Shown here piece by piece: positions 1 to 64,000 of a DNA stretch of 64,000 nucleotides. Position numbers and translations under genes: made by a program. Source of the DNA: Flavobacterium urocaniciphilum. Its GTDB lineage: Bacteria > Bacteroidota > Bacteroidia > Flavobacteriales > Flavobacteriaceae. Below the pieces are notes generated by a model. The model was not told the DNA's origin. It did no database searches and was given only the letters and a program-made list of their open reading frames with translations. Location of the stretch: the NCBI RefSeq assembly GCF_900110615.1, contig NZ_FOEI01000003.1, positions 124,001-188,000 on the forward strand. The letters run 5' to 3'. The first letter of the stretch is position 1. Each line of letters starts with the position of its first letter.

Positions 1-225
1 ATTGAAACGGACAATCGATTTATGGAAATTGGAAAAGCTTCTAATTTAAATTCGGTTCATTTTAGTAGCAACTTAGGTTTAGGGTTTAGTTATAATTTCT
101 TGAAAAATTTTCAAGCAAATGTAGAGCCAACCTTAAAATATCAAATCAATACCTTTAATGAAAATGCGGGTAATTTTAAACCTTATGTGATAGGAATAAA
201 TACAGGTATTAGTTATAAATTTTAG
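1..225 (+). CDS. Outer-membrane beta-barrel protein, C-terminal part
   Basis: The frame is open from the first base, so the N-terminus lies outside the window. The visible residues alternate polar and hydrophobic, as in beta-strands, and the protein ends in Tyr-Lys-Phe; a terminal aromatic residue is the usual signal for outer-membrane barrel insertion. This fits the last strands of a Bacteroidota outer-membrane barrel. Its ligand or role cannot be told from this fragment. A strong terminator follows. Confidence 0.6.
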   Translation: METDNRFMEIGKASNLNSVHFSSNLGLGFSYNFLKNFQANVEPTLKYQINTFNENAGNFKPYVIGINTGISYKF

Positions 226-289
226 AGTTAGTTTGGTTAATAAATTTAGTTAAGATGTTTCAACTCTTATGCCTCAAGATTGAAACTGG

Positions 290-319
290 AAAAGCGTCTT
301 TTAAAAGAGACGCTTTTTT
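290..319. terminator. Bidirectional Rho-independent terminator
   Basis: A 10-bp inverted repeat (AAAAGCGTCT / AGACGCTTTT) with an 8-base loop is followed by a T-run on the + strand and by A/T-rich sequence on the other. It lies between the convergent ends of the barrel gene and the acyltransferase gene and probably serves both. Confidence 0.85.
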
Positions 320-322
320 ATT

Positions 323-1060
323 TTAACTATTATTTTCTAAATCGGTTAAGATTATTTTACGAACCTCCGCTTTTATTTTATTTTTATCTTCTAAAGTATG
401 ACCAATAGTTTCAATTTGAGGATGAATTTTAGCTCTCATTTTTCCAGGTGATCCACTAAAAAAAGTATACGAAAAGCGTTCTTTATTATCGAAAAAGGTC
501 ATGGGTATAATTGGAATCTGATGTTCTATCGCAATTCTGAAAGCACCATCTTTAAACTCATCTAAAAGTATACTTTCATCCGGCACACCGCCTTCTGGAA
601 AAATACAAATACTTAACCCTTGATGCAATCTTTTTTGCGCTCTTTCAAAAACAGCATATCGGCTTTTACTATTGCTTCTGTCTACCAATATACAAACTCG
701 CTTATATATGAATCCGAAAATCGGAATTTTAACCAATTCTTTTTTTCCCACAAACACAAACGGATGGTTTTTAACAGCAATTAACATCAACATAATATCC
801 GTCATTGAAGTATGATTGGCAACCAACATGTAACTTTTACCGTCTTCAAAATTTTCACAACCTTCAATTGAATATCGAAAACCCATTCCAATCAAAATGA
901 ATTTTGCCCATAATCGTGCAATCTTAAAAAACAATGGATACGTTTTTTCACTCATTATCGTAACAAAAATCAAGGGAAACAAAACGATAATTGGTGTTAA
1001 AAGTAAAAGGTAAAACCAAATTCTATACAGTAACCAAAACGGGTATTTAAATACTTTCAT
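323..1060 (-). CDS. Lysophospholipid acyltransferase (PlsC family)
   Basis: Predicted 1-acyl-sn-glycerol-3-phosphate acyltransferase, which makes phosphatidic acid at the inner membrane. The 245-residue length is normal. There is a hydrophobic N-terminal segment, the catalytic NHxxxxD motif (NHTSMTD), and the substrate-binding FPEGG motif near residue 155. It is monocistronic here. Some Bacteroidota homologues act on ornithine or glycine lipids instead, so the exact acceptor is uncertain. Confidence 0.85.
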   Translation of the reverse strand: MKVFKYPFWLLYRIWFYLLLLTPIIVLFPLIFVTIMSEKTYPLFFKIARLWAKFILIGMGFRYSIEGCENFEDGKSYMLVANHTSMTDIMLMLIAVKNHPFVFVGKKELVKIPIFGFIYKRVCILVDRSNSKSRYAVFERAQKRLHQGLSICIFPEGGVPDESILLDEFKDGAFRIAIEHQIPIIPMTFFDNKERFSYTFFSGSPGKMRAKIHPQIETIGHTLEDKNKIKAEVRKIILTDLENNS

Positions 1061-1264
1061 TTATCTTCTTTAGAAACACAAATATAGCATTTCATAAGAA
1101 AATTACACCCGCTTTCCGTTATATCTATTGCAAATTGCTTTTTTAGTAGCAATTTGTAATAGGATACCACTGCAATCGGGGTTATAAATCACATACTACT
1201 TTTAACTGAAAACCGCTACTGAATACTTTTTACTACGCTCTTTTTACTTTTTACTTAAAAAACC

Positions 1265-1272
1265 TACATTTG
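1265..1272 (+). promoter_or_regulatory. -7 box of the trpS promoter
   Basis: TACATTTG matches the Bacteroidota -7 consensus TAnnTTTG. It lies 17 bases before the trpS start, giving a leader of about ten bases. No clear TTG is seen at -33. The 229-base gap between the acyltransferase and trpS shows nothing else I recognise. Confidence 0.5.
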
Positions 1273-1289
1273 CAAAAAACATTTATATC

Positions 1290-2261
1290 ATGTCGAAAAT
1301 ACTAACCGGAATTCAAAGTACTGGAACACCCCATTTAGGAAATTTATTAGGAGCTATTGTTCCTGCTATCAAAATGGCAAATAATCCTGAAAATGAGTCG
1401 TTTTTATTTATTGCCGATTTGCATTCTATTACACAAATTAAAAATGGCGAAGAACTAAGACAAAACACTTATAGTGTGGCGGCAACTTGGTTGGCTTTCG
1501 GATTAGACACAAGTAAAGTTGTTTTTTACCGTCAGAGCGATGTCACACAAACTACCGAATTAACTTGGTATTTAAGTTGTTTCTTCCCCTATCAACGACT
1601 AACGTTGGCGCATTCTTTTAAAGATAAAGCCGATCGTTTAGAAGATGTAAATACCGGATTATTTACCTACCCAATGTTAATGGCTGCGGATATTTTATTA
1701 TATGATGCAGAATTTGTTCCGGTTGGAAAAGACCAAAAACAACACGTTGAATTTACAAGAGATGTTGCGGCAAAATTTAACAATCAAATGGGTGAAACGT
1801 TTGTACTACCAGATGCTAAAATTGATGAAACGGTAATGATTATTCCCGGAACGGATGGTCAGAAAATGAGTAAGTCTCGTAATAATTTCATCAATATCTT
1901 TTTAGACGATAAAGCATTATTAAAACAAATTAAGAGCATCGAAACAGATAGTACACCTTTAGAAGAACCTAAAAATCCGGATACTTGTAATGTTTTTGCT
2001 TTATATAAATTAATTGGAAATACAGAACAAGTAGCCGATTTAAGAGCTAAATATTTAGCAGGAAATTACGGTTACGGTCATGCTAAACAAGCGTTGTATG
2101 ATTTAATTGCGGAAACGTATAAAGTAGAAAGAGAAAAATATAACTACTACATCAATAATTTAGAAGAAGTAGATCGATTACTATTTGAAGGTGCTGCAAA
2201 AGCTGGTAAAGTAGCGGATGGTGTCTTAAAAAGAGTAAGAGAAAAATTAGGGTTTATGTAA
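1290..2261 (+). CDS. trpS: Tryptophan--tRNA ligase
   Basis: Charges tRNA-Trp with tryptophan in the cytoplasm. A class I aminoacyl-tRNA synthetase of 323 residues, the normal bacterial TrpS length. The N-terminus has the HIGH-type motif TGTPHLGN, the Rossmann core continues with the family-typical VGKDQKQHVE stretch, and KMSKS appears exactly (QKMSKSRNN) near residue 193. The gene has its own promoter and a terminator directly after it. Confidence 0.97.
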   Translation: MSKILTGIQSTGTPHLGNLLGAIVPAIKMANNPENESFLFIADLHSITQIKNGEELRQNTYSVAATWLAFGLDTSKVVFYRQSDVTQTTELTWYLSCFFPYQRLTLAHSFKDKADRLEDVNTGLFTYPMLMAADILLYDAEFVPVGKDQKQHVEFTRDVAAKFNNQMGETFVLPDAKIDETVMIIPGTDGQKMSKSRNNFINIFLDDKALLKQIKSIETDSTPLEEPKNPDTCNVFALYKLIGNTEQVADLRAKYLAGNYGYGHAKQALYDLIAETYKVEREKYNYYINNLEEVDRLLFEGAAKAGKVADGVLKRVREKLGFM

Positions 2262-2270
2262 AACCCGTTA

Positions 2271-2296
2271 AAGCCGACTTGAAGTCGGCTTTTTTT
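2271..2296. terminator. Terminator between trpS and dprA
   Basis: A GC-rich 8-bp stem (AAGCCGAC / GTCGGCTT) with a 5-base loop is followed by seven T on the + strand. It ends trpS and sits one base before the convergent end of dprA. Confidence 0.88.
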
Positions 2297-2297
2297 A

Positions 2298-3419
2298 TTA
2301 CACCGCTTCAAACAACTTTCCAGGTAACGGTCGAACCACACCTTTTAATTCCATGTTCAATAAAATGGAAGAAATTTTAAAAATCGGAAAATCGCATTCC
2401 AAAGCAATGATATCAAGTAATTCTTTATCTTTCAATAAGAGATAATCATAAATTTTTTGCTCCTCTTCCGTTAAGGAAACAAATAATTGTTTTTGAATTA
2501 CCTTTTTGTCATTGCGTGATTTCGAAGCAATCTCATCCAAATCCCAATTTAAAATATACACCAAATCGGCTGCATCATTTAATAAATGAGCTCGCTGTGT
2601 TTTAATCAAATTATTGCAACCCATACTATACTTATCGGTAATTCTACCAGGAACTGCAAATACATCTCTATTATAATCATTAGCTAAATTGGCGGTTATT
2701 AATGAACCACCTTTTTCTGCACTTTCAATCACAATAGTAGCTTCGCACATTCCGGCCACAATCCGATTTCGTTTTACAAAATTTTCTCTATCCGGATTGG
2801 AAGTACTCCAAAATTCGGTCATAAAACCACCATTTTGTTCCATTTTGGCAATATATTTTTTGTGTGTTTTCGGATAAATCTGATTCAAACCGTGTGCTAA
2901 AACACCAATCGTTTGCAAGTTATTTTCCATGGCTGCCTGATGCGCCACAATATCTACACCATAAGCAAAACCACTTACAATAACCGGATTTAAAGGTGCT
3001 AAATCTGTAATTAGTTTTTTGGTAAATTCAATTCCGTAAGGCGTAATTTGTCGGGTGCCAACGATACTTATTATTTTTCGATTTTTTAAATTAATAGTTC
3101 CCGATTGAAATAATATAAGCGGACTATCCACACAATGTTTCAAACGCTCAGGATAAGTATCCTCTAAATAATAAGCATACGAAATTTGTTCTTTTTCCAT
3201 AAACCGAATTTCGTTTTCGGCTAATTTAAAAACGGTAGGATCTTTTAATTTTTTAAAGAGAATTTCGCCAACTCCATCAATCGATAATAAGGTTTTTTTA
3301 TTCGATTGAAAAACGGCAGAAGCAGAACCACAATGGTTTATTAATTTTTTGGCAACAACATCACCAATTCCTTCCACTTTTAAAAGTGCGAGTGCGTGAA
3401 ATAATTCAGTATGTAACAT
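2298..3419 (-). CDS. dprA: DNA-processing protein DprA
   Basis: Loads RecA onto incoming single-stranded DNA during natural transformation. N-terminal helix-hairpin-helix region (GIGDVVAKKL and a second GVGE repeat), then the Rossmann-like DprA core with SGFAYGVDIVAH, the GxxxGLNQIYP segment and the hallmark KGGSLITANLA, and a C-terminal winged helix. About 373 residues, full length. I start at the Met opening MLHTELFHALAL because the family begins there; a Met seven codons upstream (3440) is possible. Confidence 0.93.
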   Translation of the reverse strand: MLHTELFHALALLKVEGIGDVVAKKLINHCGSASAVFQSNKKTLLSIDGVGEILFKKLKDPTVFKLAENEIRFMEKEQISYAYYLEDTYPERLKHCVDSPLILFQSGTINLKNRKIISIVGTRQITPYGIEFTKKLITDLAPLNPVIVSGFAYGVDIVAHQAAMENNLQTIGVLAHGLNQIYPKTHKKYIAKMEQNGGFMTEFWSTSNPDRENFVKRNRIVAGMCEATIVIESAEKGGSLITANLANDYNRDVFAVPGRITDKYSMGCNNLIKTQRAHLLNDAADLVYILNWDLDEIASKSRNDKKVIQKQLFVSLTEEEQKIYDYLLLKDKELLDIIALECDFPIFKISSILLNMELKGVVRPLPGKLFEAV

Positions 3420-3524
3420 GGCGTATAAAATATGCCGCAAATATATATTTTTTTTGCTAATTCCTTTGTTTTGAATAGATAATACATTTGTTTGAAATTG
3501 TTAATAAAAATTGTTGATAAAATT

Positions 3525-3553
3525 TTGTTTTTACTATTGAATAATTAATTTTG
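3525..3553 (+). promoter_or_regulatory. Promoter of the HU/SPOR gene
   Basis: TTG at 3525-3527 and TAATTTTG at 3546-3553, 18 bases apart, match the Bacteroidota -33/-7 pattern. The start codon follows five bases after the -7 box, so the transcript may be nearly leaderless. Confidence 0.55.
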
Positions 3554-3558
3554 CTAGT

Positions 3559-4551
3559 ATGAAGATAGAGAAATACATTTCGGGTTTATTGTACAGATAT
3601 CAGTGTGTTACGGTTCCAGGATTTGGTGCGTTTTTAACAGAATGGCAGTCGGCACAGATTGCTGAAGGGCAAAATTCATTCATTCCGCCAAGAAAAGTTA
3701 TTTCTTTTAATTCAAACATTAAAACAAATGATGGTTTATTAGCCAATCATATTTCGTTACAAGAAAAAATAAGCTACGATAGTGCTATTGCAAAAATCAA
3801 TTCTCAAGTTGTTTTTTGGATTGAAAAACTTCAAAATAAAGAAAGTTTAACACTTGAAAATATTGGTGAAATTTTTTCAAATTCTGAAAACAATTGGGTG
3901 TTTAAACCGAATACTTCGATCAATTATTTAACTGATTCTTTCGGATTAGCTGGTTTCAATTCTCCAGAAATAATTAGAGAAACACAAACAGTTGTTGCTG
4001 AAACTCCAATTGCAATTTCTCAACCAGTTGTAGAAAATGAAATTGTTGAAGAAGAAGTAATTGCAGAGGAAACTCCAGTTATTCCAATTACTAGAAACAA
4101 ACCAAATACAAGTTGGATAAAATATGCGGCAGCAGTTACATTATTTACTTCAGCAGGAATGTATGGTTATAAAATGTATTACGATTACACTATAGATCAG
4201 AAAACCGTTTTAGTTCAAAAAACCGTTCAAGAAAAAGTAAATCAAAAATTACAAGAAGCTACATTTATTTTGCCAAATCCAGCTACAACAGTTGATTTGA
4301 CATTAGAAGAAGTACAACATGTTACAAAGCCTTATCATGTAGTGGCAGGTGCTTATAGAAGTGAGCAAAATGCTCAAAAAGCTTTAAAAGATTTAATTTC
4401 TCAAGGTTATGACGCTCAAGTTTTAGCTAAAAACAAAAAAGGATTAATTCCGGTTGCTTTTGGAAGCTATACCAACTTAAGAGAAGCACAAAACGAATTA
4501 GCAAAAATAGAAGCAAAAGATTCCATCGATGCTTGGTTATTGATAGATTAA
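3559..4551 (+). CDS. HU-like and SPOR domain membrane protein
   Basis: Domain order: N-terminal HU/CCDC81-like region (about 1-130), an acidic linker rich in Val-Glu, a single membrane segment near 188-206, and a C-terminal SPOR domain (about 255-330) that should bind denuded peptidoglycan at division sites in the periplasm. The HU-like half would then face the cytoplasm. This architecture is typical of Bacteroidota and may link the nucleoid region to the division septum; that role is inference. Confidence 0.8.
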   Translation: MKIEKYISGLLYRYQCVTVPGFGAFLTEWQSAQIAEGQNSFIPPRKVISFNSNIKTNDGLLANHISLQEKISYDSAIAKINSQVVFWIEKLQNKESLTLENIGEIFSNSENNWVFKPNTSINYLTDSFGLAGFNSPEIIRETQTVVAETPIAISQPVVENEIVEEEVIAEETPVIPITRNKPNTSWIKYAAAVTLFTSAGMYGYKMYYDYTIDQKTVLVQKTVQEKVNQKLQEATFILPNPATTVDLTLEEVQHVTKPYHVVAGAYRSEQNAQKALKDLISQGYDAQVLAKNKKGLIPVAFGSYTNLREAQNELAKIEAKDSIDAWLLID

Positions 4552-4573
4552 TCCCAATTTTGGGATTTTTTTA
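4550..4573 (+). terminator. Terminator after the HU/SPOR gene
   Basis: An AATCCCAA / TTGGGATT stem overlaps the stop codon and runs into a T-tract. The next gene has its own promoter. Confidence 0.7.
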
Positions 4574-4577
4574 TGCG

Positions 4578-4604
4578 TTGTTTTTAAATCTGTTATTATC
4601 TTTG
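4578..4604 (+). promoter_or_regulatory. Promoter of the thioesterase-reductase pair
   Basis: TTG at 4578-4580 and TATCTTTG at 4597-4604 (16-base spacing) match the Bacteroidota promoter consensus, 12 bases before the start codon. Confidence 0.5.
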
Positions 4605-4615
4605 TAAAAAAAACA

Positions 4616-5128
4616 ATGCAAAACAAATTTCCTTCAGATTCAGTAACGGTTCTTACCGATTTAGTTTTACCTGGTGAAACAAATCCTCTTAACAATCTTT
4701 TTGGTGGCGAATTATTAGCTCGTATGGATAGAGCGGCAAGTATTACGGCTCGTCGTCATTCTCGTAGAATTTGTGTAACCGCTTCTGTAAATCATGTTGC
4801 GTTTAACAAATCAATTCCTTTAGGAAGCGTTGTAACTGTAGAAGCAAAAGTGTCTAGAACATTTTCTACTTCTATGGAAATTTATATTGATGTTTGGATT
4901 GAAGATAGAGAATCTGGTATTAAAGTAAAAGCTAATGAAGGTATTTACACATTTGTTGCTGTTGATGAAATGGGAACACCAATGCCAGTTCCGCCAATTG
5001 AACCTCAAACGGATTTAGAAAAACAACGTTTTGATGCTGCGTTAAGAAGAAAACAATTGAGTTTGGTTTTAGCTGGAAAAATGAAACCATCTGAAGCAAC
5101 AGAATTAAAAGCATTGTTTACCACTTAA
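4616..5128 (+). CDS. Acyl-CoA thioesterase, hotdog fold
   Basis: Hydrolyses acyl-CoA to free acid and CoA. It shows the cytosolic hotdog thioesterase pattern: the N-terminal stretch ending in NPLNNLFGGELLARMD (helix with conserved Asp), then CVTASVNHVAF and a conserved acidic strand. 170 residues, normal for the YciA/BACH group. It is 12 bases upstream of the reductase gene and probably co-transcribed; a link to acyl-CoA turnover is inferred. Confidence 0.85.
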   Translation: MQNKFPSDSVTVLTDLVLPGETNPLNNLFGGELLARMDRAASITARRHSRRICVTASVNHVAFNKSIPLGSVVTVEAKVSRTFSTSMEIYIDVWIEDRESGIKVKANEGIYTFVAVDEMGTPMPVPPIEPQTDLEKQRFDAALRRKQLSLVLAGKMKPSEATELKALFTT

Positions 5129-5140
5129 AAAATAATACAT

Positions 5141-6193
5141 ATGGATTTTTATAAATTAGCCATTAAAGAAATTAAAAGAGAAACTAAAAATGCGGTTTCT
5201 ATCGTTTTTAATATTCCAGAAGAATTAAAAGCCGTTTATCAATTTATTGCCGGACAATATGTTACTTTAAAACTGACTTTAGACGGGAAAGAAATCCGTA
5301 GAGCCTATTCTATTTGTTCTTCTCCAAAAAGTGGAGAAATGCGTATCGCCGTTAAAGAGGTAAAAGAAGGAACTTTTTCAAAATTTGCGAATAATAATTT
5401 AGCTGTTGGCGATTTATTAGACGTAAGTAAACCAGAAGGTAAATTTACTTTTGAAGGTAAGCACGATCATCAAAGAAATTATACTGCATTTGCTGCAGGA
5501 AGTGGAATAACGCCTGTTTTATCTATTGCAAAAAGCGTTTTAGAAGAAGAGCCAAACAGTACATTCGTATTAGTGTATGGAAATAAAACGGAAGCTGATA
5601 CTATTTTTCATGACGAATTACACGCGCTTCAATTGAAAAACTTAGGTAGATTTTTTGTGCATTTTGTATACAGTCAAGCTAATGTTTCAGGTGAATTATT
5701 TGGAAGAATTGACAAATCTGTTGTAAATGCTATTCTTAAAAATAAACATGCTGATAAAACATTTTCTAAATTCTACTTATGTGGACCAGAAGAAATGATT
5801 AAAGTTGTTTCGGCTACATTAACTGAAAACAATATTGCTGATAAAGATATTAAATTTGAATTATTCGGAACATCTCCAACTACAGATAACCAAGCTGCTG
5901 CGGGACAAAATGGTCACTCAAATATTTCTATTACGGTTGATTCTGATGAAGTTACTTTTGAAATGAGTCAGAAACAAACCATTTTAGAAGCAGCGCTTAA
6001 ACAAGGTTTAGATGTACCTTATTCTTGTCAAGGTGGAATTTGTAGTAGTTGTATTTGCCGTATTACTGAAGGAAGTGCGGTAATGAATAAGAACCAAATT
6101 TTAACAGATAACGAAGTGGCAGAAGGATTGGTTTTAGCATGTCAGGCAGTTCCAACAACTTCTGAAATTAAAGTTGATTTTGATAATATTTAA
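5141..6193 (+). CDS. Ferredoxin--NAD(P)H reductase with C-terminal 2Fe-2S domain
   Basis: Moves electrons from NAD(P)H through FAD to a 2Fe-2S cluster, as in PaaE/Hmp-type oxygenase reductases. FAD-binding barrel with RAYSICSSP near residue 54, nucleotide-binding domain with GSGITPVLS and CGPEEM, and a plant-type ferredoxin domain after about 260 whose ligands are CQGGICSSC plus a later Cys (LACQ). 350 residues, full length. No oxygenase partner lies nearby, so the electron acceptor is unknown. Confidence 0.85.
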   Translation: MDFYKLAIKEIKRETKNAVSIVFNIPEELKAVYQFIAGQYVTLKLTLDGKEIRRAYSICSSPKSGEMRIAVKEVKEGTFSKFANNNLAVGDLLDVSKPEGKFTFEGKHDHQRNYTAFAAGSGITPVLSIAKSVLEEEPNSTFVLVYGNKTEADTIFHDELHALQLKNLGRFFVHFVYSQANVSGELFGRIDKSVVNAILKNKHADKTFSKFYLCGPEEMIKVVSATLTENNIADKDIKFELFGTSPTTDNQAAAGQNGHSNISITVDSDEVTFEMSQKQTILEAALKQGLDVPYSCQGGICSSCICRITEGSAVMNKNQILTDNEVAEGLVLACQAVPTTSEIKVDFDNI

Positions 6194-6210
6194 TATAATA
6201 TTCAATAATT

Positions 6211-6240
6211 AAAAAAGGAGCTAATTAAGCTCCTTTTTTA
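6211..6240. terminator. Bidirectional terminator
   Basis: A long perfect stem (AAAAAAGGAGCT / AGCTCCTTTTTT) with flanking A and T runs terminates transcription in both directions. The stop codon of the leftward GT9 gene lies inside the stem. Confidence 0.88.
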
Positions 6241-7252
6241 TTTTATCTATAATCGTAATTGGTAAAATACTTCGCATTGCATTTTCATACCCAGCTACTT
6301 TTTTATTTCCATATACTGAAGTCGGTAAAAATGGATATTGTTCTCTATCGGAAGTAATGCAATAATCGTCCGGCTGGTTAAACGGTTTAAATCCCGCAAA
6401 TGGATGTGTAGCGCCCCAAAGCGTAATAACTTTTACGCCTAACATAGCGGCAATGTGCGCATTACCTGAATCCATCGATAACATCAAATTTAAATTAGAA
6501 ATTAAATCTAATTCTTGTTGAAACTCAATTTTTCCAGCAATTACAATCACATTTTCATGATTACTTTTAAATTGATTTAGTTTTTTAATTTCTGCTTCGC
6601 CACCACCAAATAAAAAGATTTTGAATTTCGAATCTGTTACTAAAGCATCAATTACTTCTTGCATCAAATCTAACGGATACACTTTACTTTCGTATTGTGC
6701 AAAAGGTGCAATACCAATCCATTTTCCTTCTTTATTTCCAGTAATCGAAAGAATTTCATCTGACAAATTGGCTTTTTGAGAAAATTTTGGTTGATTTAAT
6801 TGTATTGAAAAACCTAATTTTTGAAACGTATCTCCATGTCTTTCAAACATTGATTTTGTTGGAGCAATTGTCTTGATTTCTAACTTCGTTAATTCTTTTT
6901 TATCTTTTCTTCCTTTGTCTGTTGCAGCAACTTTTTTACCTGAAAGAGCAAATAAAGTTCGTACGACTTTCGAACGCAAAACATTATGTAAGTCGGCAAC
7001 AACATCAATATTTAGTTTTCGTAAATCGAAAAACAAACGCAACAATCCTAAAAAACCTTTATGTCGTTCTTTAAGATCAATGGCAAAAAAAGAAACGTTA
7101 TCAATATCCTTAAAAAAGGGTTTAAAAAAAGGCCGAGATACTACCGTGATTTTATGCTCTGGATATTGTAAAGAAAAAGCTTTCAACACTGGAACTGTCA
7201 TTGCGACATCACCCATTGCTGAAAGCCTGAAAACTAAAATGTGTTTAGACAT
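6221..7252 (-). CDS. Glycosyltransferase family 9 (heptosyltransferase-like)
   Basis: GT-B enzyme related to WaaF/WaaC that probably adds a sugar to a lipid A core or related surface glycan. The N-terminal motif SAMGDVAMTVPVL and the C-terminal SMDSGNAHIAA and GATHPFAGF segments are family hallmarks. 343 residues. It is directly adjacent to the DUF4254 gene upstream (stop and start touch), a pairing common in Flavobacteria. The sugar donor cannot be told. Confidence 0.85.
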   Translation of the reverse strand: MSKHILVFRLSAMGDVAMTVPVLKAFSLQYPEHKITVVSRPFFKPFFKDIDNVSFFAIDLKERHKGFLGLLRLFFDLRKLNIDVVADLHNVLRSKVVRTLFALSGKKVAATDKGRKDKKELTKLEIKTIAPTKSMFERHGDTFQKLGFSIQLNQPKFSQKANLSDEILSITGNKEGKWIGIAPFAQYESKVYPLDLMQEVIDALVTDSKFKIFLFGGGEAEIKKLNQFKSNHENVIVIAGKIEFQQELDLISNLNLMLSMDSGNAHIAAMLGVKVITLWGATHPFAGFKPFNQPDDYCITSDREQYPFLPTSVYGNKKVAGYENAMRSILPITIIDKIKKELN

Positions 7253-7858
7253 TTATTTTTTATTTTGATACAACACAGGATTTAAATCCTCGTCGTTATA
7301 CATTTTCATTTGTTTATACACTTTCATGTATTTATCACCTTTTTCAATGTCTTCAATTAATTGACTAATTGAAACGAACATATCATTTTTTTGATCTAAT
7401 AATACGTTTAGTTTTTCCTGACATTTAGCACGGTGTTCTGGGGTTGCTTCTTCACGAGTTGCTTCTTCGTTCATGTGGTAAATTTTCAATGCTAAAATTG
7501 ACAATCTATCAATTGCCCAAGCTGGACTTTCAGTATTGATTTTAGCATTTGGTTTTACTTGAACATGCGCATATTTTTGTAAAAAATAACTATCGATATA
7601 TTCAACCATATCTGTTCTAACTTGGTTTGAAGCATCAATTTTACGTTTTAAATCTAACGCAGCTACTGGGTCAATATTCGGATCACGAACAATGTCTTCA
7701 TAATGCCATTGTACCGTATCCACCCAATTTTTTGCATATAATAAATGTTCTACTGAACCTTTTTCATATGGGTTTAATACAGGTTGATACACATCATCAA
7801 TAACATGATAGTCTTTTATACTTTGTTCAAAAATAGGAAAAGCAAATTCTGCAAACAT
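7253..7858 (-). CDS. DUF4254 domain protein
   Basis: A soluble, mostly alpha-helical 201-residue protein of unknown function, recognised by PVLNPYEKGSVEHLLY and the AIDRLSILALKIYHM segment. It is translationally adjacent to the GT9 gene, so a role in the same surface-glycan step is plausible but unproven. A -7-like box (TATTTTTG on the - strand, 7877-7884) lies about 20 bases upstream. Confidence 0.75.
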   Translation of the reverse strand: MFAEFAFPIFEQSIKDYHVIDDVYQPVLNPYEKGSVEHLLYAKNWVDTVQWHYEDIVRDPNIDPVAALDLKRKIDASNQVRTDMVEYIDSYFLQKYAHVQVKPNAKINTESPAWAIDRLSILALKIYHMNEEATREEATPEHRAKCQEKLNVLLDQKNDMFVSISQLIEDIEKGDKYMKVYKQMKMYNDEDLNPVLYQNKK

Positions 7859-7927
7859 AGTTTTTAATTTAATTTACAAAAATAAGGATTTTTTGTACTT
7901 TTAACGACAATTTTCAAATTATCTTAA

Positions 7928-8581
7928 ATGAACATACATTATATCTCCGAACAAAACAGTATTCTGAATCATTTTCTTGCACAAATTAGAGATGTTTCAG
8001 TTCAAAAAGACAGTATGCGTTTCAGAAAAAACATTGAGCGTATTGGAGAAATTATGGCGTATGAATTAAGTAAAGAGTTGACGTATAAAAACATTGATGT
8101 TCAAACACCATTAGGAATTAAACATACAACTGCTATTGCGGAAAACATCGTTTTATGTTCTATTTTAAGAGCTGGTTTGGCTTTACATCAAGGATTTATG
8201 AACTTTTTTGATGATGCTGAAAACGGTTTTGTTTCTGCTTACAGACATCATTATAAAAACGACGATGATTTTGAAATTTTGGTTGAATATAAAGCAACTC
8301 CAACTTTTACTGATAAAACCTTAATTATGATTGATCCTATGTTAGCAACAGGACAGTCGTTAGTTGCCGTTTTAAATAAATTATTAGAAGATCATAATCC
8401 TAAGGAAATTCACATTGCTGTGGTTATTGCGGTTCCGGAAGGAATACAATATTTAAAAGACCATTTGCCATCAAATTGTCATTTATGGGTGGCAGCCTTA
8501 GACGATAAGCTAAACGAGAAAAACTACATCCTACCTGGTTTAGGAGATGCTGGTGATTTAGCGTACGGTAATAAATTATAA
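7928..8581 (+). CDS. upp: Uracil phosphoribosyltransferase
   Basis: Salvages uracil with PRPP to give UMP. The PRPP-binding loop (IMIDPMLATGQS) is near residue 138, and the uracil-binding C-terminal stretch has YILPGLGDAGDLAYG. 217 residues, normal length. Its end overlaps the convergent DUF6427 gene by six bases. Confidence 0.96.
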   Translation: MNIHYISEQNSILNHFLAQIRDVSVQKDSMRFRKNIERIGEIMAYELSKELTYKNIDVQTPLGIKHTTAIAENIVLCSILRAGLALHQGFMNFFDDAENGFVSAYRHHYKNDDDFEILVEYKATPTFTDKTLIMIDPMLATGQSLVAVLNKLLEDHNPKEIHIAVVIAVPEGIQYLKDHLPSNCHLWVAALDDKLNEKNYILPGLGDAGDLAYGNKL

Positions 8582-9502
8582 TTGCGCAAAAAAGAAGAAA
8601 AACCCTAATCCGACTAATAAATAAAGAGAAACTTCTTTATAAATATTATCTTCAAATTTTTCGAACATATTTGCTCCTAAAATAGATAAAGGTGCAAAAG
8701 AATAGATAAGCAAATCATTCGATTTATTAGCAGAAAAGATATATATTCCAACGGCTAAAATAAACGAAAAATAAATTTGTTTATACGACGATTGCATGTT
8801 TAAGGGTTTGTTTTGATAATCTATGGTTTGTGAGGAAAAAAACAAAACAGATAATGAAACAAACGAAGCTAACGCCATGTTTTGAAACACATTGTCGAAG
8901 GCAAAGAAGTTAAAACTTACATTAAATATTGCGTTGTTTACCGTATAGTTATCATACAAAACCAAACTGGCAAAAATGTATAAAATCCACACACATAAAA
9001 ACGAAACAAAAGGTAAAATCCAGTTTTTATAATCTTTACCCGAGTGGAAAATTATCGAAATAAATACCAAAACGATATATAAAATGCTCCAAAAATGAAA
9101 TATTGCCGATAAGAAAATCCAAAAAGAAGCATCGAATATTTTTTCTTTTGGAGAATTCAAAGTTTTTAATGAAATTAATCTTCTCAACGCTAACAATAAA
9201 AACACATTTGACAATACAATATTCGTATTATCGAGTATTGTTGGAAACAAAAGAACAAAAACGAAGAATAAAAGCAACGAATAATTGTCGTTTTTCGTTA
9301 AGGAATTTTTAAGTGAGATGAAGTTTATTAAAAAAAACGAGAACAAAATTAAGAGTAAAACGATACCTTTTTGGAATAGAAAATGTAGTGTAAATGCCTC
9401 ATTATTAACATTAAATTGATATAAAAAGAAGCAAAAAACTATCAATACTAAAATTATTGCGTAATTAATTGGTCGGGTTTTACTAAAAAGACTTGCTATC
9501 AT
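8576..9502 (-). CDS. DUF6427 family polytopic membrane protein
   Basis: About 308 residues with many hydrophobic segments, an inner-membrane protein with roughly nine to ten helices. The location next to upp and a 76-residue DUF6341 gene is conserved in Flavobacterium as I know it. Function unknown; some faint resemblance to polysaccharide polymerase-type membrane proteins is not enough to name it. Confidence 0.6.
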   Translation of the reverse strand: MIASLFSKTRPINYAIILVLIVFCFFLYQFNVNNEAFTLHFLFQKGIVLLLILFSFFLINFISLKNSLTKNDNYSLLLFFVFVLLFPTILDNTNIVLSNVFLLLALRRLISLKTLNSPKEKIFDASFWIFLSAIFHFWSILYIVLVFISIIFHSGKDYKNWILPFVSFLCVWILYIFASLVLYDNYTVNNAIFNVSFNFFAFDNVFQNMALASFVSLSVLFFSSQTIDYQNKPLNMQSSYKQIYFSFILAVGIYIFSANKSNDLLIYSFAPLSILGANMFEKFEDNIYKEVSLYLLVGLGFFFFFAQL

Positions 9503-9522
9503 CGATATATTTTATATTTTTG
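9493..9522 (+). promoter_or_regulatory. Promoter of the DUF6341 gene
   Basis: TTG at 9493-9495 and TATTTTTG at 9515-9522 with a 19-base spacer match the Bacteroidota consensus. The region overlaps the start of the divergent DUF6427 gene. Confidence 0.45.
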
Positions 9523-9547
9523 TAGTGGTAAATATAATAATAAAAAA

Positions 9548-9778
9548 ATGAAAGCATTTTTTGAAGCAATACAATTTTTATTCGTTGATGTATTATTTCT
9601 TCCTATGGATTTATTCAGAAGATGGGAATTAACGAACTGGTGGGGAGCAAATATTGTTAACTGGATTTTTATTATCGTTTGTTGTTATTGGACAGTATAC
9701 TGGACAAAACAATTAGCAATTTTCAAGAAGTCTGGTGAAGACGAGCAAGATACAACAGCTCATTCATTCTTAGGATAA
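9548..9778 (+). CDS. Small membrane protein, DUF6341-like
   Basis: 76 residues with a hydrophobic, Trp-rich centre (NWWGANIVNWIFIIVCC) forming one membrane helix, and a short acidic C-terminal tail. It matches a small protein family conserved beside upp in Flavobacteria. Function unknown. Confidence 0.65.
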   Translation: MKAFFEAIQFLFVDVLFLPMDLFRRWELTNWWGANIVNWIFIIVCCYWTVYWTKQLAIFKKSGEDEQDTTAHSFLG

Positions 9779-9795
9779 AAAAAGAAAAGGTTCGA

Positions 9796-11067
9796 TTATA
9801 AATCGAACCCTATATCTTTTCTACAATACATCTTATCAAATTTTAGATTTTCTATTGTTTGATAAGATTTTTTTGTGGCTTCTTGGAAGTCGTTACCGTA
9901 TGAAGTAACGGCTAATACTCTTCCACCATTTGAAAGTATTTTTCCGTTTTCTTCTTTTGTTCCAGCATGGAAAACCAAAGATTCTGTTGGATTATTTAAT
10001 CCTGTTATTTCTTTACCTTTTTCAAATTCTTCAGGATAACCTCCAGAAACTACTACAATTGTAGCGGCCGTTCTTTCGTCTAATTCTAAGTTGAAATCTC
10101 CTAATTGTTCTGTTGCTACCGATTGAAATAGCGCTACTAAATCACTTTTAATTCTTGGTAAAACCACTTCAGTTTCAGGGTCACCCATTCTTACATTGTA
10201 TTCAATAACAAAAGGGTTATCACCTACTTTTATCAAACCAATAAATACAAAACCTTTGTATTCAATGTTGTCGTTTTTCAATCCGTTAATCGTAGGAATT
10301 ACAATGCGCTCTTCGATTTTTTGCATTAAAGCTGCATCTGCAAATGGTACTGGAGAAATAGCTCCCATTCCACCTGTATTCAACCCTTTATCACCTTCAC
10401 CAATACGTTTGTAATCTTTTGCAGTTGGTAAAATTTTATAGTTTTTTCCGTCTGTTAAAACAAAACAACTTAATTCGATACCATCTAAAAATTCTTCAAT
10501 AACAACTTTTGCACTTGCTGAACCAAATTTCGCATCGACTAACATCGCTTTTAATTCATCTTTCGCATCTTGAAGATTGTCTAAAATCACAACTCCTTTT
10601 CCAGCTGCTAAACCATCAGCTTTTAGTACATACGGAGGTGAAAGTGTTTCTAAAAACGCATATCCTTTTTCAACCGTTTCAGAAGTAAAACTCTCATATT
10701 TTGCAGTTGGAATATTGTTTTTAACTAAAAATTCTTTGGCAAATTCTTTACTTCCTTCTAATTGAGCACCAGTTTTAGAAGGTCCGATTACAGGAATATT
10801 AGAAATTTGTGCGTCGTTTTTGAAAAAATCATACACCCCATTTACTAAAGGATCTTCTGGACCAACTACTACCATTTCAATAGCATTGTCTAATACAAAT
10901 TGTTTAACCGTTTCGAAATCATTTGGATTCATCGCTACATTAGTAGCAATTTGAGCAGTTCCAGCATTTCCTGGCGCTACAAAAAGTTGTGAGCAAAGTG
11001 AGCTTTGAGTCATTTTCCAAGCAAAAGCATGTTCTCTTCCGCCCGAACCTAAAAGTAAAATGTTCAT
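9796..11067 (-). CDS. purD: Phosphoribosylamine--glycine ligase
   Basis: Second step of purine synthesis: joins glycine to phosphoribosylamine using ATP. The N-terminal MNILLLGSGGREHAFAW, the ATP-grasp segment LKADGLAAGKGV and the C-terminal NVRMGDPETEVVLPR are all present. About 423 residues, full length. The frame stays open 18 codons further upstream, but those codons come from an interspersed repeat (see 11087-11108), and the family begins at MNILLLG. Confidence 0.96.
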   Translation of the reverse strand: MNILLLGSGGREHAFAWKMTQSSLCSQLFVAPGNAGTAQIATNVAMNPNDFETVKQFVLDNAIEMVVVGPEDPLVNGVYDFFKNDAQISNIPVIGPSKTGAQLEGSKEFAKEFLVKNNIPTAKYESFTSETVEKGYAFLETLSPPYVLKADGLAAGKGVVILDNLQDAKDELKAMLVDAKFGSASAKVVIEEFLDGIELSCFVLTDGKNYKILPTAKDYKRIGEGDKGLNTGGMGAISPVPFADAALMQKIEERIVIPTINGLKNDNIEYKGFVFIGLIKVGDNPFVIEYNVRMGDPETEVVLPRIKSDLVALFQSVATEQLGDFNLELDERTAATIVVVSGGYPEEFEKGKEITGLNNPTESLVFHAGTKEENGKILSNGGRVLAVTSYGNDFQEATKKSYQTIENLKFDKMYCRKDIGFDL

Positions 11068-11086
11068 ATTGTGTGTTGTTTGTTTG

Positions 11087-11108
11087 CCCTTCGACAAGCT
11101 CAGGGTGA
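11087..11108. repeat. REP-like interspersed repeat copy
   Basis: CCCTTCGACAAGCTCAGGGT is a partly palindromic element (CCCT...AGGG) that I recognise as a very common interspersed repeat in Flavobacteria. It lies 20 bases before purD and, read in the purD frame, encodes the typical SLSKG peptide. A diverged copy sits inside rmlD at 63859-63880. Confidence 0.6.
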
Positions 11109-11207
11109 ATTGTTGGCACAAAAATAGTTTCTTTTACTTGGAAAAAAAAGTAAGTCTTTATTAGATTATAAAAATAGGTTTGTTATTTTTGAATAAATTC
11201 AGAAAAC

Positions 11208-12518
11208 GTGTTCAACTTATTTAATTTAACGCTTAAAATTAATGGTTTCCCCATGAAGGAAGCTCAGGTTGAATTTGAAAAAAATCTACAAATATCTGAT
11301 TCTGAATATCATAAATTCATCGAAGAAAAAAGAAAGGAAATTGTACAGTTTCATATAGAAAACAATCCTTTTTACAATAATTTAGTTGGAAATGCTGATT
11401 TTTTCGATTGGAATAAATTACCTATTCTTACGAAAAAAAACTTGCAAGTCCCTTTACAAGAAAGACTATCGAAAGGATTTGAAAAGAATATTTACATCAA
11501 CAAAACTTCGGGTTCTAGTGGCGACCCATTTATTTTTGCGAAAGATAAATTTTCACACGCTCTAACTTGGTATTCCAACATTTACCGATTTGGTTGGTTT
11601 GGAATTGACTTTAATAAATCGTATCAAGCTCGATTTTACGGTATTCCTTTAGACAAGTTTGGTTATTATAAAGAACGCTTTAAAGATTTTTTAGCGAAGC
11701 GTTATCGTTTTCCAATTTTCGATTTGTCGGATGTGGTTTTAGAAGATATATTGAAGAAATTTCAAGGTACAAAATTTGATTACATCAATGGATACACAAG
11801 TTCTGTAGTGCTTTTTGCAAAATTTTTACAATCGAAAAATATCGTTTTAAAAGACGTTTGTCCGACGTTGAAAGTTTGTATGGTAACATCGGAAATGTTG
11901 TTTGATGATGATAAAATCTTACTCGAAAAATATTTAGGAGTTCCGATTGTCAATGAATACGGTGCTTCCGAATTGGATTTATTAGCTTTTCAGAATCCGA
12001 ATGGCGAATGGCAAGTGAATAGCGAAACTTTATTCATAGAAATTTTAGATGAAAATAATCAACCGGTTCCCAATGGTACTTCTGGGAAAGTGGTAGTGAC
12101 TTCCTTATATAACCAAGCGCATCCATTTATTAGATATGAAATTGGAGACATTGGAATTTTAGACGAAAAAAGCACTTGGAAAAAACCTATTTTAAAACAA
12201 TTAATTGGTAGAACGAATGATATTGCTGTATTGCCGAGTGGGAAAAAATCGCCTGGTTTAACGTTTTATTACGTTACAAAAAGCATTATTGAGGACGATG
12301 GAAATGTGAAAGAATTCGTTATCAAACAAACGCAATTAGATTGTTTTGAAATTGATTACGTGAGTGAAAAAGAATTGACCTCTGCACAAATAGAAGAAAT
12401 TCAAAAAGCGATTGATTTGTATTTGGAACCCAATTTGAAATTTACGTATACAAGAAAAGAATTTTTAACGAGAAGTAATCGTGGAAAGTTGAAGCAATTT
12501 ACTTCGTTATTGAAATAG
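11208..12518 (+). CDS. Phenylacetate--CoA ligase family protein (CapK-like)
   Basis: A 436-residue adenylate-forming enzyme of the PaaK/CapK group. The nucleotide loop KTSGSSGDPF is near residue 101, and later motifs include NEYGASE and YEIGDIG. CapK-like members often sit in polysaccharide loci, and this one borders such a locus, so it may activate an acyl group for a glycan; that is inference. The first codon is GTG; an ATG 15 codons later is an alternative start. Confidence 0.75.
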   Translation: MFNLFNLTLKINGFPMKEAQVEFEKNLQISDSEYHKFIEEKRKEIVQFHIENNPFYNNLVGNADFFDWNKLPILTKKNLQVPLQERLSKGFEKNIYINKTSGSSGDPFIFAKDKFSHALTWYSNIYRFGWFGIDFNKSYQARFYGIPLDKFGYYKERFKDFLAKRYRFPIFDLSDVVLEDILKKFQGTKFDYINGYTSSVVLFAKFLQSKNIVLKDVCPTLKVCMVTSEMLFDDDKILLEKYLGVPIVNEYGASELDLLAFQNPNGEWQVNSETLFIEILDENNQPVPNGTSGKVVVTSLYNQAHPFIRYEIGDIGILDEKSTWKKPILKQLIGRTNDIAVLPSGKKSPGLTFYYVTKSIIEDDGNVKEFVIKQTQLDCFEIDYVSEKELTSAQIEEIQKAIDLYLEPNLKFTYTRKEFLTRSNRGKLKQFTSLLK

Positions 12519-12573
12519 CCTCACCCCAACCCTCACCAAAGGAAAGGGAGCAATAACGTGATTTAGTTTGTGC

Positions 12574-13338
12574 TTAAATTTTTAACTTATACTTTGGTTT
12601 GATAACCAACTGAACATATAAAAAGCGAAATGTATCCGAACAAGCTGATATAAAATTACGTTGGTGAAATTCTCTATACACTTTAAAGTTAAATCGAATT
12701 AATTTCCATTTTGAAGCTGAAATAGAATCTTTTCGTACACGATAATATGCTAAACTTTCGGTTACAGGATAGGCAATTTGAATTTGTTTTACAATGTGTA
12801 GCCACAACATCCAATCTTGTCTTTTTTTGATGGAAGAAATTGGAATTTTTCCAAAGAAATCAACTGAATAAATTCCCGTTAAGTTGCCAATCCAATTACA
12901 ATAATATAATTGCTTAAAACTAATTTTTGAAGGAGTTGTAATCGTTTCATTGCGCAAAGTACCATCTTCATCAATCGTTTCATAGAACGAAAAGGTAAAC
13001 GGAATATTTTGAGTTTGCATGAAGTTGATTTGCTTTTCCAATTTTTCTGGTTTCCACAAATCGTCGGCATCTAAAAAAGCAATAAAATTACCTTTTGCTT
13101 GTTGTATAGCATGATTTCTTGCTACACCGGCTCCAGAATTTTGTTCTAAATGAAAGACTTTAATTCTAGTATCTAGTTTAGCGAAATTTGAAATTATTGT
13201 AAATGTATCATCCGAAGAACAATCGTCTACAATAATCATTTCCCAATTTTTATGAGTTTGATTTAAAACAGATTGAATGGTTTGAGAAATGAAATTACTC
13301 GAATTAAAGGTTGGAGTTATGATGGAAACTAAGCTCAT
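12574..13338 (-). CDS. Glycosyltransferase family 2
   Basis: GT-A inverting glycosyltransferase, 254 residues. N-terminal SIITPTFNSSNFI, DDCSSDDT, GAGVARNHA and the metal-binding DxD-type AFLDADD are visible. Its start overlaps the end of the upstream sugar-transferase gene by a base, marking it as the last gene of the leftward polysaccharide operon. Confidence 0.9.
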   Translation of the reverse strand: MSLVSIITPTFNSSNFISQTIQSVLNQTHKNWEMIIVDDCSSDDTFTIISNFAKLDTRIKVFHLEQNSGAGVARNHAIQQAKGNFIAFLDADDLWKPEKLEKQINFMQTQNIPFTFSFYETIDEDGTLRNETITTPSKISFKQLYYCNWIGNLTGIYSVDFFGKIPISSIKKRQDWMLWLHIVKQIQIAYPVTESLAYYRVRKDSISASKWKLIRFNFKVYREFHQRNFISACSDTFRFLYVQLVIKPKYKLKI

Positions 13339-14690
13339 TAATATGCTTTTTCTTCTCCTCTTAATGCGTTAATAACTGTTTTGAAGATTATTTTTAAATC
13401 AAGTAAAATTGTCCAATTCTCAAGATAAAAAATATCGAAACGTACACGATTAATAATGTCTTTATCTGATTCTACCTCTCCTCTATATCCATTAATTTGA
13501 GCTAAACCAGTAATTCCGGGTTTAATAAAATGTCTAACCATAAATTTATCGACACTTTTGGCATACATTTCAGTATGACTAACCATATGTGGTCTTGGTC
13601 CAACAACAGACATATCTCCTAATAAAACATTGAAAAATTGTGGTAATTCATCAATACTAGATTTTCGTAAAAATCTTCCTAAACGTGTTATTCTAGGATC
13701 GTTTTTTTGAACTTGCTCTAAATCTGCAATTGGATTTAAACGCATGGATCTAAACTTATAACACAAAAATTCTTCATAATTTAAACCGTTTCTTTTCTGT
13801 TTGAAAAAAATTGGTCCTCTAGAATCAAATTTGATTAAAATAGCTAAGATTGGAATAAGCCAAGATAAAAGAAAAACGATAATTAATAGAGAAAAAATAA
13901 TATCAAATACACGTTTAAAACGTTTGTTTATTTCTTTTTCCAATGGAATAGTTCGTAGCGAAATAATTGGAATATATCCATAATATTCTACCGCTAAATT
14001 TCTTAAAAGTGTACTTTTATTATCGGGTAATAATTTAATTGTTTTAAGGTTATTGTCGGCAAAATTAATTACATCTTCAACATCGTTATTACTCAATGTT
14101 TTTAGGGAACCATACATTTCATCAACTTTGTTTTCTAAAACAAAATTAAATACTTCTTCTAAACCTGATTTTTTATTTGGTTTTAACTCAAATATTTTTA
14201 ATAAATTATATCCGTAATCAGGATTATCATTGAAAAAACTCTCTAATTCTTCAACACTTTTTCCATTTCCAATTATGACAACTGTTCTTAGGTTTCCTCC
14301 ATAAAAAAGGCGGTATTTTCTCAATAAGAAAAAGATTGAAAATTTAAGTAATGCAACTGAAGTAAAACTTAAAAAAATATAATACCAAACTTCGTCAATT
14401 GTTACATACTTATATTTATAACCTACATAAGCAAATGTAACCATACTTATGAAGAAAAATTGTTTAAATAATTTTCCTAAAATTTGTACTTCTTTAGTGT
14501 ATCGATAGACTTCGTAAAATCCAGAATAATAAGATATAGCCAACCAAAAAACAGAAACAATGGTATGATAACCAAAATTACTCATGGCAGAACGCATACA
14601 TACTAATACTAATAAATTTATAATTAATAAATCTAAAATAGTTTGTATAGGTCTAATATATCCCGAATATCTTCCTGTTTTCTTCTTCAA
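13338..14690 (-). CDS. Polyprenyl-phosphate sugar-1-phosphate transferase
   Basis: Starts the repeat unit by moving a sugar phosphate from UDP-sugar to undecaprenyl phosphate. N-terminal four-helix membrane part (about 10-120), a CoA-binding-like middle domain, then a membrane helix near 265 and the catalytic domain with KRVFDIIFS, FFKQKRNG, KFRSM, DELPQFFNVLLGDMSVVGPRP and KPGITGLAQ. 450 residues, typical of the WbaP/WcaJ/ExoY family. Confidence 0.92.
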   Translation of the reverse strand: MKKKTGRYSGYIRPIQTILDLLIINLLVLVCMRSAMSNFGYHTIVSVFWLAISYYSGFYEVYRYTKEVQILGKLFKQFFFISMVTFAYVGYKYKYVTIDEVWYYIFLSFTSVALLKFSIFFLLRKYRLFYGGNLRTVVIIGNGKSVEELESFFNDNPDYGYNLLKIFELKPNKKSGLEEVFNFVLENKVDEMYGSLKTLSNNDVEDVINFADNNLKTIKLLPDNKSTLLRNLAVEYYGYIPIISLRTIPLEKEINKRFKRVFDIIFSLLIIVFLLSWLIPILAILIKFDSRGPIFFKQKRNGLNYEEFLCYKFRSMRLNPIADLEQVQKNDPRITRLGRFLRKSSIDELPQFFNVLLGDMSVVGPRPHMVSHTEMYAKSVDKFMVRHFIKPGITGLAQINGYRGEVESDKDIINRVRFDIFYLENWTILLDLKIIFKTVINALRGEEKAY

Positions 14691-15674
14691 CTAGTATATG
14701 TATTTAGAAAAATCTTTGTGTTCTTCTTTAGCTAATTCTTCAGGAGACAATGATTTAAAATATTCATAGGTGATTTTCATTCCTTCTGCACGACTAACTT
14801 TAGCTTCCCATCCTAAAATTTCTTTAGCTTTTGTAGTGTCTGGTTGACGTTGCATTGGGTCGTTTACAGGTAAATCTTTATAAATTACTTTCTGATTGGT
14901 TCCTGTTAATTTAATAATTTCTTCGGCGAAATCACTAATCGTAATTTCATCTGGATTTCCAATATTTACAGGTAAATGGTAATCAGAATGTAATAGTCTA
15001 TAAATTCCTTCTACTTGGTCAGAAACATAACAAAACGAACGTGTTTGACTACCATCTCCAAAAACCGTTAAATCTTCACCTCGTAATGCTTGTCCTATAA
15101 AAGCAGGAATTACACGACCATCGTTTAGTCGCATTCTTGGTCCGTAAGTGTTAAAAATACGAACAATACGTGTTTCTACACCGTGAAACGTATGGTAAGC
15201 CATTGTTATAGATTCTTGAAAACGTTTCGCTTCGTCATACACACCACGTGGTCCGATTGTATTTACATTTCCATAATATTCTTCTGTTTGTGGATGCACT
15301 AATGGATCACCATATACTTCAGAAGTTGAAGCAATAAGTATTCTCGCTTTTTTAACTCGCGCTAAACCTAATAAATTATGTGTTCCTAAAGATCCAACTT
15401 TTAATGTTTGGATTGGTATTTTCAAATAATCTATTGGACTTGCTGGCGACGCAAAGTGTAATATATAGTCTAATTCTCCTGGAACATGAACAAACTTAGT
15501 TATATCATGATGATAAAACTCAAAGTTTTTTTCTTTAAATAAATGTTCAATATTTTTTAAATCACCAGTGATTAAATTGTCCATACCAATAACAAAATAA
15601 CCTTCGGCTAAAAATCTATCGCATAAATGTGAGCCTAAAAAACCCGCAGCACCTGTAATTAATATTCTTTTCAT
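14691..15674 (-). CDS. UDP-glucuronate decarboxylase (UDP-xylose synthase-like)
   Basis: Extended short-chain dehydrogenase of 327 residues: [13 protein letters not shown]-binding loop, STSEVYGDP and the YxxxK active site (YDEAKRF). The [14 protein letters not shown] segment is characteristic of UDP-glucuronic acid decarboxylases, which make UDP-xylose. It abuts the sugar-transferase gene, so its product is probably a sugar donor for the same glycan. Confidence 0.85.
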
Positions 15675-17005
15675 TTGATTTTAAGTCTTTTGTTTTCATT
15701 TTTATAATTAAACAAACAATAAAATATAATAAAATACAATACTCCGGTTTGTCTCCATAAAAATGATTCGGTCAAAAATAAGCTTATCATTAGAATTGCA
15801 AAAGAAATATGTATAAAATCTTTGTGCTTAATTGCGTTTTTAATGTTTATTAATAAAATAGTTATTAAAAATAGAAATCCAATAAAACCTAATTCTGCAA
15901 AATTTTGTATATACTGATTGTGAAAATTAAAATCTCCATATCCTGGATATAGATTATACTTTTTTTCTTTTTCTTGTAATTTCTTTAAAGATGCATTTAG
16001 TCCTAATCCATTCCAAAACAATGGTTCTTCTTTAAAAATTTCTAAAAACATTCTGAATTGGTAAACTCTAAAAGCAGTACCTGGGAAATAATCATGATGT
16101 TCAAACTTTTCATTATTCCACGCTTCATAAATACTTATATAATTCACCCCTTCATCTGCTTCGTTATACACACTATGACTAACACTTGTGTTTGTATTAG
16201 ATTGGAATTCTACTAAAAATCTATTTTTAATTTTACTAAAACTTAATATACTTCCTAAAACGATAATAAAAATGGCTAAATTTCGTAATCGCATTTTATT
16301 GGAAGATTTAGTAAAATAGAAGAAATGAATTCCAATTAAAAAAATAAATACAATAATTATGTTTTTAGATGATAATAAGAATAAGAAAACAAAAAGAACA
16401 GATGCACAAAAAATATCAATTTTACTTTTTATTTCTTTGTTTAAGAAATAGAAAAAGGCAACTGCAACATATACAGAAATATGAATAGCGTTTAAAAGTT
16501 TTGGAACCAATCCGAAATCATCGTCGTATTCTCCATGATAGAAAAATGCTCTTTGATCACCAGAAACTGCAAAACGAAACGCTCCTCTTAACAGAAAGAA
16601 TAAAGCATAAAACACCATACTAAAACTATAATATTTTACCAGTTTTAAAACTTGGTTTTTGGTAAAAGGATTCATTATTAAAAAAGAAACCGGTATTAAA
16701 AACAAGGTAATTTCTTTAGAAATAGCAGAAATAGTTCTAGAAGCATCAATTGTCCAAAAATAGGATAAAGCCATCCACACGAAAAGTAAAATTGGAAAAA
16801 TTAATCCAATTTGAGTAGAAAACTTAGTGTTTCTGTTAAGAACTAAAACAGATAAAATGAAAATGGCTGTACAAACATTATTAATTGCCATTAAAGTTGG
16901 CAATGTGACTAATATAAGTAAAAAGGGTATAAAAGATTTATTTAGTTGTTGCTCTGCTTTAATTTCTTGCCAAGCATTTGCTAAAAAACTGTAAATATTC
17001 ATCAT
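15671..17005 (-). CDS. O-antigen ligase/polymerase-like membrane protein
   Basis: About 444 residues with roughly ten membrane helices and a large periplasmic loop before the last helices containing the pattern NGLGLNASL and [18 protein letters not shown], as in Wzy_C/WaaL proteins. Probably polymerises or ligates the glycan at the periplasmic side. The start overlaps the preceding glycosyltransferase gene by 47 bases. Confidence 0.8.
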
Positions 17006-18053
17006 TTATTTTGTTCCAATTAAACTTATTAGCAATGGCATCAAAGTTGTTTTTTACAAACTGCAAGTTATCATTTTTTTTAATTGTTTCAAGTATTTTT
17101 TTAACATCCTCAGATGATTCAAAATAATAAGCGTTTTCTTCTAAAACTCCTTTGTTAAAAAGATTATTATGAGCCACAACTAAGGCTTGCGAAGCCATTG
17201 CCTCTAACAATGATGGATTGGTACCACCAACTGTATGTCCGTGAAAGTATAAATTTGAAAAATATCTTAAATTATCTAAATGATTTAAATTATAAATAGC
17301 ACCTAAAAATTGAATTTTAGTACAAGTTGCAAATTTGTTTTTTAAGTATTCGCCGTATTTAGTATTATGATTTCCAATAACTAAAATTGGTTTTTCATCT
17401 GTACTTTTCATTACACCTTCCAAAACCATATCCAAATTATTTTCTGGTTCGAAACGTGCCATAATCATGTTGAAGTTATGTTTTTCAACATTATAAATAT
17501 TTAAAATTTCTTCATTTGGCGAATCAAAATTATGTGCTCCATAAGCAATATATTCACTTTCTTTATTATGCGTTTTTAAAAGATAATCTTGAATACCTAA
17601 AGAATCTGAAATTAAAAAATCACTTTTTTTAGCGGCTAATTTTTCAGCAATTTTTAAAACTTTCTGAACGGATTTGCTGTATTTAGTACGTCTCCATTCT
17701 AAACCATCCATGTTCGTAATTACGATACTTTTTTTAGGATGCAAATCGTACCAAAATGCACTGCTTGTGTAACCTAATTGTAAAATAATATCGAAGTTTC
17801 TTTTTCTAGAATCCAGAATACAGTTTAAGTCATAAATAAATTGTCCTACCGTTCCAATTTTATGTTCTGGGTCGTTACATTTAATTAAATGTACTTTCTC
17901 AAATTTAGTTTCAGTATAAGGATGATTATGTGGTGTATAAACAAAAACTTCATGTCCAGCATTTGCAGCATGTGTAGCAAAGAATTCGGCAAATTGTTCA
18001 AATCCGCCATAGTTATTTGGAATACCTCGTGTTCCTAAAATTCCTATTTTCAT
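16959..18053 (-). CDS. Glycosyltransferase family 4 with DUF1972 N-terminus
   Basis: Retaining GT-B enzyme, 364 residues. The N-terminal motif GILGTRGIPNNYGGFEQF defines the DUF1972 rhamnosyltransferase-like group, and the C-terminal half has HTVGGTNPSLLEAMASQALV for nucleotide-sugar binding. First gene of the leftward operon, divergent from the interrupted oxygenase gene. Confidence 0.88.
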   Translation of the reverse strand: MKIGILGTRGIPNNYGGFEQFAEFFATHAANAGHEVFVYTPHNHPYTETKFEKVHLIKCNDPEHKIGTVGQFIYDLNCILDSRKRNFDIILQLGYTSSAFWYDLHPKKSIVITNMDGLEWRRTKYSKSVQKVLKIAEKLAAKKSDFLISDSLGIQDYLLKTHNKESEYIAYGAHNFDSPNEEILNIYNVEKHNFNMIMARFEPENNLDMVLEGVMKSTDEKPILVIGNHNTKYGEYLKNKFATCTKIQFLGAIYNLNHLDNLRYFSNLYFHGHTVGGTNPSLLEAMASQALVVAHNNLFNKGVLEENAYYFESSEDVKKILETIKKNDNLQFVKNNFDAIANKFNWNKINDEYLQFFSKCLARN

Positions 18054-18159
18054 AAATTGGGATATAGGGCAAAAATAATATTTTATATAATCTTATTCTC
18101 TTTTTTTATTAAAAATAAAATCTTTATACCAGTATAGTTTAATATGATAAATATCATGA

Positions 18160-18188
18160 TTGTTTGTATCGTAATTTTTGTACTTTTG
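18160..18188 (+). promoter_or_regulatory. Promoter of the interrupted oxygenase gene
   Basis: TTG at 18160-18162 and TACTTTTG at 18181-18188 (18-base spacer) are a full match to the Bacteroidota promoter pattern, ending 23 bases before the oxygenase start codon. It may now transcribe only the N-terminal fragment. Confidence 0.6.
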
Positions 18189-18211
18189 TTTTTGAGAAAA
18201 AGAAAAACTTG

Positions 18212-18817
18212 ATGATAAATTTTGAATTTTTAGAAGCAAATAAAGAAAATTTACGTGTTCAATATTTAACGGCACAACCATTTCCTTATTTAATTATTGA
18301 TAATTTCTGTGATGAAGAAAAGCTTTTAAGAGCTTATGATTCCATTCCAGAATTAGAAAACAAAAGCAGAGATTATGCTTTTGCCAACAATAAATTTGAA
18401 AAATCAAATTATAAAGTTTTATCTCCAGAATTAGAAGAATTATACTACGACTTATCTTCAGATAGATTTAATGCAATATTATCTTTTATTACTGCTAAAA
18501 AGACATTTGTTGATCCAAAAAATCATGGTGGAGGATTACATCAAGGTAAGAAAAACAGTTTTTTAGACATGCATTTGGATTTCAATTATCATCCGTTACA
18601 AAAAAATTGGTATCGTGAATTGAATTTACTATTGTATTTAAATAAAGATTGGAAACCTGAATACAAAGGCGGTTTAAAAATTAAAGATTTGCGTACTGAT
18701 GAAGAAGCAGAATTAGAAGTACCGTTTAACAGATTGATTATTCAGCAATGTGCTCCTTATACATTACATGGATATGATATGACTAATTTCCCAGAAGGAA
18801 GATACCGTACATCCATT
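18212..18817 (+). pseudogene. 2OG-Fe(II) oxygenase, N-terminal fragment (cut by prophage)
   Basis: Non-heme iron dioxygenase related to prolyl hydroxylases. The iron ligands H121, D123 and H186 and the 2-oxoglutarate-binding R199 are all in this 202-codon piece. Immediately after RTSI the reading frame enters prophage sequence and stops at 18856 after 12 foreign residues. The missing 56 codons are at 53309-53479. The ATG at 18212 is chosen over one 16 codons upstream because it lies after the promoter and begins the conserved MINFEFLEAN start. Confidence 0.88.
18814..18817. other. Left copy of the target-site duplication (CATT)
   Basis: CATT here and at 53305-53308 is the only overlap that rebuilds the oxygenase in frame (Arg-Thr-Ser-Ile-Ala-Thr-Tyr). 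A Mu-type element usually makes 5 bp; the fifth base differs (C versus A). Confidence 0.75.
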
Positions 18818-18826
18818 TATAATCGA

Positions 18827-18866
18827 AAAATTGAAATGTGCCACTTTGTAAATTGAAATGTGTCAC
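18827..18866. repeat. Left-end transposase-binding repeats L1 and L2
   Basis: TTGAAATGTGCCACTTT (from 18831) and TTGAAATGTGTCACTTT (from 18853) repeat directly with a 22-bp period just inside the left end. Inverted relatives occur at the right end (53189-53203 and 53283-53296). This is the expected layout for transposase end-binding sites. Confidence 0.7.
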
Positions 18867-18914
18867 TTTTTGAGCAAATATAAACATTCTTTAAATAACA
18901 TTTAAACGAAATTT

Positions 18915-18938
18915 AAAGCCCCAATGAGGGGCTTTTTT
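18915..18938. terminator. Terminator at the prophage left end
   Basis: AAAGCCCC / GGGGCTTT stem with a 6-base loop and a T-run on the + strand. It overlaps the end of the leftward formyltransferase gene and also blocks rightward read-through from the host oxygenase promoter. Confidence 0.8.
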
Positions 18939-19605
18939 ATGTACTTGGAGAGCCGTAACGCTCAATCATAAGCAAATCGGGTTTATACACATCTTTTACA
19001 TCTGTATTCGGCTCAAAAGTGCTAAATTCTTTCTTCTGTGGCTTTTTTATAATTATTCCGTTACTTATATCAAATAACGCTTTTTCAATCAAACGTAGCC
19101 CCATAGATTGTAATTCATGTTCCCATAATAGTCGTGCCGCTTTCCTTGAATCCATTGCGTACATTTTAGGATCAATAAAGCAAAAGTCTTGGTAAGCAAT
19201 ATCGCCTCTATCAATACCGTCATTTAACCAAAATACAGAACCTCCAGTTATTGGGTCACGCATTCGGATTGCCCACTCAATAGACGAACGCCCACGATGG
19301 CGAGGTAATAAACTCGGATGGTATCCAATCCACCCAATTTTAGCCTTATACCTTGTTTTCTTTCCTATATAATCAAATGAGTGGGCGGTTATTCCAATAT
19401 CTACATTATCCGGGAAAGTATCAGCGGTTAATGTTCCCGCTGGTACATGCCTAATCCCAAAAGTATGAGCCATTTTTGTAACATACTTATCATCTAATGG
19501 CGAACATACGCCTACAATTTCGACAAAATCAAGCCTATTACAAAGACTGAATACTTGCTCCCCAAAATACTTTTGTCCCGATATAAAAACTCTTATTTTT
19601 TTCAT
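18937..19605 (-). CDS. Formyltransferase family protein
   Basis: Predicted to transfer a formyl group from 10-formyltetrahydrofolate to an amine. The folate-enzyme hallmark HPSLLPRHRG is near residue 95, followed by GGSVFWLNDGIDRGDI, as in methionyl-tRNA formyltransferase and GART domains; 222 residues, so the catalytic domain with a short C-terminal part. The start overlaps the GNAT stop by ATGA. Last gene of the prophage left-end module, suggesting modification of nucleic acid or another phage target; substrate unknown. Confidence 0.8.
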   Translation of the reverse strand: MKKIRVFISGQKYFGEQVFSLCNRLDFVEIVGVCSPLDDKYVTKMAHTFGIRHVPAGTLTADTFPDNVDIGITAHSFDYIGKKTRYKAKIGWIGYHPSLLPRHRGRSSIEWAIRMRDPITGGSVFWLNDGIDRGDIAYQDFCFIDPKMYAMDSRKAARLLWEHELQSMGLRLIEKALFDISNGIIIKKPQKKEFSTFEPNTDVKDVYKPDLLMIERYGSPST

Positions 19606-20024
19606 TTTCCTAAATATTTAAACGCCTGTACGGCTCTAAAATGGCCACCATAACCACACCCTGTTATCGTGCCTTTTCCGGTTCTATTAATACTATCTTT
19701 ACTCCTTACTTTATTTGAGCCGTGGAGCATTGCATTAGTTTGAAGCCATTTGTTAGAATGCCTCAAATAACCGCATAATTGTGGGTGTGAAGTATGAAAA
19801 AAAGTGTGATATTTATGCCCACATCTTCCTTTACCGTCTAAATGATATTGCATTACTTCATTTAAAAAAGCAGTTCCAACGCCTGCACCTTGCCACTCGG
19901 GCATAACAACTAATCGGGTTGCACGATAAGCCTTTGCAGTAAATAAAGGGCAAACGGCCAAATGGGCCACAAGCTCTCCGTTTACCGTAGCGACAAAATA
20001 TTCAGCCGCAGGAGGGTGGGGCAA
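19602..20024 (-). CDS. GNAT acyltransferase domain (second half of ABC-GNAT fusion)
   Basis: GNAT fold with the acyl-CoA-binding motif (VVMPEWQGAGVGTAF) and a family-typical HPQLCGYLRHS stretch. The only start codon in this stretch is a TTG that would begin in the middle of the domain. The frame is open upstream to 20111, and those 29 codons read as the missing N-terminal part (KRPSIKLDIW...), joining the ABC ATPase by a -1 shift. Mu Mom is also GNAT-related, so a role in DNA modification is worth considering; not shown. Confidence 0.75.
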   Translation of the reverse strand: MPHPPAAEYFVATVNGELVAHLAVCPLFTAKAYRATRLVVMPEWQGAGVGTAFLNEVMQYHLDGKGRCGHKYHTFFHTSHPQLCGYLRHSNKWLQTNAMLHGSNKVRSKDSINRTGKGTITGCGYGGHFRAVQAFKYLGK

Positions 20025-20026
20025 AT

Positions 20027-20716
20027 CTAAATAATAATGCTCTTTAAAATACTTCCAGTAAGTTCCGTTTGTCTTCCAAATGTCGAGCTTGATAGATGGT
20101 CGTTTTTGGACTTTTTTTTTACTTCACCAGTTCGAGTATCATATACCCAATCTGGTTGCAACCACTCTACAATATCATAGTGACATGAAAGTAGTACGAT
20201 TTGTTTGCCTTTTGTTCGCCTCCACGATTTAGCGAAAGCCGATGCACCAATTTGAGCTATTTGGCGGTCAACGACACTCGTAAACTCATCAATAACCACT
20301 TTATCGGGAGCATCGCAAATTAACCGAGCTAATCCCGCTCTATATTGCTCTCCATTGGATAACGCCTTAAATGGACGTAACCAAGCTGGGACATCTCCAA
20401 GCCCTACGGCCGATAAAGATGCTGTAACTTCGTTTAAGGACTTTTTAGGGGCGATATTATCTACAATAGGTAAATTATTATCCCAACCCGAATAAAGGTC
20501 GTGAATAGCAACATTTGACCAAATTTGCTTACCTATTGAAGTTTTGCCCGAACCCGATGCACCTACAATAAGCCCTATTTGCCACTCGTCGTCTTCTATT
20601 GGTAGCTCTGCCGTATGCTTCCACTCGTGGCCACTTTCGGCATTAAATAATGATTTTACTTTTTGAGCTCTAAAACTCTCAAAATTTTTGCAACTGTGGT
20701 TTACTTCAATTTTCAT
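20027..20716 (-). CDS. Soluble ABC-type ATPase (first half of ABC-GNAT fusion)
   Basis: P-loop ATPase without membrane segments: Walker A VGASGSGKTS near residue 51, ABC signature LSNGEQYRAG, Walker B KVVIDEFTS and an H-loop SCHYD. The zero frame ends about 28 residues after an A9 run (20112-20120) with an unrelated tail, while the -1 frame continues into the GNAT domain, giving a 371-residue fusion. ABC-GNAT fusions of this kind are known in phages and plasmids. The start overlaps the small upstream gene by ATGA. Confidence 0.8.
   Translation of the reverse strand: MKIEVNHSCKNFESFRAQKVKSLFNAESGHEWKHTAELPIEDDEWQIGLIVGASGSGKTSIGKQIWSNVAIHDLYSGWDNNLPIVDNIAPKKSLNEVTASLSAVGLGDVPAWLRPFKALSNGEQYRAGLARLICDAPDKVVIDEFTSVVDRQIAQIGASAFAKSWRRTKGKQIVLLSCHYDIVEWLQPDWVYDTRTGEVKKKSKNDHLSSSTFGRQTELTGSILKSIII
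20111..20120 (-). other. Slippery A9G run joining ABC and GNAT frames
   Basis: On the - strand nine A and a G read A-AAA-AAA-AAG in the zero frame. A -1 slip enters the GNAT frame at once. This can be a programmed frameshift or a one-base loss in a homopolymer. Confidence 0.65.
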
Positions 20717-20844
20717 ACACTAACTACTTTTAAATCTTTAAATCCCATTTCTTTTAATTTTTCAAAAATTTGTTTTTGCTCCTCCTCGCTACTACACTTC
20801 ACGATAACGGCATGTTGTTCTTTGTACGTAAAATTTTTACTCAT
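20713..20844 (-). CDS. Small conserved-looking phage protein (43 residues)
   Basis: Starts MSKNFTYKEQHAVIVKC and has an acidic helix (SSEEEQKQIFEKLKEMG) followed by a short beta strand, a compact ferredoxin-like half. Its stop overlaps the ABC-ATPase start by ATGA, so the two are translationally coupled. I know similar tiny proteins beside phage ABC-GNAT genes, but no function. Possible regulator, in the position of Mu com. Confidence 0.6.
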   Translation of the reverse strand: MSKNFTYKEQHAVIVKCSSEEEQKQIFEKLKEMGFKDLKVVSV

Positions 20845-20885
20845 TCGTTTTTTGATTGATGATTAATTAATGATTATATTTGTGC

Positions 20886-20995
20886 CTCTGACCACTAAAC
20901 ATAAAAAAAACCCACAAGCTAAAGAAGACTTATGTCCTCCGTAGCCTGTGGGTTCTTGTTTAAAAAGTGGTCAGAGATTTTTTAAAGCGGAGGAC
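20886..20995 (-). ncRNA. Structured leader with terminator hairpin and predicted pseudoknot
   Basis: Three nested pairings are perfect or nearly so: an 11-bp outer stem (20886-20896 with 20966-20976), an inner 12-bp stem with one mismatch (20909-20921 with 20942-20954), and an 8-base pairing between the inner loop (20934-20941) and 20988-20995, which makes a pseudoknot. On the - strand the inner stem is followed by eight T, an intrinsic terminator, about 60 bases before the left-end module. It could act as an attenuator or protein-binding leader. Confidence 0.6.
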
Positions 20996-21029
20996 TTTTT
21001 TACGCTATCCTACCAAAGCGTTGATTTTT

Positions 21030-21061
21030 TAAAAATAGATACCGTTTAAAACGGCATCTAT
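21030..21061 (-). terminator. Terminator of the leftward tail operon
   Basis: A 13-bp stem (ATAGATGCCGTTT / AAACGGTATCTAT, one G-T pair on the - strand) is followed by five T on the - strand. It lies about 240 bases past the last tail gene. Confidence 0.75.
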
Positions 21062-21159
21062 AAATTTCTAAAGTGGATTTATTTTACTTGCTACCAGCAT
21101 CGCAATCAGATAATGACCGCCTCCTTTCTTTTAGTTAATTTGTTTGTTCGGGTTGCCTA

Positions 21160-21274
21160 TGAGCCAATTTGCTTTCGCTCCTTGGCTCAATCCTTACACC
21201 TTATAATTTCTTTCAGATGACAGGTTTTCTGTAAAGCGTCCTTATAGCTTATAATTTCTTTCACTTACACAGGT
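21160..21274 (-). ncRNA. 3-prime region with GNRA hairpin and 35-base direct repeats
   Basis: On the - strand an 8-bp perfect stem (TGAGCCAA / TTGGCTCA) encloses GC-GAAA-GC, a GNRA-type loop (21160-21189). Upstream of it two copies of a 35-36 base repeat (21191-21225 and 21239-21274, period 48) share ACCTGT, TGAAAGAAATTATAAG and TAAGGA. No gene is seen between 20845 and 21297. Confidence 0.45.
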
Positions 21275-21297
21275 CACTTTATTGGCTTCCCTAAATT

Positions 21298-21972
21298 TTA
21301 AACTAGCTTATAGCTAATTGATATTTTTTGACTTTCTCCGTCATTGTACCATCTATCGCAAATCATTTGAATAGTTGCCAATGGCTTTGAAAAATATGTT
21401 TTATTTCCTTTTCTTACTCTAATTCTAAATTGTAAATATTGCCACGCACGGTTATAATCAGATGTGTGATTTTTTCCACCAGCTCCACATGCTCTAATTT
21501 GAGAGTTGGAATTTGCAATTTTATGAAAGTAGTAAGGTTGACCCATTTTTAAAATTGTTTCCTTTTCAGTTATCACTATTTCAGATGGGCGTTTCGGGTT
21601 TTGAGCATCTGGAAAGATACCGTGTTTAAATCCCGAACCTTTAAATTTCCCATAAGTTCTAACAGTCCGCTTTGGTTTATATCGGTCAATCAACAATGTA
21701 ACCTCGTCTGTATTTTCCAACATCCAAACATCATTAAACTTTAAAACCAATTGTTGAACGGTTGAAATTCCTGCAAAATTTTGCACGATATGTTCGGGTT
21801 TGTTACTCCAAAACAACTCAATTTTTACGTTTTCAACTGCCGACTCAACTGCCTTGCGAGCTACATCGTTAAACTCATCAGCAAACAAAATATACTTTGT
21901 TTCTTTATCGGCAACGGCAAGTAGCTTTTCGGCACTATCTTGCTTTTGTTCTATGTCAAATACTGTATTCAT
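21298..21972 (-). CDS. Hypothetical phage protein after the tail-fibre genes
   Basis: 224 residues, no recognised motif. The N-terminal half has alternating acidic and hydrophobic residues, and the C-terminal half contains PYYFHKIANSNSQIRACGAGGKNH and a basic strand-rich end. It overlaps the upstream gene by one base and is the last gene of the tail operon, so a fibre- or adsorption-related role is likely but inferred. Confidence 0.6.
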   Translation of the reverse strand: MNTVFDIEQKQDSAEKLLAVADKETKYILFADEFNDVARKAVESAVENVKIELFWSNKPEHIVQNFAGISTVQQLVLKFNDVWMLENTDEVTLLIDRYKPKRTVRTYGKFKGSGFKHGIFPDAQNPKRPSEIVITEKETILKMGQPYYFHKIANSNSQIRACGAGGKNHTSDYNRAWQYLQFRIRVRKGNKTYFSKPLATIQMICDRWYNDGESQKISISYKLV

Positions 21973-22319
21973 TACTTCGCTTTTAATTCCCTATATTCTC
22001 GGAGTTTTGTATCATACAATAACTCCAGTTCTTTTGCGTCCTCATCAATGGCTTTGGTAAATTGAATTTCATAAAAAAGCCTTTTGAGTTCTTGACGGCG
22101 ATAGTCTAAACTTTCTTTGTCTGTCACATCATGATTTACTTCCGGTAGTGGGTCAAGAAAAATTTGTTTTTCGTCAAGCCCCAAATATTTCGTTGGCTCG
22201 TTTGTTAAAACCTTGATTGTCTTTTCGCCTTTTGGCAAAAATTTTGGATCTATGTCATCGCTGTGAAAACCTACTACATACGAATCTTTAAAATGTAAAA
22301 AATATGTGTTCTGTGTCAT
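21972..22319 (-). CDS. Putative tail-fibre accessory protein
   Basis: 115 residues with a beta-rich N-terminus and a helical, Glu/Lys-rich C-terminus (about 75-115). The start MTQNTYFLHF overlaps the fibre stop by ATGA, so I prefer it to a Met three codons upstream. Position and composition fit a fibre assembly chaperone; no family recognised. Confidence 0.55.
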   Translation of the reverse strand: MTQNTYFLHFKDSYVVGFHSDDIDPKFLPKGEKTIKVLTNEPTKYLGLDEKQIFLDPLPEVNHDVTDKESLDYRRQELKRLFYEIQFTKAIDEDAKELELLYDTKLREYRELKAK

Positions 22320-23206
22320 TTTATCCAAATAGCTAAATAGTTAATAATAGAACGAGCTCGGCTTTCAGAGTTATTACAAACGACTCTAACTTTACCCGCC
22401 GTGTAGTCAACTTGATAATTACACCAAAACGTATCATCACCGTTAACATTACCTGAAAAATTTATCTCACCAACCGAAGGAATAAAACCTTTTAAGTGAT
22501 ATATATTATATCCTGCAGGAGGATAAATATCAACCCAATTACGAGTAAAATTGAACTGGTAATAACCATTACTACTTGGAACCGTCACAAGCGAACCGTG
22601 AGTACATTTTATTTCCGAAAATGGTTTGTTTTTTATAAAGGCGTCAGAACCCGGAGAAGTTACTAACCAATCGGCTTGCACATTTACTTCCGCACCTGCT
22701 TCAATAGAGTTTAAATGATTTAGCATTGAAACCGTAAAGGCTAAATAGTTTGGGTCGATAACTACACCCGCAGGAAGTTCAAAATTTGAAAGCTCTTGAA
22801 TAGTTTTTAATCTTTGAAGTTCCCCAAAGTAAAATAAATCAATCCCGCCAGTTCCGCACTTTGCATAAATAGTTCTATACGCTGGCAAACTATCTAAAAC
22901 ACTATCATCATTAGCATCTGTATTATAGTTTACATTTTCAAATTGCTCAATAATGGTAACGGTATCTGCATAATTACCGCCGACAAAAGGAATAATCTCT
23001 CCATTGTAAGAAATAAAACCGTTTGACACTACCATTGCAGCAGGGTCAGAACCTGTTACCACAACTCCAGTAATTATCGTTTTGTTTCCTGCAAGTTGTG
23101 CCAAAGCTCCAAGCGGCTCACGAAACGCATCTTGAATAAAGCGTAACGTTTTATTTGTACCGGGAAACCCAGTAGCAGAAACGATTAATTTATTACCTAA
23201 ACCCAT
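22316..23206 (-). CDS. Tail fibre protein
   Basis: 296 residues. The N-terminal half resembles Bacteroidota phage fibre bases (FIQDAFREPLGALAQLAG, then a Gly-rich VVVTGSDPAAMVVSNGFISYNGE repeat), and the end is a beta-rich, aromatic domain suited to receptor binding. It lies after the baseplate genes, as host-range fibres do in Mu. Confidence 0.7.
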   Translation of the reverse strand: MGLGNKLIVSATGFPGTNKTLRFIQDAFREPLGALAQLAGNKTIITGVVVTGSDPAAMVVSNGFISYNGEIIPFVGGNYADTVTIIEQFENVNYNTDANDDSVLDSLPAYRTIYAKCGTGGIDLFYFGELQRLKTIQELSNFELPAGVVIDPNYLAFTVSMLNHLNSIEAGAEVNVQADWLVTSPGSDAFIKNKPFSEIKCTHGSLVTVPSSNGYYQFNFTRNWVDIYPPAGYNIYHLKGFIPSVGEINFSGNVNGDDTFWCNYQVDYTAGKVRVVCNNSESRARSIINYLAIWIK

Positions 23207-23706
23207 AATATTATATAGTTTTTAACGAATAGTTTATAATAGTCAATTTGTGCCTTCATTTTAATTAATAGGGCGTTTTCTTCTTGAGTATTGGTTGGTT
23301 TTAAATCGATTGGAACTAAAACCAAAAAATCTGCACCATCTCCAATAAACTCGCTTTCTTCACGAAAATAAACAGGCTTGTTATCGCTTTCTTCATAAAA
23401 CAATACAGGCTTGTTTTCTTCGGGTTCATAAAACCATAACGGCTCTCTTAAAATGGCGTTTCTTATGATAATTCGCCTTTGTACGTTATCAAAACTATCA
23501 TTCAAAACCGCCTGTAAATAGCATATTTGCGAATTATGATTCACTTTGTATAATGCTTGACGACGAAACTCCAAAAACTCCAAGTGTAATAGAACTACAG
23601 GTTTAAAAAAAACCTCGAGCAATTTTATAGACTTAATTTTACGCAGGAATACTGGCAAATTAAGTATGATAAAAGTCCTCCAATTTATGTTATAAACATT
23701 GTCCAT
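23197..23706 (-). CDS. Baseplate/tail protein, Mu gp48-like position
   Basis: 169 residues directly after the baseplate J gene, with which it shares a base. Contains ALYKVNHNSQICYLQAVLNDSFD, typical of Bacteroidota phage proteins in this slot, and several acidic RE-ES repeats. Mu gp48 or P2 gpI is the positional equivalent; sequence similarity is not obvious. Confidence 0.6.
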   Translation of the reverse strand: MDNVYNINWRTFIILNLPVFLRKIKSIKLLEVFFKPVVLLHLEFLEFRRQALYKVNHNSQICYLQAVLNDSFDNVQRRIIIRNAILREPLWFYEPEENKPVLFYEESDNKPVYFREESEFIGDGADFLVLVPIDLKPTNTQEENALLIKMKAQIDYYKLFVKNYIILWV

Positions 23707-24617
23707 TACTCTGAATAAGGTATATAGTTAATCAGTAATTCGCTTTCGTCTAATTTCATGTATCCTGCGTCGGCAATGCGTATCTCGTTAATCGCACCTA
23801 CATTTTGAACTCCTGTAGTACCATAATCATAAGCTCCATATTTAGAGTATGCCTCACGCACAACTGGTAAATTTACTCCCGATACTTGCTGTAATTTGTC
23901 GGTAAGGTGTGTTAATACAAGTTTACCGTTTTCAAAATCAATCGACTTCAAGTAATTTTTAATCTGTGTAATTACTGGAGTGGGATTAGTTCCGTCCAAT
24001 CTTGAGCCGTCTGCACCTAAAATTAACGGATCATAATAAATATCCATTTTCAACTTTAATAAGTCGGCCTCTCCAGTTGTAACATTAACAACCGTTCCGG
24101 CATCGGCAATATGTTGATTGAAATACACATCTAAAGCGGTTAAATGTTCTGGCAAAACGGGTGCATACTCTCCGCCCACGGTTCTAACTACTTTTAGCCT
24201 TAATGTACCGTATCCGTTTTGTACAACTCTTACCGAAGCTGCATTACTAATAATTTTTGCATTAGCTATCTGCGTATCGGTTAATCCTGTTGTATCGTAA
24301 TAGTCTGTATCTTGAACCAAAGGAACTCCGTATAAAAAGGCAAGTGCTTTTTCTCTGTACCATTTAGGAGTATGTATTCTTGACGAGGCAATACGCTTTT
24401 CAATTTCTGCTTTAAAGGTTTCCCAATATTGCTCCTGTACATATTGAGCAAAGGCAATAATCCAAACCCACAACCTCCAAATTGCGACTTTACTGGTACT
24501 ATTTGCCGAGTTTAACGTTTGCTCTTGCTCCGTTAATACTTCTAACGCATTAAGTTCAACCGCTGTGGCTTTTGCGTCTAAAATAGTCTGTTGTATTTCC
24601 TTTATTGATCTACCCAT
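23706..24617 (-). CDS. Baseplate J-like protein
   Basis: 303 residues. Forms part of the baseplate wedge of contractile tails (Mu gp47, P2 gpJ). N-terminal helical region, the conserved HTPKWYREKALAFLYG segment, and a C-terminal domain with INEIRIADAGYM. Overlaps the next gene by one base. Confidence 0.75.
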   Translation of the reverse strand: MGRSIKEIQQTILDAKATAVELNALEVLTEQEQTLNSANSTSKVAIWRLWVWIIAFAQYVQEQYWETFKAEIEKRIASSRIHTPKWYREKALAFLYGVPLVQDTDYYDTTGLTDTQIANAKIISNAASVRVVQNGYGTLRLKVVRTVGGEYAPVLPEHLTALDVYFNQHIADAGTVVNVTTGEADLLKLKMDIYYDPLILGADGSRLDGTNPTPVITQIKNYLKSIDFENGKLVLTHLTDKLQQVSGVNLPVVREAYSKYGAYDYGTTGVQNVGAINEIRIADAGYMKLDESELLINYIPYSE

Positions 24618-24618
24618 T

Positions 24619-24903
24619 TTATAAACTTATTGCAAACTCATAGGCAAACATATCATCTAAAGCGTTTGATAGCTCTAATGTGTTAAAACCACAAGCCGGA
24701 ATTAATTTTTTATTTTCATAAAACTCCACTATTTGCTCATCTTTTGAAATTCCGTTTGGAACTGATAAAACAGAACCCGGACTTAAAAAGTCAGCAATGC
24801 CAATATTATTTTCTACAGCCATTTGAACGATACCGTTTAATGTTCCGCAATGGTGTAGCGTAAAATCTAAAAGGCTTTGATTATGTAGTAGCGTTTTTTG
24901 CAT
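24619..24903 (-). CDS. LysM-like tail protein (gpX-type)
   Basis: 94 residues. The segment LLDFTLHHCGTLNGIVQMAVEN followed by FLSPGSVLSVP matches the LysM-like fold of P2 tail protein X, which links baseplate hub and tube. It overlaps the coiled-coil gene upstream by 23 bases. Confidence 0.65.
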   Translation of the reverse strand: MQKTLLHNQSLLDFTLHHCGTLNGIVQMAVENNIGIADFLSPGSVLSVPNGISKDEQIVEFYENKKLIPACGFNTLELSNALDDMFAYEFAISL

Positions 24904-25249
24904 TTGCTTTTAAAATTCTATTTTCTTTTTTTAACTCGATTATTTCTTGCTGTTGAAGTTTAATTTTTCTGTCTTTAATTTTCAACTCCTCCTCAAGAAG
25001 TAATACTTTTCGATTCATTAAATCTTCAAACTCTTTGTAACGAATTTCATAACGACTCTTTAAATCGTCGAGAATTTCTTTGTAATGCCCAGATAATTTA
25101 ATATCATTTTCAATAGCCGTAGTTTCGGCATTTTCTCGAGCTTGTAGTACCTCTACTTTATATTTGCTCTTTGCAAACAAAAAAGTAAAATATCCTGTAC
25201 CGCCTACAGCAGTTAAAATTGATGTGATATACACTAAAAAATTGTCCAT
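24881..25249 (-). CDS. Membrane-anchored coiled-coil phage protein
   Basis: 122 residues: one membrane helix near 3-28 (VYITSILTAVGGTGYFTFLFA) then a long charged coiled coil (about 45-118). The start one base after the preceding stop is preferred over an upstream Met. It could be a holin-like or lysis accessory protein, or a tail-associated membrane factor; not assigned. Confidence 0.55.
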   Translation of the reverse strand: MDNFLVYITSILTAVGGTGYFTFLFAKSKYKVEVLQARENAETTAIENDIKLSGHYKEILDDLKSRYEIRYKEFEDLMNRKVLLLEEELKIKDRKIKLQQQEIIELKKENRILKANAKNATT

Positions 25250-25250
25250 C

Positions 25251-25466
25251 TTATTGTATTGTATGGTTAATAGTTCCTGTAACAGCTCCATTAGGGGCGG
25301 TAAGCCCTGCTGTATAAATTACTTTGGCTTCTTTAATTTCGTCAACAATTGCTTGAGCTAATTTTTGTGCAATTCTATCAACGCTCGCATTATGGTCTGA
25401 CTCCTCCGTTTGCTCATCAGTGAAGGCCTGTTTTATTTTGTTCTTAAGTCTGTTTACATCTAACAT
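25251..25466 (-). CDS. Small phage tail-region protein
   Basis: 71 residues, helical N-terminus and a Gly/Thr-rich end (TAGLTAPNGAVTGTINH). Similar small proteins with this tail are common in Bacteroidota phages between spike and fibre genes. Function unknown. Confidence 0.6.
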   Translation of the reverse strand: MLDVNRLKNKIKQAFTDEQTEESDHNASVDRIAQKLAQAIVDEIKEAKVIYTAGLTAPNGAVTGTINHTIQ

Positions 25467-25958
25467 TTAATTACCTTTTAAAAACTGATTAAACCTATTT
25501 TCAAGGGCGATAAAATCTGTAATATTCACAAGATTAATAGTTGGCCCGTTATTCGTTGTAAATTTCATAGCCTTAATAGCTGTAATCAAATCAGCCATTA
25601 GTTTTTTTAGCGTTTCGTTTTCCTTTTTCAAAAGAAAACCGTCTTTATCAATATTAAAGTGAACGCCGTCTATTTTTAAATCCAAGCCGTCTATTTCGGA
25701 GTATGCCTCTACATACAAATTTTTCAAATCCTCGTTTATAGGGCTTACCAAAACAGAACTCCCAACTTTAGGAAACAAATAAAACTTTTTATCGTTGCCG
25801 TCAATAACCGCCGATAATCTTACATCGGTGTACTCAAGTTCGTCATCGGTTACTTTACAAGTTCCGGCAGACTTATCGACGGATAAAACTTTAACCGGGA
25901 ATGTATCGACATCCCTTTGTTTTAGTTTTCTAAATGCGTCGTGTAACTCTTTCTCCAT
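25467..25958 (-). CDS. Baseplate spike / gpV-like protein
   Basis: 163 residues. N-terminal OB-fold-like segment (FPVKVLSVDKSAGTCKVTDD and GSSVLVSPIN) as in Mu gp45 and P2 gpV, which pierce the outer membrane, and a helical C-terminus. Adjacent to the gpD-like hub gene, its usual partner. Confidence 0.65.
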   Translation of the reverse strand: MEKELHDAFRKLKQRDVDTFPVKVLSVDKSAGTCKVTDDELEYTDVRLSAVIDGNDKKFYLFPKVGSSVLVSPINEDLKNLYVEAYSEIDGLDLKIDGVHFNIDKDGFLLKKENETLKKLMADLITAIKAMKFTTNNGPTINLVNITDFIALENRFNQFLKGN

Positions 25959-26923
25959 TATAGTTTATTGCCTATTGTTATTTTTCGCCTTGCTCCTCCA
26001 GTTCCAAAAGTGGTGACTACCTTTTTTATAAAATAGTTTCCCTCTCGGTTTGGATGCTCATTGTCTAATAATTTTGCTTTCATTCCCCTGGTTGCATACG
26101 GAATTAAAAAACTCGTTACATCGCCCTCAAAGCCATCATACTTTAATTTTTCAATTTCGGCATTAGCCATCTCCTCCAATTTTTTAGTGTCGGAAATTAC
26201 ACTTGTATGGTAGGTTCTTTGCTCTCCGTCTGGGTCGCCTACCTCGATACTTTTACGTTTATTTTCTTTGTCGATGTAGGTGTATTTAATCTTTATCTTT
26301 CTTTCTTCTTTGCTTTTAAACTCAAGGTTGTTTTCTACTAAATTGTAGTTTAAATCATAAACTACCGTTTGACCTACATTTGTGAGTTGTTGCAAACCGC
26401 AATACAACTTACCCTCATCATTAATAAAAGCCGTCATTAATAAATCTTTTTTCAAAGATTCCAGAACTTGAGCTCCGTTTGCATTTTTGATAATCCATTT
26501 ATCTAAATTTACACTCGGTATATTATCGGCGAGCTGCACAGGAGTATCCTTTACAACCTCCGTTAAAATTTCTTTCATTGTTGTTTTTTCCCAACTCCTT
26601 GTAATGTTTTTTCGTCTTAAAACCCAAAGAGCGTCCTCGCAATGAATTTCGAGGGGAATTTTTGGGCTTATCTTTTTTACAAAACCTGTAAACTCAACCC
26701 CCGAATATTTACCCTCGTAGCCTAAAGTTATCGTTACTTTGTCGCCTACTTTAATAGCATCTTCTGTAAATTTTTGCTCTCCGTTTTGTCGTACCTTAAA
26801 ACGAGTGGGCAACTTAATTACAGCCGTATCGCTCAACTCCTCAACAGACTTGGTAATTTCAATTTCGTTTACTTGATTGAAAATATAACTACCTATTTCT
26901 ACTTTACTCTCCAGTATAAACAT
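25958..26923 (-). CDS. Baseplate hub protein (gpD / late control-like)
   Basis: 321 residues, strand-rich. N-terminal VEIGSYIFNQVNEIEITKSVE and VTITLGYEG match the first domain of gpD/gp27-like hubs, and the C-terminal SFLIPYATRGMKAKL with YFIKKVVTTFG closes the fold. Forms the trimeric hub on which the spike sits. Confidence 0.75.
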   Translation of the reverse strand: MFILESKVEIGSYIFNQVNEIEITKSVEELSDTAVIKLPTRFKVRQNGEQKFTEDAIKVGDKVTITLGYEGKYSGVEFTGFVKKISPKIPLEIHCEDALWVLRRKNITRSWEKTTMKEILTEVVKDTPVQLADNIPSVNLDKWIIKNANGAQVLESLKKDLLMTAFINDEGKLYCGLQQLTNVGQTVVYDLNYNLVENNLEFKSKEERKIKIKYTYIDKENKRKSIEVGDPDGEQRTYHTSVISDTKKLEEMANAEIEKLKYDGFEGDVTSFLIPYATRGMKAKLLDNEHPNREGNYFIKKVVTTFGTGGARRKITIGNKL

Positions 26924-27522
26924 TATGCTAACAAGTTATTTTTTTCGGTATCTTTTTCGTTTAAATCGGCGTAAAAATCTTGATCACTAATTGCAGAAAT
27001 CGTGTAACGTTGCAAACCCGATTCTCCTACCATTTCATCAAACTTTATATCTTCAATTACTAACTTTCTAATGCCAAACAATTCTAAAAAGGCGTTCGTT
27101 TCAACTTCTAAAGCGTCATTAATATCAACCAAATCATTAAGTATCGCCACTTGGTCTGCCGGGTATAGTTCCGGCTCATCTACATTAATACAAACGCCCT
27201 TAATACTAATTACCCAATCTTCGGTACAGATGTACTCTTTAACCGTTCCTTTGCGTTGTTTTCCAACGGTGGCCGTTTTAACGATTGTCTTTGTTAGTCC
27301 AAGCGATAATAACGGCTCATTAGGTAACTCAAACATTTGCCCTTTATATGACAATTTCAATTGTAGGAAGTATTTACCTCCCCTTATTTGCTCCGAGTTT
27401 ATCCCTCTTAAATCGGGTAACTCAAATTTTGACTTGTTTTTTTTCCACCATTCCGGAAAATGTGGGCCTACATAGTCAAACAAAGCTCGTGCGGTTATTT
27501 CTCGTAAATTAAACTCTGCCAT
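26923..27522 (-). CDS. DUF6046-like tail protein
   Basis: 199 residues between the tape-measure and hub genes, where Mu has its DNA-circularisation protein N. LKLSYKGQMFELPNEPLLSLG and KEYICTEDWVISIKG read like the DUF6046 family of Bacteroidota phages. Probably connects tail tube and baseplate. Confidence 0.6.
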   Translation of the reverse strand: MAEFNLREITARALFDYVGPHFPEWWKKNKSKFELPDLRGINSEQIRGGKYFLQLKLSYKGQMFELPNEPLLSLGLTKTIVKTATVGKQRKGTVKEYICTEDWVISIKGVCINVDEPELYPADQVAILNDLVDINDALEVETNAFLELFGIRKLVIEDIKFDEMVGESGLQRYTISAISDQDFYADLNEKDTEKNNLLA

Positions 27523-29336
27523 TATCCTGTTTGCATTTGGTTTACGCTGTTTACAGCTCGCAATAACATTTCTTGCACTTTCTCTCCTAAATTGCTCAAA
27601 CCACTTTCGGTACTATCTACATAAATTTTAGTGTCATCCTGTAGCTTTTCAATATTGACAGTGATATGTGTAATTTTTGAACCTCCCGAAACAATGGAGT
27701 CGGATTTGCTTTTGTCTTTTCCGTCTCCTTTGCCTTTTGGTGCACCAGGAACGCCTTTGTTATTTTTTATATAGTCATCGTAAGCACTAGTTCCAGTATC
27801 TTTTTTAGGACCATTCATAATATTGCCAAACTTATCTTTGAGTGCGGCAAAATCTTTAGACATTCCTTCGGTATCGACTTTAATACCAAAAGCGGCGGCA
27901 GCTTGAACTCCTTTTTGACCTGCCGCTTTGTAACCATCTGCAATTGACTTTTTTCGTTGTTCAATTGAGTTACTTAAATCGGCAATCATTTTGTCATTTT
28001 CGGCTTTTTCGCCCAAACCAACAGAATTTTTAAATTTATACCAACCTCTTTGAAGTGCTTCAAGTGCTATCATAATACCGTTTACCATCGTGTTAAAATT
28101 GGCTTTTGTGTATAAAACAAATGCTTCTATTATCAATTTCATACCTTCGGTTGTAAATTTGAAATTTTTACCCCAGCCACTGGTATATTTTATTACTAAT
28201 CCAATAACTGTTATAAGTGCCACTATACCAATTATTATCCAACCTACAGGCGATATTGCTACAGCTAAATTAAAGGCAAGCCACACAGCAGTAACGCCCA
28301 TTATTACATCAGAAAAAGGAGTTAACCAACCAATAAGTGTGCTTAAACCAGTTGTGAAAATATCAACCCCAACTAATACCCAAGTCATAATATCTCCAAA
28401 TGCGCTTAACGCATCTCCCGAACTTGATATTCCCGTAAATGATTGTATAAAGTTTTTAACTGATACAATAACTGGTTCAATGTATGTCCATAAAATAGCG
28501 AAGTATTCGGAAATGACTGGCAAGTATAATGTGATTGTTGCTAGTCCAGCACTTAACATTGATATTACACCCGTAAATATTCCGCCAGATTGTCCACCAA
28601 CGGCAACTAAAAAGGTATTCCATTGGTCGCCAAGGTTTGAGATTTGCCCGCCTAATGTTTTTGAAATGGCTTCCATAGAACCTGCTACTCCATCCATTTC
28701 GCCATAAGACATTAAGGCGTTTCTAATAGCCGCATCATTATTGGCAACTTCTTTAGTTACGCCTTTAAATGATAGTTTGACCTTATCGCCCGATTTGGAC
28801 GCATTTATACCAAACTCTTTTAATCGCTCAAACTCTCCTGTTTGAGCGTCCAAAACTGCCTCTGTAAGTTGGTCAAAACCTTTACCTTGACTACTTGCTA
28901 AATCTCCCAGTTTTGTCATTTCTGACTTTGTAGGAGCAAAACCTCGATTTACCAATTTTACAAATGAGCCAGTTAGCTCATTTAATTGAAATGGCGTTTT
29001 AGCCGCAAAGTCGGTAAGCATATTTAAGGCAGCAGCTCCAACCTTATCCGATTGAAAGGTATTAGTAAGAACTGCATTAAATTTTTCATATTCCGACCGA
29101 GCTTCGATTACTTTACTACCAAAAGCCATAATTGCACCAACAGCAAAGACAGCAACTAACTTGCTTTTTAGTTTGTCCATGGTATTGCCTAAACTATGGG
29201 AGGTTTTCTCAACCTTTTTTAAAGAGTTATCCATACCGTCAACCTTTGTTTTTGTAACGCCTACAGAACTCGCTACTTTTTGTAAAGTGGAGCTCGCCAT
29301 ATCTTTCATTTTAATGATAAATTCGTATGCGTTCAT
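27522..29336 (-). CDS. Tail tape measure protein
   Basis: Sets tail length and is ejected with DNA. About 604 residues: coiled-coil N-terminus (VDGMDNSLKKVEKTS), TMP-like motif with KFNAVLTNTF, then several long hydrophobic helices (about 260-400). I start at ATG 29336, which overlaps the stop of the frameshifted chaperone product as TAATG; a TTG 24 codons upstream is the alternative. Confidence 0.88.
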   Translation of the reverse strand: MNAYEFIIKMKDMASSTLQKVASSVGVTKTKVDGMDNSLKKVEKTSHSLGNTMDKLKSKLVAVFAVGAIMAFGSKVIEARSEYEKFNAVLTNTFQSDKVGAAALNMLTDFAAKTPFQLNELTGSFVKLVNRGFAPTKSEMTKLGDLASSQGKGFDQLTEAVLDAQTGEFERLKEFGINASKSGDKVKLSFKGVTKEVANNDAAIRNALMSYGEMDGVAGSMEAISKTLGGQISNLGDQWNTFLVAVGGQSGGIFTGVISMLSAGLATITLYLPVISEYFAILWTYIEPVIVSVKNFIQSFTGISSSGDALSAFGDIMTWVLVGVDIFTTGLSTLIGWLTPFSDVIMGVTAVWLAFNLAVAISPVGWIIIGIVALITVIGLVIKYTSGWGKNFKFTTEGMKLIIEAFVLYTKANFNTMVNGIMIALEALQRGWYKFKNSVGLGEKAENDKMIADLSNSIEQRKKSIADGYKAAGQKGVQAAAAFGIKVDTEGMSKDFAALKDKFGNIMNGPKKDTGTSAYDDYIKNNKGVPGAPKGKGDGKDKSKSDSIVSGGSKITHITVNIEKLQDDTKIYVDSTESGLSNLGEKVQEMLLRAVNSVNQMQTG

Positions 29337-29545
29337 TACGTTGGTATCTGTGAGTTTTCTTTCTCTTTGGTTCGTATAAAGTGTAAATTTTGAAGCTCCT
29401 CCGCCCAATCCTCATCGCCCAAACTATTTGGATCGGGAATGTGCATATAGTATCTCAAGTAAGCATCAAATAATCTTATATCTAAATGCTCGGCAAGTTC
29501 ATAAGACGAGGGGTCACTGTTATCAATGACCGCCTCGTTTAGAGC
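29336..29545 (-). CDS. -1 frame extension of the tail assembly chaperone
   Basis: After the slippery site the -1 frame stays open for 69 codons (KALNEAVIDNSD... ending near RTKEKENSQIPT) and stops exactly at the tape-measure start. The fused product would be 247 residues. This is the organisation of lambda gpG-gpGT: the short and long chaperones escort the tape measure. No start codon of its own is needed. Confidence 0.75.
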   Translation of the reverse strand, partial: ALNEAVIDNSDPSSYELAEHLDIRLFDAYLRYYMHIPDPNSLGDEDWAEELQNLHFIRTKEKENSQIPT

Positions 29546-30078
29546 TTTTTTAGCGTTGCAACTTTCTTATTTTGCAGTTTTTCAATAGCCTGGTATAAAG
29601 GAAAACGAACGCTTGCTTTTTCTTTATCATTAAAGGCGTCGTCCTTTTCTAAACAAACCATTTCAAACAATTTCTCTTGTGTAACAAAAGGTTTCCCAGA
29701 GGGGTTTTTCTTTTCGGCAATTTTAATATCTTGACGAGTAATTACTCGCACTTTACATTTTGCCTCTCCAATAATGATAATTGAATTATTACCCTCCGTA
29801 ATTATTTCGGCATCATCATAGTTAAAGAACTCTGTTAATTCTTTTCTTGCCGGGAAGAAATACTCATCGACTGTTTTAATCTCGGTATCTCCACCAATAA
29901 ATAAGGCTTCTAACATTACCTCTCCAAAGGCAAGCTCTCCGTCTTTTTGCATAGCCGTAAATGCTCTTTTGAAATCGGCCATTTTTGGCATTCTTAAATA
30001 TGCCGTTTTATCGTCTACAGGTAGCTCGTAAACTTCCCCATATTTTTCTTTCCACTCGTTAATTTGCTTTTGTGTCAT
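29539..30078 (-). CDS. Tail assembly chaperone (short form)
   Basis: 179 residues, acidic, between tail tube and tape measure; the position of Mu gp41 and lambda gpG. It has ELTEFFNYDDAEIITEG and a Lys-rich end (NKKVATLKKL) coded across the slippery run. Most ribosomes should stop here and a fraction shift into the 29336-29545 extension. Confidence 0.7.
   Translation of the reverse strand: MTQKQINEWKEKYGEVYELPVDDKTAYLRMPKMADFKRAFTAMQKDGELAFGEVMLEALFIGGDTEIKTVDEYFFPARKELTEFFNYDDAEIITEGNNSIIIIGEAKCKVRVITRQDIKIAEKKNPSGKPFVTQEKLFEMVCLEKDDAFNDKEKASVRFPLYQAIEKLQNKKVATLKKL
29545..29551 (-). promoter_or_regulatory. -1 frameshift slippery heptamer A-AAA-AAG
   Basis: In the chaperone frame the codons are CTA-AAA-AAG, so the heptamer is phased correctly for -1 slippage. 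It is the same heptamer as in E. coli dnaX. The zero-frame stop follows one codon later. Confidence 0.7.
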
Positions 30079-30097
30079 TTTCTTAAGTTGTTTTTTG

Positions 30098-30328
30098 TTA
30101 TTCTTTATGTACTATAATTCTAACTACCATAGAGGATGCCTCTATACAAGCTCTAATAGCCATGCCTTTTAATGTGTTGCCCAAGTAACTTTTAACTTCA
30201 ATATCATTTACAGTATCAATAATTTTAGCAAATGTTGTTTTTACTTCGGTTACTTTGTCTACTTGAGTATTTTCTAAACCTTGTGTTACCACAACGCTTA
30301 CTGCTTTTTGTCCAAATGTTTGCTCCAT
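30098..30328 (-). CDS. Small phage protein, possibly Acb2-like anti-CBASS sponge
   Basis: 76 residues, mostly helical. The opening (FGQKAVSVVV...), the middle VTEVKTTFAKIIDTVNDI and the end (ACIEASSMVVRIIVHKE) resemble what I recall of Acb2/Tad1-hairpin proteins, which bind cyclic nucleotides and block CBASS defence. The Trp usually seen in the final helix is missing, so this is tentative. Located among tail genes, as phage accessory genes often are. Confidence 0.4.
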   Translation of the reverse strand: MEQTFGQKAVSVVVTQGLENTQVDKVTEVKTTFAKIIDTVNDIEVKSYLGNTLKGMAIRACIEASSMVVRIIVHKE

Positions 30329-30342
30329 TTATTTGAGTTTTA

Positions 30343-30373
30343 AAAAAAGCCACTCACTAAAAAGTGGCTTTTT
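30343..30373. terminator. Terminator inside the late operon
   Basis: An 11-bp stem (AAAAAGCCACT / AGTGGCTTTTT) flanked by A and T runs between the secreted-protein gene and the Acb2-like gene. It may lower expression of downstream tail genes or be read through late. Confidence 0.75.
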
Positions 30374-30391
30374 ACAATATTTATTTTGATT

Positions 30392-30775
30392 CTAACAATT
30401 AGACCGTATTCGTTTTATCGGTTCTTGGGTGTAACTCTTAAAGTGTAAATCGTAATTCTCGAGCAACTTTTCCCTGTATGGAATTAACTTATTTTTACTC
30501 TCCGTTCCTTGCCATCCTACGTCCAATACAACTGCAAATAAAAAGGTTGGTTCGTCAATCGGTTTCTTGGTGGGATTTGCTCCCGGCATAAAAACTGCCT
30601 CAACAAAAACGGCAGGGTATTCTAATACTACGATTACAGGAGTTACCTCTTGAGCCTTAAACTCTTTGATAATTTCCATTTTTTGCTTTTGCTCCGGCTT
30701 GGCTGTAGTAGTTGCCATGGCCGTGAAACTAATCATCCCGATTAATAACATAAAGAGCCCTTTAATTGGTCGCAT
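30392..30775 (-). CDS. Predicted exported phage protein
   Basis: 127 residues with an N-terminal signal peptide (GLFMLLIGMISFTAMA, cleavage after AMA). The mature part contains EYPAVFVEAVFMP and a Cys at the very end. A secreted protein within a tail operon is unusual; superinfection exclusion or a lysis aid is possible. No family recognised. Confidence 0.55.
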   Translation of the reverse strand: MRPIKGLFMLLIGMISFTAMATTTAKPEQKQKMEIIKEFKAQEVTPVIVVLEYPAVFVEAVFMPGANPTKKPIDEPTFLFAVVLDVGWQGTESKNKLIPYREKLLENYDLHFKSYTQEPIKRIRSNC

Positions 30776-30777
30776 TT

Positions 30778-31194
30778 TTATTGTTGTGGTTTAACTTCTA
30801 AAAAGATAATTGGTAACTCAACTAACATGTTTTTATCGCCTTGCTTCATTGCCTTTTTGTTTTCGGTAAATTCACAGCTACTCAAAACATCCGTTACAGA
30901 TTGTCCGCCATCCTCTGGAACATAAGAAACAATAATATCAAAGTTCAAATCCATAATACTCTTGTTAGGAGCATCTTGAACCATTGCCTCAAGTTCACTT
31001 TGCCAAATGGTAACTTTACCCTCATAGGATTTATTCCCTCGTGTGATTTTATGGCCTTTATTACCTCGACCACGCAAAACATCTTTTTCCTGTTTTTCCG
31101 TGTACTCAATTTCGGTAATGCCTTCTAAAATTCTACCTCCAATAGAAATAGATAAGTCGGGCCAGGCATATTGTTTACTGCTAAATGTGCTCAT
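30778..31194 (-). CDS. Tail tube protein
   Basis: 138 residues, strand-rich, following the sheath gene. ISIGGRILEGITEIEYTEK and the long basic hairpin region (DVLRGRGNKGHKITRGN) fit tube proteins of contractile tails such as Mu gpM. Polymerises as the inner tube. Confidence 0.75.
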   Translation of the reverse strand: MSTFSSKQYAWPDLSISIGGRILEGITEIEYTEKQEKDVLRGRGNKGHKITRGNKSYEGKVTIWQSELEAMVQDAPNKSIMDLNFDIIVSYVPEDGGQSVTDVLSSCEFTENKKAMKQGDKNMLVELPIIFLEVKPQQ

Positions 31195-31195
31195 G

Positions 31196-32371
31196 CTATT
31201 CTAAATTTGTTGTAAATCCTATGTTTACAGTTATGTAATCGCTATAACCAACTGGCAATAATTGTAAATCAACAGTTAGGTTGTTCGTAGAAAGAACATT
31301 TTGATTTTCGTCGATGTAGGCTTTAACTCCCGAAAGTTTACCTAAATCAACCATTAAACCTTTAATTTGTCTTTCGATTGCATTTTGCCACCCTTTAATA
31401 ATTGCCGGGTGTATTGTTCCAGATGATGTAACTTGAATTTCATCCGATAACTCCTCAACTAATGTATTGTAGGCAATAAGTACCGCCTCATCCATTACTA
31501 AGCCTCTTGCAAGGGAATTAAAGTCGTCCGTTGCACCTGTTAAGGTTTGGTCGCCTGTAAAGTAGTAACCCGAGCGGTTCGCAAAACTTCTTAAAAAGAT
31601 GTAATTCTTATTATGGATTGCGTCCCAAGCCGTGTCTAAACTTTCTACGGTTTCTCCATTAGTAAAATAGGCGTTGAAAGGTTCAACCGCACCGTCTTTT
31701 ACTCTTGAGATTTTTCTTTGAGTTGGAATACTTGCTAAACGGCCTAAAGCCAAACCAATAGAAGCCTCTTTTGATGCGTCTGTATTGGCTAACAAAATGG
31801 AAACTTTGTTAAAGTTTGTAGTTTTGTAGTCTTTTAAGTCGGCAACCGTTCCGCTAAACTTGTTACCCGAAATAATGGCACGTACTGGAAAGTATCTGCC
31901 GGAATAGTCCTCGCACAACTCCTGTGCTTTTACAACAGCAAGAGCTACATCACTATCCAAGCCGTCGGCAATAGTTTCGGTAGAACCTGACTTTTTTAGA
32001 ATACCTAAAATTCTAATTTTACCCGAAGCATCTGCCAATAGTTTTTTTGCATACGATTCTGATAAATCTGCCATTTGTTCCATAGTTACTGCTTGAGTAA
32101 CTACCATAAACCAAAGTTCAGCTCCTTTTTTAGCCTCTGCGTAAAACGCTTTGATGTGTTTGTGTGCAAAAGCGTTTGTTCCAGTTTCTTCTATTCCTAA
32201 ATTTTCAGCCTCCTCAAGAGAGAAAATTTGGTAAGAATTACCCGCAGTAACTTTATTTGATCCTGCTACCGTAGCTCCAGTTAATACCAATCCCGGTATC
32301 TTTTGAATGTCCGCTTGTAACAATCCCAAACCATTGCTTGAGATGTTAAATTTTATGTTTGGTAAACTCAT
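31196..32371 (-). CDS. Tail sheath protein (DUF2586-like)
   Basis: 391 residues, forming the contractile sheath. GLVLTGATVAG at the N-terminus, a middle domain with LGRLASIPTQRKISRVKDG, NRSGYYFTGDQTLTG, and a C-terminal domain with LQLLPVGYSDYITVNIGF are characteristic of the DUF2586 sheath group. Placed right before the tube gene. Confidence 0.85.
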   Translation of the reverse strand: MSLPNIKFNISSNGLGLLQADIQKIPGLVLTGATVAGSNKVTAGNSYQIFSLEEAENLGIEETGTNAFAHKHIKAFYAEAKKGAELWFMVVTQAVTMEQMADLSESYAKKLLADASGKIRILGILKKSGSTETIADGLDSDVALAVVKAQELCEDYSGRYFPVRAIISGNKFSGTVADLKDYKTTNFNKVSILLANTDASKEASIGLALGRLASIPTQRKISRVKDGAVEPFNAYFTNGETVESLDTAWDAIHNKNYIFLRSFANRSGYYFTGDQTLTGATDDFNSLARGLVMDEAVLIAYNTLVEELSDEIQVTSSGTIHPAIIKGWQNAIERQIKGLMVDLGKLSGVKAYIDENQNVLSTNNLTVDLQLLPVGYSDYITVNIGFTTNLE

Positions 32372-32859
32372 ACGATTTTGAAAAATTTAAGTACATAACA
32401 AAGCCCAAAACCTAACACAAAAGCAATAATCAGATGAAAAAAGGTATATCCTGTTTTCTTTTTACTCTCCGAGTTACTTTTACTTATTACGCTCGAGGTT
32501 TCTTTTAATAATTCGTTTTTGACTTTGGCCACAATAGCCAAACTGTCACACGTTGCCGTCGCTTGAATTGTATCGTGTACAATTCTAATTTTTACCTTTG
32601 CTTGACCACTCGTTTGAGTGAAAACCTTTGGCTTTGAAACGGTGTTTAAATCGCTTTTAAAACCAATATCGGCTAAAGGGATTTTTATACTTGTTTCGGC
32701 TTTTGGTGCAAACAAAGTGGTGTCTTTGTAGGTTACAACCTTTTCGGATGTGAAACTCTTTTCACTTTCTGTTTTTTGAGTTTCCTGCCGAACCGCTCGG
32801 CAGGAGCTCAAGAAACAACTAAAGGCTAACACTAATAACAAAAGCGTTTTCTTAAACAT
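32368..32859 (-). CDS. Candidate unimolecular spanin (lysis protein)
   Basis: 163 residues. An N-terminal lipoprotein signal ends in the lipobox LSSC at residues 17-20, and a single membrane helix lies at the C-terminus (FFHLIIAFVLGFGLCYVL). This outer-membrane lipid anchor plus inner-membrane helix in one chain is the u-spanin layout of phage T1 gp11, which fuses the membranes in the last lysis step. The start overlaps the amidase stop (ATGTTTAA); earlier Mets are less likely. Confidence 0.65.
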   Translation of the reverse strand: MFKKTLLLLVLAFSCFLSSCRAVRQETQKTESEKSFTSEKVVTYKDTTLFAPKAETSIKIPLADIGFKSDLNTVSKPKVFTQTSGQAKVKIRIVHDTIQATATCDSLAIVAKVKNELLKETSSVISKSNSESKKKTGYTFFHLIIAFVLGFGLCYVLKFFKIV

Positions 32860-33262
32860 TTTTATATTCGTTTTTTGCATCAAAACTCGGACACGCTTTT
32901 TTTACGTTTGGAAAATCCCTGTGTCCTTGAATTACTGCCGTTGGAAATTGTTTTTTTAAATCCTTGAGTAATTTTAGTAGGCTTGCCTTTTGGGCAGGAG
33001 TTCTATTGTCTAATGGTTTATTATTTGCATCAACACCGCCCAAATAAGCAATATTTATTAACACACTATTGAAACCTGCAACGCCATTAGAAACTTGTTC
33101 TATTGGTAATAATGAAACTACTAAACCGTCGGGCATAATAATAAAGTGGTAGCCAGGCATTTTCCAACCTAAATTAATTTTCCAGTACCTTTGAATTGCG
33201 GCAATGCTCGTTTTTTGAGAGGTTGCTGTGCAATGCACGGCTATATACTTTATTGTTCTCAC
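32852..33262 (-). CDS. N-acetylmuramoyl-L-alanine amidase (endolysin)
   Basis: Zinc amidase of the T7-lysozyme type, 136 residues. Ligands H10 (VHCTAT), H114 (GHRDF) and C124 (CPSFD) are in place, with GYHFIIMPDG between. It cuts the bond between glycan and peptide at lysis. Starts with GTG three bases after the preceding stop. Confidence 0.85.
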   Translation of the reverse strand: MRTIKYIAVHCTATSQKTSIAAIQRYWKINLGWKMPGYHFIIMPDGLVVSLLPIEQVSNGVAGFNSVLINIAYLGGVDANNKPLDNRTPAQKASLLKLLKDLKKQFPTAVIQGHRDFPNVKKACPSFDAKNEYKNV

Positions 33263-33265
33263 TTT

Positions 33266-33673
33266 TTAATCAATTGGATTATTTGCTTTATAGTCCTCCA
33301 ACGCCTTAATCAAAGTCTCCGCTTTTTGGTCGGGAGTTTCAATATTTAAAACTTTTACTAAAGCCTTAATAGCGTTGTAATTTTCCTTTTTTAATCCAGA
33401 CGCTAACAACTGTTTTTGCTCCTCGGTTAATTGAGTATTGCTGTCTTCAGTTTGGTCTGTATCGCTTTCGACATGGTTTGGGTTCTTGAATTCAAAAACT
33501 TCATTACCCTCTAATGTATTAGCGTGATCAGATGCGAAATTTCGCTTTAAGAACATGAAACCATCAGCAGTTAAAAAAACTACTTTAGCATCTTTGTTTT
33601 TTGCAAAATATTCGGTTGCTTTTTTTTGTAAAGCCTCTTTATCAAAAGAGGCTTCTTTTACTAACTCACTCAT
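33266..33673 (-). CDS. Head-region phage protein
   Basis: 135 residues just downstream of the major capsid gene. N-terminal half has VVFLTADGFMFLKRNFASDHA, the C-terminal half a small helical SAP/HeH-like motif (YNAIKALVKVLNIE). Resembles Mu gp35 in position and layout. Possibly capsid decoration or stabilisation. Confidence 0.55.
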   Translation of the reverse strand: MSELVKEASFDKEALQKKATEYFAKNKDAKVVFLTADGFMFLKRNFASDHANTLEGNEVFEFKNPNHVESDTDQTEDSNTQLTEEQKQLLASGLKKENYNAIKALVKVLNIETPDQKAETLIKALEDYKANNPID

Positions 33674-33676
33674 GGG

Positions 33677-34519
33677 CTACAGAATTGCTCCCAAATATTT
33701 TGGGTTGGTTGCACGAATGTTACCCACAAGAGCTCTTTGAGCAAATGAAATTTCGTCAGACTGCGATGCAGCAGAACGTAAAGTTTCGTAAACTTCGGTG
33801 TCACCAAAACAACGGAAAACCTCGTCAGTTACCCAAGTGAATGAGCAAACTTTGTCTCCATTTTCTTTAACAGCCCCAAAAGGTTTTTTAACACCAGCAG
33901 AAGTATAAAGAGCATTTTTGTTGTATCTGAATACTTTAAAGCCGTACATTGTGTTAGTACTCAAAATCTCTTTATAAAGGTTTTTGTTTTCCTTTTTGAT
34001 TCGAGCCATGTGGTCAGCTGTTAAACAGATATTCATACCGTCGTAAATATCAAGGCCATTGTAGAATGCCTCCATATCAATAATTGCATCAATGATTGAA
34101 GCGTTTGCGTCCAAGTTCATGATTTTGTTAAAATCATTATTCGCATTTGGCGACCAAGCGAAAGCCGCTCTTACACCGATATTTTTAGATAACGATGTTT
34201 TGTGACGGTTGATAACACTCATACGTTTGTTGTATGATAACTCAACTTCTTGTAAGTCTCTGTGGCGAGTTCTTGCCGTTGAGTAGGTTTTTAAAACTAC
34301 CTCATTAGGTATATCCGTGATAGCCTGTAAAGGCAAATCATTTTCGTTACCTTCAAAATAGTTTTCGTAAACATCTGGCTCGATACCTGCCTCTGCAAGG
34401 TGGAGCTTATTGTTTTCTACGTACTCGGATTTATCCGTAGACGCAAAAACAAAACTTGTATTTGGGATTGGATTCTCTTGAATACCTGCAATCCAAACTT
34501 CCTTTTGTAAACCTGCCAT
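33677..34519 (-). CDS. Major capsid protein
   Basis: 280 residues after the protease-scaffold gene, the usual order. Contains ISFAQRALVGNIRATNPKYL at the C-terminus and an HK97-type long-helix region with RHKTSLSKNIGVRAAFAW. Equivalent to Mu gpT. It lacks membrane segments and is moderately acidic. Confidence 0.75.
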   Translation of the reverse strand: MAGLQKEVWIAGIQENPIPNTSFVFASTDKSEYVENNKLHLAEAGIEPDVYENYFEGNENDLPLQAITDIPNEVVLKTYSTARTRHRDLQEVELSYNKRMSVINRHKTSLSKNIGVRAAFAWSPNANNDFNKIMNLDANASIIDAIIDMEAFYNGLDIYDGMNICLTADHMARIKKENKNLYKEILSTNTMYGFKVFRYNKNALYTSAGVKKPFGAVKENGDKVCSFTWVTDEVFRCFGDTEVYETLRSAASQSDEISFAQRALVGNIRATNPKYLGAIL

Positions 34520-34544
34520 TTATCTCTTTTTTTTATGGTTATGA

Positions 34545-35546
34545 TTATTTTTTCTCTACGTGTCTAACTCCGTTAGCGTAGTCTTTAGCCAATTTTGCAT
34601 ATTGCTCTGGGTTTTCTTCTTTGATTTTGCGAAGTTTTACCGTGTCGAATTTTTGCAAATAGTCGAAAGTCTCCTCTTGAGTTCCGGCACCGTTACCAGA
34701 GCCTTTGCCTCCAAGTACAACTTCTTTAACAGTTTGGTGTGTTGCCGCTTGGCCACCCTCTGCCTCTTTATCCGAAATCAATTTTGAAAGCGTGACTTTT
34801 TGACCGTCAAAATCGCTCTCAAATGCGTTGATTTGCGTTTGTTTCAATGCCTCGGGAATTAATCCTAAAGACACCGCCTTTTCAACTAAAGCGGTAGCCT
34901 CTGCTGTTTGGATACCCTTTAATTTTACCTTTAAATCGGACGCCTCTTTTTCTGCGGTTTCTTTGGCTAATTTTAAGCCCTGTACTTCCTTTAAAACAGT
35001 GTCCTCTGTACTATCTGCCGATAGTGCTAATGCTAATGCAATGGTTTTTAAGTGTGACATATTTCTATCATTTTCTAATTTTACTTTTTGAAGTTGCACA
35101 GGTTTTCCGTCTTTGGATAGTTTAATAGCATCATCGTTACCGCCAATATCAACTATTGAAATCTCTACCAGTTTACACGCCGTAACCGTTTCGTAAACTT
35201 GACCCGGTAAAACCAATTCTGTGTCTGATGATGTAGCCTTTACATCGGCGTACATGGAAGCCATTCGGATATAACCACGTTCTACCTTTCCGGCAATCTT
35301 TTGGGCGAACTCGTCTTTTTCGTCAAATTCTATCGTAGCAACTAAATCGGTGTCTTTTTTATAAATTTTAAGGCAACGCCCAATAACGGCACTTCCTTTA
35401 CCGTCTTCCTTTTTTTCAAACTCTCGCTCGTGCATAAATAGCACTACCGGGTTACGCATATATTGAGTATAATCGATACCGTCCGTTAAAATGCGGTATT
35501 TATACTCGTTTACGTTTTCGGTATTTATGATAAAATCATGAGTCAT
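34545..35546 (-). CDS. Prohead protease with scaffold domain
   Basis: 333 residues. N-terminal protease: VLFMHE (His) and VEISIVDIGGN (Ser) mark the catalytic residues of prohead serine proteases. The C-terminal half, a charged coiled coil (about 190-270), is the scaffold. Equivalent to Mu gpI/gpZ. I start at MTHDFIINTE because the 43 upstream codons are promoter sequence. Confidence 0.75.
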   Translation of the reverse strand: MTHDFIINTENVNEYKYRILTDGIDYTQYMRNPVVLFMHEREFEKKEDGKGSAVIGRCLKIYKKDTDLVATIEFDEKDEFAQKIAGKVERGYIRMASMYADVKATSSDTELVLPGQVYETVTACKLVEISIVDIGGNDDAIKLSKDGKPVQLQKVKLENDRNMSHLKTIALALALSADSTEDTVLKEVQGLKLAKETAEKEASDLKVKLKGIQTAEATALVEKAVSLGLIPEALKQTQINAFESDFDGQKVTLSKLISDKEAEGGQAATHQTVKEVVLGGKGSGNGAGTQEETFDYLQKFDTVKLRKIKEENPEQYAKLAKDYANGVRHVEKK

Positions 35547-35585
35547 TTTACATCCTGTTTTATTTTGGGTTTTGTCTAAATCTTG

Positions 35586-35724
35586 GAGCAAAATTGTAGC
35601 GTTTTTGAAGTATAAAAAAATTGAGTTCCAACGCTTGTACTCAATAAATACAAGGGTTATGCAAAATAAACACAAGGTTTGAAATTGAATTTTATTGCTA
35701 ATTATAGGAAGTCGAATTTTGCTC
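35586..35724. promoter_or_regulatory. Divergent late promoter region with paired AATTTTGCTC boxes
   Basis: The 10-mer AATTTTGCTC occurs outward-facing at 35586-35595 (- strand) and 35715-35724 (+ strand), each just upstream of a divergent late operon. Each would place TTTTG as a -7-type box. The + copy ends one base before the start codon at 35726, implying an almost leaderless mRNA. Likely late promoters under one phage activator. Confidence 0.5.
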
Positions 35725-35725
35725 T

Positions 35726-36013
35726 ATGAATGATATTTTATTAGATCGTAACGGCGACTTAAATTTTAAAAATGGCGACCTTGATATTGGCTATTCTGAT
35801 AACCAACATCAAGAACATATACTCATTGCCAATAAAGGGGAATACAGAGAGTTCCCGGAGCTTGGCGTAGGCATACACCAAATGCTTGACGATGACAATT
35901 ACATGAGTGTATTAATTGAGGCAAAGAAAAACCTCGAGTACGACGGTATGAAAATTAACAATATCAAATTTGAGGCAAACGGTAATTTAAACATCGATGG
36001 ACAATACAAGTAA
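35726..36013 (+). CDS. gp25/gpW-like baseplate wedge protein (tentative)
   Basis: 95 residues. The segment GDLNFKNGDLDIGYSDNQHQEHILIANKGEYREFP resembles gp25-like baseplate lysozyme-fold proteins, and its end overlaps the terminase small subunit gene. It is odd that this tail-type gene leads the packaging operon while other baseplate genes are on the other strand. Confidence 0.5.
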   Translation: MNDILLDRNGDLNFKNGDLDIGYSDNQHQEHILIANKGEYREFPELGVGIHQMLDDDNYMSVLIEAKKNLEYDGMKINNIKFEANGNLNIDGQYK

Positions 36014-36485
36014 AAAGGGCGGTAGATTAACGGCAGTTGAACGTGATTATAAAAAAAGCCAAGGCAAAGACTTATTTATAAAAGGCTTTACGCTTACCAA
36101 TATTTCAGAAATTATAGGGGTGGGTGTTAAAACGCTATCCGGGTGGAGAGATACCGACGAATGGGAAAAGGAAAAGGAGCTAAACAATATTAGGCCTTCC
36201 GAAATTAAACGTATGATTTTAGAGTACGTTCGTGACTTAAAAAATGGAGATACTCCGCTATACAAAGCCGATGACCTTTCCAAAATTTCGGCAGCCTTTG
36301 ATAGGCTAAACGATAGCCGTAAAAAAGCGGTTTACACCATGGAGAGTTTTGACGATTTTAGTCAGTTTATGATGGTAAAAGCCGGGAACAATACAGGCAA
36401 AAAACGTGAGGATTTAATCGAACTGTTAAAATTAGTTAGACCCTATTTTGACCAATATATAACCGAACTATTGCAACATGACTAA
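35997..36485 (+). CDS. Terminase small subunit
   Basis: 162 residues. DNA-recognition helix-turn-helix near 30-55 (FIKGFTLTNISEIIGVGVKTLSGWR), then a helical oligomerisation region. Overlaps the large-subunit gene by eight bases. Selects phage DNA for packaging. Confidence 0.7.
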   Translation: MDNTSKKGGRLTAVERDYKKSQGKDLFIKGFTLTNISEIIGVGVKTLSGWRDTDEWEKEKELNNIRPSEIKRMILEYVRDLKNGDTPLYKADDLSKISAAFDRLNDSRKKAVYTMESFDDFSQFMMVKAGNNTGKKREDLIELLKLVRPYFDQYITELLQHD

Positions 36486-38034
36486 AACGGAATTAAAAGA
36501 GGCAAAAGAAAAGTATTTTCAAAAGTCTAAAATGATTCAGTTACTTTCTTATAATTCGCTTTTCAAAGAAACGGCGGAACAACAAGAACAACGAATTAAA
36601 CGACTTTTAAAGCCGGAAAACTATTTAGAGTTTTTCGAGTATTACTTTGGCGTAAATTCAGGGTTAGCCTTGGCGGATGCTCCGTGTGCTCAATTTCATT
36701 TAAACAGTTATTTAAACGTATTTAAAAACCCTTTAATAAAACAGCAACGCCGTTGGTTTCGTGGTGCGGCTAAATCAATACATACAAACGTTGGTAACCT
36801 CACTCACTTAAAAGAAAATAACGAAGTGAATTTTGCCTTAATCATTGGTAGAACCGAAGGACACTCTAAACTTTTGCTTTCTGATTTACAGTTGCATTTA
36901 GAAAGTAACGAACGCTATATAAAAGACTTTGGTTTACAAATGCAATACGGCTCTTGGGCAGACGGACAATTTGAAACCAATGACAGTAAGTTTTTTATGG
37001 CGTTAGGTTTAAATCAACCTTTTAGAGGTTTAAGAAACAATGCAAATCGTCCAGACTTTGCCTCAATGGATGACTTGGAGGACAGAAAACAGGCTAAAAA
37101 TATTGAACTTACTAAAGAGAATGTTCAAAAGTTAACAGGTGATTTAGGAAAGGCAGGACAAAAAGGAAGATTTAGACAAATTATGCCAAACAATTACATC
37201 GTAAAAAATGGAATTGTTGACGGCTATGCAGAGAAATATAAAAACTCTCCAAACCTTGACATTTCAACCGTTAATTTATGCGATAAAGATTTTAATCCAT
37301 CGTGGCCAGAACGCTATACAAAAGATGAGTGTATTGATATTGTAAACGATACCGATTACCACACAAGTCAGCGAGAGGATTTTAACAACCCTGTTGAGGA
37401 GGGAAAAAGAATTAAAGCCGAGTGGATACATTATAAAAAAACACATGGCAATCAAATTCATAACGGGTTAATTAGTCATTGGGATTTATCTTACTCCGAT
37501 GATGGCGATTACAAAGCCGGGGCAATAGTTTCAATCGACAAAGGGCGTGCTCATGTTTTGGAAATCTTTAACAGACAAACCGCCCGACCTGTAGCAATGA
37601 ATATGCACTATGAGTGGCAAAAAAAATACAATTTAAAAGGTATGTCTATCATTTCTTTTTATGATGCTACAGCTGCTCAAAAAGTTGTTTATGAGCCTGA
37701 TTGGTTAATAGCGTGTGAAGAAAACAACGCTGTTGATATTCCGTTTCCTGACCACGCCTCGGGAGATAAACACGACCGTATAGATGCCACGCTTACCAGT
37801 GCTTTTATGCGTGGTTTAATAACATTTGATGAAAAATTAAAAGATACTCCAGATATGGAAAAGGCTTTAGACCATATTTTATCATTTGAAAAAGGTTGTA
37901 AAACGCCCGATGATATTTTAGATGTGTTAGAAACCTGTGTTAGAAAAGGTAGGCTCTTGTTTGGTTATTCTCAAAAAGAAGATAGTAACCAAAAACCAGT
38001 AATCGGAAAACGCAATAAAAAACGTAGAGTATGA
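36478..38034 (+). CDS. Terminase large subunit
   Basis: 518-residue packaging motor, Mu gp28-like. N-terminal ATPase with a degenerate Walker A (RGAAKSIHTNV, near 97) and Walker B DFASMDDLED, then a nuclease domain with HWDLSYSDDGDYKAG and HDRIDATLTSAF as metal-binding acids. Basic C-terminal tail (KRNKKRRV). Confidence 0.8.
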   Translation: MTKTELKEAKEKYFQKSKMIQLLSYNSLFKETAEQQEQRIKRLLKPENYLEFFEYYFGVNSGLALADAPCAQFHLNSYLNVFKNPLIKQQRRWFRGAAKSIHTNVGNLTHLKENNEVNFALIIGRTEGHSKLLLSDLQLHLESNERYIKDFGLQMQYGSWADGQFETNDSKFFMALGLNQPFRGLRNNANRPDFASMDDLEDRKQAKNIELTKENVQKLTGDLGKAGQKGRFRQIMPNNYIVKNGIVDGYAEKYKNSPNLDISTVNLCDKDFNPSWPERYTKDECIDIVNDTDYHTSQREDFNNPVEEGKRIKAEWIHYKKTHGNQIHNGLISHWDLSYSDDGDYKAGAIVSIDKGRAHVLEIFNRQTARPVAMNMHYEWQKKYNLKGMSIISFYDATAAQKVVYEPDWLIACEENNAVDIPFPDHASGDKHDRIDATLTSAFMRGLITFDEKLKDTPDMEKALDHILSFEKGCKTPDDILDVLETCVRKGRLLFGYSQKEDSNQKPVIGKRNKKRRV

Positions 38035-38510
38035 CACCACGAAAAGAACTATTTACAAAAATACAAGAGGCACTTAAAAACGGTGTACAAGAGTTGGAGT
38101 TAGTGGATTTACAACGTAAACAATTTGCAAACCCCGAAAAGAACTACCCGAGTTATTGGACATCTGCCTTAATTGATATAAAGGCAATTCGTTGGGAGAG
38201 TATGGTAGAAAATAAACAAGAGGGCGAGTGTACCGTAGATGTAACGCTTTATTGTAAAGACGGATGGCTTGACCAACACGACGGAACTGCGGATACAAAC
38301 GGAGGTTTAACCGAGATTGATTTAATTGATGCAATGGTTGAAAGCCTACAATTTTTAAAAGGCGATTATTTCAAACCATTAGAGTTAAGTAACGAAAGTT
38401 CGGAGGATGTTGATAGCGAAATAATGAGCTATACGCTCTCCTTTACCACTTTAATTTACAGGAGAGTTAATCCAAGATACAGTAATAGAACTATAACCAT
38501 AAATCCTTGA
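38031..38510 (+). CDS. Head-tail connector/tail completion protein, gp37-like position
   Basis: 159 residues, ATGA overlap with the terminase gene. YWTSALIDIKAIRWESM followed by a strand-rich C-terminus ending RRVNPRYSNRTI. Fits tail terminator or neck proteins by position; no firm family. Confidence 0.55.
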   Translation: MTPRKELFTKIQEALKNGVQELELVDLQRKQFANPEKNYPSYWTSALIDIKAIRWESMVENKQEGECTVDVTLYCKDGWLDQHDGTADTNGGLTEIDLIDAMVESLQFLKGDYFKPLELSNESSEDVDSEIMSYTLSFTTLIYRRVNPRYSNRTITINP

Positions 38511-38512
38511 TT

Positions 38513-38944
38513 ATGTTTTTAGAAAAGGCAGAATTAAAAACAGTTGCTACCGATGAAATTATTAATAAAATCATCAATAACGACGACAGTATAGTAACCG
38601 ATATTATTTTAGAAAGCATTGATTTAATGTCGAGTTATTTATATCAATATTTCGACACCGAAGCTATTTTTAATGCTTCGGGAGACGACAGAAATAGAAC
38701 CGTTTTAAAACACTTAAAAGGCATTGTAATACATGAAATTTACATCCGCCGTACAAAGGTTTTTAACGAGGTTGCCAAGGCACGATATGACGAGGCCATG
38801 TTATGGCTCGAAAAAGTATCGGAGGGCAAAATAAAACCTCCGTTGCCTATTAGACAAAACGACACCGATGGAGATGGAACTCCCGACACTCCTGCAACTT
38901 TTATGAAGTTAGGAAGTCGTAAAAATTACAAAAACCATTTCTAA
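38513..38944 (+). CDS. Head-tail connector protein (gp36/DUF1320-like)
   Basis: 143 residues. A helical connector fold with AELKTVATDEIINKIINND, IVIHEIYIRR and KVSEGKIKPPLP, similar to Mu gp36 (DUF1320). I use the ATG at 38513; a TTG two codons earlier overlaps the previous stop. It overlaps the next start by one base. Confidence 0.65.
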   Translation: MFLEKAELKTVATDEIINKIINNDDSIVTDIILESIDLMSSYLYQYFDTEAIFNASGDDRNRTVLKHLKGIVIHEIYIRRTKVFNEVAKARYDEAMLWLEKVSEGKIKPPLPIRQNDTDGDGTPDTPATFMKLGSRKNYKNHF

Positions 38945-39441
38945 TGGCGGATTTATCAGAGTTGCAAAAACTACTCTATAGAGCCGCCCATGAAATGCCA
39001 AACAATGTTTTACGGATTATTGGAGTTGAGGGTAAAAACTTTATTGCAAAGAATTTTAGAGATGAGGGATTTACCGACACCAGTACACAAAAATGGGAGG
39101 AGCGTAAAACAGAAGACAAACAAGGGCGTGATATTACAAGGTACAGAACCAGCAGGAGAGGTAAGGCAGGGAATTTAAACCGATACGGTAGTAAAAATAA
39201 AGACAGAGCTATATTAACAGGCTTCGGAACTGGAGGCGATAAGTTAAAAAACTCCTTTCGTTATAAAATAAGTTTAGGAAGTAGTCAAGTTAGTTTTTAC
39301 ACCTATAAGGAATATGCCCAAAGACACAATGAGGGACTTGATGGAATGCCTAAACGCCAATTTATGGGTAAATCAAATTACTTGAATACCCAAATAAGTA
39401 ATAAAGTAAAAAAGGAACTGGACAAATTATTAAAAAAATAG
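38944..39441 (+). CDS. Virion morphogenesis protein (Mu gpG-like)
   Basis: 165 residues. The central basic loop (KWEERKTEDKQGR) and YAQRHNEGLDGMPKRQFMG are hallmarks of phage virion morphogenesis / tail-completion proteins. Ends in a Lys-rich helix and abuts the portal gene. Confidence 0.75.
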   Translation: MADLSELQKLLYRAAHEMPNNVLRIIGVEGKNFIAKNFRDEGFTDTSTQKWEERKTEDKQGRDITRYRTSRRGKAGNLNRYGSKNKDRAILTGFGTGGDKLKNSFRYKISLGSSQVSFYTYKEYAQRHNEGLDGMPKRQFMGKSNYLNTQISNKVKKELDKLLKK

Positions 39442-39442
39442 T

Positions 39443-40717
39443 ATGCACAAAAATCGAAATAAAAACAGGACTCAAAGCCCAATAAAAGGAATTACGAAAA
39501 GTACCGTAAACCTTTCGGGTAACGCAATAGGTAAAAAAGTAACTTTATCGGGTGCAGATACCCAAAATATTGAAAAAGTTACCAAACTAATGGTTGATGT
39601 TATCCGCCGTCAAAGACGCCTTTGGAGAAAAGAGTTAAACGATTGGCAGGCTTCACGATTTGCACGTTATCAAGCGGAAGTTCCTAAAACTTACTTAATG
39701 CAAGAATTGTATCAAGATGTTATGCTTGACGGACACCTTACAGGAATTACAGGTAACCGCACATTAAGAACCACAAACAAAGATTACATTTTTACAATTG
39801 ACGGTATTAAAGATGATGCTTTAACCGAACTTATCAAGGACAAAGAATGGTTTGAAAATATTATCCAATGGGCTCACGAATCTACCTATTACGGTTACTC
39901 TTTAATTTGGGTAAAAGATTTTGAAAAAGGTAACATTAAAGAAGTTGAACTCATCGAAAGAGGTTTAGTTGTTCCAGAGCATAAAGTTTTACTTTATGAC
40001 ATCAATGCCGATAAAGGTATAGATTACAGCACCATTAAAGATATTTTGCTATATGCCCAATTTTATGATAATGTAGGTTTATTAGAAAAAGCTGCGGTAT
40101 ATACTATTTTAAAACGCCACTCTTGGGGTAGTTGGGATGAGTTTGAGGAGTTGTTTGGTATTCCGATACGAATAGCAAAAATAGCTTCACAAAGTGAAAC
40201 CGTAAAAAATGAAGTTGCAGGTTGGTTAGAAGAAATGGGGTCAGCTCCTTATGGGGTATTCCCAATTGGTACGGAGGTAGATATAAAAGAAAACAGCAAA
40301 ACCGACTCTTTTAATGTATTCTTTCAAAAGATTAAAGCGTTAGATGCAGAGCTTTCAAAATTGGTTTTACACCAAACCATGACCACGGAAAACGGATCAA
40401 GCAAAGCACAAGGTAGCGTACACGAAAATACGCTTGAGGAGGTCATCTATGCAGACGAAAAAAAGGAACTAGCATTCCTTAATAATCGTTTAGTTCCTGC
40501 CATGCGTTTGCTTGGTTACAAAATACCAGATAAAGCAAAAATAGCTGTTGAAAAAACTACCGACCCAAACGACCAAATCAAAATAGACGGAGTTTTGTTA
40601 GGTGCAGGTTATGTATTAACTCAAGATTACATCGAGGAGACTTATGGTGTAGAAGTGGAAAGTATGCCGGGAGCTACTCAAGAAGTTAAAAAACCTGATA
40701 ATACAAAAAAGCGTTAA
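39443..40717 (+). CDS. Portal protein (Mu gp29-like, DUF935)
   Basis: 424 residues forming the DNA-entry ring. YQDVMLDGHLTGITGNRTLRT near residue 90, KRHSWGSWDEFEELFGIPIRI in the centre and HENTLEEVIYADEKKELA are DUF935 features. Followed by the MuF gene, the usual neighbour. Confidence 0.87.
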   Translation: MHKNRNKNRTQSPIKGITKSTVNLSGNAIGKKVTLSGADTQNIEKVTKLMVDVIRRQRRLWRKELNDWQASRFARYQAEVPKTYLMQELYQDVMLDGHLTGITGNRTLRTTNKDYIFTIDGIKDDALTELIKDKEWFENIIQWAHESTYYGYSLIWVKDFEKGNIKEVELIERGLVVPEHKVLLYDINADKGIDYSTIKDILLYAQFYDNVGLLEKAAVYTILKRHSWGSWDEFEELFGIPIRIAKIASQSETVKNEVAGWLEEMGSAPYGVFPIGTEVDIKENSKTDSFNVFFQKIKALDAELSKLVLHQTMTTENGSSKAQGSVHENTLEEVIYADEKKELAFLNNRLVPAMRLLGYKIPDKAKIAVEKTTDPNDQIKIDGVLLGAGYVLTQDYIEETYGVEVESMPGATQEVKKPDNTKKR

Positions 40718-40728
40718 GCCTGCTTAAA

Positions 40729-42006
40729 TTGCATTATCGAACTCATTGCTGTGGCGAACATGAACCTATAAAGTTAAGCAAAGAGGACGACGATTTAAGT
40801 AGGCTAATTGAGGTTTATTTAAGGCAACTTTTTGACGATAGAGCCGTATCATCTGAAAATCAAAAGAAACTTTGGGAGTATTATTATAAAGAACTTTCGC
40901 AGGCAGTTGATGCAGGATACAAACCAAATCCCGAAATGTACGACCCCGCTTTAGCTCACTCATTAAAGTATAATATTGCTCAATTTTCTGCATTTAAAGA
41001 AACGAGTTTTAGAAAACAGTTAGAAGCTGCACTTACTAAAGACGGTAAAATATTGCCATGGGGAGAGTTTAAAGCCGTAGCAGATGAGTTGCATATAGAG
41101 TATAATCGTCGTTGGTTAAAAACCGAATATCATCATACTGTAGCGGTTGCCAATATGGCCGAAAAGTGGCAGGAGTTTGAGGCGGATGCCGATTTGTATC
41201 CTAACTTGAAAATTGTAACAGCAGGAGATGCTCGAGTGCGTGAATCACATAAAATTTTAGACGGTTTAACTTTACCCGTAAACCACTCCTTTTGGAAAAG
41301 TCATACACCGCCTTTTGACTGGGGGTGTCGTTGTGGTATTGTTCAAACAGACGAGGAGGCAAGCGAAAAAATACCAAATTTCAAGTTTAAAAAGGAGCAT
41401 GAAAACAACCCTTATTATAGTGGTCAAATTTTCAACGGCAATCCTTATGAATTAGGACTTATTCCAGGAGATAAAAAAGAGGCAAAAAGCAAAGCGACTA
41501 AATACTTTAATAATAAAGTTTTGCAGTCGGATAGATCGGAGCAATTCAAAACATTATCAACTACCAAAAAGGGCAAAGTTTTAGAGCATTTATTAACTAA
41601 AAAAGGTGGAGATTATAACGATATTATAAAAACGGCTACCGAGTTTTCAAAGATGGGTAAAACAGCCGAGTTGATGCCAGAGATTAACGAAAAGGAGAAA
41701 ACAATAAGAAGCCTTATTTTTCCAAATCTTAAATCAAAGACATCCAACCCGGATTTAAAAGTAGGTAATTTGTTCTTTGATATTAAACGACCAAAGGCAA
41801 TAAAGAATATTTTAGGGAATGCAAACGGAGCATCAAAGCAGGGAGCAATAGCCGTTATTAGTGATAGTCAATTAGACAAACCGCTAACTGATAAAATAAT
41901 GCAAAATAGGGCAATTCACATTTTTAAAGATAAGAATTACCAGTTTGACCAAGTAATTTTTTTAAAGGACGGTAAACTAATTATTTTCAATAGAAAAGGC
42001 GTATAA
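40729..42006 (+). CDS. MuF head protein with C-terminal toxin-like domain
   Basis: 425 residues. Residues 1-230 are the phage Mu F / SPP1 gp7 fold, ending in the hallmark HTPPFDWGCRCGI. The C-terminal part (about 300-425) has ELMPEINEKEKTIRSLIFPN, NPDLKVGNLFFDIKRP and GASKQGAIAVISDSQ, which resemble BECR-fold nuclease toxins of the CdiA-CT/PBECR type. MuF toxins ride into the next host with the virion. The start codon appears to be TTG. Confidence 0.75.
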   Translation: MHYRTHCCGEHEPIKLSKEDDDLSRLIEVYLRQLFDDRAVSSENQKKLWEYYYKELSQAVDAGYKPNPEMYDPALAHSLKYNIAQFSAFKETSFRKQLEAALTKDGKILPWGEFKAVADELHIEYNRRWLKTEYHHTVAVANMAEKWQEFEADADLYPNLKIVTAGDARVRESHKILDGLTLPVNHSFWKSHTPPFDWGCRCGIVQTDEEASEKIPNFKFKKEHENNPYYSGQIFNGNPYELGLIPGDKKEAKSKATKYFNNKVLQSDRSEQFKTLSTTKKGKVLEHLLTKKGGDYNDIIKTATEFSKMGKTAELMPEINEKEKTIRSLIFPNLKSKTSNPDLKVGNLFFDIKRPKAIKNILGNANGASKQGAIAVISDSQLDKPLTDKIMQNRAIHIFKDKNYQFDQVIFLKDGKLIIFNRKGV

Positions 42007-42026
42007 TGTAAAATACACTATACGCC
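41998..42026. terminator. Hairpin ending the rightward late operon
   Basis: GGCGTATA / TATACGCC with an inner TGTA / TACA pairing makes a strong stem overlapping the MuF stop codon. A T-tract is lacking, so Rho-independent action is uncertain. It separates convergent late and early operons. Confidence 0.5.
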
Positions 42027-42096
42027 TTAGCGTTGCCCGACCCTCGAGTCTGACAATGCAAATATACAAATAATTTAATTACTTTTTAAAAAGCGT

Positions 42097-42327
42097 TTAA
42101 AAAAGTGAAGTTTGGTTTGGGTTGGATTGATTTTTTAAAATCGGTTTATCGGAGTAAATGCCCTCATAGCTTACGATAGCTTCTACCGTTCGCTCTGCTA
42201 AAAAGACTTTCTTTGCCACCTCCTCAATAACGCACTCAATACGCCACTTGGGGTATTTGTTTTGCGTTTCGTGAAACAGGCGACGAACATAATTATTACG
42301 CTCTTTAAATCTTTGCTCTTTAGACAT
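42097..42327 (-). CDS. Small helix-turn-helix protein, possible late activator
   Basis: 76 residues, basic. A helix-turn-helix-like stretch (VIEEVAKKVFLAERTVEAIVS, about 32-52) follows a charged N-terminal helix. It is the last gene of the early/middle transcript, where Mu has its C activator of late genes. Activator role is inference. Confidence 0.5.
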   Translation of the reverse strand: MSKEQRFKERNNYVRRLFHETQNKYPKWRIECVIEEVAKKVFLAERTVEAIVSYEGIYSDKPILKNQSNPNQTSLF

Positions 42328-42378
42328 GTAGCAAATTTATAAAGGAACGTTTAATTGTACAAGGCGATTTTTTTACAT

Positions 42379-42407
42379 AAAAAAAGCTCACATTTCTGCG
42401 AGCTTTT
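42379..42407 (-). terminator. Terminator downstream of the PH-domain gene
   Basis: AAAAGCTC / GAGCTTTT stem with an inner CA-TG pairing, followed on the - strand by seven T. It lies just after the PH-domain gene, leaving the next gene (42097-42327) dependent on read-through or its own promoter. Confidence 0.75.
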
Positions 42408-42410
42408 AGT

Positions 42411-42761
42411 TTAAAGTCTTTTTGAAATCTCCCTCATAATCTCATAGGCTTGCTCACCATCATAAGTATCAACCTCTAAAGTAAGTCCACCAGTTCCAAT
42501 AATTACCTCTTTTGAAATTGATAAAAAACCGCCTCTTTTTAGAGCCACAAAGTTAATTTTTGAAAAAGGTACAGATGTTAACGTTTTTTTACTACCTAAT
42601 AGTTTTTTATCAACAAAGGCTACTCGTTTATCCGTAATGGCACAAAAATCTTCTTTTACAATATAAATTTTTACAACATTTTCGCCTTCGGGTAAAATCT
42701 TATCCAACTCCTTTTTAGCGTTTTCATTTACTTTTTGTTGTAATCCGTCAAAAAATCCCAT
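42411..42761 (-). CDS. Bacterial PH-domain protein
   Basis: 116 residues. N-terminal amphipathic helix, then the bPH pattern: EDFCAITDKRVAFVDKKLLGSKK, VPFSKINFVAL and a final helix after LEVDTYDGEQAYEIM. Such proteins are scattered in phage and host genomes with unknown roles. It lies between two terminators, so it may be expressed on its own. Confidence 0.75.
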   Translation of the reverse strand: MGFFDGLQQKVNENAKKELDKILPEGENVVKIYIVKEDFCAITDKRVAFVDKKLLGSKKTLTSVPFSKINFVALKRGGFLSISKEVIIGTGGLTLEVDTYDGEQAYEIMREISKRL

Positions 42762-42795
42762 ATAATTAATATTTTTAGTTGTTTCCGTTCAAAAA

Positions 42796-42826
42796 TAAAA
42801 AAACCGCTTGAATTAACAAGCGGTTG
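42796..42826 (-). terminator. Terminator of the early operon
   Basis: ACCGCTTG / CAAGCGGT stem, followed on the - strand by seven T. It lies directly after the 70-residue gene at 42833. Confidence 0.8.
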
Positions 42827-42832
42827 GTGTAA

Positions 42833-43045
42833 TTATTCTTTTTTAAGGCAAATTTGTTCGGGTTCGGGTTCTAATAGCTTTACCAATTCAAACGCCCAAA
42901 AGTTTTCGTCTGGGTTGTGAAAATCTTTATTTTGAGTGGCTAATAAATCTAATACTGTTTTTTTCATGTGGTGTATTTCGTGTACATCTTTTGCCTTAAT
43001 CTCGGTGCGGATTACTATGTTTCCGTTATCGTCTAACCAAATCAT
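42833..43045 (-). CDS. Hypothetical early phage protein
   Basis: 70 residues, acidic C-terminus (ELVKLLEPEPEQICLKKE). N-terminal strand hairpin (WLDDNGNIVIRTEI) and a His-rich stretch (DVHEIHHMKK). No family recognised; overlaps nothing but is tightly packed in the early operon. Confidence 0.55.
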   Translation of the reverse strand: MIWLDDNGNIVIRTEIKAKDVHEIHHMKKTVLDLLATQNKDFHNPDENFWAFELVKLLEPEPEQICLKKE

Positions 43046-43048
43046 AAC

Positions 43049-43288
43049 TTACTTATTTAAGGGTTGAACATCAATTGAATTGCCGTGCTGGTTGCAAATA
43101 GGGCAAAGTATAATGCGTTGCTCTACTTTTTCGTTGGCTACTAACACAATGGCTTTACGCTTGTTAATAATGGCGTGGTCGCATTCTAAAGTAGTGCGTA
43201 TGTACCAGTTAAGCGGATGCAGGCTTTTGAAGTTTTTGGCAAACTGTGTCATGGCCTTTTTAGTGCGGAAGTATTTTGTAGCTTTCAT
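43049..43288 (-). CDS. Hypothetical early phage protein with CxxC
   Basis: 79 residues, basic N-terminus and a C-terminal CPICNQHG that with an upstream Cys-Asp-His could bind zinc. Start overlaps the stop of the 46-residue gene upstream (ATGA). Function unknown. Confidence 0.55.
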   Translation of the reverse strand: MKATKYFRTKKAMTQFAKNFKSLHPLNWYIRTTLECDHAIINKRKAIVLVANEKVEQRIILCPICNQHGNSIDVQPLNK

Positions 43289-43425
43289 TGTACATCTAAT
43301 TTATTGATTAAACTTAAACGAAGTTCTTTATCTTCAATTCTTGCAACATCTAAAAGAATTTGAGCCATTTCCCTTTTTTTAAACTTATAAATGGTTTTAC
43401 CTGACTTTGTTATTTTCTTTGCCAT
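43285..43425 (-). CDS. Small basic early protein (46 residues)
   Basis: Begins MAKKITKSGKTIYKFKKREM, then an amphipathic helix. Start overlaps the KilA-N stop (TAATG) and stop overlaps the next start (ATGA), so it is coupled on both sides and very likely real. Function unknown. Confidence 0.6.
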   Translation of the reverse strand: MAKKITKSGKTIYKFKKREMAQILLDVARIEDKELRLSLINKLDVQ

Positions 43426-44021
43426 TATAATGAAAGTTTTAATTGGTTAGTTGCGTTTTTGTAGTTGTAATAGCCTTGTAATAAGTCGAAGTATTGACCT
43501 GTTATAAAGTTTCTACCAAATTTCATTTTAAAGTGTTGCGGAAATTTTGCTTTTCTACGACTTGCACTACTTTTTATTGACGCTCCTAATGATTTTAGGC
43601 ATTCATTATATGGATAAAGTAATACGCCTTCATCAACAATAGGGTAAACATTGAGTTTCGGTTCTAAATGAAGTACTTGTTTGGTTAAAAGCTCTTCTAA
43701 CTTTTCATTACAAGCTAAATAAAACTCTGGAGACAGCCATTGGGCAAAAAATAAAGCTACATTTTTCTCAAATAAAGTACCAAAATTAGTACCTCCATTC
43801 CTAACTACTTTTAAATCAGTCGGTAGGCATTTCTGCCTAACGGCTACTACTTCAATTAAATCCTTGGCTTGCTGGGTTCTAAGCCAATCTTTAGGAGTTT
43901 TACCAAAAGGTTTTGCCATTTGTGTGGCATTAACCATCATTTTGCCATTAAATTCTTCAAAGGCAACTTGGTTGCCGTGAAATTCCATCACTTCAACCAG
44001 TGTTTTGTTTTTTGCATTCAT
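43425..44021 (-). CDS. KilA-N domain protein
   Basis: 198 residues. FEEFNGKMMVNATQMAKPFGKTPKDWLR near 23-50 and the following ALFFAQWLSPEFYLACNEKL mark a KilA-N DNA-binding domain, found in phage regulators and antirepressors. The C-terminal 70 residues are basic. A structured RNA precedes it by 44 bases. Confidence 0.8.
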   Translation of the reverse strand: MNAKNKTLVEVMEFHGNQVAFEEFNGKMMVNATQMAKPFGKTPKDWLRTQQAKDLIEVVAVRQKCLPTDLKVVRNGGTNFGTLFEKNVALFFAQWLSPEFYLACNEKLEELLTKQVLHLEPKLNVYPIVDEGVLLYPYNECLKSLGASIKSSASRRKAKFPQHFKMKFGRNFITGQYFDLLQGYYNYKNATNQLKLSL

Positions 44022-44064
44022 TTTATTTAGCTGTTAAATGTATGCGAGTTACCCACCGTAGAGT

Positions 44065-44177
44065 TGCTAAACACAATCGGTGAAGATAGGTCAGCATACC
44101 TTTCGGATACGCTACTCATAGCGAGTAACTCTTATTGTCGATAAAATTTTTACGGATTGCTCCGATTATGTTTAGCA
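44065..44177 (-). ncRNA. Structured RNA or leader upstream of KilA-N
   Basis: On the - strand a 16-bp stem (44162-44177 with 44065-44080, one G-U pair) encloses three small hairpins: CGGA-GCAA-UCCG (44153-44164, GNRA loop), CGCUA/UAGCG (44110-44123), and a GAAA-capped stem (44094-44112). Some hairpins compete for the same bases. A TATGTTTG box (44181-44188) sits just upstream, so transcription may start at the stem. Gap 44022-44270 holds no gene. Confidence 0.55.
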
Positions 44178-44180
44178 CGA

Positions 44181-44188
44181 CAAACATA
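44181..44188 (-). promoter_or_regulatory. -7 box before the structured RNA
   Basis: TATGTTTG on the - strand matches TAnnTTTG. The RNA stem would start a few bases downstream. No convincing -33 element is visible. Confidence 0.4.
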
Positions 44189-44270
44189 CAAATTATTTTT
44201 TAAATTTTAATGGTTTTTTTAAAAAAAATCTACCTTAGCACTAAACAACTCTAATAAGACTATTTCTTTT

Positions 44271-44723
44271 TTAGGCTTTACTCCAGTCATCTTCAAAGTA
44301 TCGTTGATTTATAAAAGTGGATAAATGAGCCTTTCCAGTTCCTTTACGTTGTAAATATTTATCGTAACCGGGCACAGCTAAAAAACATTTGATAATATCG
44401 GCCTCTTTTAATTTTTTGAATGCCTTTTCGCTTTCAATACGTTTAACCTTTAAGTTGTATTTGTCCCAAAGTGCCTCAAAGGTTAAAACGGGTTCGCCTT
44501 TTACAATTTCAAAATTGGCTTTTAGTTTAGTTTCCCATTCTTTTATTTGTTGTTCATAGTATGGGAAATTACCTTTTTTAAAAAGCCAGTTAAATTGCAC
44601 TTCTGAGGGTATGCCCTCTAAAACTTTAAACTCATTTAAAGTACCGTTTAAATGATATTTAAACCGCCATACAGTTGCAGAGTTTTTACTTTTTACGGTG
44701 TAGGTAATTAACTGGTCGCTCAT
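44271..44723 (-). CDS. Phage protein with replisome-organiser-like C-terminus
   Basis: 150 residues. The C-terminal 65 residues (FEALWDKYNLKV... ending INQRYFEDDW) resemble the short helical module at the end of phage replication proteins (FxxFWxxYPxK ... TWLxxRRWEDE). It may bind DNA or recruit host helicase; the N-terminal half is unrecognised. ATGA overlap with the gene upstream. Confidence 0.6.
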   Translation of the reverse strand: MSDQLITYTVKSKNSATVWRFKYHLNGTLNEFKVLEGIPSEVQFNWLFKKGNFPYYEQQIKEWETKLKANFEIVKGEPVLTFEALWDKYNLKVKRIESEKAFKKLKEADIIKCFLAVPGYDKYLQRKGTGKAHLSTFINQRYFEDDWSKA

Positions 44724-45055
44724 GCTAATTTTTGGTTTAAATCATCAATTACAAGGTTTACTCTTAATCTTACATAGTGGTTATCGGTGTAAGTGAATAA
44801 CTCTCTTAAAATAATTTCTAAAGCCCAAGCCTCGTGATACTTTAATGTAATTTTATGCTTCTTTTTTGAATCGAATAAAGTGGCTTTTTTTACTAATTGT
44901 TTGGCTTTACTATCGAATTTATCGGCTAAATCGTAACCGATGGAGCGATAAACATTTACTTTTTTATCGTTTGACCTTTCCATATCGTAGATGTAACTTA
45001 AAAGTTCATTTACGGCAATAATAGAGTCGTTATTTAGTTTGAGTTCTATTTTCAT
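44720..45055 (-). CDS. Hypothetical early phage protein
   Basis: 111 residues, helical and basic, beginning MKIELKLNNDSIIAVNELL. No family recognised. ATGA-type overlaps on both sides show it belongs to the early operon. Confidence 0.55.
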   Translation of the reverse strand: MKIELKLNNDSIIAVNELLSYIYDMERSNDKKVNVYRSIGYDLADKFDSKAKQLVKKATLFDSKKKHKITLKYHEAWALEIILRELFTYTDNHYVRLRVNLVIDDLNQKLA

Positions 45056-45288
45056 TTTCTCTCATAAATTTCAAATTGAACGGAATAAGCTCGAGCATCG
45101 GGATTATATTTTCTGTATGTTGGTATTTGTTTCGGATCATCTCCAAACTCGATAAAACATTTGCGAATACTTTTAAGTTGCTCCTTTAAGTGTAGCTTAT
45201 CTTTAGCAACTAATGTTAACGGTCGTTTATCTCCACCGTTATCATTTTTATACCATTTAATAGTCATAGTTCCTTCGTATGTTTTCAT
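45052..45288 (-). CDS. Hypothetical early phage protein
   Basis: 78 residues with a strand-helix-strand pattern (MTIKWYKN, helix KLHLKEQLKSIRKC, YSVQFEIYERK). Overlaps both neighbours by four bases. Unknown function. Confidence 0.55.
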   Translation of the reverse strand: MKTYEGTMTIKWYKNDNGGDKRPLTLVAKDKLHLKEQLKSIRKCFIEFGDDPKQIPTYRKYNPDARAYSVQFEIYERK

Positions 45289-45500
45289 CTACAGTCGGTT
45301 TTTGGTTCGGTTACTATTTTGCCACAATAATCGCATTGTATGGCGGTTTTTTCGCAGTTTAAAACAACCTCAATAACTACTATACTGGTGTCTTTGTGGT
45401 CGCAGTTTTCGGGTGTTATATCATCAAAATCACATTTGTAATTTTCGCAGTAAGTAGGCCACTCGCATTTTAGTCGTGGGTTATGCTTACAAGGTTTCAT
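45285..45500 (-). CDS. Cysteine-rich zinc-binding-type early protein
   Basis: 71 residues with nine Cys and several His, including CDYCGKI (CxxC) and CEWPTYCENYKC. Probably a small zinc-ribbon protein. Overlaps its neighbours by four bases. Function unknown. Confidence 0.6.
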   Translation of the reverse strand: MKPCKHNPRLKCEWPTYCENYKCDFDDITPENCDHKDTSIVVIEVVLNCEKTAIQCDYCGKIVTEPKTDCR

Positions 45501-45988
45501 TTGTGAATACTTTTGATGATACTGTTTAAAGCTGCAATTACTTTTTCAAGTTCAAAGGGTTGCATATCCTTGAGTGGCTTTTTTACTGGCGACCTATCGG
45601 ACTTTAAAAAGTTGCTTAATCGTTCCATGTCGGGAATTTCTCCATATTTGTCGCTTGGTACAGTCCATTGAGCCTGATACATACAAGATAATATTACCCG
45701 ATGCTTTTGGTTTGATTTGTCAAATACTGCCCAGTTTTCTGACAGGTCTCGACCTGTCGTTACTGGTGTTGAGCCTTCCTGTGTCATAATGATTTTTTTA
45801 GCCTGTGCTTGAGTAATTGACTTTAAACTTGTACGCTTTACATCGCCAGTAACCCATTGCACCCATTCGGCTTTAATATCATCTTTGTACTGGCAGTTTT
45901 TCATTATCCGATTAACTTGCCATGTGAGTATAGGCAAGTGGTCGCCTATGGTCTCATTTGGTTTTACTTTCGTTGCCATCGTCTTCAT
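45497..45988 (-). CDS. Early phage protein, positionally like GemA
   Basis: 163 residues, helical. ITQAQAKKIIMTQEG, VILSCMYQAQWTVP and a C-terminal MQPFELEKVIAALNSII. The last module recalls Mu GemA (DUF1018) in spacing, but the match is weak. Two Met codons (1 and 4) are possible starts. Confidence 0.55.
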   Translation of the reverse strand: MKTMATKVKPNETIGDHLPILTWQVNRIMKNCQYKDDIKAEWVQWVTGDVKRTSLKSITQAQAKKIIMTQEGSTPVTTGRDLSENWAVFDKSNQKHRVILSCMYQAQWTVPSDKYGEIPDMERLSNFLKSDRSPVKKPLKDMQPFELEKVIAALNSIIKSIHK

Positions 45989-46220
45989 TAAGATTTGAGA
46001 AAAGAAAATCTTTTCTTAATTTGTATGCTGATTGTACCTTAACATCAATTTCAAAAGGTTCTTTTTTTAAATACTCTTTTATTCTCTCCTTGGCTAATTT
46101 TACTGCAAGTTCTTGAGAGGTTTCAAAAACAATACCTTGTACAAAACTTGATTTGTAACCTACTTTGTTAGGTATTAACTTTAATTTTACGTGATACGCA
46201 TTGTCATTTTTTTTGCCCAT
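45954..46220 (-). CDS. Hypothetical early phage protein
   Basis: 88 residues with N-terminal basic strands (YHVKLKLIPNKVGYKSSF) and an amphipathic helix. Overlaps the following gene by 35 bases. The 75-base gap upstream contains a tRNA T-arm-like hairpin (46241-46285). Confidence 0.5.
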   Translation of the reverse strand: MGKKNDNAYHVKLKLIPNKVGYKSSFVQGIVFETSQELAVKLAKERIKEYLKKEPFEIDVKVQSAYKLRKDFLFSNLNEDDGNESKTK

Positions 46221-46240
46221 TGTTGTATAATTTAAAAATT

Positions 46241-46285
46241 TGCTCCCGGCAAAGACTCGAACTTTGACTGTATGCCATTCGGGAA
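46241..46285 (-). other. tRNA T-arm-like hairpin
   Basis: On the - strand CAAAG-TTCGAGT-CTTTG forms a T-arm with a canonical loop, followed by CGGGAG-CA, which pairs with TTCCCG 13 bases upstream of the T-arm. The D and anticodon arms are absent, so it is not a functional tRNA as read. Confidence 0.35.
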
Positions 46286-46295
46286 ATCCACCTGA

Positions 46296-46493
46296 CTAAA
46301 CTTTATAGGTTGCCTTTGTGTGTTTCTTGAAATTTGGGTTACTTATTACGGCTTTTTTGTAATTTATAAAGGCGTTACGTTCCTGCTGTGTAAACTCCTG
46401 CCGAGTTACCCAATGCCCGTTACCGTCTTTGTAAATTTCTTTACCGTTTACCTCGTAAACCTCGTGGTCTGTTATTGGGACAATTGTTATCAT
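46296..46493 (-). CDS. Hypothetical early phage protein
   Basis: 65 residues: a short strand hairpin (HEVYEVNGKEIYKDGNGHWV) and a helix (QEFTQQERNAFINYKKAV). ATGA overlap with DUF3164 upstream. Function unknown. Confidence 0.55.
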   Translation of the reverse strand: MITIVPITDHEVYEVNGKEIYKDGNGHWVTRQEFTQQERNAFINYKKAVISNPNFKKHTKATYKV

Positions 46494-47206
46494 ACCGTAA
46501 ATCTGAACTCTAATTTTTTAGGAATATCGTTTACATCAATAAATTTCCAACCGCTTACATACATAGAGTTCTGACGGCGTTGCTGTGCGTTGAAAATAAT
46601 CTCTAATCCCTCGTTAAACTTTTCGGAGTTGAACTCATCACGTAGTTTACTTAATTCGATAATTTTAACCGGGTTTAACATTCCTGTTTTTGCATTTGGC
46701 TTTAGGAATGTATTAACCATTTTTGCTAATTTTTTCACATTCTCGTCATCGGTAGCCAATGAGTTGATATAGCTCTTAATCATTTCCACACCGGAACTCT
46801 CCGTACCATCAAAACCAATCGTTACATTGTAGCCAATGGTTATAGAAGCACTTCCGTCTGAAAGTGTAGAAGTATGGCTATCTTGATTGTTTTTTTCAAC
46901 ACCGTATATATCGGCTTTGAGTTCTTTGATATGGTTGTAATCTTTGAAAAGAGCTGCGATAAAATCCTCAACGTTTTTGTGTTGGTTTACAAGGTGATCA
47001 ATGTTACGGTTTACAAAGTCCTCCGATAGTTCTTTTAAAGCCTTTACGTTTTCGGTTTTTTTGGCTTTTTCTTGCTTTTCAAGCTCTTTGGCTTGCTCTA
47101 CTAATGCCTTTCTCTCTTCGGGAGTTAAATCGGCTAAATTAATTTTACTCATGTTACTTAAAATTTGTGGTTCGTGTACTTCAATGTCGTTAATGTTGTT
47201 ATTCAT
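46490..47206 (-). CDS. DUF3164 family protein
   Basis: 238 residues. After an acidic coiled coil, the stretch TIGYNVTIGFDGTESSGVEM, then KIIELSKLRDEF and QNSMYVSGWKF are typical of DUF3164, a family in the early region of Mu-like phages, perhaps linked to transposition or replication. Start at MNNNINDIEV overlaps the upstream stop (ATGAATAA). Confidence 0.75.
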   Translation of the reverse strand: MNNNINDIEVHEPQILSNMSKINLADLTPEERKALVEQAKELEKQEKAKKTENVKALKELSEDFVNRNIDHLVNQHKNVEDFIAALFKDYNHIKELKADIYGVEKNNQDSHTSTLSDGSASITIGYNVTIGFDGTESSGVEMIKSYINSLATDDENVKKLAKMVNTFLKPNAKTGMLNPVKIIELSKLRDEFNSEKFNEGLEIIFNAQQRRQNSMYVSGWKFIDVNDIPKKLEFRFTV

Positions 47207-47486
47207 AATCTTTGTTTTGAGGTTGCCAGTTTTTAAAATGGACATTTTTTAAAATGGTTTGTATTTTTGTTTCTATGTTTTCGGGAACTCGGTAAAATCT
47301 AACTTTATCATAATCGAGCTCTCTAAAAAGATAGTTTTTAAAATCCATCATTGCGGCTCTTTCTTGATTTATTAAAATTCGCTCGGTAATGGTAAAGTGT
47401 TGTACCTCCTCGGTGTCGTATTGTAATACCGTAAGCAAATCAGCAATGCGGTTATTTACATTTTCTAAATTGTAGTCAAAATTCAT
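47199..47486 (-). CDS. Hypothetical early phage protein
   Basis: 95 residues, largely helical (VNNRIADLLTVLQYDTEEV, ERILINQERAAMMDFKNYL). Overlaps the 47-residue gene upstream and DUF3164 downstream. Function unknown. Confidence 0.55.
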   Translation of the reverse strand: MNFDYNLENVNNRIADLLTVLQYDTEEVQHFTITERILINQERAAMMDFKNYLFRELDYDKVRFYRVPENIETKIQTILKNVHFKNWQPQNKDYE

Positions 47487-47619
47487 TCTCTTTGCTTATT
47501 AGTTGCTGTTGTAATTCTCTTAAATCTGCCTGTACCTTAATACGGTCGGGGTGGCTATGGTTATGCTCAAGCCAATACTCGAGCTCCACTATTTTATTTT
47601 TAATTTGCTGTATGGTCAT
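47476..47619 (-). CDS. Small coiled-coil early protein (47 residues)
   Basis: Reads MTIQQIKNKIVELEYWLEHN then a basic-acidic helix rich in Gln and Leu. It overlaps the genes on both sides (20 and 11 bases), which supports translation coupling. Likely real though short; role unknown. Confidence 0.55.
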   Translation of the reverse strand: MTIQQIKNKIVELEYWLEHNHSHPDRIKVQADLRELQQQLISKENEF

Positions 47620-47950
47620 GGTTGATAATGTTTAGCTTTTTAGCCTCGTGGATTAAAATTTTTGGGTAACGATTGAATATTTGAATAGAACATCTATTAA
47701 ATACCTGCAAAGCATCTTTTGGTTTTATATTAGTTGCCCCATCATACTCTTGCATTATCTCCAAAAAATCGGTTTCAATTTTTTTAAACTCGGTTAAAAA
47801 ATACTTGTTAATTGGAGTGTTTGCTACAACCTTTTGGAGGTCGTTTGTGTAGTTAATTGCGAAGTCCATACACCAACGTAGGTAAATGTTCATTACCATA
47901 AACTCGTAATCTTCCTGCGATTTGTTTAGCCTTACTAAAATTGCTTTCAT
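47600..47950 (-). CDS. Hypothetical early phage protein
   Basis: 116 residues starting MKAILVRLNKSQEDYEFMVM, helical throughout. I start at ATG 47950, two bases after the stop of the ATPase gene. No family recognised; early operon. Confidence 0.55.
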   Translation of the reverse strand: MKAILVRLNKSQEDYEFMVMNIYLRWCMDFAINYTNDLQKVVANTPINKYFLTEFKKIETDFLEIMQEYDGATNIKPKDALQVFNRCSIQIFNRYPKILIHEAKKLNIINHDHTAN

Positions 47951-47952
47951 AG

Positions 47953-48582
47953 TTAGTTGTTTAAAATTTGACTTCCGTGATACAGCATTGCTGTTTGTTC
48001 GTTTATTGTTATTGTGCCTCCCGGACATCTACCCGAAATAAAAGCAGTTAAACCCTCGATGTGAACTATAATTTTTGCCAGTTTTTTACAAAGTTTAGCA
48101 GTTGCCGTATATGGCTCTCCTTTTTCTTCATGAGCTAAAAAAATCATGGTTGTAGTTGGGTATTGTAAAGCCAATCTTCGGAGTTCCCCATTTTTTAACT
48201 CGTCGTTGTAAACTGTTGTATTGTCAAAAATTATTATTTTAGGTGCATGGCGTTTATTTAATTTTTCTTTAACCTCTCCCAGTTCCACATAATCTGAAAA
48301 TAAAAGCCGTTTGTTTTTTGGATTTACTCCGGCTCTTTTAACGGCATCCTTGAACTCCTTTTCTAAACCCTCCTCGCCCGAGATGTAAAGCGTTTTTTCA
48401 TATTGGCTTAAATAGTCCGCTAACTTGAGGGCAAAAGTGGTTTTTCCGTGCTTTTCTTTTCCGTAGATAATCCAAATACCGCCTTTAGATGGTTGCCCAA
48501 AAATGGAACTCCACAAGCCCTTAAATTCAAATAGTTTAAAAGTTTTTGAAAGGAGGATATTCGTATTTATCGCTCTTGCCAT
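47953..48582 (-). CDS. RecA/RadA-like P-loop ATPase
   Basis: 209 residues. Walker A GKEKHGKTT near residue 41, Walker B IIIFDNTTV, and YPTTTMIFLAHEEKG as the sensor strand. Similar to phage AAA_24/RecA-like ATPases that aid replication or recombination. Touches the MuB-like gene upstream by one base. Confidence 0.75.
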   Translation of the reverse strand: MARAINTNILLSKTFKLFEFKGLWSSIFGQPSKGGIWIIYGKEKHGKTTFALKLADYLSQYEKTLYISGEEGLEKEFKDAVKRAGVNPKNKRLLFSDYVELGEVKEKLNKRHAPKIIIFDNTTVYNDELKNGELRRLALQYPTTTMIFLAHEEKGEPYTATAKLCKKLAKIIVHIEGLTAFISGRCPGGTITINEQTAMLYHGSQILNN

Positions 48583-49460
48583 TATGCCCCTATTTTTATT
48601 AAGGTTTCTAAATACCTAAGTGTTGTTTCTTTGCTCAAGCATTTTTTAACCAATAATTGTACTTTGTTCTGGTCGGGAGTGTTTGCCTGTGCAACCGCTC
48701 CAATTAGCTCCGAATAAAAAGCGTTACGGTCTAATTTGCCTTGTGGAACTAACTTTATAAACTCATCCGAGAAACGGCTAAATATTTCAGCATAACCTAC
48801 CTTTTTACCGTTGATACCTCGCTCAATTTTTGCTCTTAATCCGTCCGCTCCAATCATATACCAACCGCAAACGCCATCTGTACCGTTCCACAGTTCTTTA
48901 AGTTCTAAAAAGGCCGTGTATTCTAAATCTCCTGCCTCGTCTAAAACGATAAGAGGCAACTCAAGAGTTGTTAAATAGTATTTTAAATTGGCTTTAACAT
49001 CTACATACTTCCCGGTATTGTCGATACCCACCGTTTTCGCTAAAAGTCTAACAAATTGTTGTTTGGTTTTAGCTTGAGAGCAATCCACATAAAAAGTATT
49101 TTTCATTTTACGAATGATGTGTTTAGTGCAATAGGTTTTACCTATACCGCAGTCATCCACTAACACCATGGATTTGCTCAACTCTTTACAAAATCTTAAA
49201 TTGTCCTCAATCTCGTTGTAAACAGATGTTCGGGCAACTTTCCATTTATCCTCGTAAACTTTTACTTGTAATTCACGTCCTAAAGTGATCCAAACCGTAT
49301 CTGATAAAATACGCTCGGTTTCGCCGTTTTTAATTCTTGAGTAAATGGCAGGTTTAATGCCCTTTGATTTTGCATAATCGGAGTCAGAGCCTCCGTAGTT
49401 TTCTCTTGCCTCTAAAAGAGCGGTTACAACTTTTTGTTTAAATTCGTTTGTCAGGTTCAT
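48582..49460 (-). CDS. MuB-like AAA+ transposition ATPase
   Basis: 292 residues. N-terminal helix-turn-helix (about 10-60, SDYAKSKGIKPAIYSRIKNG), then Walker A DDCGIGKTYC and Walker B LIVLDEAGD. MuB picks target DNA and activates the transposase in replicative transposition. Located 11 bases after the transposase gene, as in Mu. Confidence 0.85.
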   Translation of the reverse strand: MNLTNEFKQKVVTALLEARENYGGSDSDYAKSKGIKPAIYSRIKNGETERILSDTVWITLGRELQVKVYEDKWKVARTSVYNEIEDNLRFCKELSKSMVLVDDCGIGKTYCTKHIIRKMKNTFYVDCSQAKTKQQFVRLLAKTVGIDNTGKYVDVKANLKYYLTTLELPLIVLDEAGDLEYTAFLELKELWNGTDGVCGWYMIGADGLRAKIERGINGKKVGYAEIFSRFSDEFIKLVPQGKLDRNAFYSELIGAVAQANTPDQNKVQLLVKKCLSKETTLRYLETLIKIGA

Positions 49461-49471
49461 AACGTGTCAGG

Positions 49472-51511
49472 TTAAAGGTTAAAATTGGAACGCCATCCTT
49501 TTGGTTGAGCGTTGTTTTGTATTAATACTAAATTGTCGTCGTTTTCGTCCTCAAAAACTTCTACAGGCTCCTCATTAAGTTCAAACCTTTTAAGGTTTGG
49601 AATGGTAAAGCCGTTGCTTTGTCTTTTTGGTGTATTTTCTAAAATATTAATGTTATCGATGTTGTTTCTTTGGCGTTTTGCAAATGCTTCTACAGATGCT
49701 ACATAAGCACTTTGTAACTGATAGGCTTTGTCGTCTATTCCGTCCACTCTTTCGGCTTTTGCTCTGTTATATTTTGGCATTGGCATAACTTCACAAATCA
49801 AGCGTTCTTTATAGTACACTAATGCTTTTAAAACAGTTCCGTCGTTGCCGTCTAACCAATAAACATCTACCTCCTTATCCTCGATAATTTTCATTTTTTC
49901 GATAAGTGCCTCTCCAAGTAATATTTCGTTTGCTTCTGCTATGGCACGTTTCTCGCCTTGAAGTGTAATGTAGCCTAATTTGCACGAGGTTTTAGTTTTA
50001 TAACCAATTACGGGAAGTATAGCGGCCCAGTTGGTAGGTTTTAAATTTGGGTTTTGAAACTCTCTAAAATACTGCCAATTAGTAAATTCGGAGTTTTCCG
50101 GGTGTGGCATATCATTCCAATTTATTAAATGTGATAAAGTCATATTAACCAACTGGTCGTAAGGAACTACCATTTCTTTTTTACCTTTTGCTTGTAAAGC
50201 TCCTATTTGGTTTTTTTCGCTTTTTGCTGTAGGCCTTGCCATCCAACCTGCCTCTTGTTTTTCGTGTCCGTAGCGTAACTCTCCAAATGCTCTCTCGATA
50301 TACTTTGCACGAGCGTTGTTTGCTTCAATTCGCACCTCTTGGAACATTGCACCAGGTTTCAATAAGGAATCTCTAAAAGAACTGTTTAACGAACTTTCAC
50401 ACTCGAGCTCAAACGGAAGACAAAAACCCCAATCGGTATAGTTACGTACCATTTGGCGGTAAAAATCTACTATTAAGCCCTCTTTTGTTTTACCATATAC
50501 AAACGTGGTAAAACAGCGACTTGCTACATCCATTCCGATATAATACCAAAGGCGGTCGCCTTTTTCATTGTAGATAAATGGCGGTTGACGGTCATCGATT
50601 GAGATAATTGAACCCGCTAATTTTGGTAATTCCATTTGATGATGTGGTTTGTATTGTCCCATATACGCCTGACGGTTTCCGCTACGTGATGCATGAGTAG
50701 CAATGCGGTTTTTCCAAGCATTTAAGTAATTGATAATGGTTGCCTCCGATAGTTTTGGAAATTCTTTAGGGTTGTAAAGCTCGCCTGTGTCCTCGTTGTA
50801 CACTTGAGCATATCCACTTAAAAACGCCTCATAGCTTCGAGCTATTTCGGTAGGACTTGGTTTGTGAGATTGATTTTTAAACAACGCATTTAAAATCATT
50901 TCTACACGGTCATCTACTTTTCGGGCATTTTGTTTACCCGTTCCGTTAGCGTCTTTAATCAACGAATAGTATTTATTGTCTTTATACGCTTTTAAAGCCT
51001 GTTTAAATCGTTTTGAAACGGGTAGCGTATGTTCGTAGCCGTAATTTACTTTTAGTGCGTTTTGAAAACTCTCAACCTCGTAAATAAGTGTATCAATTAC
51101 ACCTCTTGAACTACCTCTCAAACTAATTCGTTTTTGCTCGAGTTCTATAACTGCATTCATAACGCTTGCATTGACTACATAACGCTCTTGCTCATCTTGT
51201 TTAAGAGCCAAACCGTTTCTCTTGAAAGTGCTGTAGTATCTGCGTGCGTCTGCATCTTCTTTATAGAATAACTCCAACGGGTTTTCTACTTTTCGAGGGT
51301 CGCCAAGGGCTTCTTGTATTTCGGGTTTTAGCGTATCAAAGTCAATCAATAGTTTACGACCGTTGCCACCAACTTGTAAACGCTTGATGCCGAATTGTTT
51401 TTTACTGTAGCGATGTACTTCACTTTTTAAAGTAGAGTAACAATTCCAAAATCTTGGAACAAGCTCTTCCAGTTCTACCGCTACTTTGTTATGTTCGTAT
51501 ATAAAAGGCAT
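49472..51511 (-). CDS. MuA-like DDE transposase
   Basis: 679 residues. N-terminal DNA-binding part, a retroviral-integrase-like core about 295-430 with an Asp at SIDDRQPP (306), a second acidic residue in FELECESSLNSS (370-372) and Glu at KYIERAFGELR (406), then a Mu-type C-terminal region and a long tail that should contact MuB. The second site is Glu, not Asp. Catalyses integration and replicative transposition of the prophage. Confidence 0.9.
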   Translation of the reverse strand: MPFIYEHNKVAVELEELVPRFWNCYSTLKSEVHRYSKKQFGIKRLQVGGNGRKLLIDFDTLKPEIQEALGDPRKVENPLELFYKEDADARRYYSTFKRNGLALKQDEQERYVVNASVMNAVIELEQKRISLRGSSRGVIDTLIYEVESFQNALKVNYGYEHTLPVSKRFKQALKAYKDNKYYSLIKDANGTGKQNARKVDDRVEMILNALFKNQSHKPSPTEIARSYEAFLSGYAQVYNEDTGELYNPKEFPKLSEATIINYLNAWKNRIATHASRSGNRQAYMGQYKPHHQMELPKLAGSIISIDDRQPPFIYNEKGDRLWYYIGMDVASRCFTTFVYGKTKEGLIVDFYRQMVRNYTDWGFCLPFELECESSLNSSFRDSLLKPGAMFQEVRIEANNARAKYIERAFGELRYGHEKQEAGWMARPTAKSEKNQIGALQAKGKKEMVVPYDQLVNMTLSHLINWNDMPHPENSEFTNWQYFREFQNPNLKPTNWAAILPVIGYKTKTSCKLGYITLQGEKRAIAEANEILLGEALIEKMKIIEDKEVDVYWLDGNDGTVLKALVYYKERLICEVMPMPKYNRAKAERVDGIDDKAYQLQSAYVASVEAFAKRQRNNIDNINILENTPKRQSNGFTIPNLKRFELNEEPVEVFEDENDDNLVLIQNNAQPKGWRSNFNL

Positions 51512-51524
51512 GTTTTATATTTTT

Positions 51525-51590
51525 TGTTCCGACCAAGGAATCGAACCTTGCAAACACATCAATCAAATGAATGACAAACCTGTATCGGAG
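51525..51590 (-). other. tRNA T-arm-like hairpin before the transposase
   Basis: On the - strand CAAGG-TTCGATT-CCTTG is a canonical T-arm, followed by an acceptor-like GTCGGA-ACA that pairs with TCCGAT upstream. The segment between is too short for D and anticodon arms and contains the operator-like motif, so it is not a normal tRNA. Confidence 0.3.
51551..51577 (-). promoter_or_regulatory. Second early promoter with operator-like motif before the transposase
   Basis: On the - strand TTG (51575-51577), TCATTTGATT (51561-51570) and TGTGTTTG (51551-51558) repeat the arrangement of the main early promoter. The ten-base core is identical to the operator at 52301-52310. Confidence 0.5.
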
Positions 51591-51632
51591 AAATCACTAC
51601 TTTTACGCTCTCAACTGTAAAATTTTAGTGAT

Positions 51633-51920
51633 ATGAGTGAAATTAAAGACTTACAAAATACTTTAGATGTGTTGCTTTTAGAAGTAGCTAAAAACAACGC
51701 ACACTTACAAACCTTAACTATTGGGTTGTTTGAACTTTCTCAACAAATTTTTGACGAGGATAAATCCAAGGTGTATGAGGAGCAGTATTACCGTACCTTA
51801 ATTCAGAAAACGCAGCAGCAAGTAAATCGGCTCGGCGGTGGGCTGTACAATCCTGCAAAGGCAGATTTTGCTCTTTTTGAGTTTGAGCAGTTTTTGAAAT
51901 CGAAATTGAAAGAGAAATAG
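51633..51920 (+). CDS. Hypothetical rightward phage protein
   Basis: 95 residues, coiled-coil rich (LQNTLDVLLLEVAKNNAHLQ) with a Gly-rich turn (NRLGGGLYNPAK). It is on the strand opposite to the early operon, between the transposase and a small early gene. Possibly a lysogeny-expressed gene; no family recognised. Confidence 0.5.
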   Translation: MSEIKDLQNTLDVLLLEVAKNNAHLQTLTIGLFELSQQIFDEDKSKVYEEQYYRTLIQKTQQQVNRLGGGLYNPAKADFALFEFEQFLKSKLKEK

Positions 51921-51926
51921 TCATGA

Positions 51927-52046
51927 TTATAAAATATTAGTGGTTAAACTTCTTTTAATGCAAAAGCCAAAAAAATAAAATAGCTTTTCTACAACTTCAT
52001 GCGTGAAGTCTCGGTTAATGTGATGAATAATTTTAGTTGTGATCAT
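51927..52046 (-). CDS. Possible small early protein (39 residues)
   Basis: An ATG-started frame (MITTKIIHHINRDF..., ending RSLTTNIL) directly after the 70-residue gene. Short and without recognised features; could be chance. Confidence 0.3.
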   Translation of the reverse strand: MITTKIIHHINRDFTHEVVEKLFYFFGFCIKRSLTTNIL

Positions 52047-52051
52047 AGTTG

Positions 52052-52264
52052 TTAGTTTTTAGCGTTAAAATTTTCAAGGGTTTGTTTCATTTGTTTTTCA
52101 AGCAGCTTGTAGTCTGCTTTTATTTTGTCGGCAGTTATAGTGGTGTAGCCACCTCTTAAGCACATGCGGATGTACACCTTAGTTAAACCATACTTAGTAA
52201 CAAGTGCTTCAATTATTCGCTGGTCATAAGTGTATTTCTTGTTTTTTTGAATAACTTTGTTCAT
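52052..52264 (-). CDS. First early gene, small DNA-binding-type protein
   Basis: 70 residues, strongly basic N-terminus (MNKVIQKNKKYTYDQRI) and a helix-turn-helix-like stretch (EALVTKYGLTKVYIRMCLRGG). First gene under the early promoter, the place of Mu ner. Could repress the lysogeny promoter; inference. Confidence 0.55.
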   Translation of the reverse strand: MNKVIQKNKKYTYDQRIIEALVTKYGLTKVYIRMCLRGGYTTITADKIKADYKLLEKQMKQTLENFNAKN

Positions 52265-52291
52265 TGCTTTTGTATTTTCTTATTTGAAATG

Positions 52292-52323
52292 CAAATATAT
52301 AATCAAATGATTAATAAAAACAA
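52292..52323 (-). promoter_or_regulatory. Early promoter with embedded palindromic operator
   Basis: On the - strand TTG (52321-52323) and TATATTTG (52292-52299), 21 bases apart. Between them the perfect palindrome TAATCAAATGATTA (52300-52313) is well placed for a repressor to block early transcription. Confidence 0.65.
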
Positions 52324-52326
52324 CAA

Positions 52327-52734
52327 ATGATGTATAAAATTTTAGATATTAATGAAAGAATATTGTATATTATTGATAATCAATACAATGGAAGTCAAAA
52401 AAAATTTGCCGAACGTATAGGGTTTGCCGCTCAAGTTGTGTTTAATATAGTTTCTGGCCGTAAATCTAAGCCAAGTTACGATGTTTTATATGCTATTTTA
52501 TCAACAAATGATTATATAAATGCAGAATGGCTAATAATGGGGCATGGTGAAATGTTAAAACAAAAAGAGGCTCCGTCAACTAATGAAAAGGATACCTATA
52601 TAATAGAACTGCAAAAAGATAAAATTAGATCATTAGAAAAAGAGTTACAGGACCAGAAGCAAACCATTGAGCAACTAAAAAAAGAACTTTTACTTGCAAG
52701 TAGTAGTAAAGTGGGCGTTAAAAGTGATGGGTAA
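52327..52734 (+). CDS. Phage repressor, helix-turn-helix
   Basis: 135 residues. N-terminal Cro/CI-type helix-turn-helix (about 20-60, KKFAERIGFAAQVVFNIVSGRKSKPS) and a C-terminal coiled coil (about 90-125). Divergent from the early operon and adjacent to its operator, as expected for the lysogeny repressor. It has no peptidase domain, so induction would not be by RecA-mediated self-cleavage. Confidence 0.75.
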   Translation: MMYKILDINERILYIIDNQYNGSQKKFAERIGFAAQVVFNIVSGRKSKPSYDVLYAILSTNDYINAEWLIMGHGEMLKQKEAPSTNEKDTYIIELQKDKIRSLEKELQDQKQTIEQLKKELLLASSSKVGVKSDG

Positions 52735-52938
52735 TTAGCAGATAATAGGGTAAAAGTATATCTTTTTTTGTGGTTGTTTTCATAAACTAAATGTAACTTC
52801 TTGATTTTTAAATAAATACAATATAATATTAAAAAATACCTATGTATGTATGGGGGGTGTTTACTTGCAATATTTTGACAAAAACGGCTATTTTTTACAC
52901 TTAAATAGTGTTTTACTACCTATTTAAAAACTAATTTT

Positions 52939-52974
52939 TGCAACCCCAACTGCAACCCCAAATGCAACTCCAAC
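52939..52974. repeat. Three tandem 12-bp repeats
   Basis: TGCAACCCCAAC, TGCAACCCCAAA and TGCAACTCCAAC in a row, inside the 570-base non-coding right end (52735-53304). They may bind a phage protein or mark a former coding sequence. The rest of the gap holds end repeats, a terminator and AT-rich sequence; no gene seen. Confidence 0.6.
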
Positions 52975-53022
52975 TAAAAAATGATAAAAAAGTGATGTTT
53001 TGTTTTTGTTGCTTTTCGGGTA

Positions 53023-53048
53023 CAAAAAAAGGCTTAAAAATTAAGCCT
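53023..53048 (-). terminator. Terminator at the prophage right end
   Basis: AGGCTTA / TAAGCCT stem followed on the - strand by seven T. It would stop host transcription coming leftward from the glycan operon. Confidence 0.65.
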
Positions 53049-53188
53049 AAATAAGCGGTTTTTTTGTTGTAAAGCCTTATAAATGGTAGTTATTAGTAAA
53101 TAACGCTCCGAAATGGCAAATAAATAACCTTGTACGGAATTTAAACGACAATTAAAGAGTAATTAAATTGCAGTTAATGGTAGTTATT

Positions 53189-53296
53189 GACACATTTTAA
53201 TTTAAACAAAAAAAGGACTTTTTTAGCCCTAATTAGTTGATTTTAAACGGTTTTTCGACCTTTTTTATATTGTATTATTATTACATTTTAATTTAT
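53189..53296. repeat. Right-end transposase-binding repeats
   Basis: GACACATTTTAATTT (53189-53203) and TACATTTTAATTT (about 53283-53295) are inverted relatives of the left-end TTGAAATGTG repeats. Also AATGGTAGTTATT occurs twice upstream (near 53083 and 53175). Confidence 0.6.
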
Positions 53297-53304
53297 AGCC
53301 TATA

Positions 53305-53308
53305 CATT
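53305..53308. other. Right copy of the target-site duplication (CATT)
   Basis: Matches 18814-18817; see there. Confidence 0.75.
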
Positions 53309-53479
53309 GCTACTTATGCCTATCAAATACATAATAAAATTCTAGAAACACCTCGTACTACTGATTGGTTTCCAAAAGAAGACGCTTCTGTATTTAAAAA
53401 ACTATTAGCTAAAAACTTTAATTTTTTAGTACAAACTAAGAATAAGTTTTTTGGAAGTGGAACGGCTAAAAATCAGTAA
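53305..53479 (+). pseudogene. 2OG-Fe(II) oxygenase, C-terminal fragment
   Basis: Reads IATYAYQIHNKILETPRTTD onward for 57 codons to a normal stop. Without the phage it continues the frame of 18212-18817 exactly, giving a 258-residue protein. It lacks its own start and the catalytic residues. Its end overlaps the convergent glycosyltransferase gene by 14 bases. Confidence 0.88.
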
Positions 53480-54575
53480 TTAGTTTTTTTAATTCGTTTG
53501 CTGATTTTTTCCAGCAGTAATTTGCTTTTATTTTTTGTGAAATATCAGTAAAATCTTTTGAAAAATCTGTATTTAAGATAGAGATTAGTTTTTCTTTAAA
53601 TTCAACTTCATTAAAAGGATTGAATTCATATTTTTTCAAAAAAGTAAAATCAGACATAGCGGTTTGATTGGAACATATTGTTGGAATTCCTGCAGCAATA
53701 GATTCTAATGGTGGGATTCCAAAACCTTCTGCAATTGATGGATAAACAGATACTTTTGCGCCTCTTAATAAAAGTAGCATTGTTTCAAAATCTGTTTTGT
53801 CCATTTTTATTATTTTACTTTTAATTTTCTCATCTAAATTGTTGTAAACATCAAAAAATTCATAATTATATAAAGTACTATCTCCAATAAATAATAATTG
53901 GTACTCGTTATACAATTTCAAATCTACAAACGATTTTAAAAGCAATTGTTGGTTTTTTCTAGGTTCCCATCTGCTAATATAAATTATATAATTAGTCAAA
54001 TTATATTTTTCAGAAACCGTTTTTTGAATTTCAGATTTGTTATATGTTTCATAAAACACATCATCAACCGCATTTGGAGTAATATGATAATTATGAATAT
54101 TAAAATGTTGAGCTATTTGATTTTTTGAATATTCTGAAACAGTCAACCTAATATCTGCACATTTTGCACCGTGTTTATAAAGAAACGTGTTTTTAATTCT
54201 ACTTAATTTTGAAAAATAATTAGGGAAATCTATAAATAAAACATCATGTGTAGTAACAATATATTTGCAAAGTTTTATAGGTGAAACTATATATTGAAAA
54301 TGAGCAAAATCTATTTTATTTTTAAGAATTAAAAAAGGAATATCGAACAATAATCTTAAGAATTTATTTTTAAAGGAATATTTCAAAAAGACAATGTTTT
54401 CTTGCTCGCCAAAAATGGATTTTAAATTGTTAACATCATTAGCTGCAAAATAAAAGACTATGTTTTTATCTTTAATAAGTTCTAGATATAAACCTTGAAT
54501 ATACGTTCTTGTTCCTTGAAAACCGCCATCAAAGACATGGCAATCTACAAATACTTTTAATTTATGATTATCCAA
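53466..54575 (-). CDS. Glycosyltransferase family 4
   Basis: 369 residues, GT-B. FVDCHVFDGGFQGTRTYIQGL at the N-terminus, ISRWEPRKNQQLLLKSF at the nucleotide site, and SIAEGFGIPPLESIAAGIPTICS for the sugar phosphate. Starts with TTG overlapping the upstream stop. Last gene of the right-hand polysaccharide operon. Confidence 0.85.
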   Translation of the reverse strand: MDNHKLKVFVDCHVFDGGFQGTRTYIQGLYLELIKDKNIVFYFAANDVNNLKSIFGEQENIVFLKYSFKNKFLRLLFDIPFLILKNKIDFAHFQYIVSPIKLCKYIVTTHDVLFIDFPNYFSKLSRIKNTFLYKHGAKCADIRLTVSEYSKNQIAQHFNIHNYHITPNAVDDVFYETYNKSEIQKTVSEKYNLTNYIIYISRWEPRKNQQLLLKSFVDLKLYNEYQLLFIGDSTLYNYEFFDVYNNLDEKIKSKIIKMDKTDFETMLLLLRGAKVSVYPSIAEGFGIPPLESIAAGIPTICSNQTAMSDFTFLKKYEFNPFNEVEFKEKLISILNTDFSKDFTDISQKIKANYCWKKSANELKKLITDF

Positions 54576-55800
54576 TTAAATTTTCTTTTTTGTATAAATA
54601 TTCTCTGTATCCTAATAACAATCCAACTAAAATTGATTTACTATCTAATTTTAGGTAAAATCCCATAAATACCCAACTTGACATCAATAGGAAAATTCCA
54701 GATCCTAATAGCAGTTTATTTAAATTATTAATTTGAATATTATCTGATTCAATTTTTCTTGAAATAAAATAAATAGATAACAAATAAATAAATATTCCTA
54801 ATAAACCTGATTTTAATAAAATGGTTGAAAAAGCATTATGAAGATAAGGATAATAACGCACTTTTGTTCCGTCGTTTGTTACCATAAGTCTTCCAATATC
54901 AACAGTTGAACCTAAACCATTACCTGAAATTATGGCTTGAGTTCCTTTATAATAAATTTGATTAACAGTTCTAATGTTTTCAAAAGATCTAAAATTATCA
55001 TTAAAATCTTTCCAATCTTCTTTGTTAATTTTAGTTTTAAAAGCTTCTATTGGAATAATTTTTACTTTGTATAAAAACTCATCTGTAAACGTTCCTTTTC
55101 TTTTTGGATTGGAATTATAGATGATGGCATAACTAACTAGAGTAAGTAAAATAGTAAAGCTAATTACTTTAACAGATCTTACATTTAAATTGAAAAAGCC
55201 TTTAACAGCCAGAATTAATATTAATATTTGCAAGAAATTAGTTCTTGAAAGATAACATAAAATCGATGTTCCAACTATTAATAAATATAAAAGTCTTTTT
55301 TTCTTTGGAATATCAATACTAAATTTAACTGAAAACAAAAGAAGGACAAAAACGTAAGGTTCAAAGTCATTAAAATATCCTGCATAATGTCTAATTGCTG
55401 AAACAGATAATGTTTTATGAGCTAAAATAGAGTAAAAAATAATTATTAAATGAATTATCGAAAGGAAAACGCCACAATTGATAATATAAATTAAAGCGTT
55501 GTTAGCGTATTTTTTAGCAAAATTATATCCAATAACCAAACCTATAATGGGTTTTAATAAATAGGTAACGTCTCTTATTTTGTTGAAAATTGCGTTATCA
55601 TAAAAAAATAATTCCGTAAGAAAACTAATAATTAATATAACAAAGTAACAACTTATGATATAAAAGAAATTCTTTGAAAAACTAGATCTTATTGTAATAA
55701 ATGCTGTTAATGACCAAACTACAAAGGTTAACTCGTAATTATTAAAAAGTAAAATTACTAAACATAATATATATAATAAATATGCTGGTTTAAACTTCAT
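54568..55800 (-). CDS. Polysaccharide polymerase-like membrane protein (Wzy)
   Basis: 410 residues, about eleven membrane helices, and a periplasmic loop with YYPYLHNAFSTILLKSG. Fits Wzy or O-antigen ligase. Overlaps the flippase gene by 11 bases. A second polymerase-like gene at 15671 suggests two distinct or successive steps. Confidence 0.72.
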   Translation of the reverse strand: MKFKPAYLLYILCLVILLFNNYELTFVVWSLTAFITIRSSFSKNFFYIISCYFVILIISFLTELFFYDNAIFNKIRDVTYLLKPIIGLVIGYNFAKKYANNALIYIINCGVFLSIIHLIIIFYSILAHKTLSVSAIRHYAGYFNDFEPYVFVLLLFSVKFSIDIPKKKRLLYLLIVGTSILCYLSRTNFLQILILILAVKGFFNLNVRSVKVISFTILLTLVSYAIIYNSNPKRKGTFTDEFLYKVKIIPIEAFKTKINKEDWKDFNDNFRSFENIRTVNQIYYKGTQAIISGNGLGSTVDIGRLMVTNDGTKVRYYPYLHNAFSTILLKSGLLGIFIYLLSIYFISRKIESDNIQINNLNKLLLGSGIFLLMSSWVFMGFYLKLDSKSILVGLLLGYREYLYKKENLIG

Positions 55801-57046
55801 AGTTCTTGTTTTTGGGAGCTAAAACCTTATTGTTTAAGGTTAAAAATATAAGTATTAATAATGTTATGAATTCTACAAAAATAAACGAATAAAAAACACC
55901 AAACAAACTGTATTTGTCATAAACTAATGAAATTATTATTAAGTTTAAAATTGACATTGCGATGATTATCCTTGAAAATATTTTTTCAAAATGTAAGGCT
56001 AATAATAATTGTTTAAATGCATAAACAATAAAAAAGATTACTGGATATATCAATGCTGTTTGTAACAACTCTGTAACGTAATTTTTATTTAAAATATTAT
56101 AATAATTAATTATTTCATAACTAAAAACAAATAGTACAATTATTAAAGTGCTTAGAAAAATAAAATTCATGCTATTGAATAATTTCCAACTTCTAACACC
56201 TTTATTATACTTTTTATCAAATTCGAAACAAATCTTAGGATAAATAAAATTAAAACTTAAAAGTACATAGGTTTTAAAAATGGAAATGATTTGATCAACA
56301 ATTCTAAATTGTCCAACTTGTACACTGGTTCCGAAATAATTCACTAATAAAATTGGAGAATACAATTGCATCCAAATAAATATTTGTGAAAAAACATAGG
56401 TTCTGTTTTCATACATATAACCGTATAATTCAGAAATTTTAATCGGTACAAAAACAAATTGATATTTTTTATTTAAAACCAAAAAGAAAACAACTCCTGC
56501 AATAAAAATACTTAAGCCAAATGCTAAGTTAATATATATAAAATCTGATTTCTGATCTAAAAAATAAAAGATTAAAAGGATATAAATGCTTTTTGAAAGT
56601 ATGCTAAAATAAGAAAACAGATTAAACTTTTCTAAACCTTGAAAAATCCATAATGGATTGACAATTTGAGCCATAAAAACAGAAAAACTAAAATAATAAA
56701 GATCTTTTTCTTTGTTAAAAAATTCAAATTGCTGAATGATTATCAAGAAAATTATACTCGATAAAACAATAAAAAATGCTTTAATATAAGTTACTCTTGA
56801 AATGATATAATTTCTTCTATCTATATCATCTCTATTTATAGAAATGTCTTTTACGCCTAAAATATCACACCCAAAATCAATAAAAACAATTATAAAAAAA
56901 GCTACTGATAAACCGATAGCAGATTTTCCGAAATTTTCTTCCCCGCATTTTAAAATGATGTAAGGAATAACAATAAATGGTGCAATTACATTAAAACCCT
57001 GACCAATACCATATTGTAACAGTTTTTTAATTTGAGCATTTGCCAT
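55790..57046 (-). CDS. Oligosaccharide flippase (Wzx)
   Basis: About 418 residues and twelve membrane helices. Moves undecaprenyl-linked repeat units across the inner membrane. FNVIAPFIVIPYIILKCGEENFG and FGCDILGVKDIS match Wzx transporters. I use ATG 57046; a GTG seven codons upstream is possible. Confidence 0.82.
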   Translation of the reverse strand: MANAQIKKLLQYGIGQGFNVIAPFIVIPYIILKCGEENFGKSAIGLSVAFFIIVFIDFGCDILGVKDISINRDDIDRRNYIISRVTYIKAFFIVLSSIIFLIIIQQFEFFNKEKDLYYFSFSVFMAQIVNPLWIFQGLEKFNLFSYFSILSKSIYILLIFYFLDQKSDFIYINLAFGLSIFIAGVVFFLVLNKKYQFVFVPIKISELYGYMYENRTYVFSQIFIWMQLYSPILLVNYFGTSVQVGQFRIVDQIISIFKTYVLLSFNFIYPKICFEFDKKYNKGVRSWKLFNSMNFIFLSTLIIVLFVFSYEIINYYNILNKNYVTELLQTALIYPVIFFIVYAFKQLLLALHFEKIFSRIIIAMSILNLIIISLVYDKYSLFGVFYSFIFVEFITLLILIFLTLNNKVLAPKNKNYEV

Positions 57047-57156
57047 TAATGTTTTTAAAATGTTCACTTATTTGTTTTTGATTTTTAAAAAAAGACTTGA
57101 AACAAAAAAAGCTATAATTAAAAAACTATAGCTTTAAATATATTATTTTGGAAATG

Positions 57157-57699
57157 TTATTTCACAATTTTTTGAATTTCATCAAACAATCTCTTTTCAG
57201 AAGTTGCTTGAGGATCATGAATTCCATTAACAGTTAAAGGCGTTATTATCGCTTTTTCAGCGTCAAAAGTAGCTGTTTTTTGCTCTACTAATAAAAGATT
57301 AAAAAATTCAGTTCCAGAAGCTTTAAACTCTTTACCGAAATAACTCATTTTAAAACTATTAACTGTAAAAGGTTCTTGATCTTTATTTGTACCAAAATCC
57401 ATTCTAATATAATCTGGAATAACTCCTTCTGGTAATCTAAATACGATGTCTTGTGGTTTATCACTTCCTTTAAATTCTGTGAAAAAAGAACTAGTTTCAA
57501 CATAAGTTGTTTCCCCTGCTTTTCTATAGTATATTTGGAAACTATCGTCTTTTTTAACAGTTGCGTTTAATGTTACTGTAAAAACTGTATCCATAACTTT
57601 TTCTGCAACAGCTTCTTGAGAATCTTCAGCTTTTTTGTCTTCGTTTTTACAAGATACAAATAGTAATAATGAGAACGCAAATAAAATTATTCTTTTCAT
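57157..57699 (-). CDS. Lipoprotein of unknown function
   Basis: 180 residues. Signal peptide with lipobox FVSC (Cys17). The mature part is beta-rich and ends in a Glu/Lys helix. It sits between flippase and GT39 genes and has its own -7 box (TATTTTTG on the - strand, 57728-57735). May help export or modify the glycan; not recognised. Confidence 0.6.
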   Translation of the reverse strand: MKRIILFAFSLLLFVSCKNEDKKAEDSQEAVAEKVMDTVFTVTLNATVKKDDSFQIYYRKAGETTYVETSSFFTEFKGSDKPQDIVFRLPEGVIPDYIRMDFGTNKDQEPFTVNSFKMSYFGKEFKASGTEFFNLLLVEQKTATFDAEKAIITPLTVNGIHDPQATSEKRLFDEIQKIVK

Positions 57700-57742
57700 A
57701 TTAAATTTTTTTTTTAATTTATTTGTGCAAAAATATACATTT

Positions 57743-59602
57743 TTAATTAATAATTATTTTTTTATCGGTTAAATATAACCCTTTTTTATGCTCTTTTTTA
57801 TTCTCAATAAAAACGCCTATTTTATATTCTCCTTTTTGGAGATTTGATAATTGAATTTTAGTTATAAATCCAGAATTATCATAATTTAAGCCCTTATTTT
57901 CTGCTTTTGTTATATCTGTTCTTGGTGTCTGTTGACATTTAATAACTTTTGCTTCATTATTATTAACTAAAATTATGCTTATTTTATTGTCTTTACTATC
58001 AATATTTTCTAAAAATCCCCAACCAGAAATCTTATAACTAGTTGCTTCTTTTTCAAAAACTTCAATCCAAACCTTGGCTAAATCTCCATTATTTGTGTTC
58101 AATGGTTTGTATTGATTTATGTCAAATTTTGAAACAGCATCTTTTTCTAGGATAAAATGTCTAGACCATGCGTCTAAACCATCAAAACTTTCATCAATAA
58201 GAAATTTACTATCTACAAATTGTTGAGCTTTCTCGGATAATTTAAATGGTTTTCCATGAGCATCTGTATACCAAAATGGTTTAATTTTGGTTGAATCAGT
58301 CATCATTTCATTGATAACAAATTCTAAATCTGGTTTTTCAATTGTGTTGAATTTATCTTTAAAATAAAAATCAAACCAATATTTAAGACTTGTATAAACT
58401 GGTTCATTATTTTTATTGTTATCTATAACCAATTGTGAAGCTTCTCTAAATTGTGTTTTATTAGGCACTTTGTAATATTTTTTTACAATTGTCAAATCAA
58501 CAAATTGTGAAAAAATTATTAAAAATAAAATACAGTATTTAATAATATTGTTTTGTATTTCACTAATTGAAATGGCTAATATTATAATAATTGCTGGTAA
58601 AATACTATATAAATATCTTGTGATATATAATGGAGTACTTAAATATGATTTTAAGACAAGTATAATTAATGGAAAAGTTATCCAACTTATTAAAATTAAA
58701 AATGTGACAACTCTTTTGTCGGTAATTTTTTTTGTAATACCCTCAGAATTTGGATATTTGAATGCTTTTATAAAATAAAACATTACTAAAATTCCAAAAA
58801 TAAAAAGCACAAATTCTGAATCACAAACTAATTCTTTAATCATTAGTGTTACACCTCCGTTTGTTGGCGCTGGAATCCAATCTGAATAAAATTGTGATGC
58901 TAAATAAAATTTATAAATATTTGGTAAAAAAAATAAAAAGATTACACCAATAGAAAGCATTAACCTTTTAAAGTTTTCTATTTTTTCTTTCTTGTCATCA
59001 ATTAGAAATACTAAAAATATTAATAATAAAAAACCTTGGGCTAAAACATTTGTTACAGAGAAAAAATTTGTATTTAGTAACAAACCTGCGGAAACAGCAT
59101 ATTTTAATGCTTCTTTTTTAGATGGTTTTTTAATAAATTTATATAAATAATAATAAGATGTTAAAACAAAAAATAAATAAAATGTATAGGCTCTTGCATC
59201 TTGTGAATTATAAATACTAAATTGATTTAATGTAATTAGCGCTGCTGCAATTAATCCAACTTTTTTTGAAATTAACTCTTTACCTAATTTATAAATCATA
59301 AAGACGCATAAAATTCCAAAAATCATTGAAGGAATTCTAGCAACAGTCGATTCATATCCAAAACAAATAAAAAAAGTTTTAACAACAATAAAATATAAAT
59401 ATGGAAAACTTTCTCTTATAGTTATATCTTTTATCATATCTACAAAACCAGTATTAGGATTTGCAACATTCATTGTATATAACTCGTCTAACCATAAACT
59501 TTGAAAATCTAATTTAAAAATTCTTAAAAAAGTAGCAACAGCTAAAATGATTATAATCAGTTTGTGCTCATTTAAAAAGTTTATTATTTTAGTTTTATTC
59601 AT
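57743..59602 (-). CDS. ArnT/PMT-like glycosyltransferase (GT39-type)
   Basis: 619 residues with about twelve membrane helices in the first 400. The first periplasmic loop carries the metal-binding acidic pair (WLDELYTMN), typical of GT-C lipid-phosphate-sugar transferases, and NSQDARAYTFYL follows. The C-terminal 200 residues form a soluble periplasmic domain. Acceptor unknown. Confidence 0.8.
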   Translation of the reverse strand: MNKTKIINFLNEHKLIIIILAVATFLRIFKLDFQSLWLDELYTMNVANPNTGFVDMIKDITIRESFPYLYFIVVKTFFICFGYESTVARIPSMIFGILCVFMIYKLGKELISKKVGLIAAALITLNQFSIYNSQDARAYTFYLFFVLTSYYYLYKFIKKPSKKEALKYAVSAGLLLNTNFFSVTNVLAQGFLLLIFLVFLIDDKKEKIENFKRLMLSIGVIFLFFLPNIYKFYLASQFYSDWIPAPTNGGVTLMIKELVCDSEFVLFIFGILVMFYFIKAFKYPNSEGITKKITDKRVVTFLILISWITFPLIILVLKSYLSTPLYITRYLYSILPAIIIILAISISEIQNNIIKYCILFLIIFSQFVDLTIVKKYYKVPNKTQFREASQLVIDNNKNNEPVYTSLKYWFDFYFKDKFNTIEKPDLEFVINEMMTDSTKIKPFWYTDAHGKPFKLSEKAQQFVDSKFLIDESFDGLDAWSRHFILEKDAVSKFDINQYKPLNTNNGDLAKVWIEVFEKEATSYKISGWGFLENIDSKDNKISIILVNNNEAKVIKCQQTPRTDITKAENKGLNYDNSGFITKIQLSNLQKGEYKIGVFIENKKEHKKGLYLTDKKIIIN

Positions 59603-59615
59603 TTTTCAATATTTA

Positions 59616-60449
59616 TTAATTATTTGTTATTTTTTTAGCTACAACTAAACAGCTTCCTCCAACTTTAATTGATTTATTGTTTATGATTTTATTTCTTTCC
59701 CAAGCCCAAATTTTATCAATCATTTTAGACACAAATCCATTTCCTTTTTTATGTTCTGAATTATATCTATCAGCAGAATTTTTTTTAATTAATCCAAACT
59801 TACTTGGTAATGTTCTAAACAAATATACTGCTATTGGTAAAATAGAAAATATATATGTTGATTGCACAATTTCAAAACCATTGTCAAGTAACTTTTTTTC
59901 TAAATTTTTAACTGTATATCTTCTGTAATGACCTGCAATAACATCATCTTCAGACCACAACCATTGATAAGCTGGAACAGTAATATAAACTAATCCGTTT
60001 GGAATTAAATAAGAATGAATATATTTCAAAAAAGAAATATCATTCTCAATATGTTCTACTACATCAAATAAACCAATGGAAGGGATTGACTCTATACTAA
60101 ATCCCGCATCTTCTAAAGTAGAACAAACAATAGTATCTAAATTTCTAGTTTTAGCATTTAAACATCCTTGAATTCCTGGCTCAATTAAAACTGTTTTAAT
60201 TCCTGTTTCCTGTAACCCTTTTGCAACAAAACCATTTCCACCGCCAATATCAAAGAACATTTGCTTATTATTGTGTCTTTTAACCATTTCAATAATACAA
60301 TTATTTCTATGATTAAACCAGAAACTGTTATCTTCTAATTGAAAACAAATTTGATTTCCCTCTTCTGGATAAGATATATTAGATTGGTTTTTAGAAAAAT
60401 AAATTCCGTCTTTTAAATAAAGATTATCTGCAATAGTTGTAATTACCAT
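59616..60449 (-). CDS. SAM-dependent methyltransferase
   Basis: 277 residues, class I fold. MFFDIGGGNGFVAKGL binds SAM, GLFDVVEHIENDISFL is the acidic and post-II region, and NGLVYITVPAYQWLW closes the core. In a polysaccharide operon it probably methylates a sugar. Stops two bases after the transaminase stretch begins. Confidence 0.8.
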   Translation of the reverse strand: MVITTIADNLYLKDGIYFSKNQSNISYPEEGNQICFQLEDNSFWFNHRNNCIIEMVKRHNNKQMFFDIGGGNGFVAKGLQETGIKTVLIEPGIQGCLNAKTRNLDTIVCSTLEDAGFSIESIPSIGLFDVVEHIENDISFLKYIHSYLIPNGLVYITVPAYQWLWSEDDVIAGHYRRYTVKNLEKKLLDNGFEIVQSTYIFSILPIAVYLFRTLPSKFGLIKKNSADRYNSEHKKGNGFVSKMIDKIWAWERNKIINNKSIKVGGSCLVVAKKITNN

Positions 60450-60450
60450 A

Positions 60451-61572
60451 CTATTCTTTTATTTGATTAATTACTGTTTGCACATCTAGTTCATAAAACA
60501 ATGGAAGTCTTACTAATGTATCTGTGAAGTTATCTGTATATGGTAAGTTTCTACCATCGTGTTTTTCAATATAATAAGGGCTAGAATGCAAGCTGATATA
60601 ATGAAAAACCGGATGCGTATTTTGTTTTTTTAATTTGTTTATTAACTCTGAACGTTGTTCAATATTTTTACATTTTAAGAAAAACATATGAGCGTTATTT
60701 GTTGCATAATTTGGAACTTGAGGCAATTCAATTTCATTGTTTTTTGCCCAATTTTCCAATTGAGTATTATACGCTTCCCAATGTTGTTTTCTGATTTTTT
60801 GTATGTCTTCTAAATTTTCTAATTGTGCCCATAAAAAAGCTGCAATAATTTCAGAAGGTAAAAATGAACTACCTATATCCACCCAACCATATTTATCTAC
60901 TTCTCCTCTAAAAAAAGCAGAACGATTGGTTCCTTTTTCCCAAATTATTTCAGCTCGTTCTATAAATTGTTCATCATTAATTGCTAACATTCCGCCTTCA
61001 CCAGAAATAATATTTTTAGTTTCGTGAAATGAAAATGCTGCTAAATGTCCAATAGAACCCAATGCTTTTTTAATTCCGTCTTTTCCTATGTAATAACTGT
61101 CAATGGCTTGAGCTGCATCTTCTACTACATATAAATTATGTTTTTGAGCCAAATTCATAATAATATCCATATCACAAGCCACACCAGCATAATGAACAGG
61201 AACAATGGCTTTTGTTTTTGGTGTAATTAAGGCTTCCAAAGTACTACAATCCATATTTGGATGGTTTGGTAAACTATCCGCAAAAACAATTTTTGCTCCT
61301 CTTAAAACAAATGCATTAGAAGTGGATACAAAAGTATAAGACGGCATAATTACTTCATCGCCTTCTTTAATGTTGATCAGAATTGCAGCCATTTCTAGTG
61401 CGTCTGTACATGAAGTTGTTAGCAATGTTTTTTTGAATCCGAATTTCTCCTCAAAAAAATCTTGACATAATTTTGTATATTTTCCGTTACCAGATATTTT
61501 TCCTGAAACTACAGCATCTGTTATGTATTCTGTTTCTCTACCTGTTAAATAGGGTTTATTAAATGGTATCAT
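60451..61572 (-). CDS. rffA: dTDP-4-amino-4,6-dideoxygalactose transaminase
   Basis: 373 residues, DegT/DnrJ family. PLP enzyme that aminates dTDP-4-keto-6-deoxyglucose. MIPFNKPYLTGRETEYI, SCTDALEMAA, VVEDAAQA and the PLP-lysine segment FHETKNIISGEGG are diagnostic of RffA/WecE. Next to the acetyltransferase fusion and RmlD, so this is a dTDP-sugar branch. Confidence 0.88.
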   Translation of the reverse strand: MIPFNKPYLTGRETEYITDAVVSGKISGNGKYTKLCQDFFEEKFGFKKTLLTTSCTDALEMAAILINIKEGDEVIMPSYTFVSTSNAFVLRGAKIVFADSLPNHPNMDCSTLEALITPKTKAIVPVHYAGVACDMDIIMNLAQKHNLYVVEDAAQAIDSYYIGKDGIKKALGSIGHLAAFSFHETKNIISGEGGMLAINDEQFIERAEIIWEKGTNRSAFFRGEVDKYGWVDIGSSFLPSEIIAAFLWAQLENLEDIQKIRKQHWEAYNTQLENWAKNNEIELPQVPNYATNNAHMFFLKCKNIEQRSELINKLKKQNTHPVFHYISLHSSPYYIEKHDGRNLPYTDNFTDTLVRLPLFYELDVQTVINQIKE

Positions 61573-61575
61573 GAT

Positions 61576-62697
61576 TTATTTCTTAATTAAATCGTTATAA
61601 GATAAAAGACACAAATTATTATCTTGATCATAAATTTTGACTAAACATAAATACAAGTTTTTTGAAGCATCATAAAAAGGTACATTTATTTCTACATTAT
61701 AAACTTGATTTGGATATAAAGGTTTATAAAACTTATAATAGTATGACATAAATAGTGTTCCATTTCCTGGAAATTCCATTCCAAAATATTTAGACATTTC
61801 TGCATTTGCTATTAAGCCGTGTGAAATTCTTTTTACAAAACCTATTTCTTTAGCGTATTCATCATCAAAATGAACAGGGTTTATATCTCCACTTAAAGTA
61901 CCGTAATTTTTTATTGTTTCATCCGAAATTTCTATTTGAAAAGATTTTTTTGGAAAGTGTGAATAGTTTAAAAGACTATTTATGTGTACAGTTGCAAATG
62001 ATTTTTTCATAAAAAAACCTTCTCTACTCCAAACTTTTTGAACAGCGTAGTTTTGTACTTGTGTAGAAACCTTCATTATGTTTACACCTAAATCTTTCAT
62101 GAAACTTTGAGTATATCTAATAATATCAGAATAAACTCCACCACCAGAAGCTGTTGGTAATACTCCATATAAAACTCCTTCTGCTTCGTTATTTTCATTA
62201 GTACAAGTTGCAAAACCAATAATTTCTCCTTGTTTTTTTACTAAAAAGACATATTTGTTTTCTGCACCAATAAAGTCAATAACCCATTCTTTATAACCTT
62301 CTAATATGTTTTGTTTATCGATGTAAGGATTAGAGTTATAATGATTAGTATAACCTGGAAAAATTTTATCTACTAAATCAGAAAGAATATTTTTATCTTG
62401 GTTGGTAGCAAAATCAAAAGTTAAATCACTGTTTTTTAATTCTTTTGGTTGATATTCATTAAAATCAACATAATAATAAACTAGAGTATCCGTTTGAAAA
62501 TAAGGGAAACCTAGATTTTGTAATTTTGAAATTTGAGGTAAATTCTCACATGGCAGTCTTAATATTGTTAAATCTGTGTGGTTCTCTAAAATAGCATTAT
62601 TTAGCGTTTTAATATCTAAAGATTCCATACTGGCTCTTAAAATATTCATTTGGAATCTTTTACTTTCCTTTTCAGATTTAAATATTAAATTATTCAT
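61576..62697 (-). CDS. GNAT acetyltransferase fused to MaoC-like hotdog domain
   Basis: 373 residues. N-terminal part (about 1-235) is a GNAT acetyltransferase like WecD/RffC (LYGVLPTASGGGVYSDIIRY), which would acetylate the dTDP-amino sugar from RffA. The C-terminal part (about 250-373) is a hotdog dehydratase-like domain with SGDINPVHFDDEYAKEIGF and RISHGLIANAEMSK. Combined in one chain the two suggest acyl-group handling. Confidence 0.8.
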   Translation of the reverse strand: MNNLIFKSEKESKRFQMNILRASMESLDIKTLNNAILENHTDLTILRLPCENLPQISKLQNLGFPYFQTDTLVYYYVDFNEYQPKELKNSDLTFDFATNQDKNILSDLVDKIFPGYTNHYNSNPYIDKQNILEGYKEWVIDFIGAENKYVFLVKKQGEIIGFATCTNENNEAEGVLYGVLPTASGGGVYSDIIRYTQSFMKDLGVNIMKVSTQVQNYAVQKVWSREGFFMKKSFATVHINSLLNYSHFPKKSFQIEISDETIKNYGTLSGDINPVHFDDEYAKEIGFVKRISHGLIANAEMSKYFGMEFPGNGTLFMSYYYKFYKPLYPNQVYNVEINVPFYDASKNLYLCLVKIYDQDNNLCLLSYNDLIKK

Positions 62698-62717
62698 TTT
62701 TTATTTCTATATATTAT

Positions 62718-63629
62718 TTATTGTTTATCAATAATAAACGATTTTCTTTTTTTAGTTTGATCAAATATTTTTCCAATATAAATTCCAACAACACCAATAA
62801 TTGTTATAATTATTCCTGATAACAACCATATTGAAACAATTAGTGAACTATAACCAATAACTGATATTTTTCCAACAATGTGTTGGTATATATTAATAAT
62901 GCCTACTAAAACCGATAAAATTGAAATTAGTAAACCAAATTTAACAAATAATTTTAAAGGCTTATTAGAAAACGAAATTATAGTATTGAAAGCTAAACTT
63001 AGTAATTTTTTATAAGTATATGATGATTTTCCAGAGTCTCTCGATGCATGTTCTACTTTAATGGTAGTTCTTTCAAAACCAACCCATTGCACAAATAATG
63101 GAAAAGATTTTATATAATCATTCATGTTTAAAACTTCGGCAATAACTTTATTATTATAAATCCCGAAATTCGCTACAGAATTATCAAAATTACTTTCTGT
63201 TAAGTAACCATATAATTTTGCAAACATTTTTGAAGTGGTTTTTTTCAAAAAGCTATCTTTTCTAACTTCTCTACTAGCTAAAACAATATCATATCCTTCA
63301 ATTGCTTTATTATATAATTTGAGAATTTCTTTAGGTTGATCTTGTAAATCGCAATCCATTACAACAACCCATTCTCCTTGTGCAAAATGCAATCCAGCCA
63401 TAATTGCCGGGTGTTGGCCAAAATTTCTGCTCAATCTTACAATTTTAACTTTGTCATTTTGAGCAGCAATTGTTTTCATTTTTTGCCATGAATTATCAGG
63501 ACTTCTATCGTCTACCAAAATAATTTCGTAAGTAATGTTCAATTTACATACTTCTTTTTCAATTTCCGAAACTAATTTCTCAACTATATTTTCAGCTTTA
63601 TATATTGGTGATACTATAGATAATTTCAT
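62718..63629 (-). CDS. Polyprenyl-phosphate glycosyltransferase (GT2, DPM1/GtrB-like)
   Basis: 303 residues. Soluble catalytic domain (SIVSPIYKAENIV, DDRSPDNSW, VMDCDLQDQP) and two C-terminal membrane helices (about 230-285). Makes lipid-phosphate sugar, a likely donor for the GT39-type enzyme in this operon. Overlaps rmlD by four bases. Confidence 0.88.
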   Translation of the reverse strand: MKLSIVSPIYKAENIVEKLVSEIEKEVCKLNITYEIILVDDRSPDNSWQKMKTIAAQNDKVKIVRLSRNFGQHPAIMAGLHFAQGEWVVVMDCDLQDQPKEILKLYNKAIEGYDIVLASREVRKDSFLKKTTSKMFAKLYGYLTESNFDNSVANFGIYNNKVIAEVLNMNDYIKSFPLFVQWVGFERTTIKVEHASRDSGKSSYTYKKLLSLAFNTIISFSNKPLKLFVKFGLLISILSVLVGIINIYQHIVGKISVIGYSSLIVSIWLLSGIIITIIGVVGIYIGKIFDQTKKRKSFIIDKQ

Positions 63630-64000
63630 CGTTTAACCGTTTTTAAACTTTCTTTCCAATCATTTATTTGCACTCCAAAAACCTCTTTTATCTTAGTTTT
63701 ATCCAATACACTATACGCTGGTCTTTTAGCAGGTGTAGGATAAGCTGAAGTTGGAATCGCTTGTAAATTTATAGAAATGTTATTTTGATTAAATATTTCT
63801 TTGGCAAAATCGTACCATGAACATTGACCTTCGTTTGAGAAATTATAAATTCCGAAGACTTCAACAGGCTCAGTCTGACAAAATTTTATCATTTTTACTA
63901 AAGCCTCCGCTAAATCAACAGCATTTGTTGGAGTTCCAATTTGGTCTGAAACTACTGATAAACTGTCTCTTTCCGAAGCCAATCGCAACATGGTTTTCAT
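63626..64000 (-). CDS. rmlD: dTDP-4-dehydrorhamnose reductase, C-terminal part
   Basis: Last 124 codons; the frame is open at the window edge. VVSDQIGTPTNAVDLA, FSNEGQCSWYDFAKEIF, and PTPAKRPAYSVLDKTKI are RmlD features. An extra peptide (QTEPVEVF) before GIYNFSNEG comes from an inserted REP-like repeat. Final step of dTDP-L-rhamnose synthesis. Confidence 0.88.
   Translation of the reverse strand: MKTMLRLASERDSLSVVSDQIGTPTNAVDLAEALVKMIKFCQTEPVEVFGIYNFSNEGQCSWYDFAKEIFNQNNISINLQAIPTSAYPTPAKRPAYSVLDKTKIKEVFGVQINDWKESLKTVKR
63859..63880. repeat. REP-like repeat inside rmlD
   Basis: CTTCAACAGGCTCAGTCTGA is a diverged copy of the element before purD (CTTCGACAAGCTCAGGGTGA). Here it is in frame and encodes QTEPVEV in a surface loop. 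Confidence 0.5.

Follow-up and report, generated by a model that had tools for sequence, protein, structure and literature searches.

A candidate acyl-type DNA-modification cassette with an apparently frameshifted ABC-GNAT gene and a linked formyltransferase-fold protein in a Mu-like prophage of Flavobacterium urocaniciphilum

What might a small protein, an ABC ATPase, a GNAT domain and a formyltransferase-fold protein do together at the very end of a Mu-like prophage, at the position where Mu itself carries mom? The question is raised by a 64,000-nucleotide stretch of contig NZ_FOEI01000003.1 of Flavobacterium urocaniciphilum (here called the window, and numbered from its first letter). Host gene sequence flanks the prophage, extending up to position 18820 and resuming from 53318. 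Near the end opposite the cassette are genes for a PHROG 310 transposase and a PHROG 296 transposition protein; as judged from the reading of the open reading frames, the late genes lie toward the cassette end. On the minus strand the order of the last module is the 43-aa gene, ABC, GNAT and the formyltransferase-fold protein (FT), and the features are as follows.

18821..53317, no strand given: Mu-like prophage (ends inferred) lying within a host gene, with the cassette as its final module
18937..19605, minus strand: formyltransferase-fold protein (FT), 222 aa, PHROG 9240, matching PF00551 with E 9.5e-17
19602..20110, minus strand: type F GNAT domain with the motif GGHFR, shifted by -1 against the ABC frame
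20027..20716, minus strand: ABC ATPase ORF, 229 aa, frame 0, with Walker A, signature, Walker B and H-loop present
20111..20117, minus strand: slip heptamer A AAA AAG, within a nine-A run at 20112-20120
19602..20716, minus strand: fused ABC-GNAT, 371 aa, via predicted -1 frameshifting
20713..20844, minus strand: 43-aa protein with the PHROG 28816 module and no ParB_N domain, in ATGA overlap with ABC

A sequence-only reading of this DNA had described a four-part gene set, and all the parts are present: the 43-aa ORF, the ABC ORF, a GNAT reading frame with its end at 19602, and a formyltransferase of family PF00551. It had also likened the position of the set to that of mom in Mu, and the distances agree closely, with 116 nt between the FT stop and the inferred left prophage end (18821) and 115 nt between the end of mom and the end of the Mu record. 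Its proposal that the genes are coupled by ATGA overlaps holds for the 43-aa/ABC and GNAT/FT pairs, but ABC and GNAT appear to constitute one gene in two frames. Near the cassette all Rfam matches lie under the gathering score, and PADLOC produced three matches, all to the ABC part (mad3 2e-8, AbiLi 1e-6 and mad8 4e-3).

The main enzyme of the cassette, ABC-GNAT, is apparently made through a -1 ribosomal slip. As first read, the GNAT ORF began with a TTG at 20024, inside the domain; the absent domain start (RPSIKLDIWKTNGTYWKYFKEHYYL) lies further upstream, where the ABC gene is read at -1, and the ABC stop falls among the codons that specify the HYYL motif of the GNAT. When the two are fused with one -1 shift, residues 1-371 align with positions 1-351 of the 357 in the PHROG 11143 profile (E 5.6e-146). 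Stop-free modelled fusions were not counted as evidence, since the choice of site makes the absence of stops nearly automatic. Conserved alignment columns which we take to be Walker A, the signature, the Walker B Glu and the H-loop of the ABC, and motif A of the GNAT, are present in the window ORFs, and the GNAT core motif is intact.

The ABC part as query gave 72 viral relatives; in many of them the GNAT is in frame, and one group has it at -1. A GNAT survey of 195 rows from 192 loci (in which L013 and L111, with broken GNATs, were counted twice) revealed the -1 arrangement in 97 of the 192 GNAT-bearing loci (99 of 195 rows), and its occurrence in the window is therefore not due to chance. 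Of these 97 loci, 92 (92 of 99 rows) have an in-phase heptamer where the two frames meet, including all 90 that adjoin an FT. The pattern sought was A AAA AAG/A/C and all 92 positives carry the AAG or AAA form, which turned up in 3 of the 480 99-nt windows taken as controls from the ABC bodies of the -1 rows. Two of 88 in-frame rows, L051 and L193, also carry the heptamer, while the five -1 loci that lack it (L068, L078, L082, L083 and L085) are all without FT; in L068 the GNAT lies in another frame and the junction is GC-rich with no slip site. The spacing is also regular: in 87 of 99 rows, 73 nt separate the GNAT start from the ABC stop beyond it. Two loci show other irregularities: L042 has an additional frameshift inside ABC, and L150 reads +1. 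A GNAT in the -1 frame was also found in five Firmicutes phages, where the heptamer is present in Enterococcus 9184 and absent from Lactococcus P335, Streptococcus Javan141, Oenococcus Vinitor-27 and Thomasclavelia TR-TP2.

Substitution patterns were compared over 381 pairs of related loci, which are not independent of one another. The frame-0 wobble position takes 74% of the substitutions in the ABC part but 26% in the overlap, where 52% lie at the -1-frame wobble base; in the GNAT part the -1-frame wobble position accounts for 76%. These phases of substitution indicate that the -1 frame is translated.

The same data bear on two other accounts of the split. It is very improbable that a disabling mutation or a sequencing error separated ABC from GNAT with no programmed shift: the nine-A run would be prone to such errors, and a metagenome-assembled genome (MAG) within the -1 clade, L193, has one extra A and reads in frame, but the arrangement is common to 97 loci with the heptamer in 92, some loci have merely six or seven A (L007 and L012) and the wobble pattern changes frame at the slip site. 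Transcriptional slippage on the A run, in place of ribosomal slipping, is unlikely. The nine A in the window would suit it, as would the lack of a shared stimulatory RNA structure 3' of the slip site, where 0 consensus pairs were detected in 55 sequences; among six single folds after the slip site only that of L012 was clearly more stable than its shuffles (z -3.57). What argues against slippage of the polymerase is that the in-phase heptamer is kept at loci with A runs of just six or seven (L007, L012 and L069). We conclude from these comparisons that programmed -1 frameshifting at A AAA AAR very probably occurs, and it would yield ABC alone plus ABC-GNAT from the one gene.

The 43-aa window protein corresponds to PHROG 28816, a module which constitutes the C-terminal end of ParB-like proteins in L012, L195 and L079. 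In relatives, a longer gene directly upstream of ABC is often ParB-like with the PHROG 28816 module at its end. A Pfam scan of seven such proteins beside FT cassettes gave matches to PF02195 ParB_N above the cut-off for six; the seventh, from L012, has no Pfam match but matches the ParB-like PHROG 620. In L012, L195 and gene 1 of the Gordonia phage Ligma, the end matches PHROG 28816 and the part before it matches ParB-like PHROGs; Ligma gene 1 is also without a Pfam match. Upstream of type A ABC-GNATs the scan found ParB_N in 4 of 4, that of Leptospira LE3 being under the cut-off, and it found ParB_N in the gene before Mom in the Microbacterium phage Appa. In a survey of upstream genes at 167 loci, one sequence cluster covers 120, and 73 of these 120 show a 4-nt overlap. 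ParB-like genes overlap Mom in Appa; in Gordonia Ligma and in Leptospira LE3 it is ABC-GNAT that they overlap.

The window protein has no ParB_N domain and has kept the PHROG 28816 C-terminal module alone; because the ParB-like proteins of its relatives end in that module, it is, as judged from these alignments, the tail of a ParB_N-like protein minus ParB_N, and it would presumably bind the ABC. A Com-like role for this gene was considered and rejected, given its single Cys and the identity of PHROG 28816 as the tail of ParB-like proteins. At one further locus, L010, a C5 cytosine methylase gene lies directly upstream of the 43-aa-like gene.

Mom is itself a GNAT-like enzyme, and membership of the window GNAT in the Mom family was examined and found to be unsupported. 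None of 14 type F GNATs matches Pfam Mom PF25680 at E<=0.01, compared with 2e-64 for a true Mom, and alignment of GNAT and Mom profiles with hhalign yielded probabilities of 0.1 and 2.6, with no match. A fold search with the ABC-GNAT model produced listed matches spanning residues 1-209 at most, corresponding to the ABC half. The cassette nevertheless stands where other phages carry mom: it is the same slot and not the same family. Between the Porphyromonas phages 011a and 012a, identity is 87% along 3742 bp that run through the tail genes and 81% in the final 91 bp; between these flanks 011a carries a 43-aa-like gene, ABC-GNAT and FT while 012a carries a Mom homologue. The FT of the 011a cassette is short (a 157-aa CDS) and divergent (31.5% over residues 69-198). 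This exchange with Mom is known from a single phage pair.

FT is linked to one branch of the GNATs. FT relatives turned up in 344 stretches from viruses and 487 from genomes, and contexts were taken from the best 80 of the 344 and the best 80 of the 487. Among the 146 distinct FTs in these best-scoring sets, ABC and GNAT lie directly upstream in 122, GNAT only in 6 and neither in 15, with too little DNA for the remaining 3. Thirteen of the 15 are from bacterial records, mostly of Oxalobacteraceae and Alphaproteobacteria, and have nothing matching Mom, ABC or GNAT in their vicinity; the two others are L224, where an opposite-strand GNAT lies beside FT, and L199, where FT is cut. Because these 15 of 146 lack ABC or GNAT upstream, FT is not dedicated to the cassette and probably also has a role apart from it. 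PHROG 9240 was discarded as a marker for the frequency of the cassette in the genus since it also matches other host formyltransferases (149 of 150 genomes, and 12 of 14 controls).

From the GNAT side, in the set collected with the ABC query, FT follows 23 of 25 type F GNATs, those defined by the motif GGHxR, but none of the 40 type A GNATs, of which two are at contig ends. The type F GNATs with no FT behind them are L071 and L015, which is at a contig end. Five loci were assigned to type F by eye, L216 and L243 having a variant motif and L013, L111 and L160 a broken or cut GNAT. In a tree of 85 rows, kept from 170 after an 80% identity cut, the FT-adjacent type F GNATs form one clade with support of 100/100 from a bootstrap that had not settled. 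The cassettes in this tree derive from records named as seven phyla, several of these records being MAGs, and cassettes also occur in Gordonia phages; the cassette is widespread. Among the Gordonia phages, Ligma has FT, while Jace gave a match in the ABC-GNAT search and none in the FT search.

FT itself matches PF00551 Formyl_trans_N with 61.8 bits (cut-off 26.1), and its structure was modelled at a pLDDT of 87. The fold alone does not separate the candidate families, with Z 27.6 to FMT and Z 27.1 to FDH, but the family profile favours FDH hydrolase domains (5e-37, 130 bits) over the best FMT (5e-25, 91 bits), and FT falls short of the NCBIfam equivalog cut-offs for fmt (48.9 versus 201.5 bits) and PurN (28 versus 150.1). 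Residues H96, S98 and D132 are invariant in 18 aligned FTs, and the Asp motif occurs in 147 of the 155 FTs that have the His motif. In amine formyltransferases an Asn two residues before the catalytic His is catalytic. At that position the window FT has Gly94, the host FMT has the Asn expected of an FMT, and the 155 motif-bearing FTs among 158 examined have Gly in 149, Ala in 4 and Ile in 2. By its profile, therefore, FT is nearest to the hydrolase (formyl-removing) domain of 10-formylTHF dehydrogenase, and it is likewise without the usual Asn.

CoA has the same phosphopantetheine arm as the carriers of such domains and usually serves GNATs as acyl carrier. The hypothesis of a formyl-CoA product is built on this shared arm, since an FDH domain serves a phosphopantetheine thiol and HypX has been proposed to serve CoA. 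The FDH domain of ALDH1L1 hands formyl to a phosphopantetheine thiol (PMC8748788), and the reaction proposed for HypX is the formation of formyl-CoA with 10-formylTHF as formyl source (PMC6802093). By analogy the phage FT would deliver formyl to a phosphopantetheine thiol, and its supplying formyl-CoA is a possible but tentative assignment.

Several known systems resemble the cassette in part. An ABC ATPase-coupled GNAT has been predicted to acyl-modify a nucleobase, and a jumbo-phage survey reporting Iyer et al. 2013 names pT24 in this connection (PMC7824862). The domain pair is the same, and the Tenacibaculum phage pT24 protein is a homologue of the window protein with 38% identity; the window's type F branch differs in adding a linked FT, a GGHxR motif at the C-terminus and, for one clade from Bacteroidota, the -1 frameshift. 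Mu com-mom (Mom PF25680) is comparable in having a GNAT-like enzyme at the phage end, and Mom occupies this very slot in Porphyromonas phage 012a, but there is no detectable profile similarity, Mu com-mom is without ABC or formyltransferase and the 43-aa protein is not Com-like. The ALDH1L1 N-terminal domain is the best profile match to the phage FT, with His-Ser-Asp kept and Asn absent, although the phage protein has 222 aa compared with aa 1-310 for the domain and is without a carrier or ALDH domain. The N-terminal domain of HypX shares the formyltransferase fold (Z 21.2) and is described in PMC6802093 as a proposed formyl-CoA maker, whereas the phage FT is distant in sequence (16%) and HypX makes CO for hydrogenase. 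Dnd phosphorothioation likewise combines a ParB-like protein and an ABC ATPase in a DNA-modifying system, DndB having formerly been placed in the ParB superfamily and DndD being the ABC ATPase (PMC10853773); in contrast, Dnd uses sulfur chemistry and is without a GNAT core or formyltransferase. The claim that no described system has this gene set thus needs narrowing, since PMC7824862 puts the ABC-GNAT core in print as a prediction. The FT-linked branch, the FDH-like FT, the Mom exchange and the frameshift were not found described in a search of the open-access literature, outside which most subscription papers lie.

DNA modification is the best-supported reading of the cassette. That DNA is the target is likely, being favoured by the slot that Mom and such a cassette share in the Porphyromonas phage pair, the phage-end location shared with Mu mom, the ParB_N-like partners, the C5 cytosine methylase gene at L010 and the published prediction. 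A formyl or other acyl donor is favoured by the intact GNAT core motif, the FDH-like FT without Asn and the single clade of FT-linked GNATs. We consider the chances about even that this is an acyl-type phage DNA-modification cassette in which FT plausibly supplies formyl-CoA. The sequence-only suggestion of a formyl- or acyl-type group on phage DNA remains plausible and has gained a concrete candidate route in formyl-CoA. By sequence, however, the GNAT does not belong to the Mom family.

The proposed working, downstream of the frameshift, is as follows. ABC dimers would engage phage DNA, helped by the ParB-tail mini-protein, and the ratio of ABC to ABC-GNAT may set the number of GNAT heads per dimer. 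With acyl-CoA as the donor, the GNAT would then acylate an amino group on a base of the phage DNA. In the boldest step, the FT-fold enzyme would transfer formyl from 10-formylTHF to the CoA thiol, yielding formyl-CoA as the donor, and the resulting mark would be a formylated base amine. Taken as a whole, the scheme in which FT-made formyl-CoA and a frameshift-made ABC-GNAT formylate an exocyclic base amine, with the ABC-only partner from the same message setting the dose, is rather doubtful. To our knowledge, ABC-GNAT would in this scheme be the first GNAT to use formyl-CoA.

Formyltransferases usually act on amines, and it could be argued that the GNAT adds a larger acyl or aminoacyl group to a DNA base and that FT, which is joined behind the GNAT by an ATGA overlap, then formylates that group on the DNA. 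This order of events is unlikely: the Asn of amine formyltransferases such as host FMT is missing from FT, FT is closest to a thiol-delivering domain, and the FTs without ABC or GNAT upstream (15/146) suggest a small-molecule substrate. The choice of target can also be questioned, since many GNATs act on proteins or tRNA. Moreover, phage GNATs have been predicted to modify host proteins such as RNA polymerase (PMC7824862), and the cassette could serve host take-over or counter-defence by modifying a host protein or tRNA in place of DNA. The exchange with Mom at one locus, and the ParB-like partners and genome-end location in common with Mom, argue against such a target and render it improbable. 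Acylation of DNA by the GNAT is the reading that we prefer, and the cassette probably marks phage DNA with a small acyl, perhaps formyl, group and thereby evades bacterial defences.

The frameshift has a practical consequence in that ordinary gene calling can split ABC-GNAT and hide it, and it is because the -1 shift splits the ORFs that ABC and GNAT in the window were first read as two genes. If the formyl-CoA route is true, formyl-CoA would gain a use as an acyl donor in nucleic acid modification. If the cassette marks DNA, it would constitute a counter-restriction system exchangeable with Mom, and its mark would be readable by mass spectrometry from phages that have already been isolated, such as Gordonia Ligma and its relatives.

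Divergent from the minus-strand cassette, which comprises the gene for the 43-residue protein, the ABC and GNAT reading frames and the formyltransferase gene at the left end of the Mu-like prophage, lies the following candidate:

window 20877-21013, + strand, structured RNA gene candidate

The candidate can be folded into a two-tiered hairpin with variable stems and a near-constant tip, AGAAGACUUAUGUCCUCC, with which the 3' tail can pair, and the tail is followed by a U run. Among 23 sequences, changes on both sides were found at 9 of the 17 consensus pairs. It is preceded by TTTG-N20-TATATTTG, a promoter-like site. A search with the RNA model yielded matches in 27 of 75 sources, the window sequence being identical to one of the model members, and these matches are located upstream of the cassette, either directly or about 1 kb away. 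The model has a single match in the candidate's own genome, and no Rfam family reached its gathering score with the candidate.

At three of the compared loci of relatives (L010, L100 and L191) a gene from one cluster separates the cassette from the RNA element, lying upstream of the gene corresponding to that of the 43-residue protein. The L010 member encodes a C5 cytosine methylase, with a PF00145 hit at E 2.4e-47.

The prophage splits a host gene, with parts at window 18164-18820 and from 53318, and TTAT is common to both flanks where they border the prophage ends. Sugar-related genes were seen by eye close to the interrupted gene, which, judging from its sequence pattern, presumably resembles a 2OG-Fe(II) oxygenase; it produced no match to PHROG.

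Relatives of the formyltransferase, which is itself closest to the hydrolase domain of 10-formylTHF dehydrogenase, also occur with no ABC, GNAT or Mom nearby (L204, L205, L207, L211, L219, L222, L227, L230, L234-L236, L238 and L242). One Mom homologue was located in a Porphyromonas phage genome:

L249 (BK068093) 4827-5696, Mom homologue, annotated in the record only as an acetyltransferase

In Tenacibaculum phage pT24 (L087), ABC and GNAT lie in one and the same frame, yet they are separate in the record because a single in-frame TGA at about 3640 interrupts the GNAT frame. In phages of Gram-positive hosts (L078, L082, L083, L085 and also L084) GNAT lies in the -1 frame of ABC, and the ABC stop falls within the HYL codons. 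Since the A heptamer, the A AAA AAR slip site, is absent from four of these (L078, L082, L083 and L085), an alternative slip signal may act there, or translation may reinitiate.
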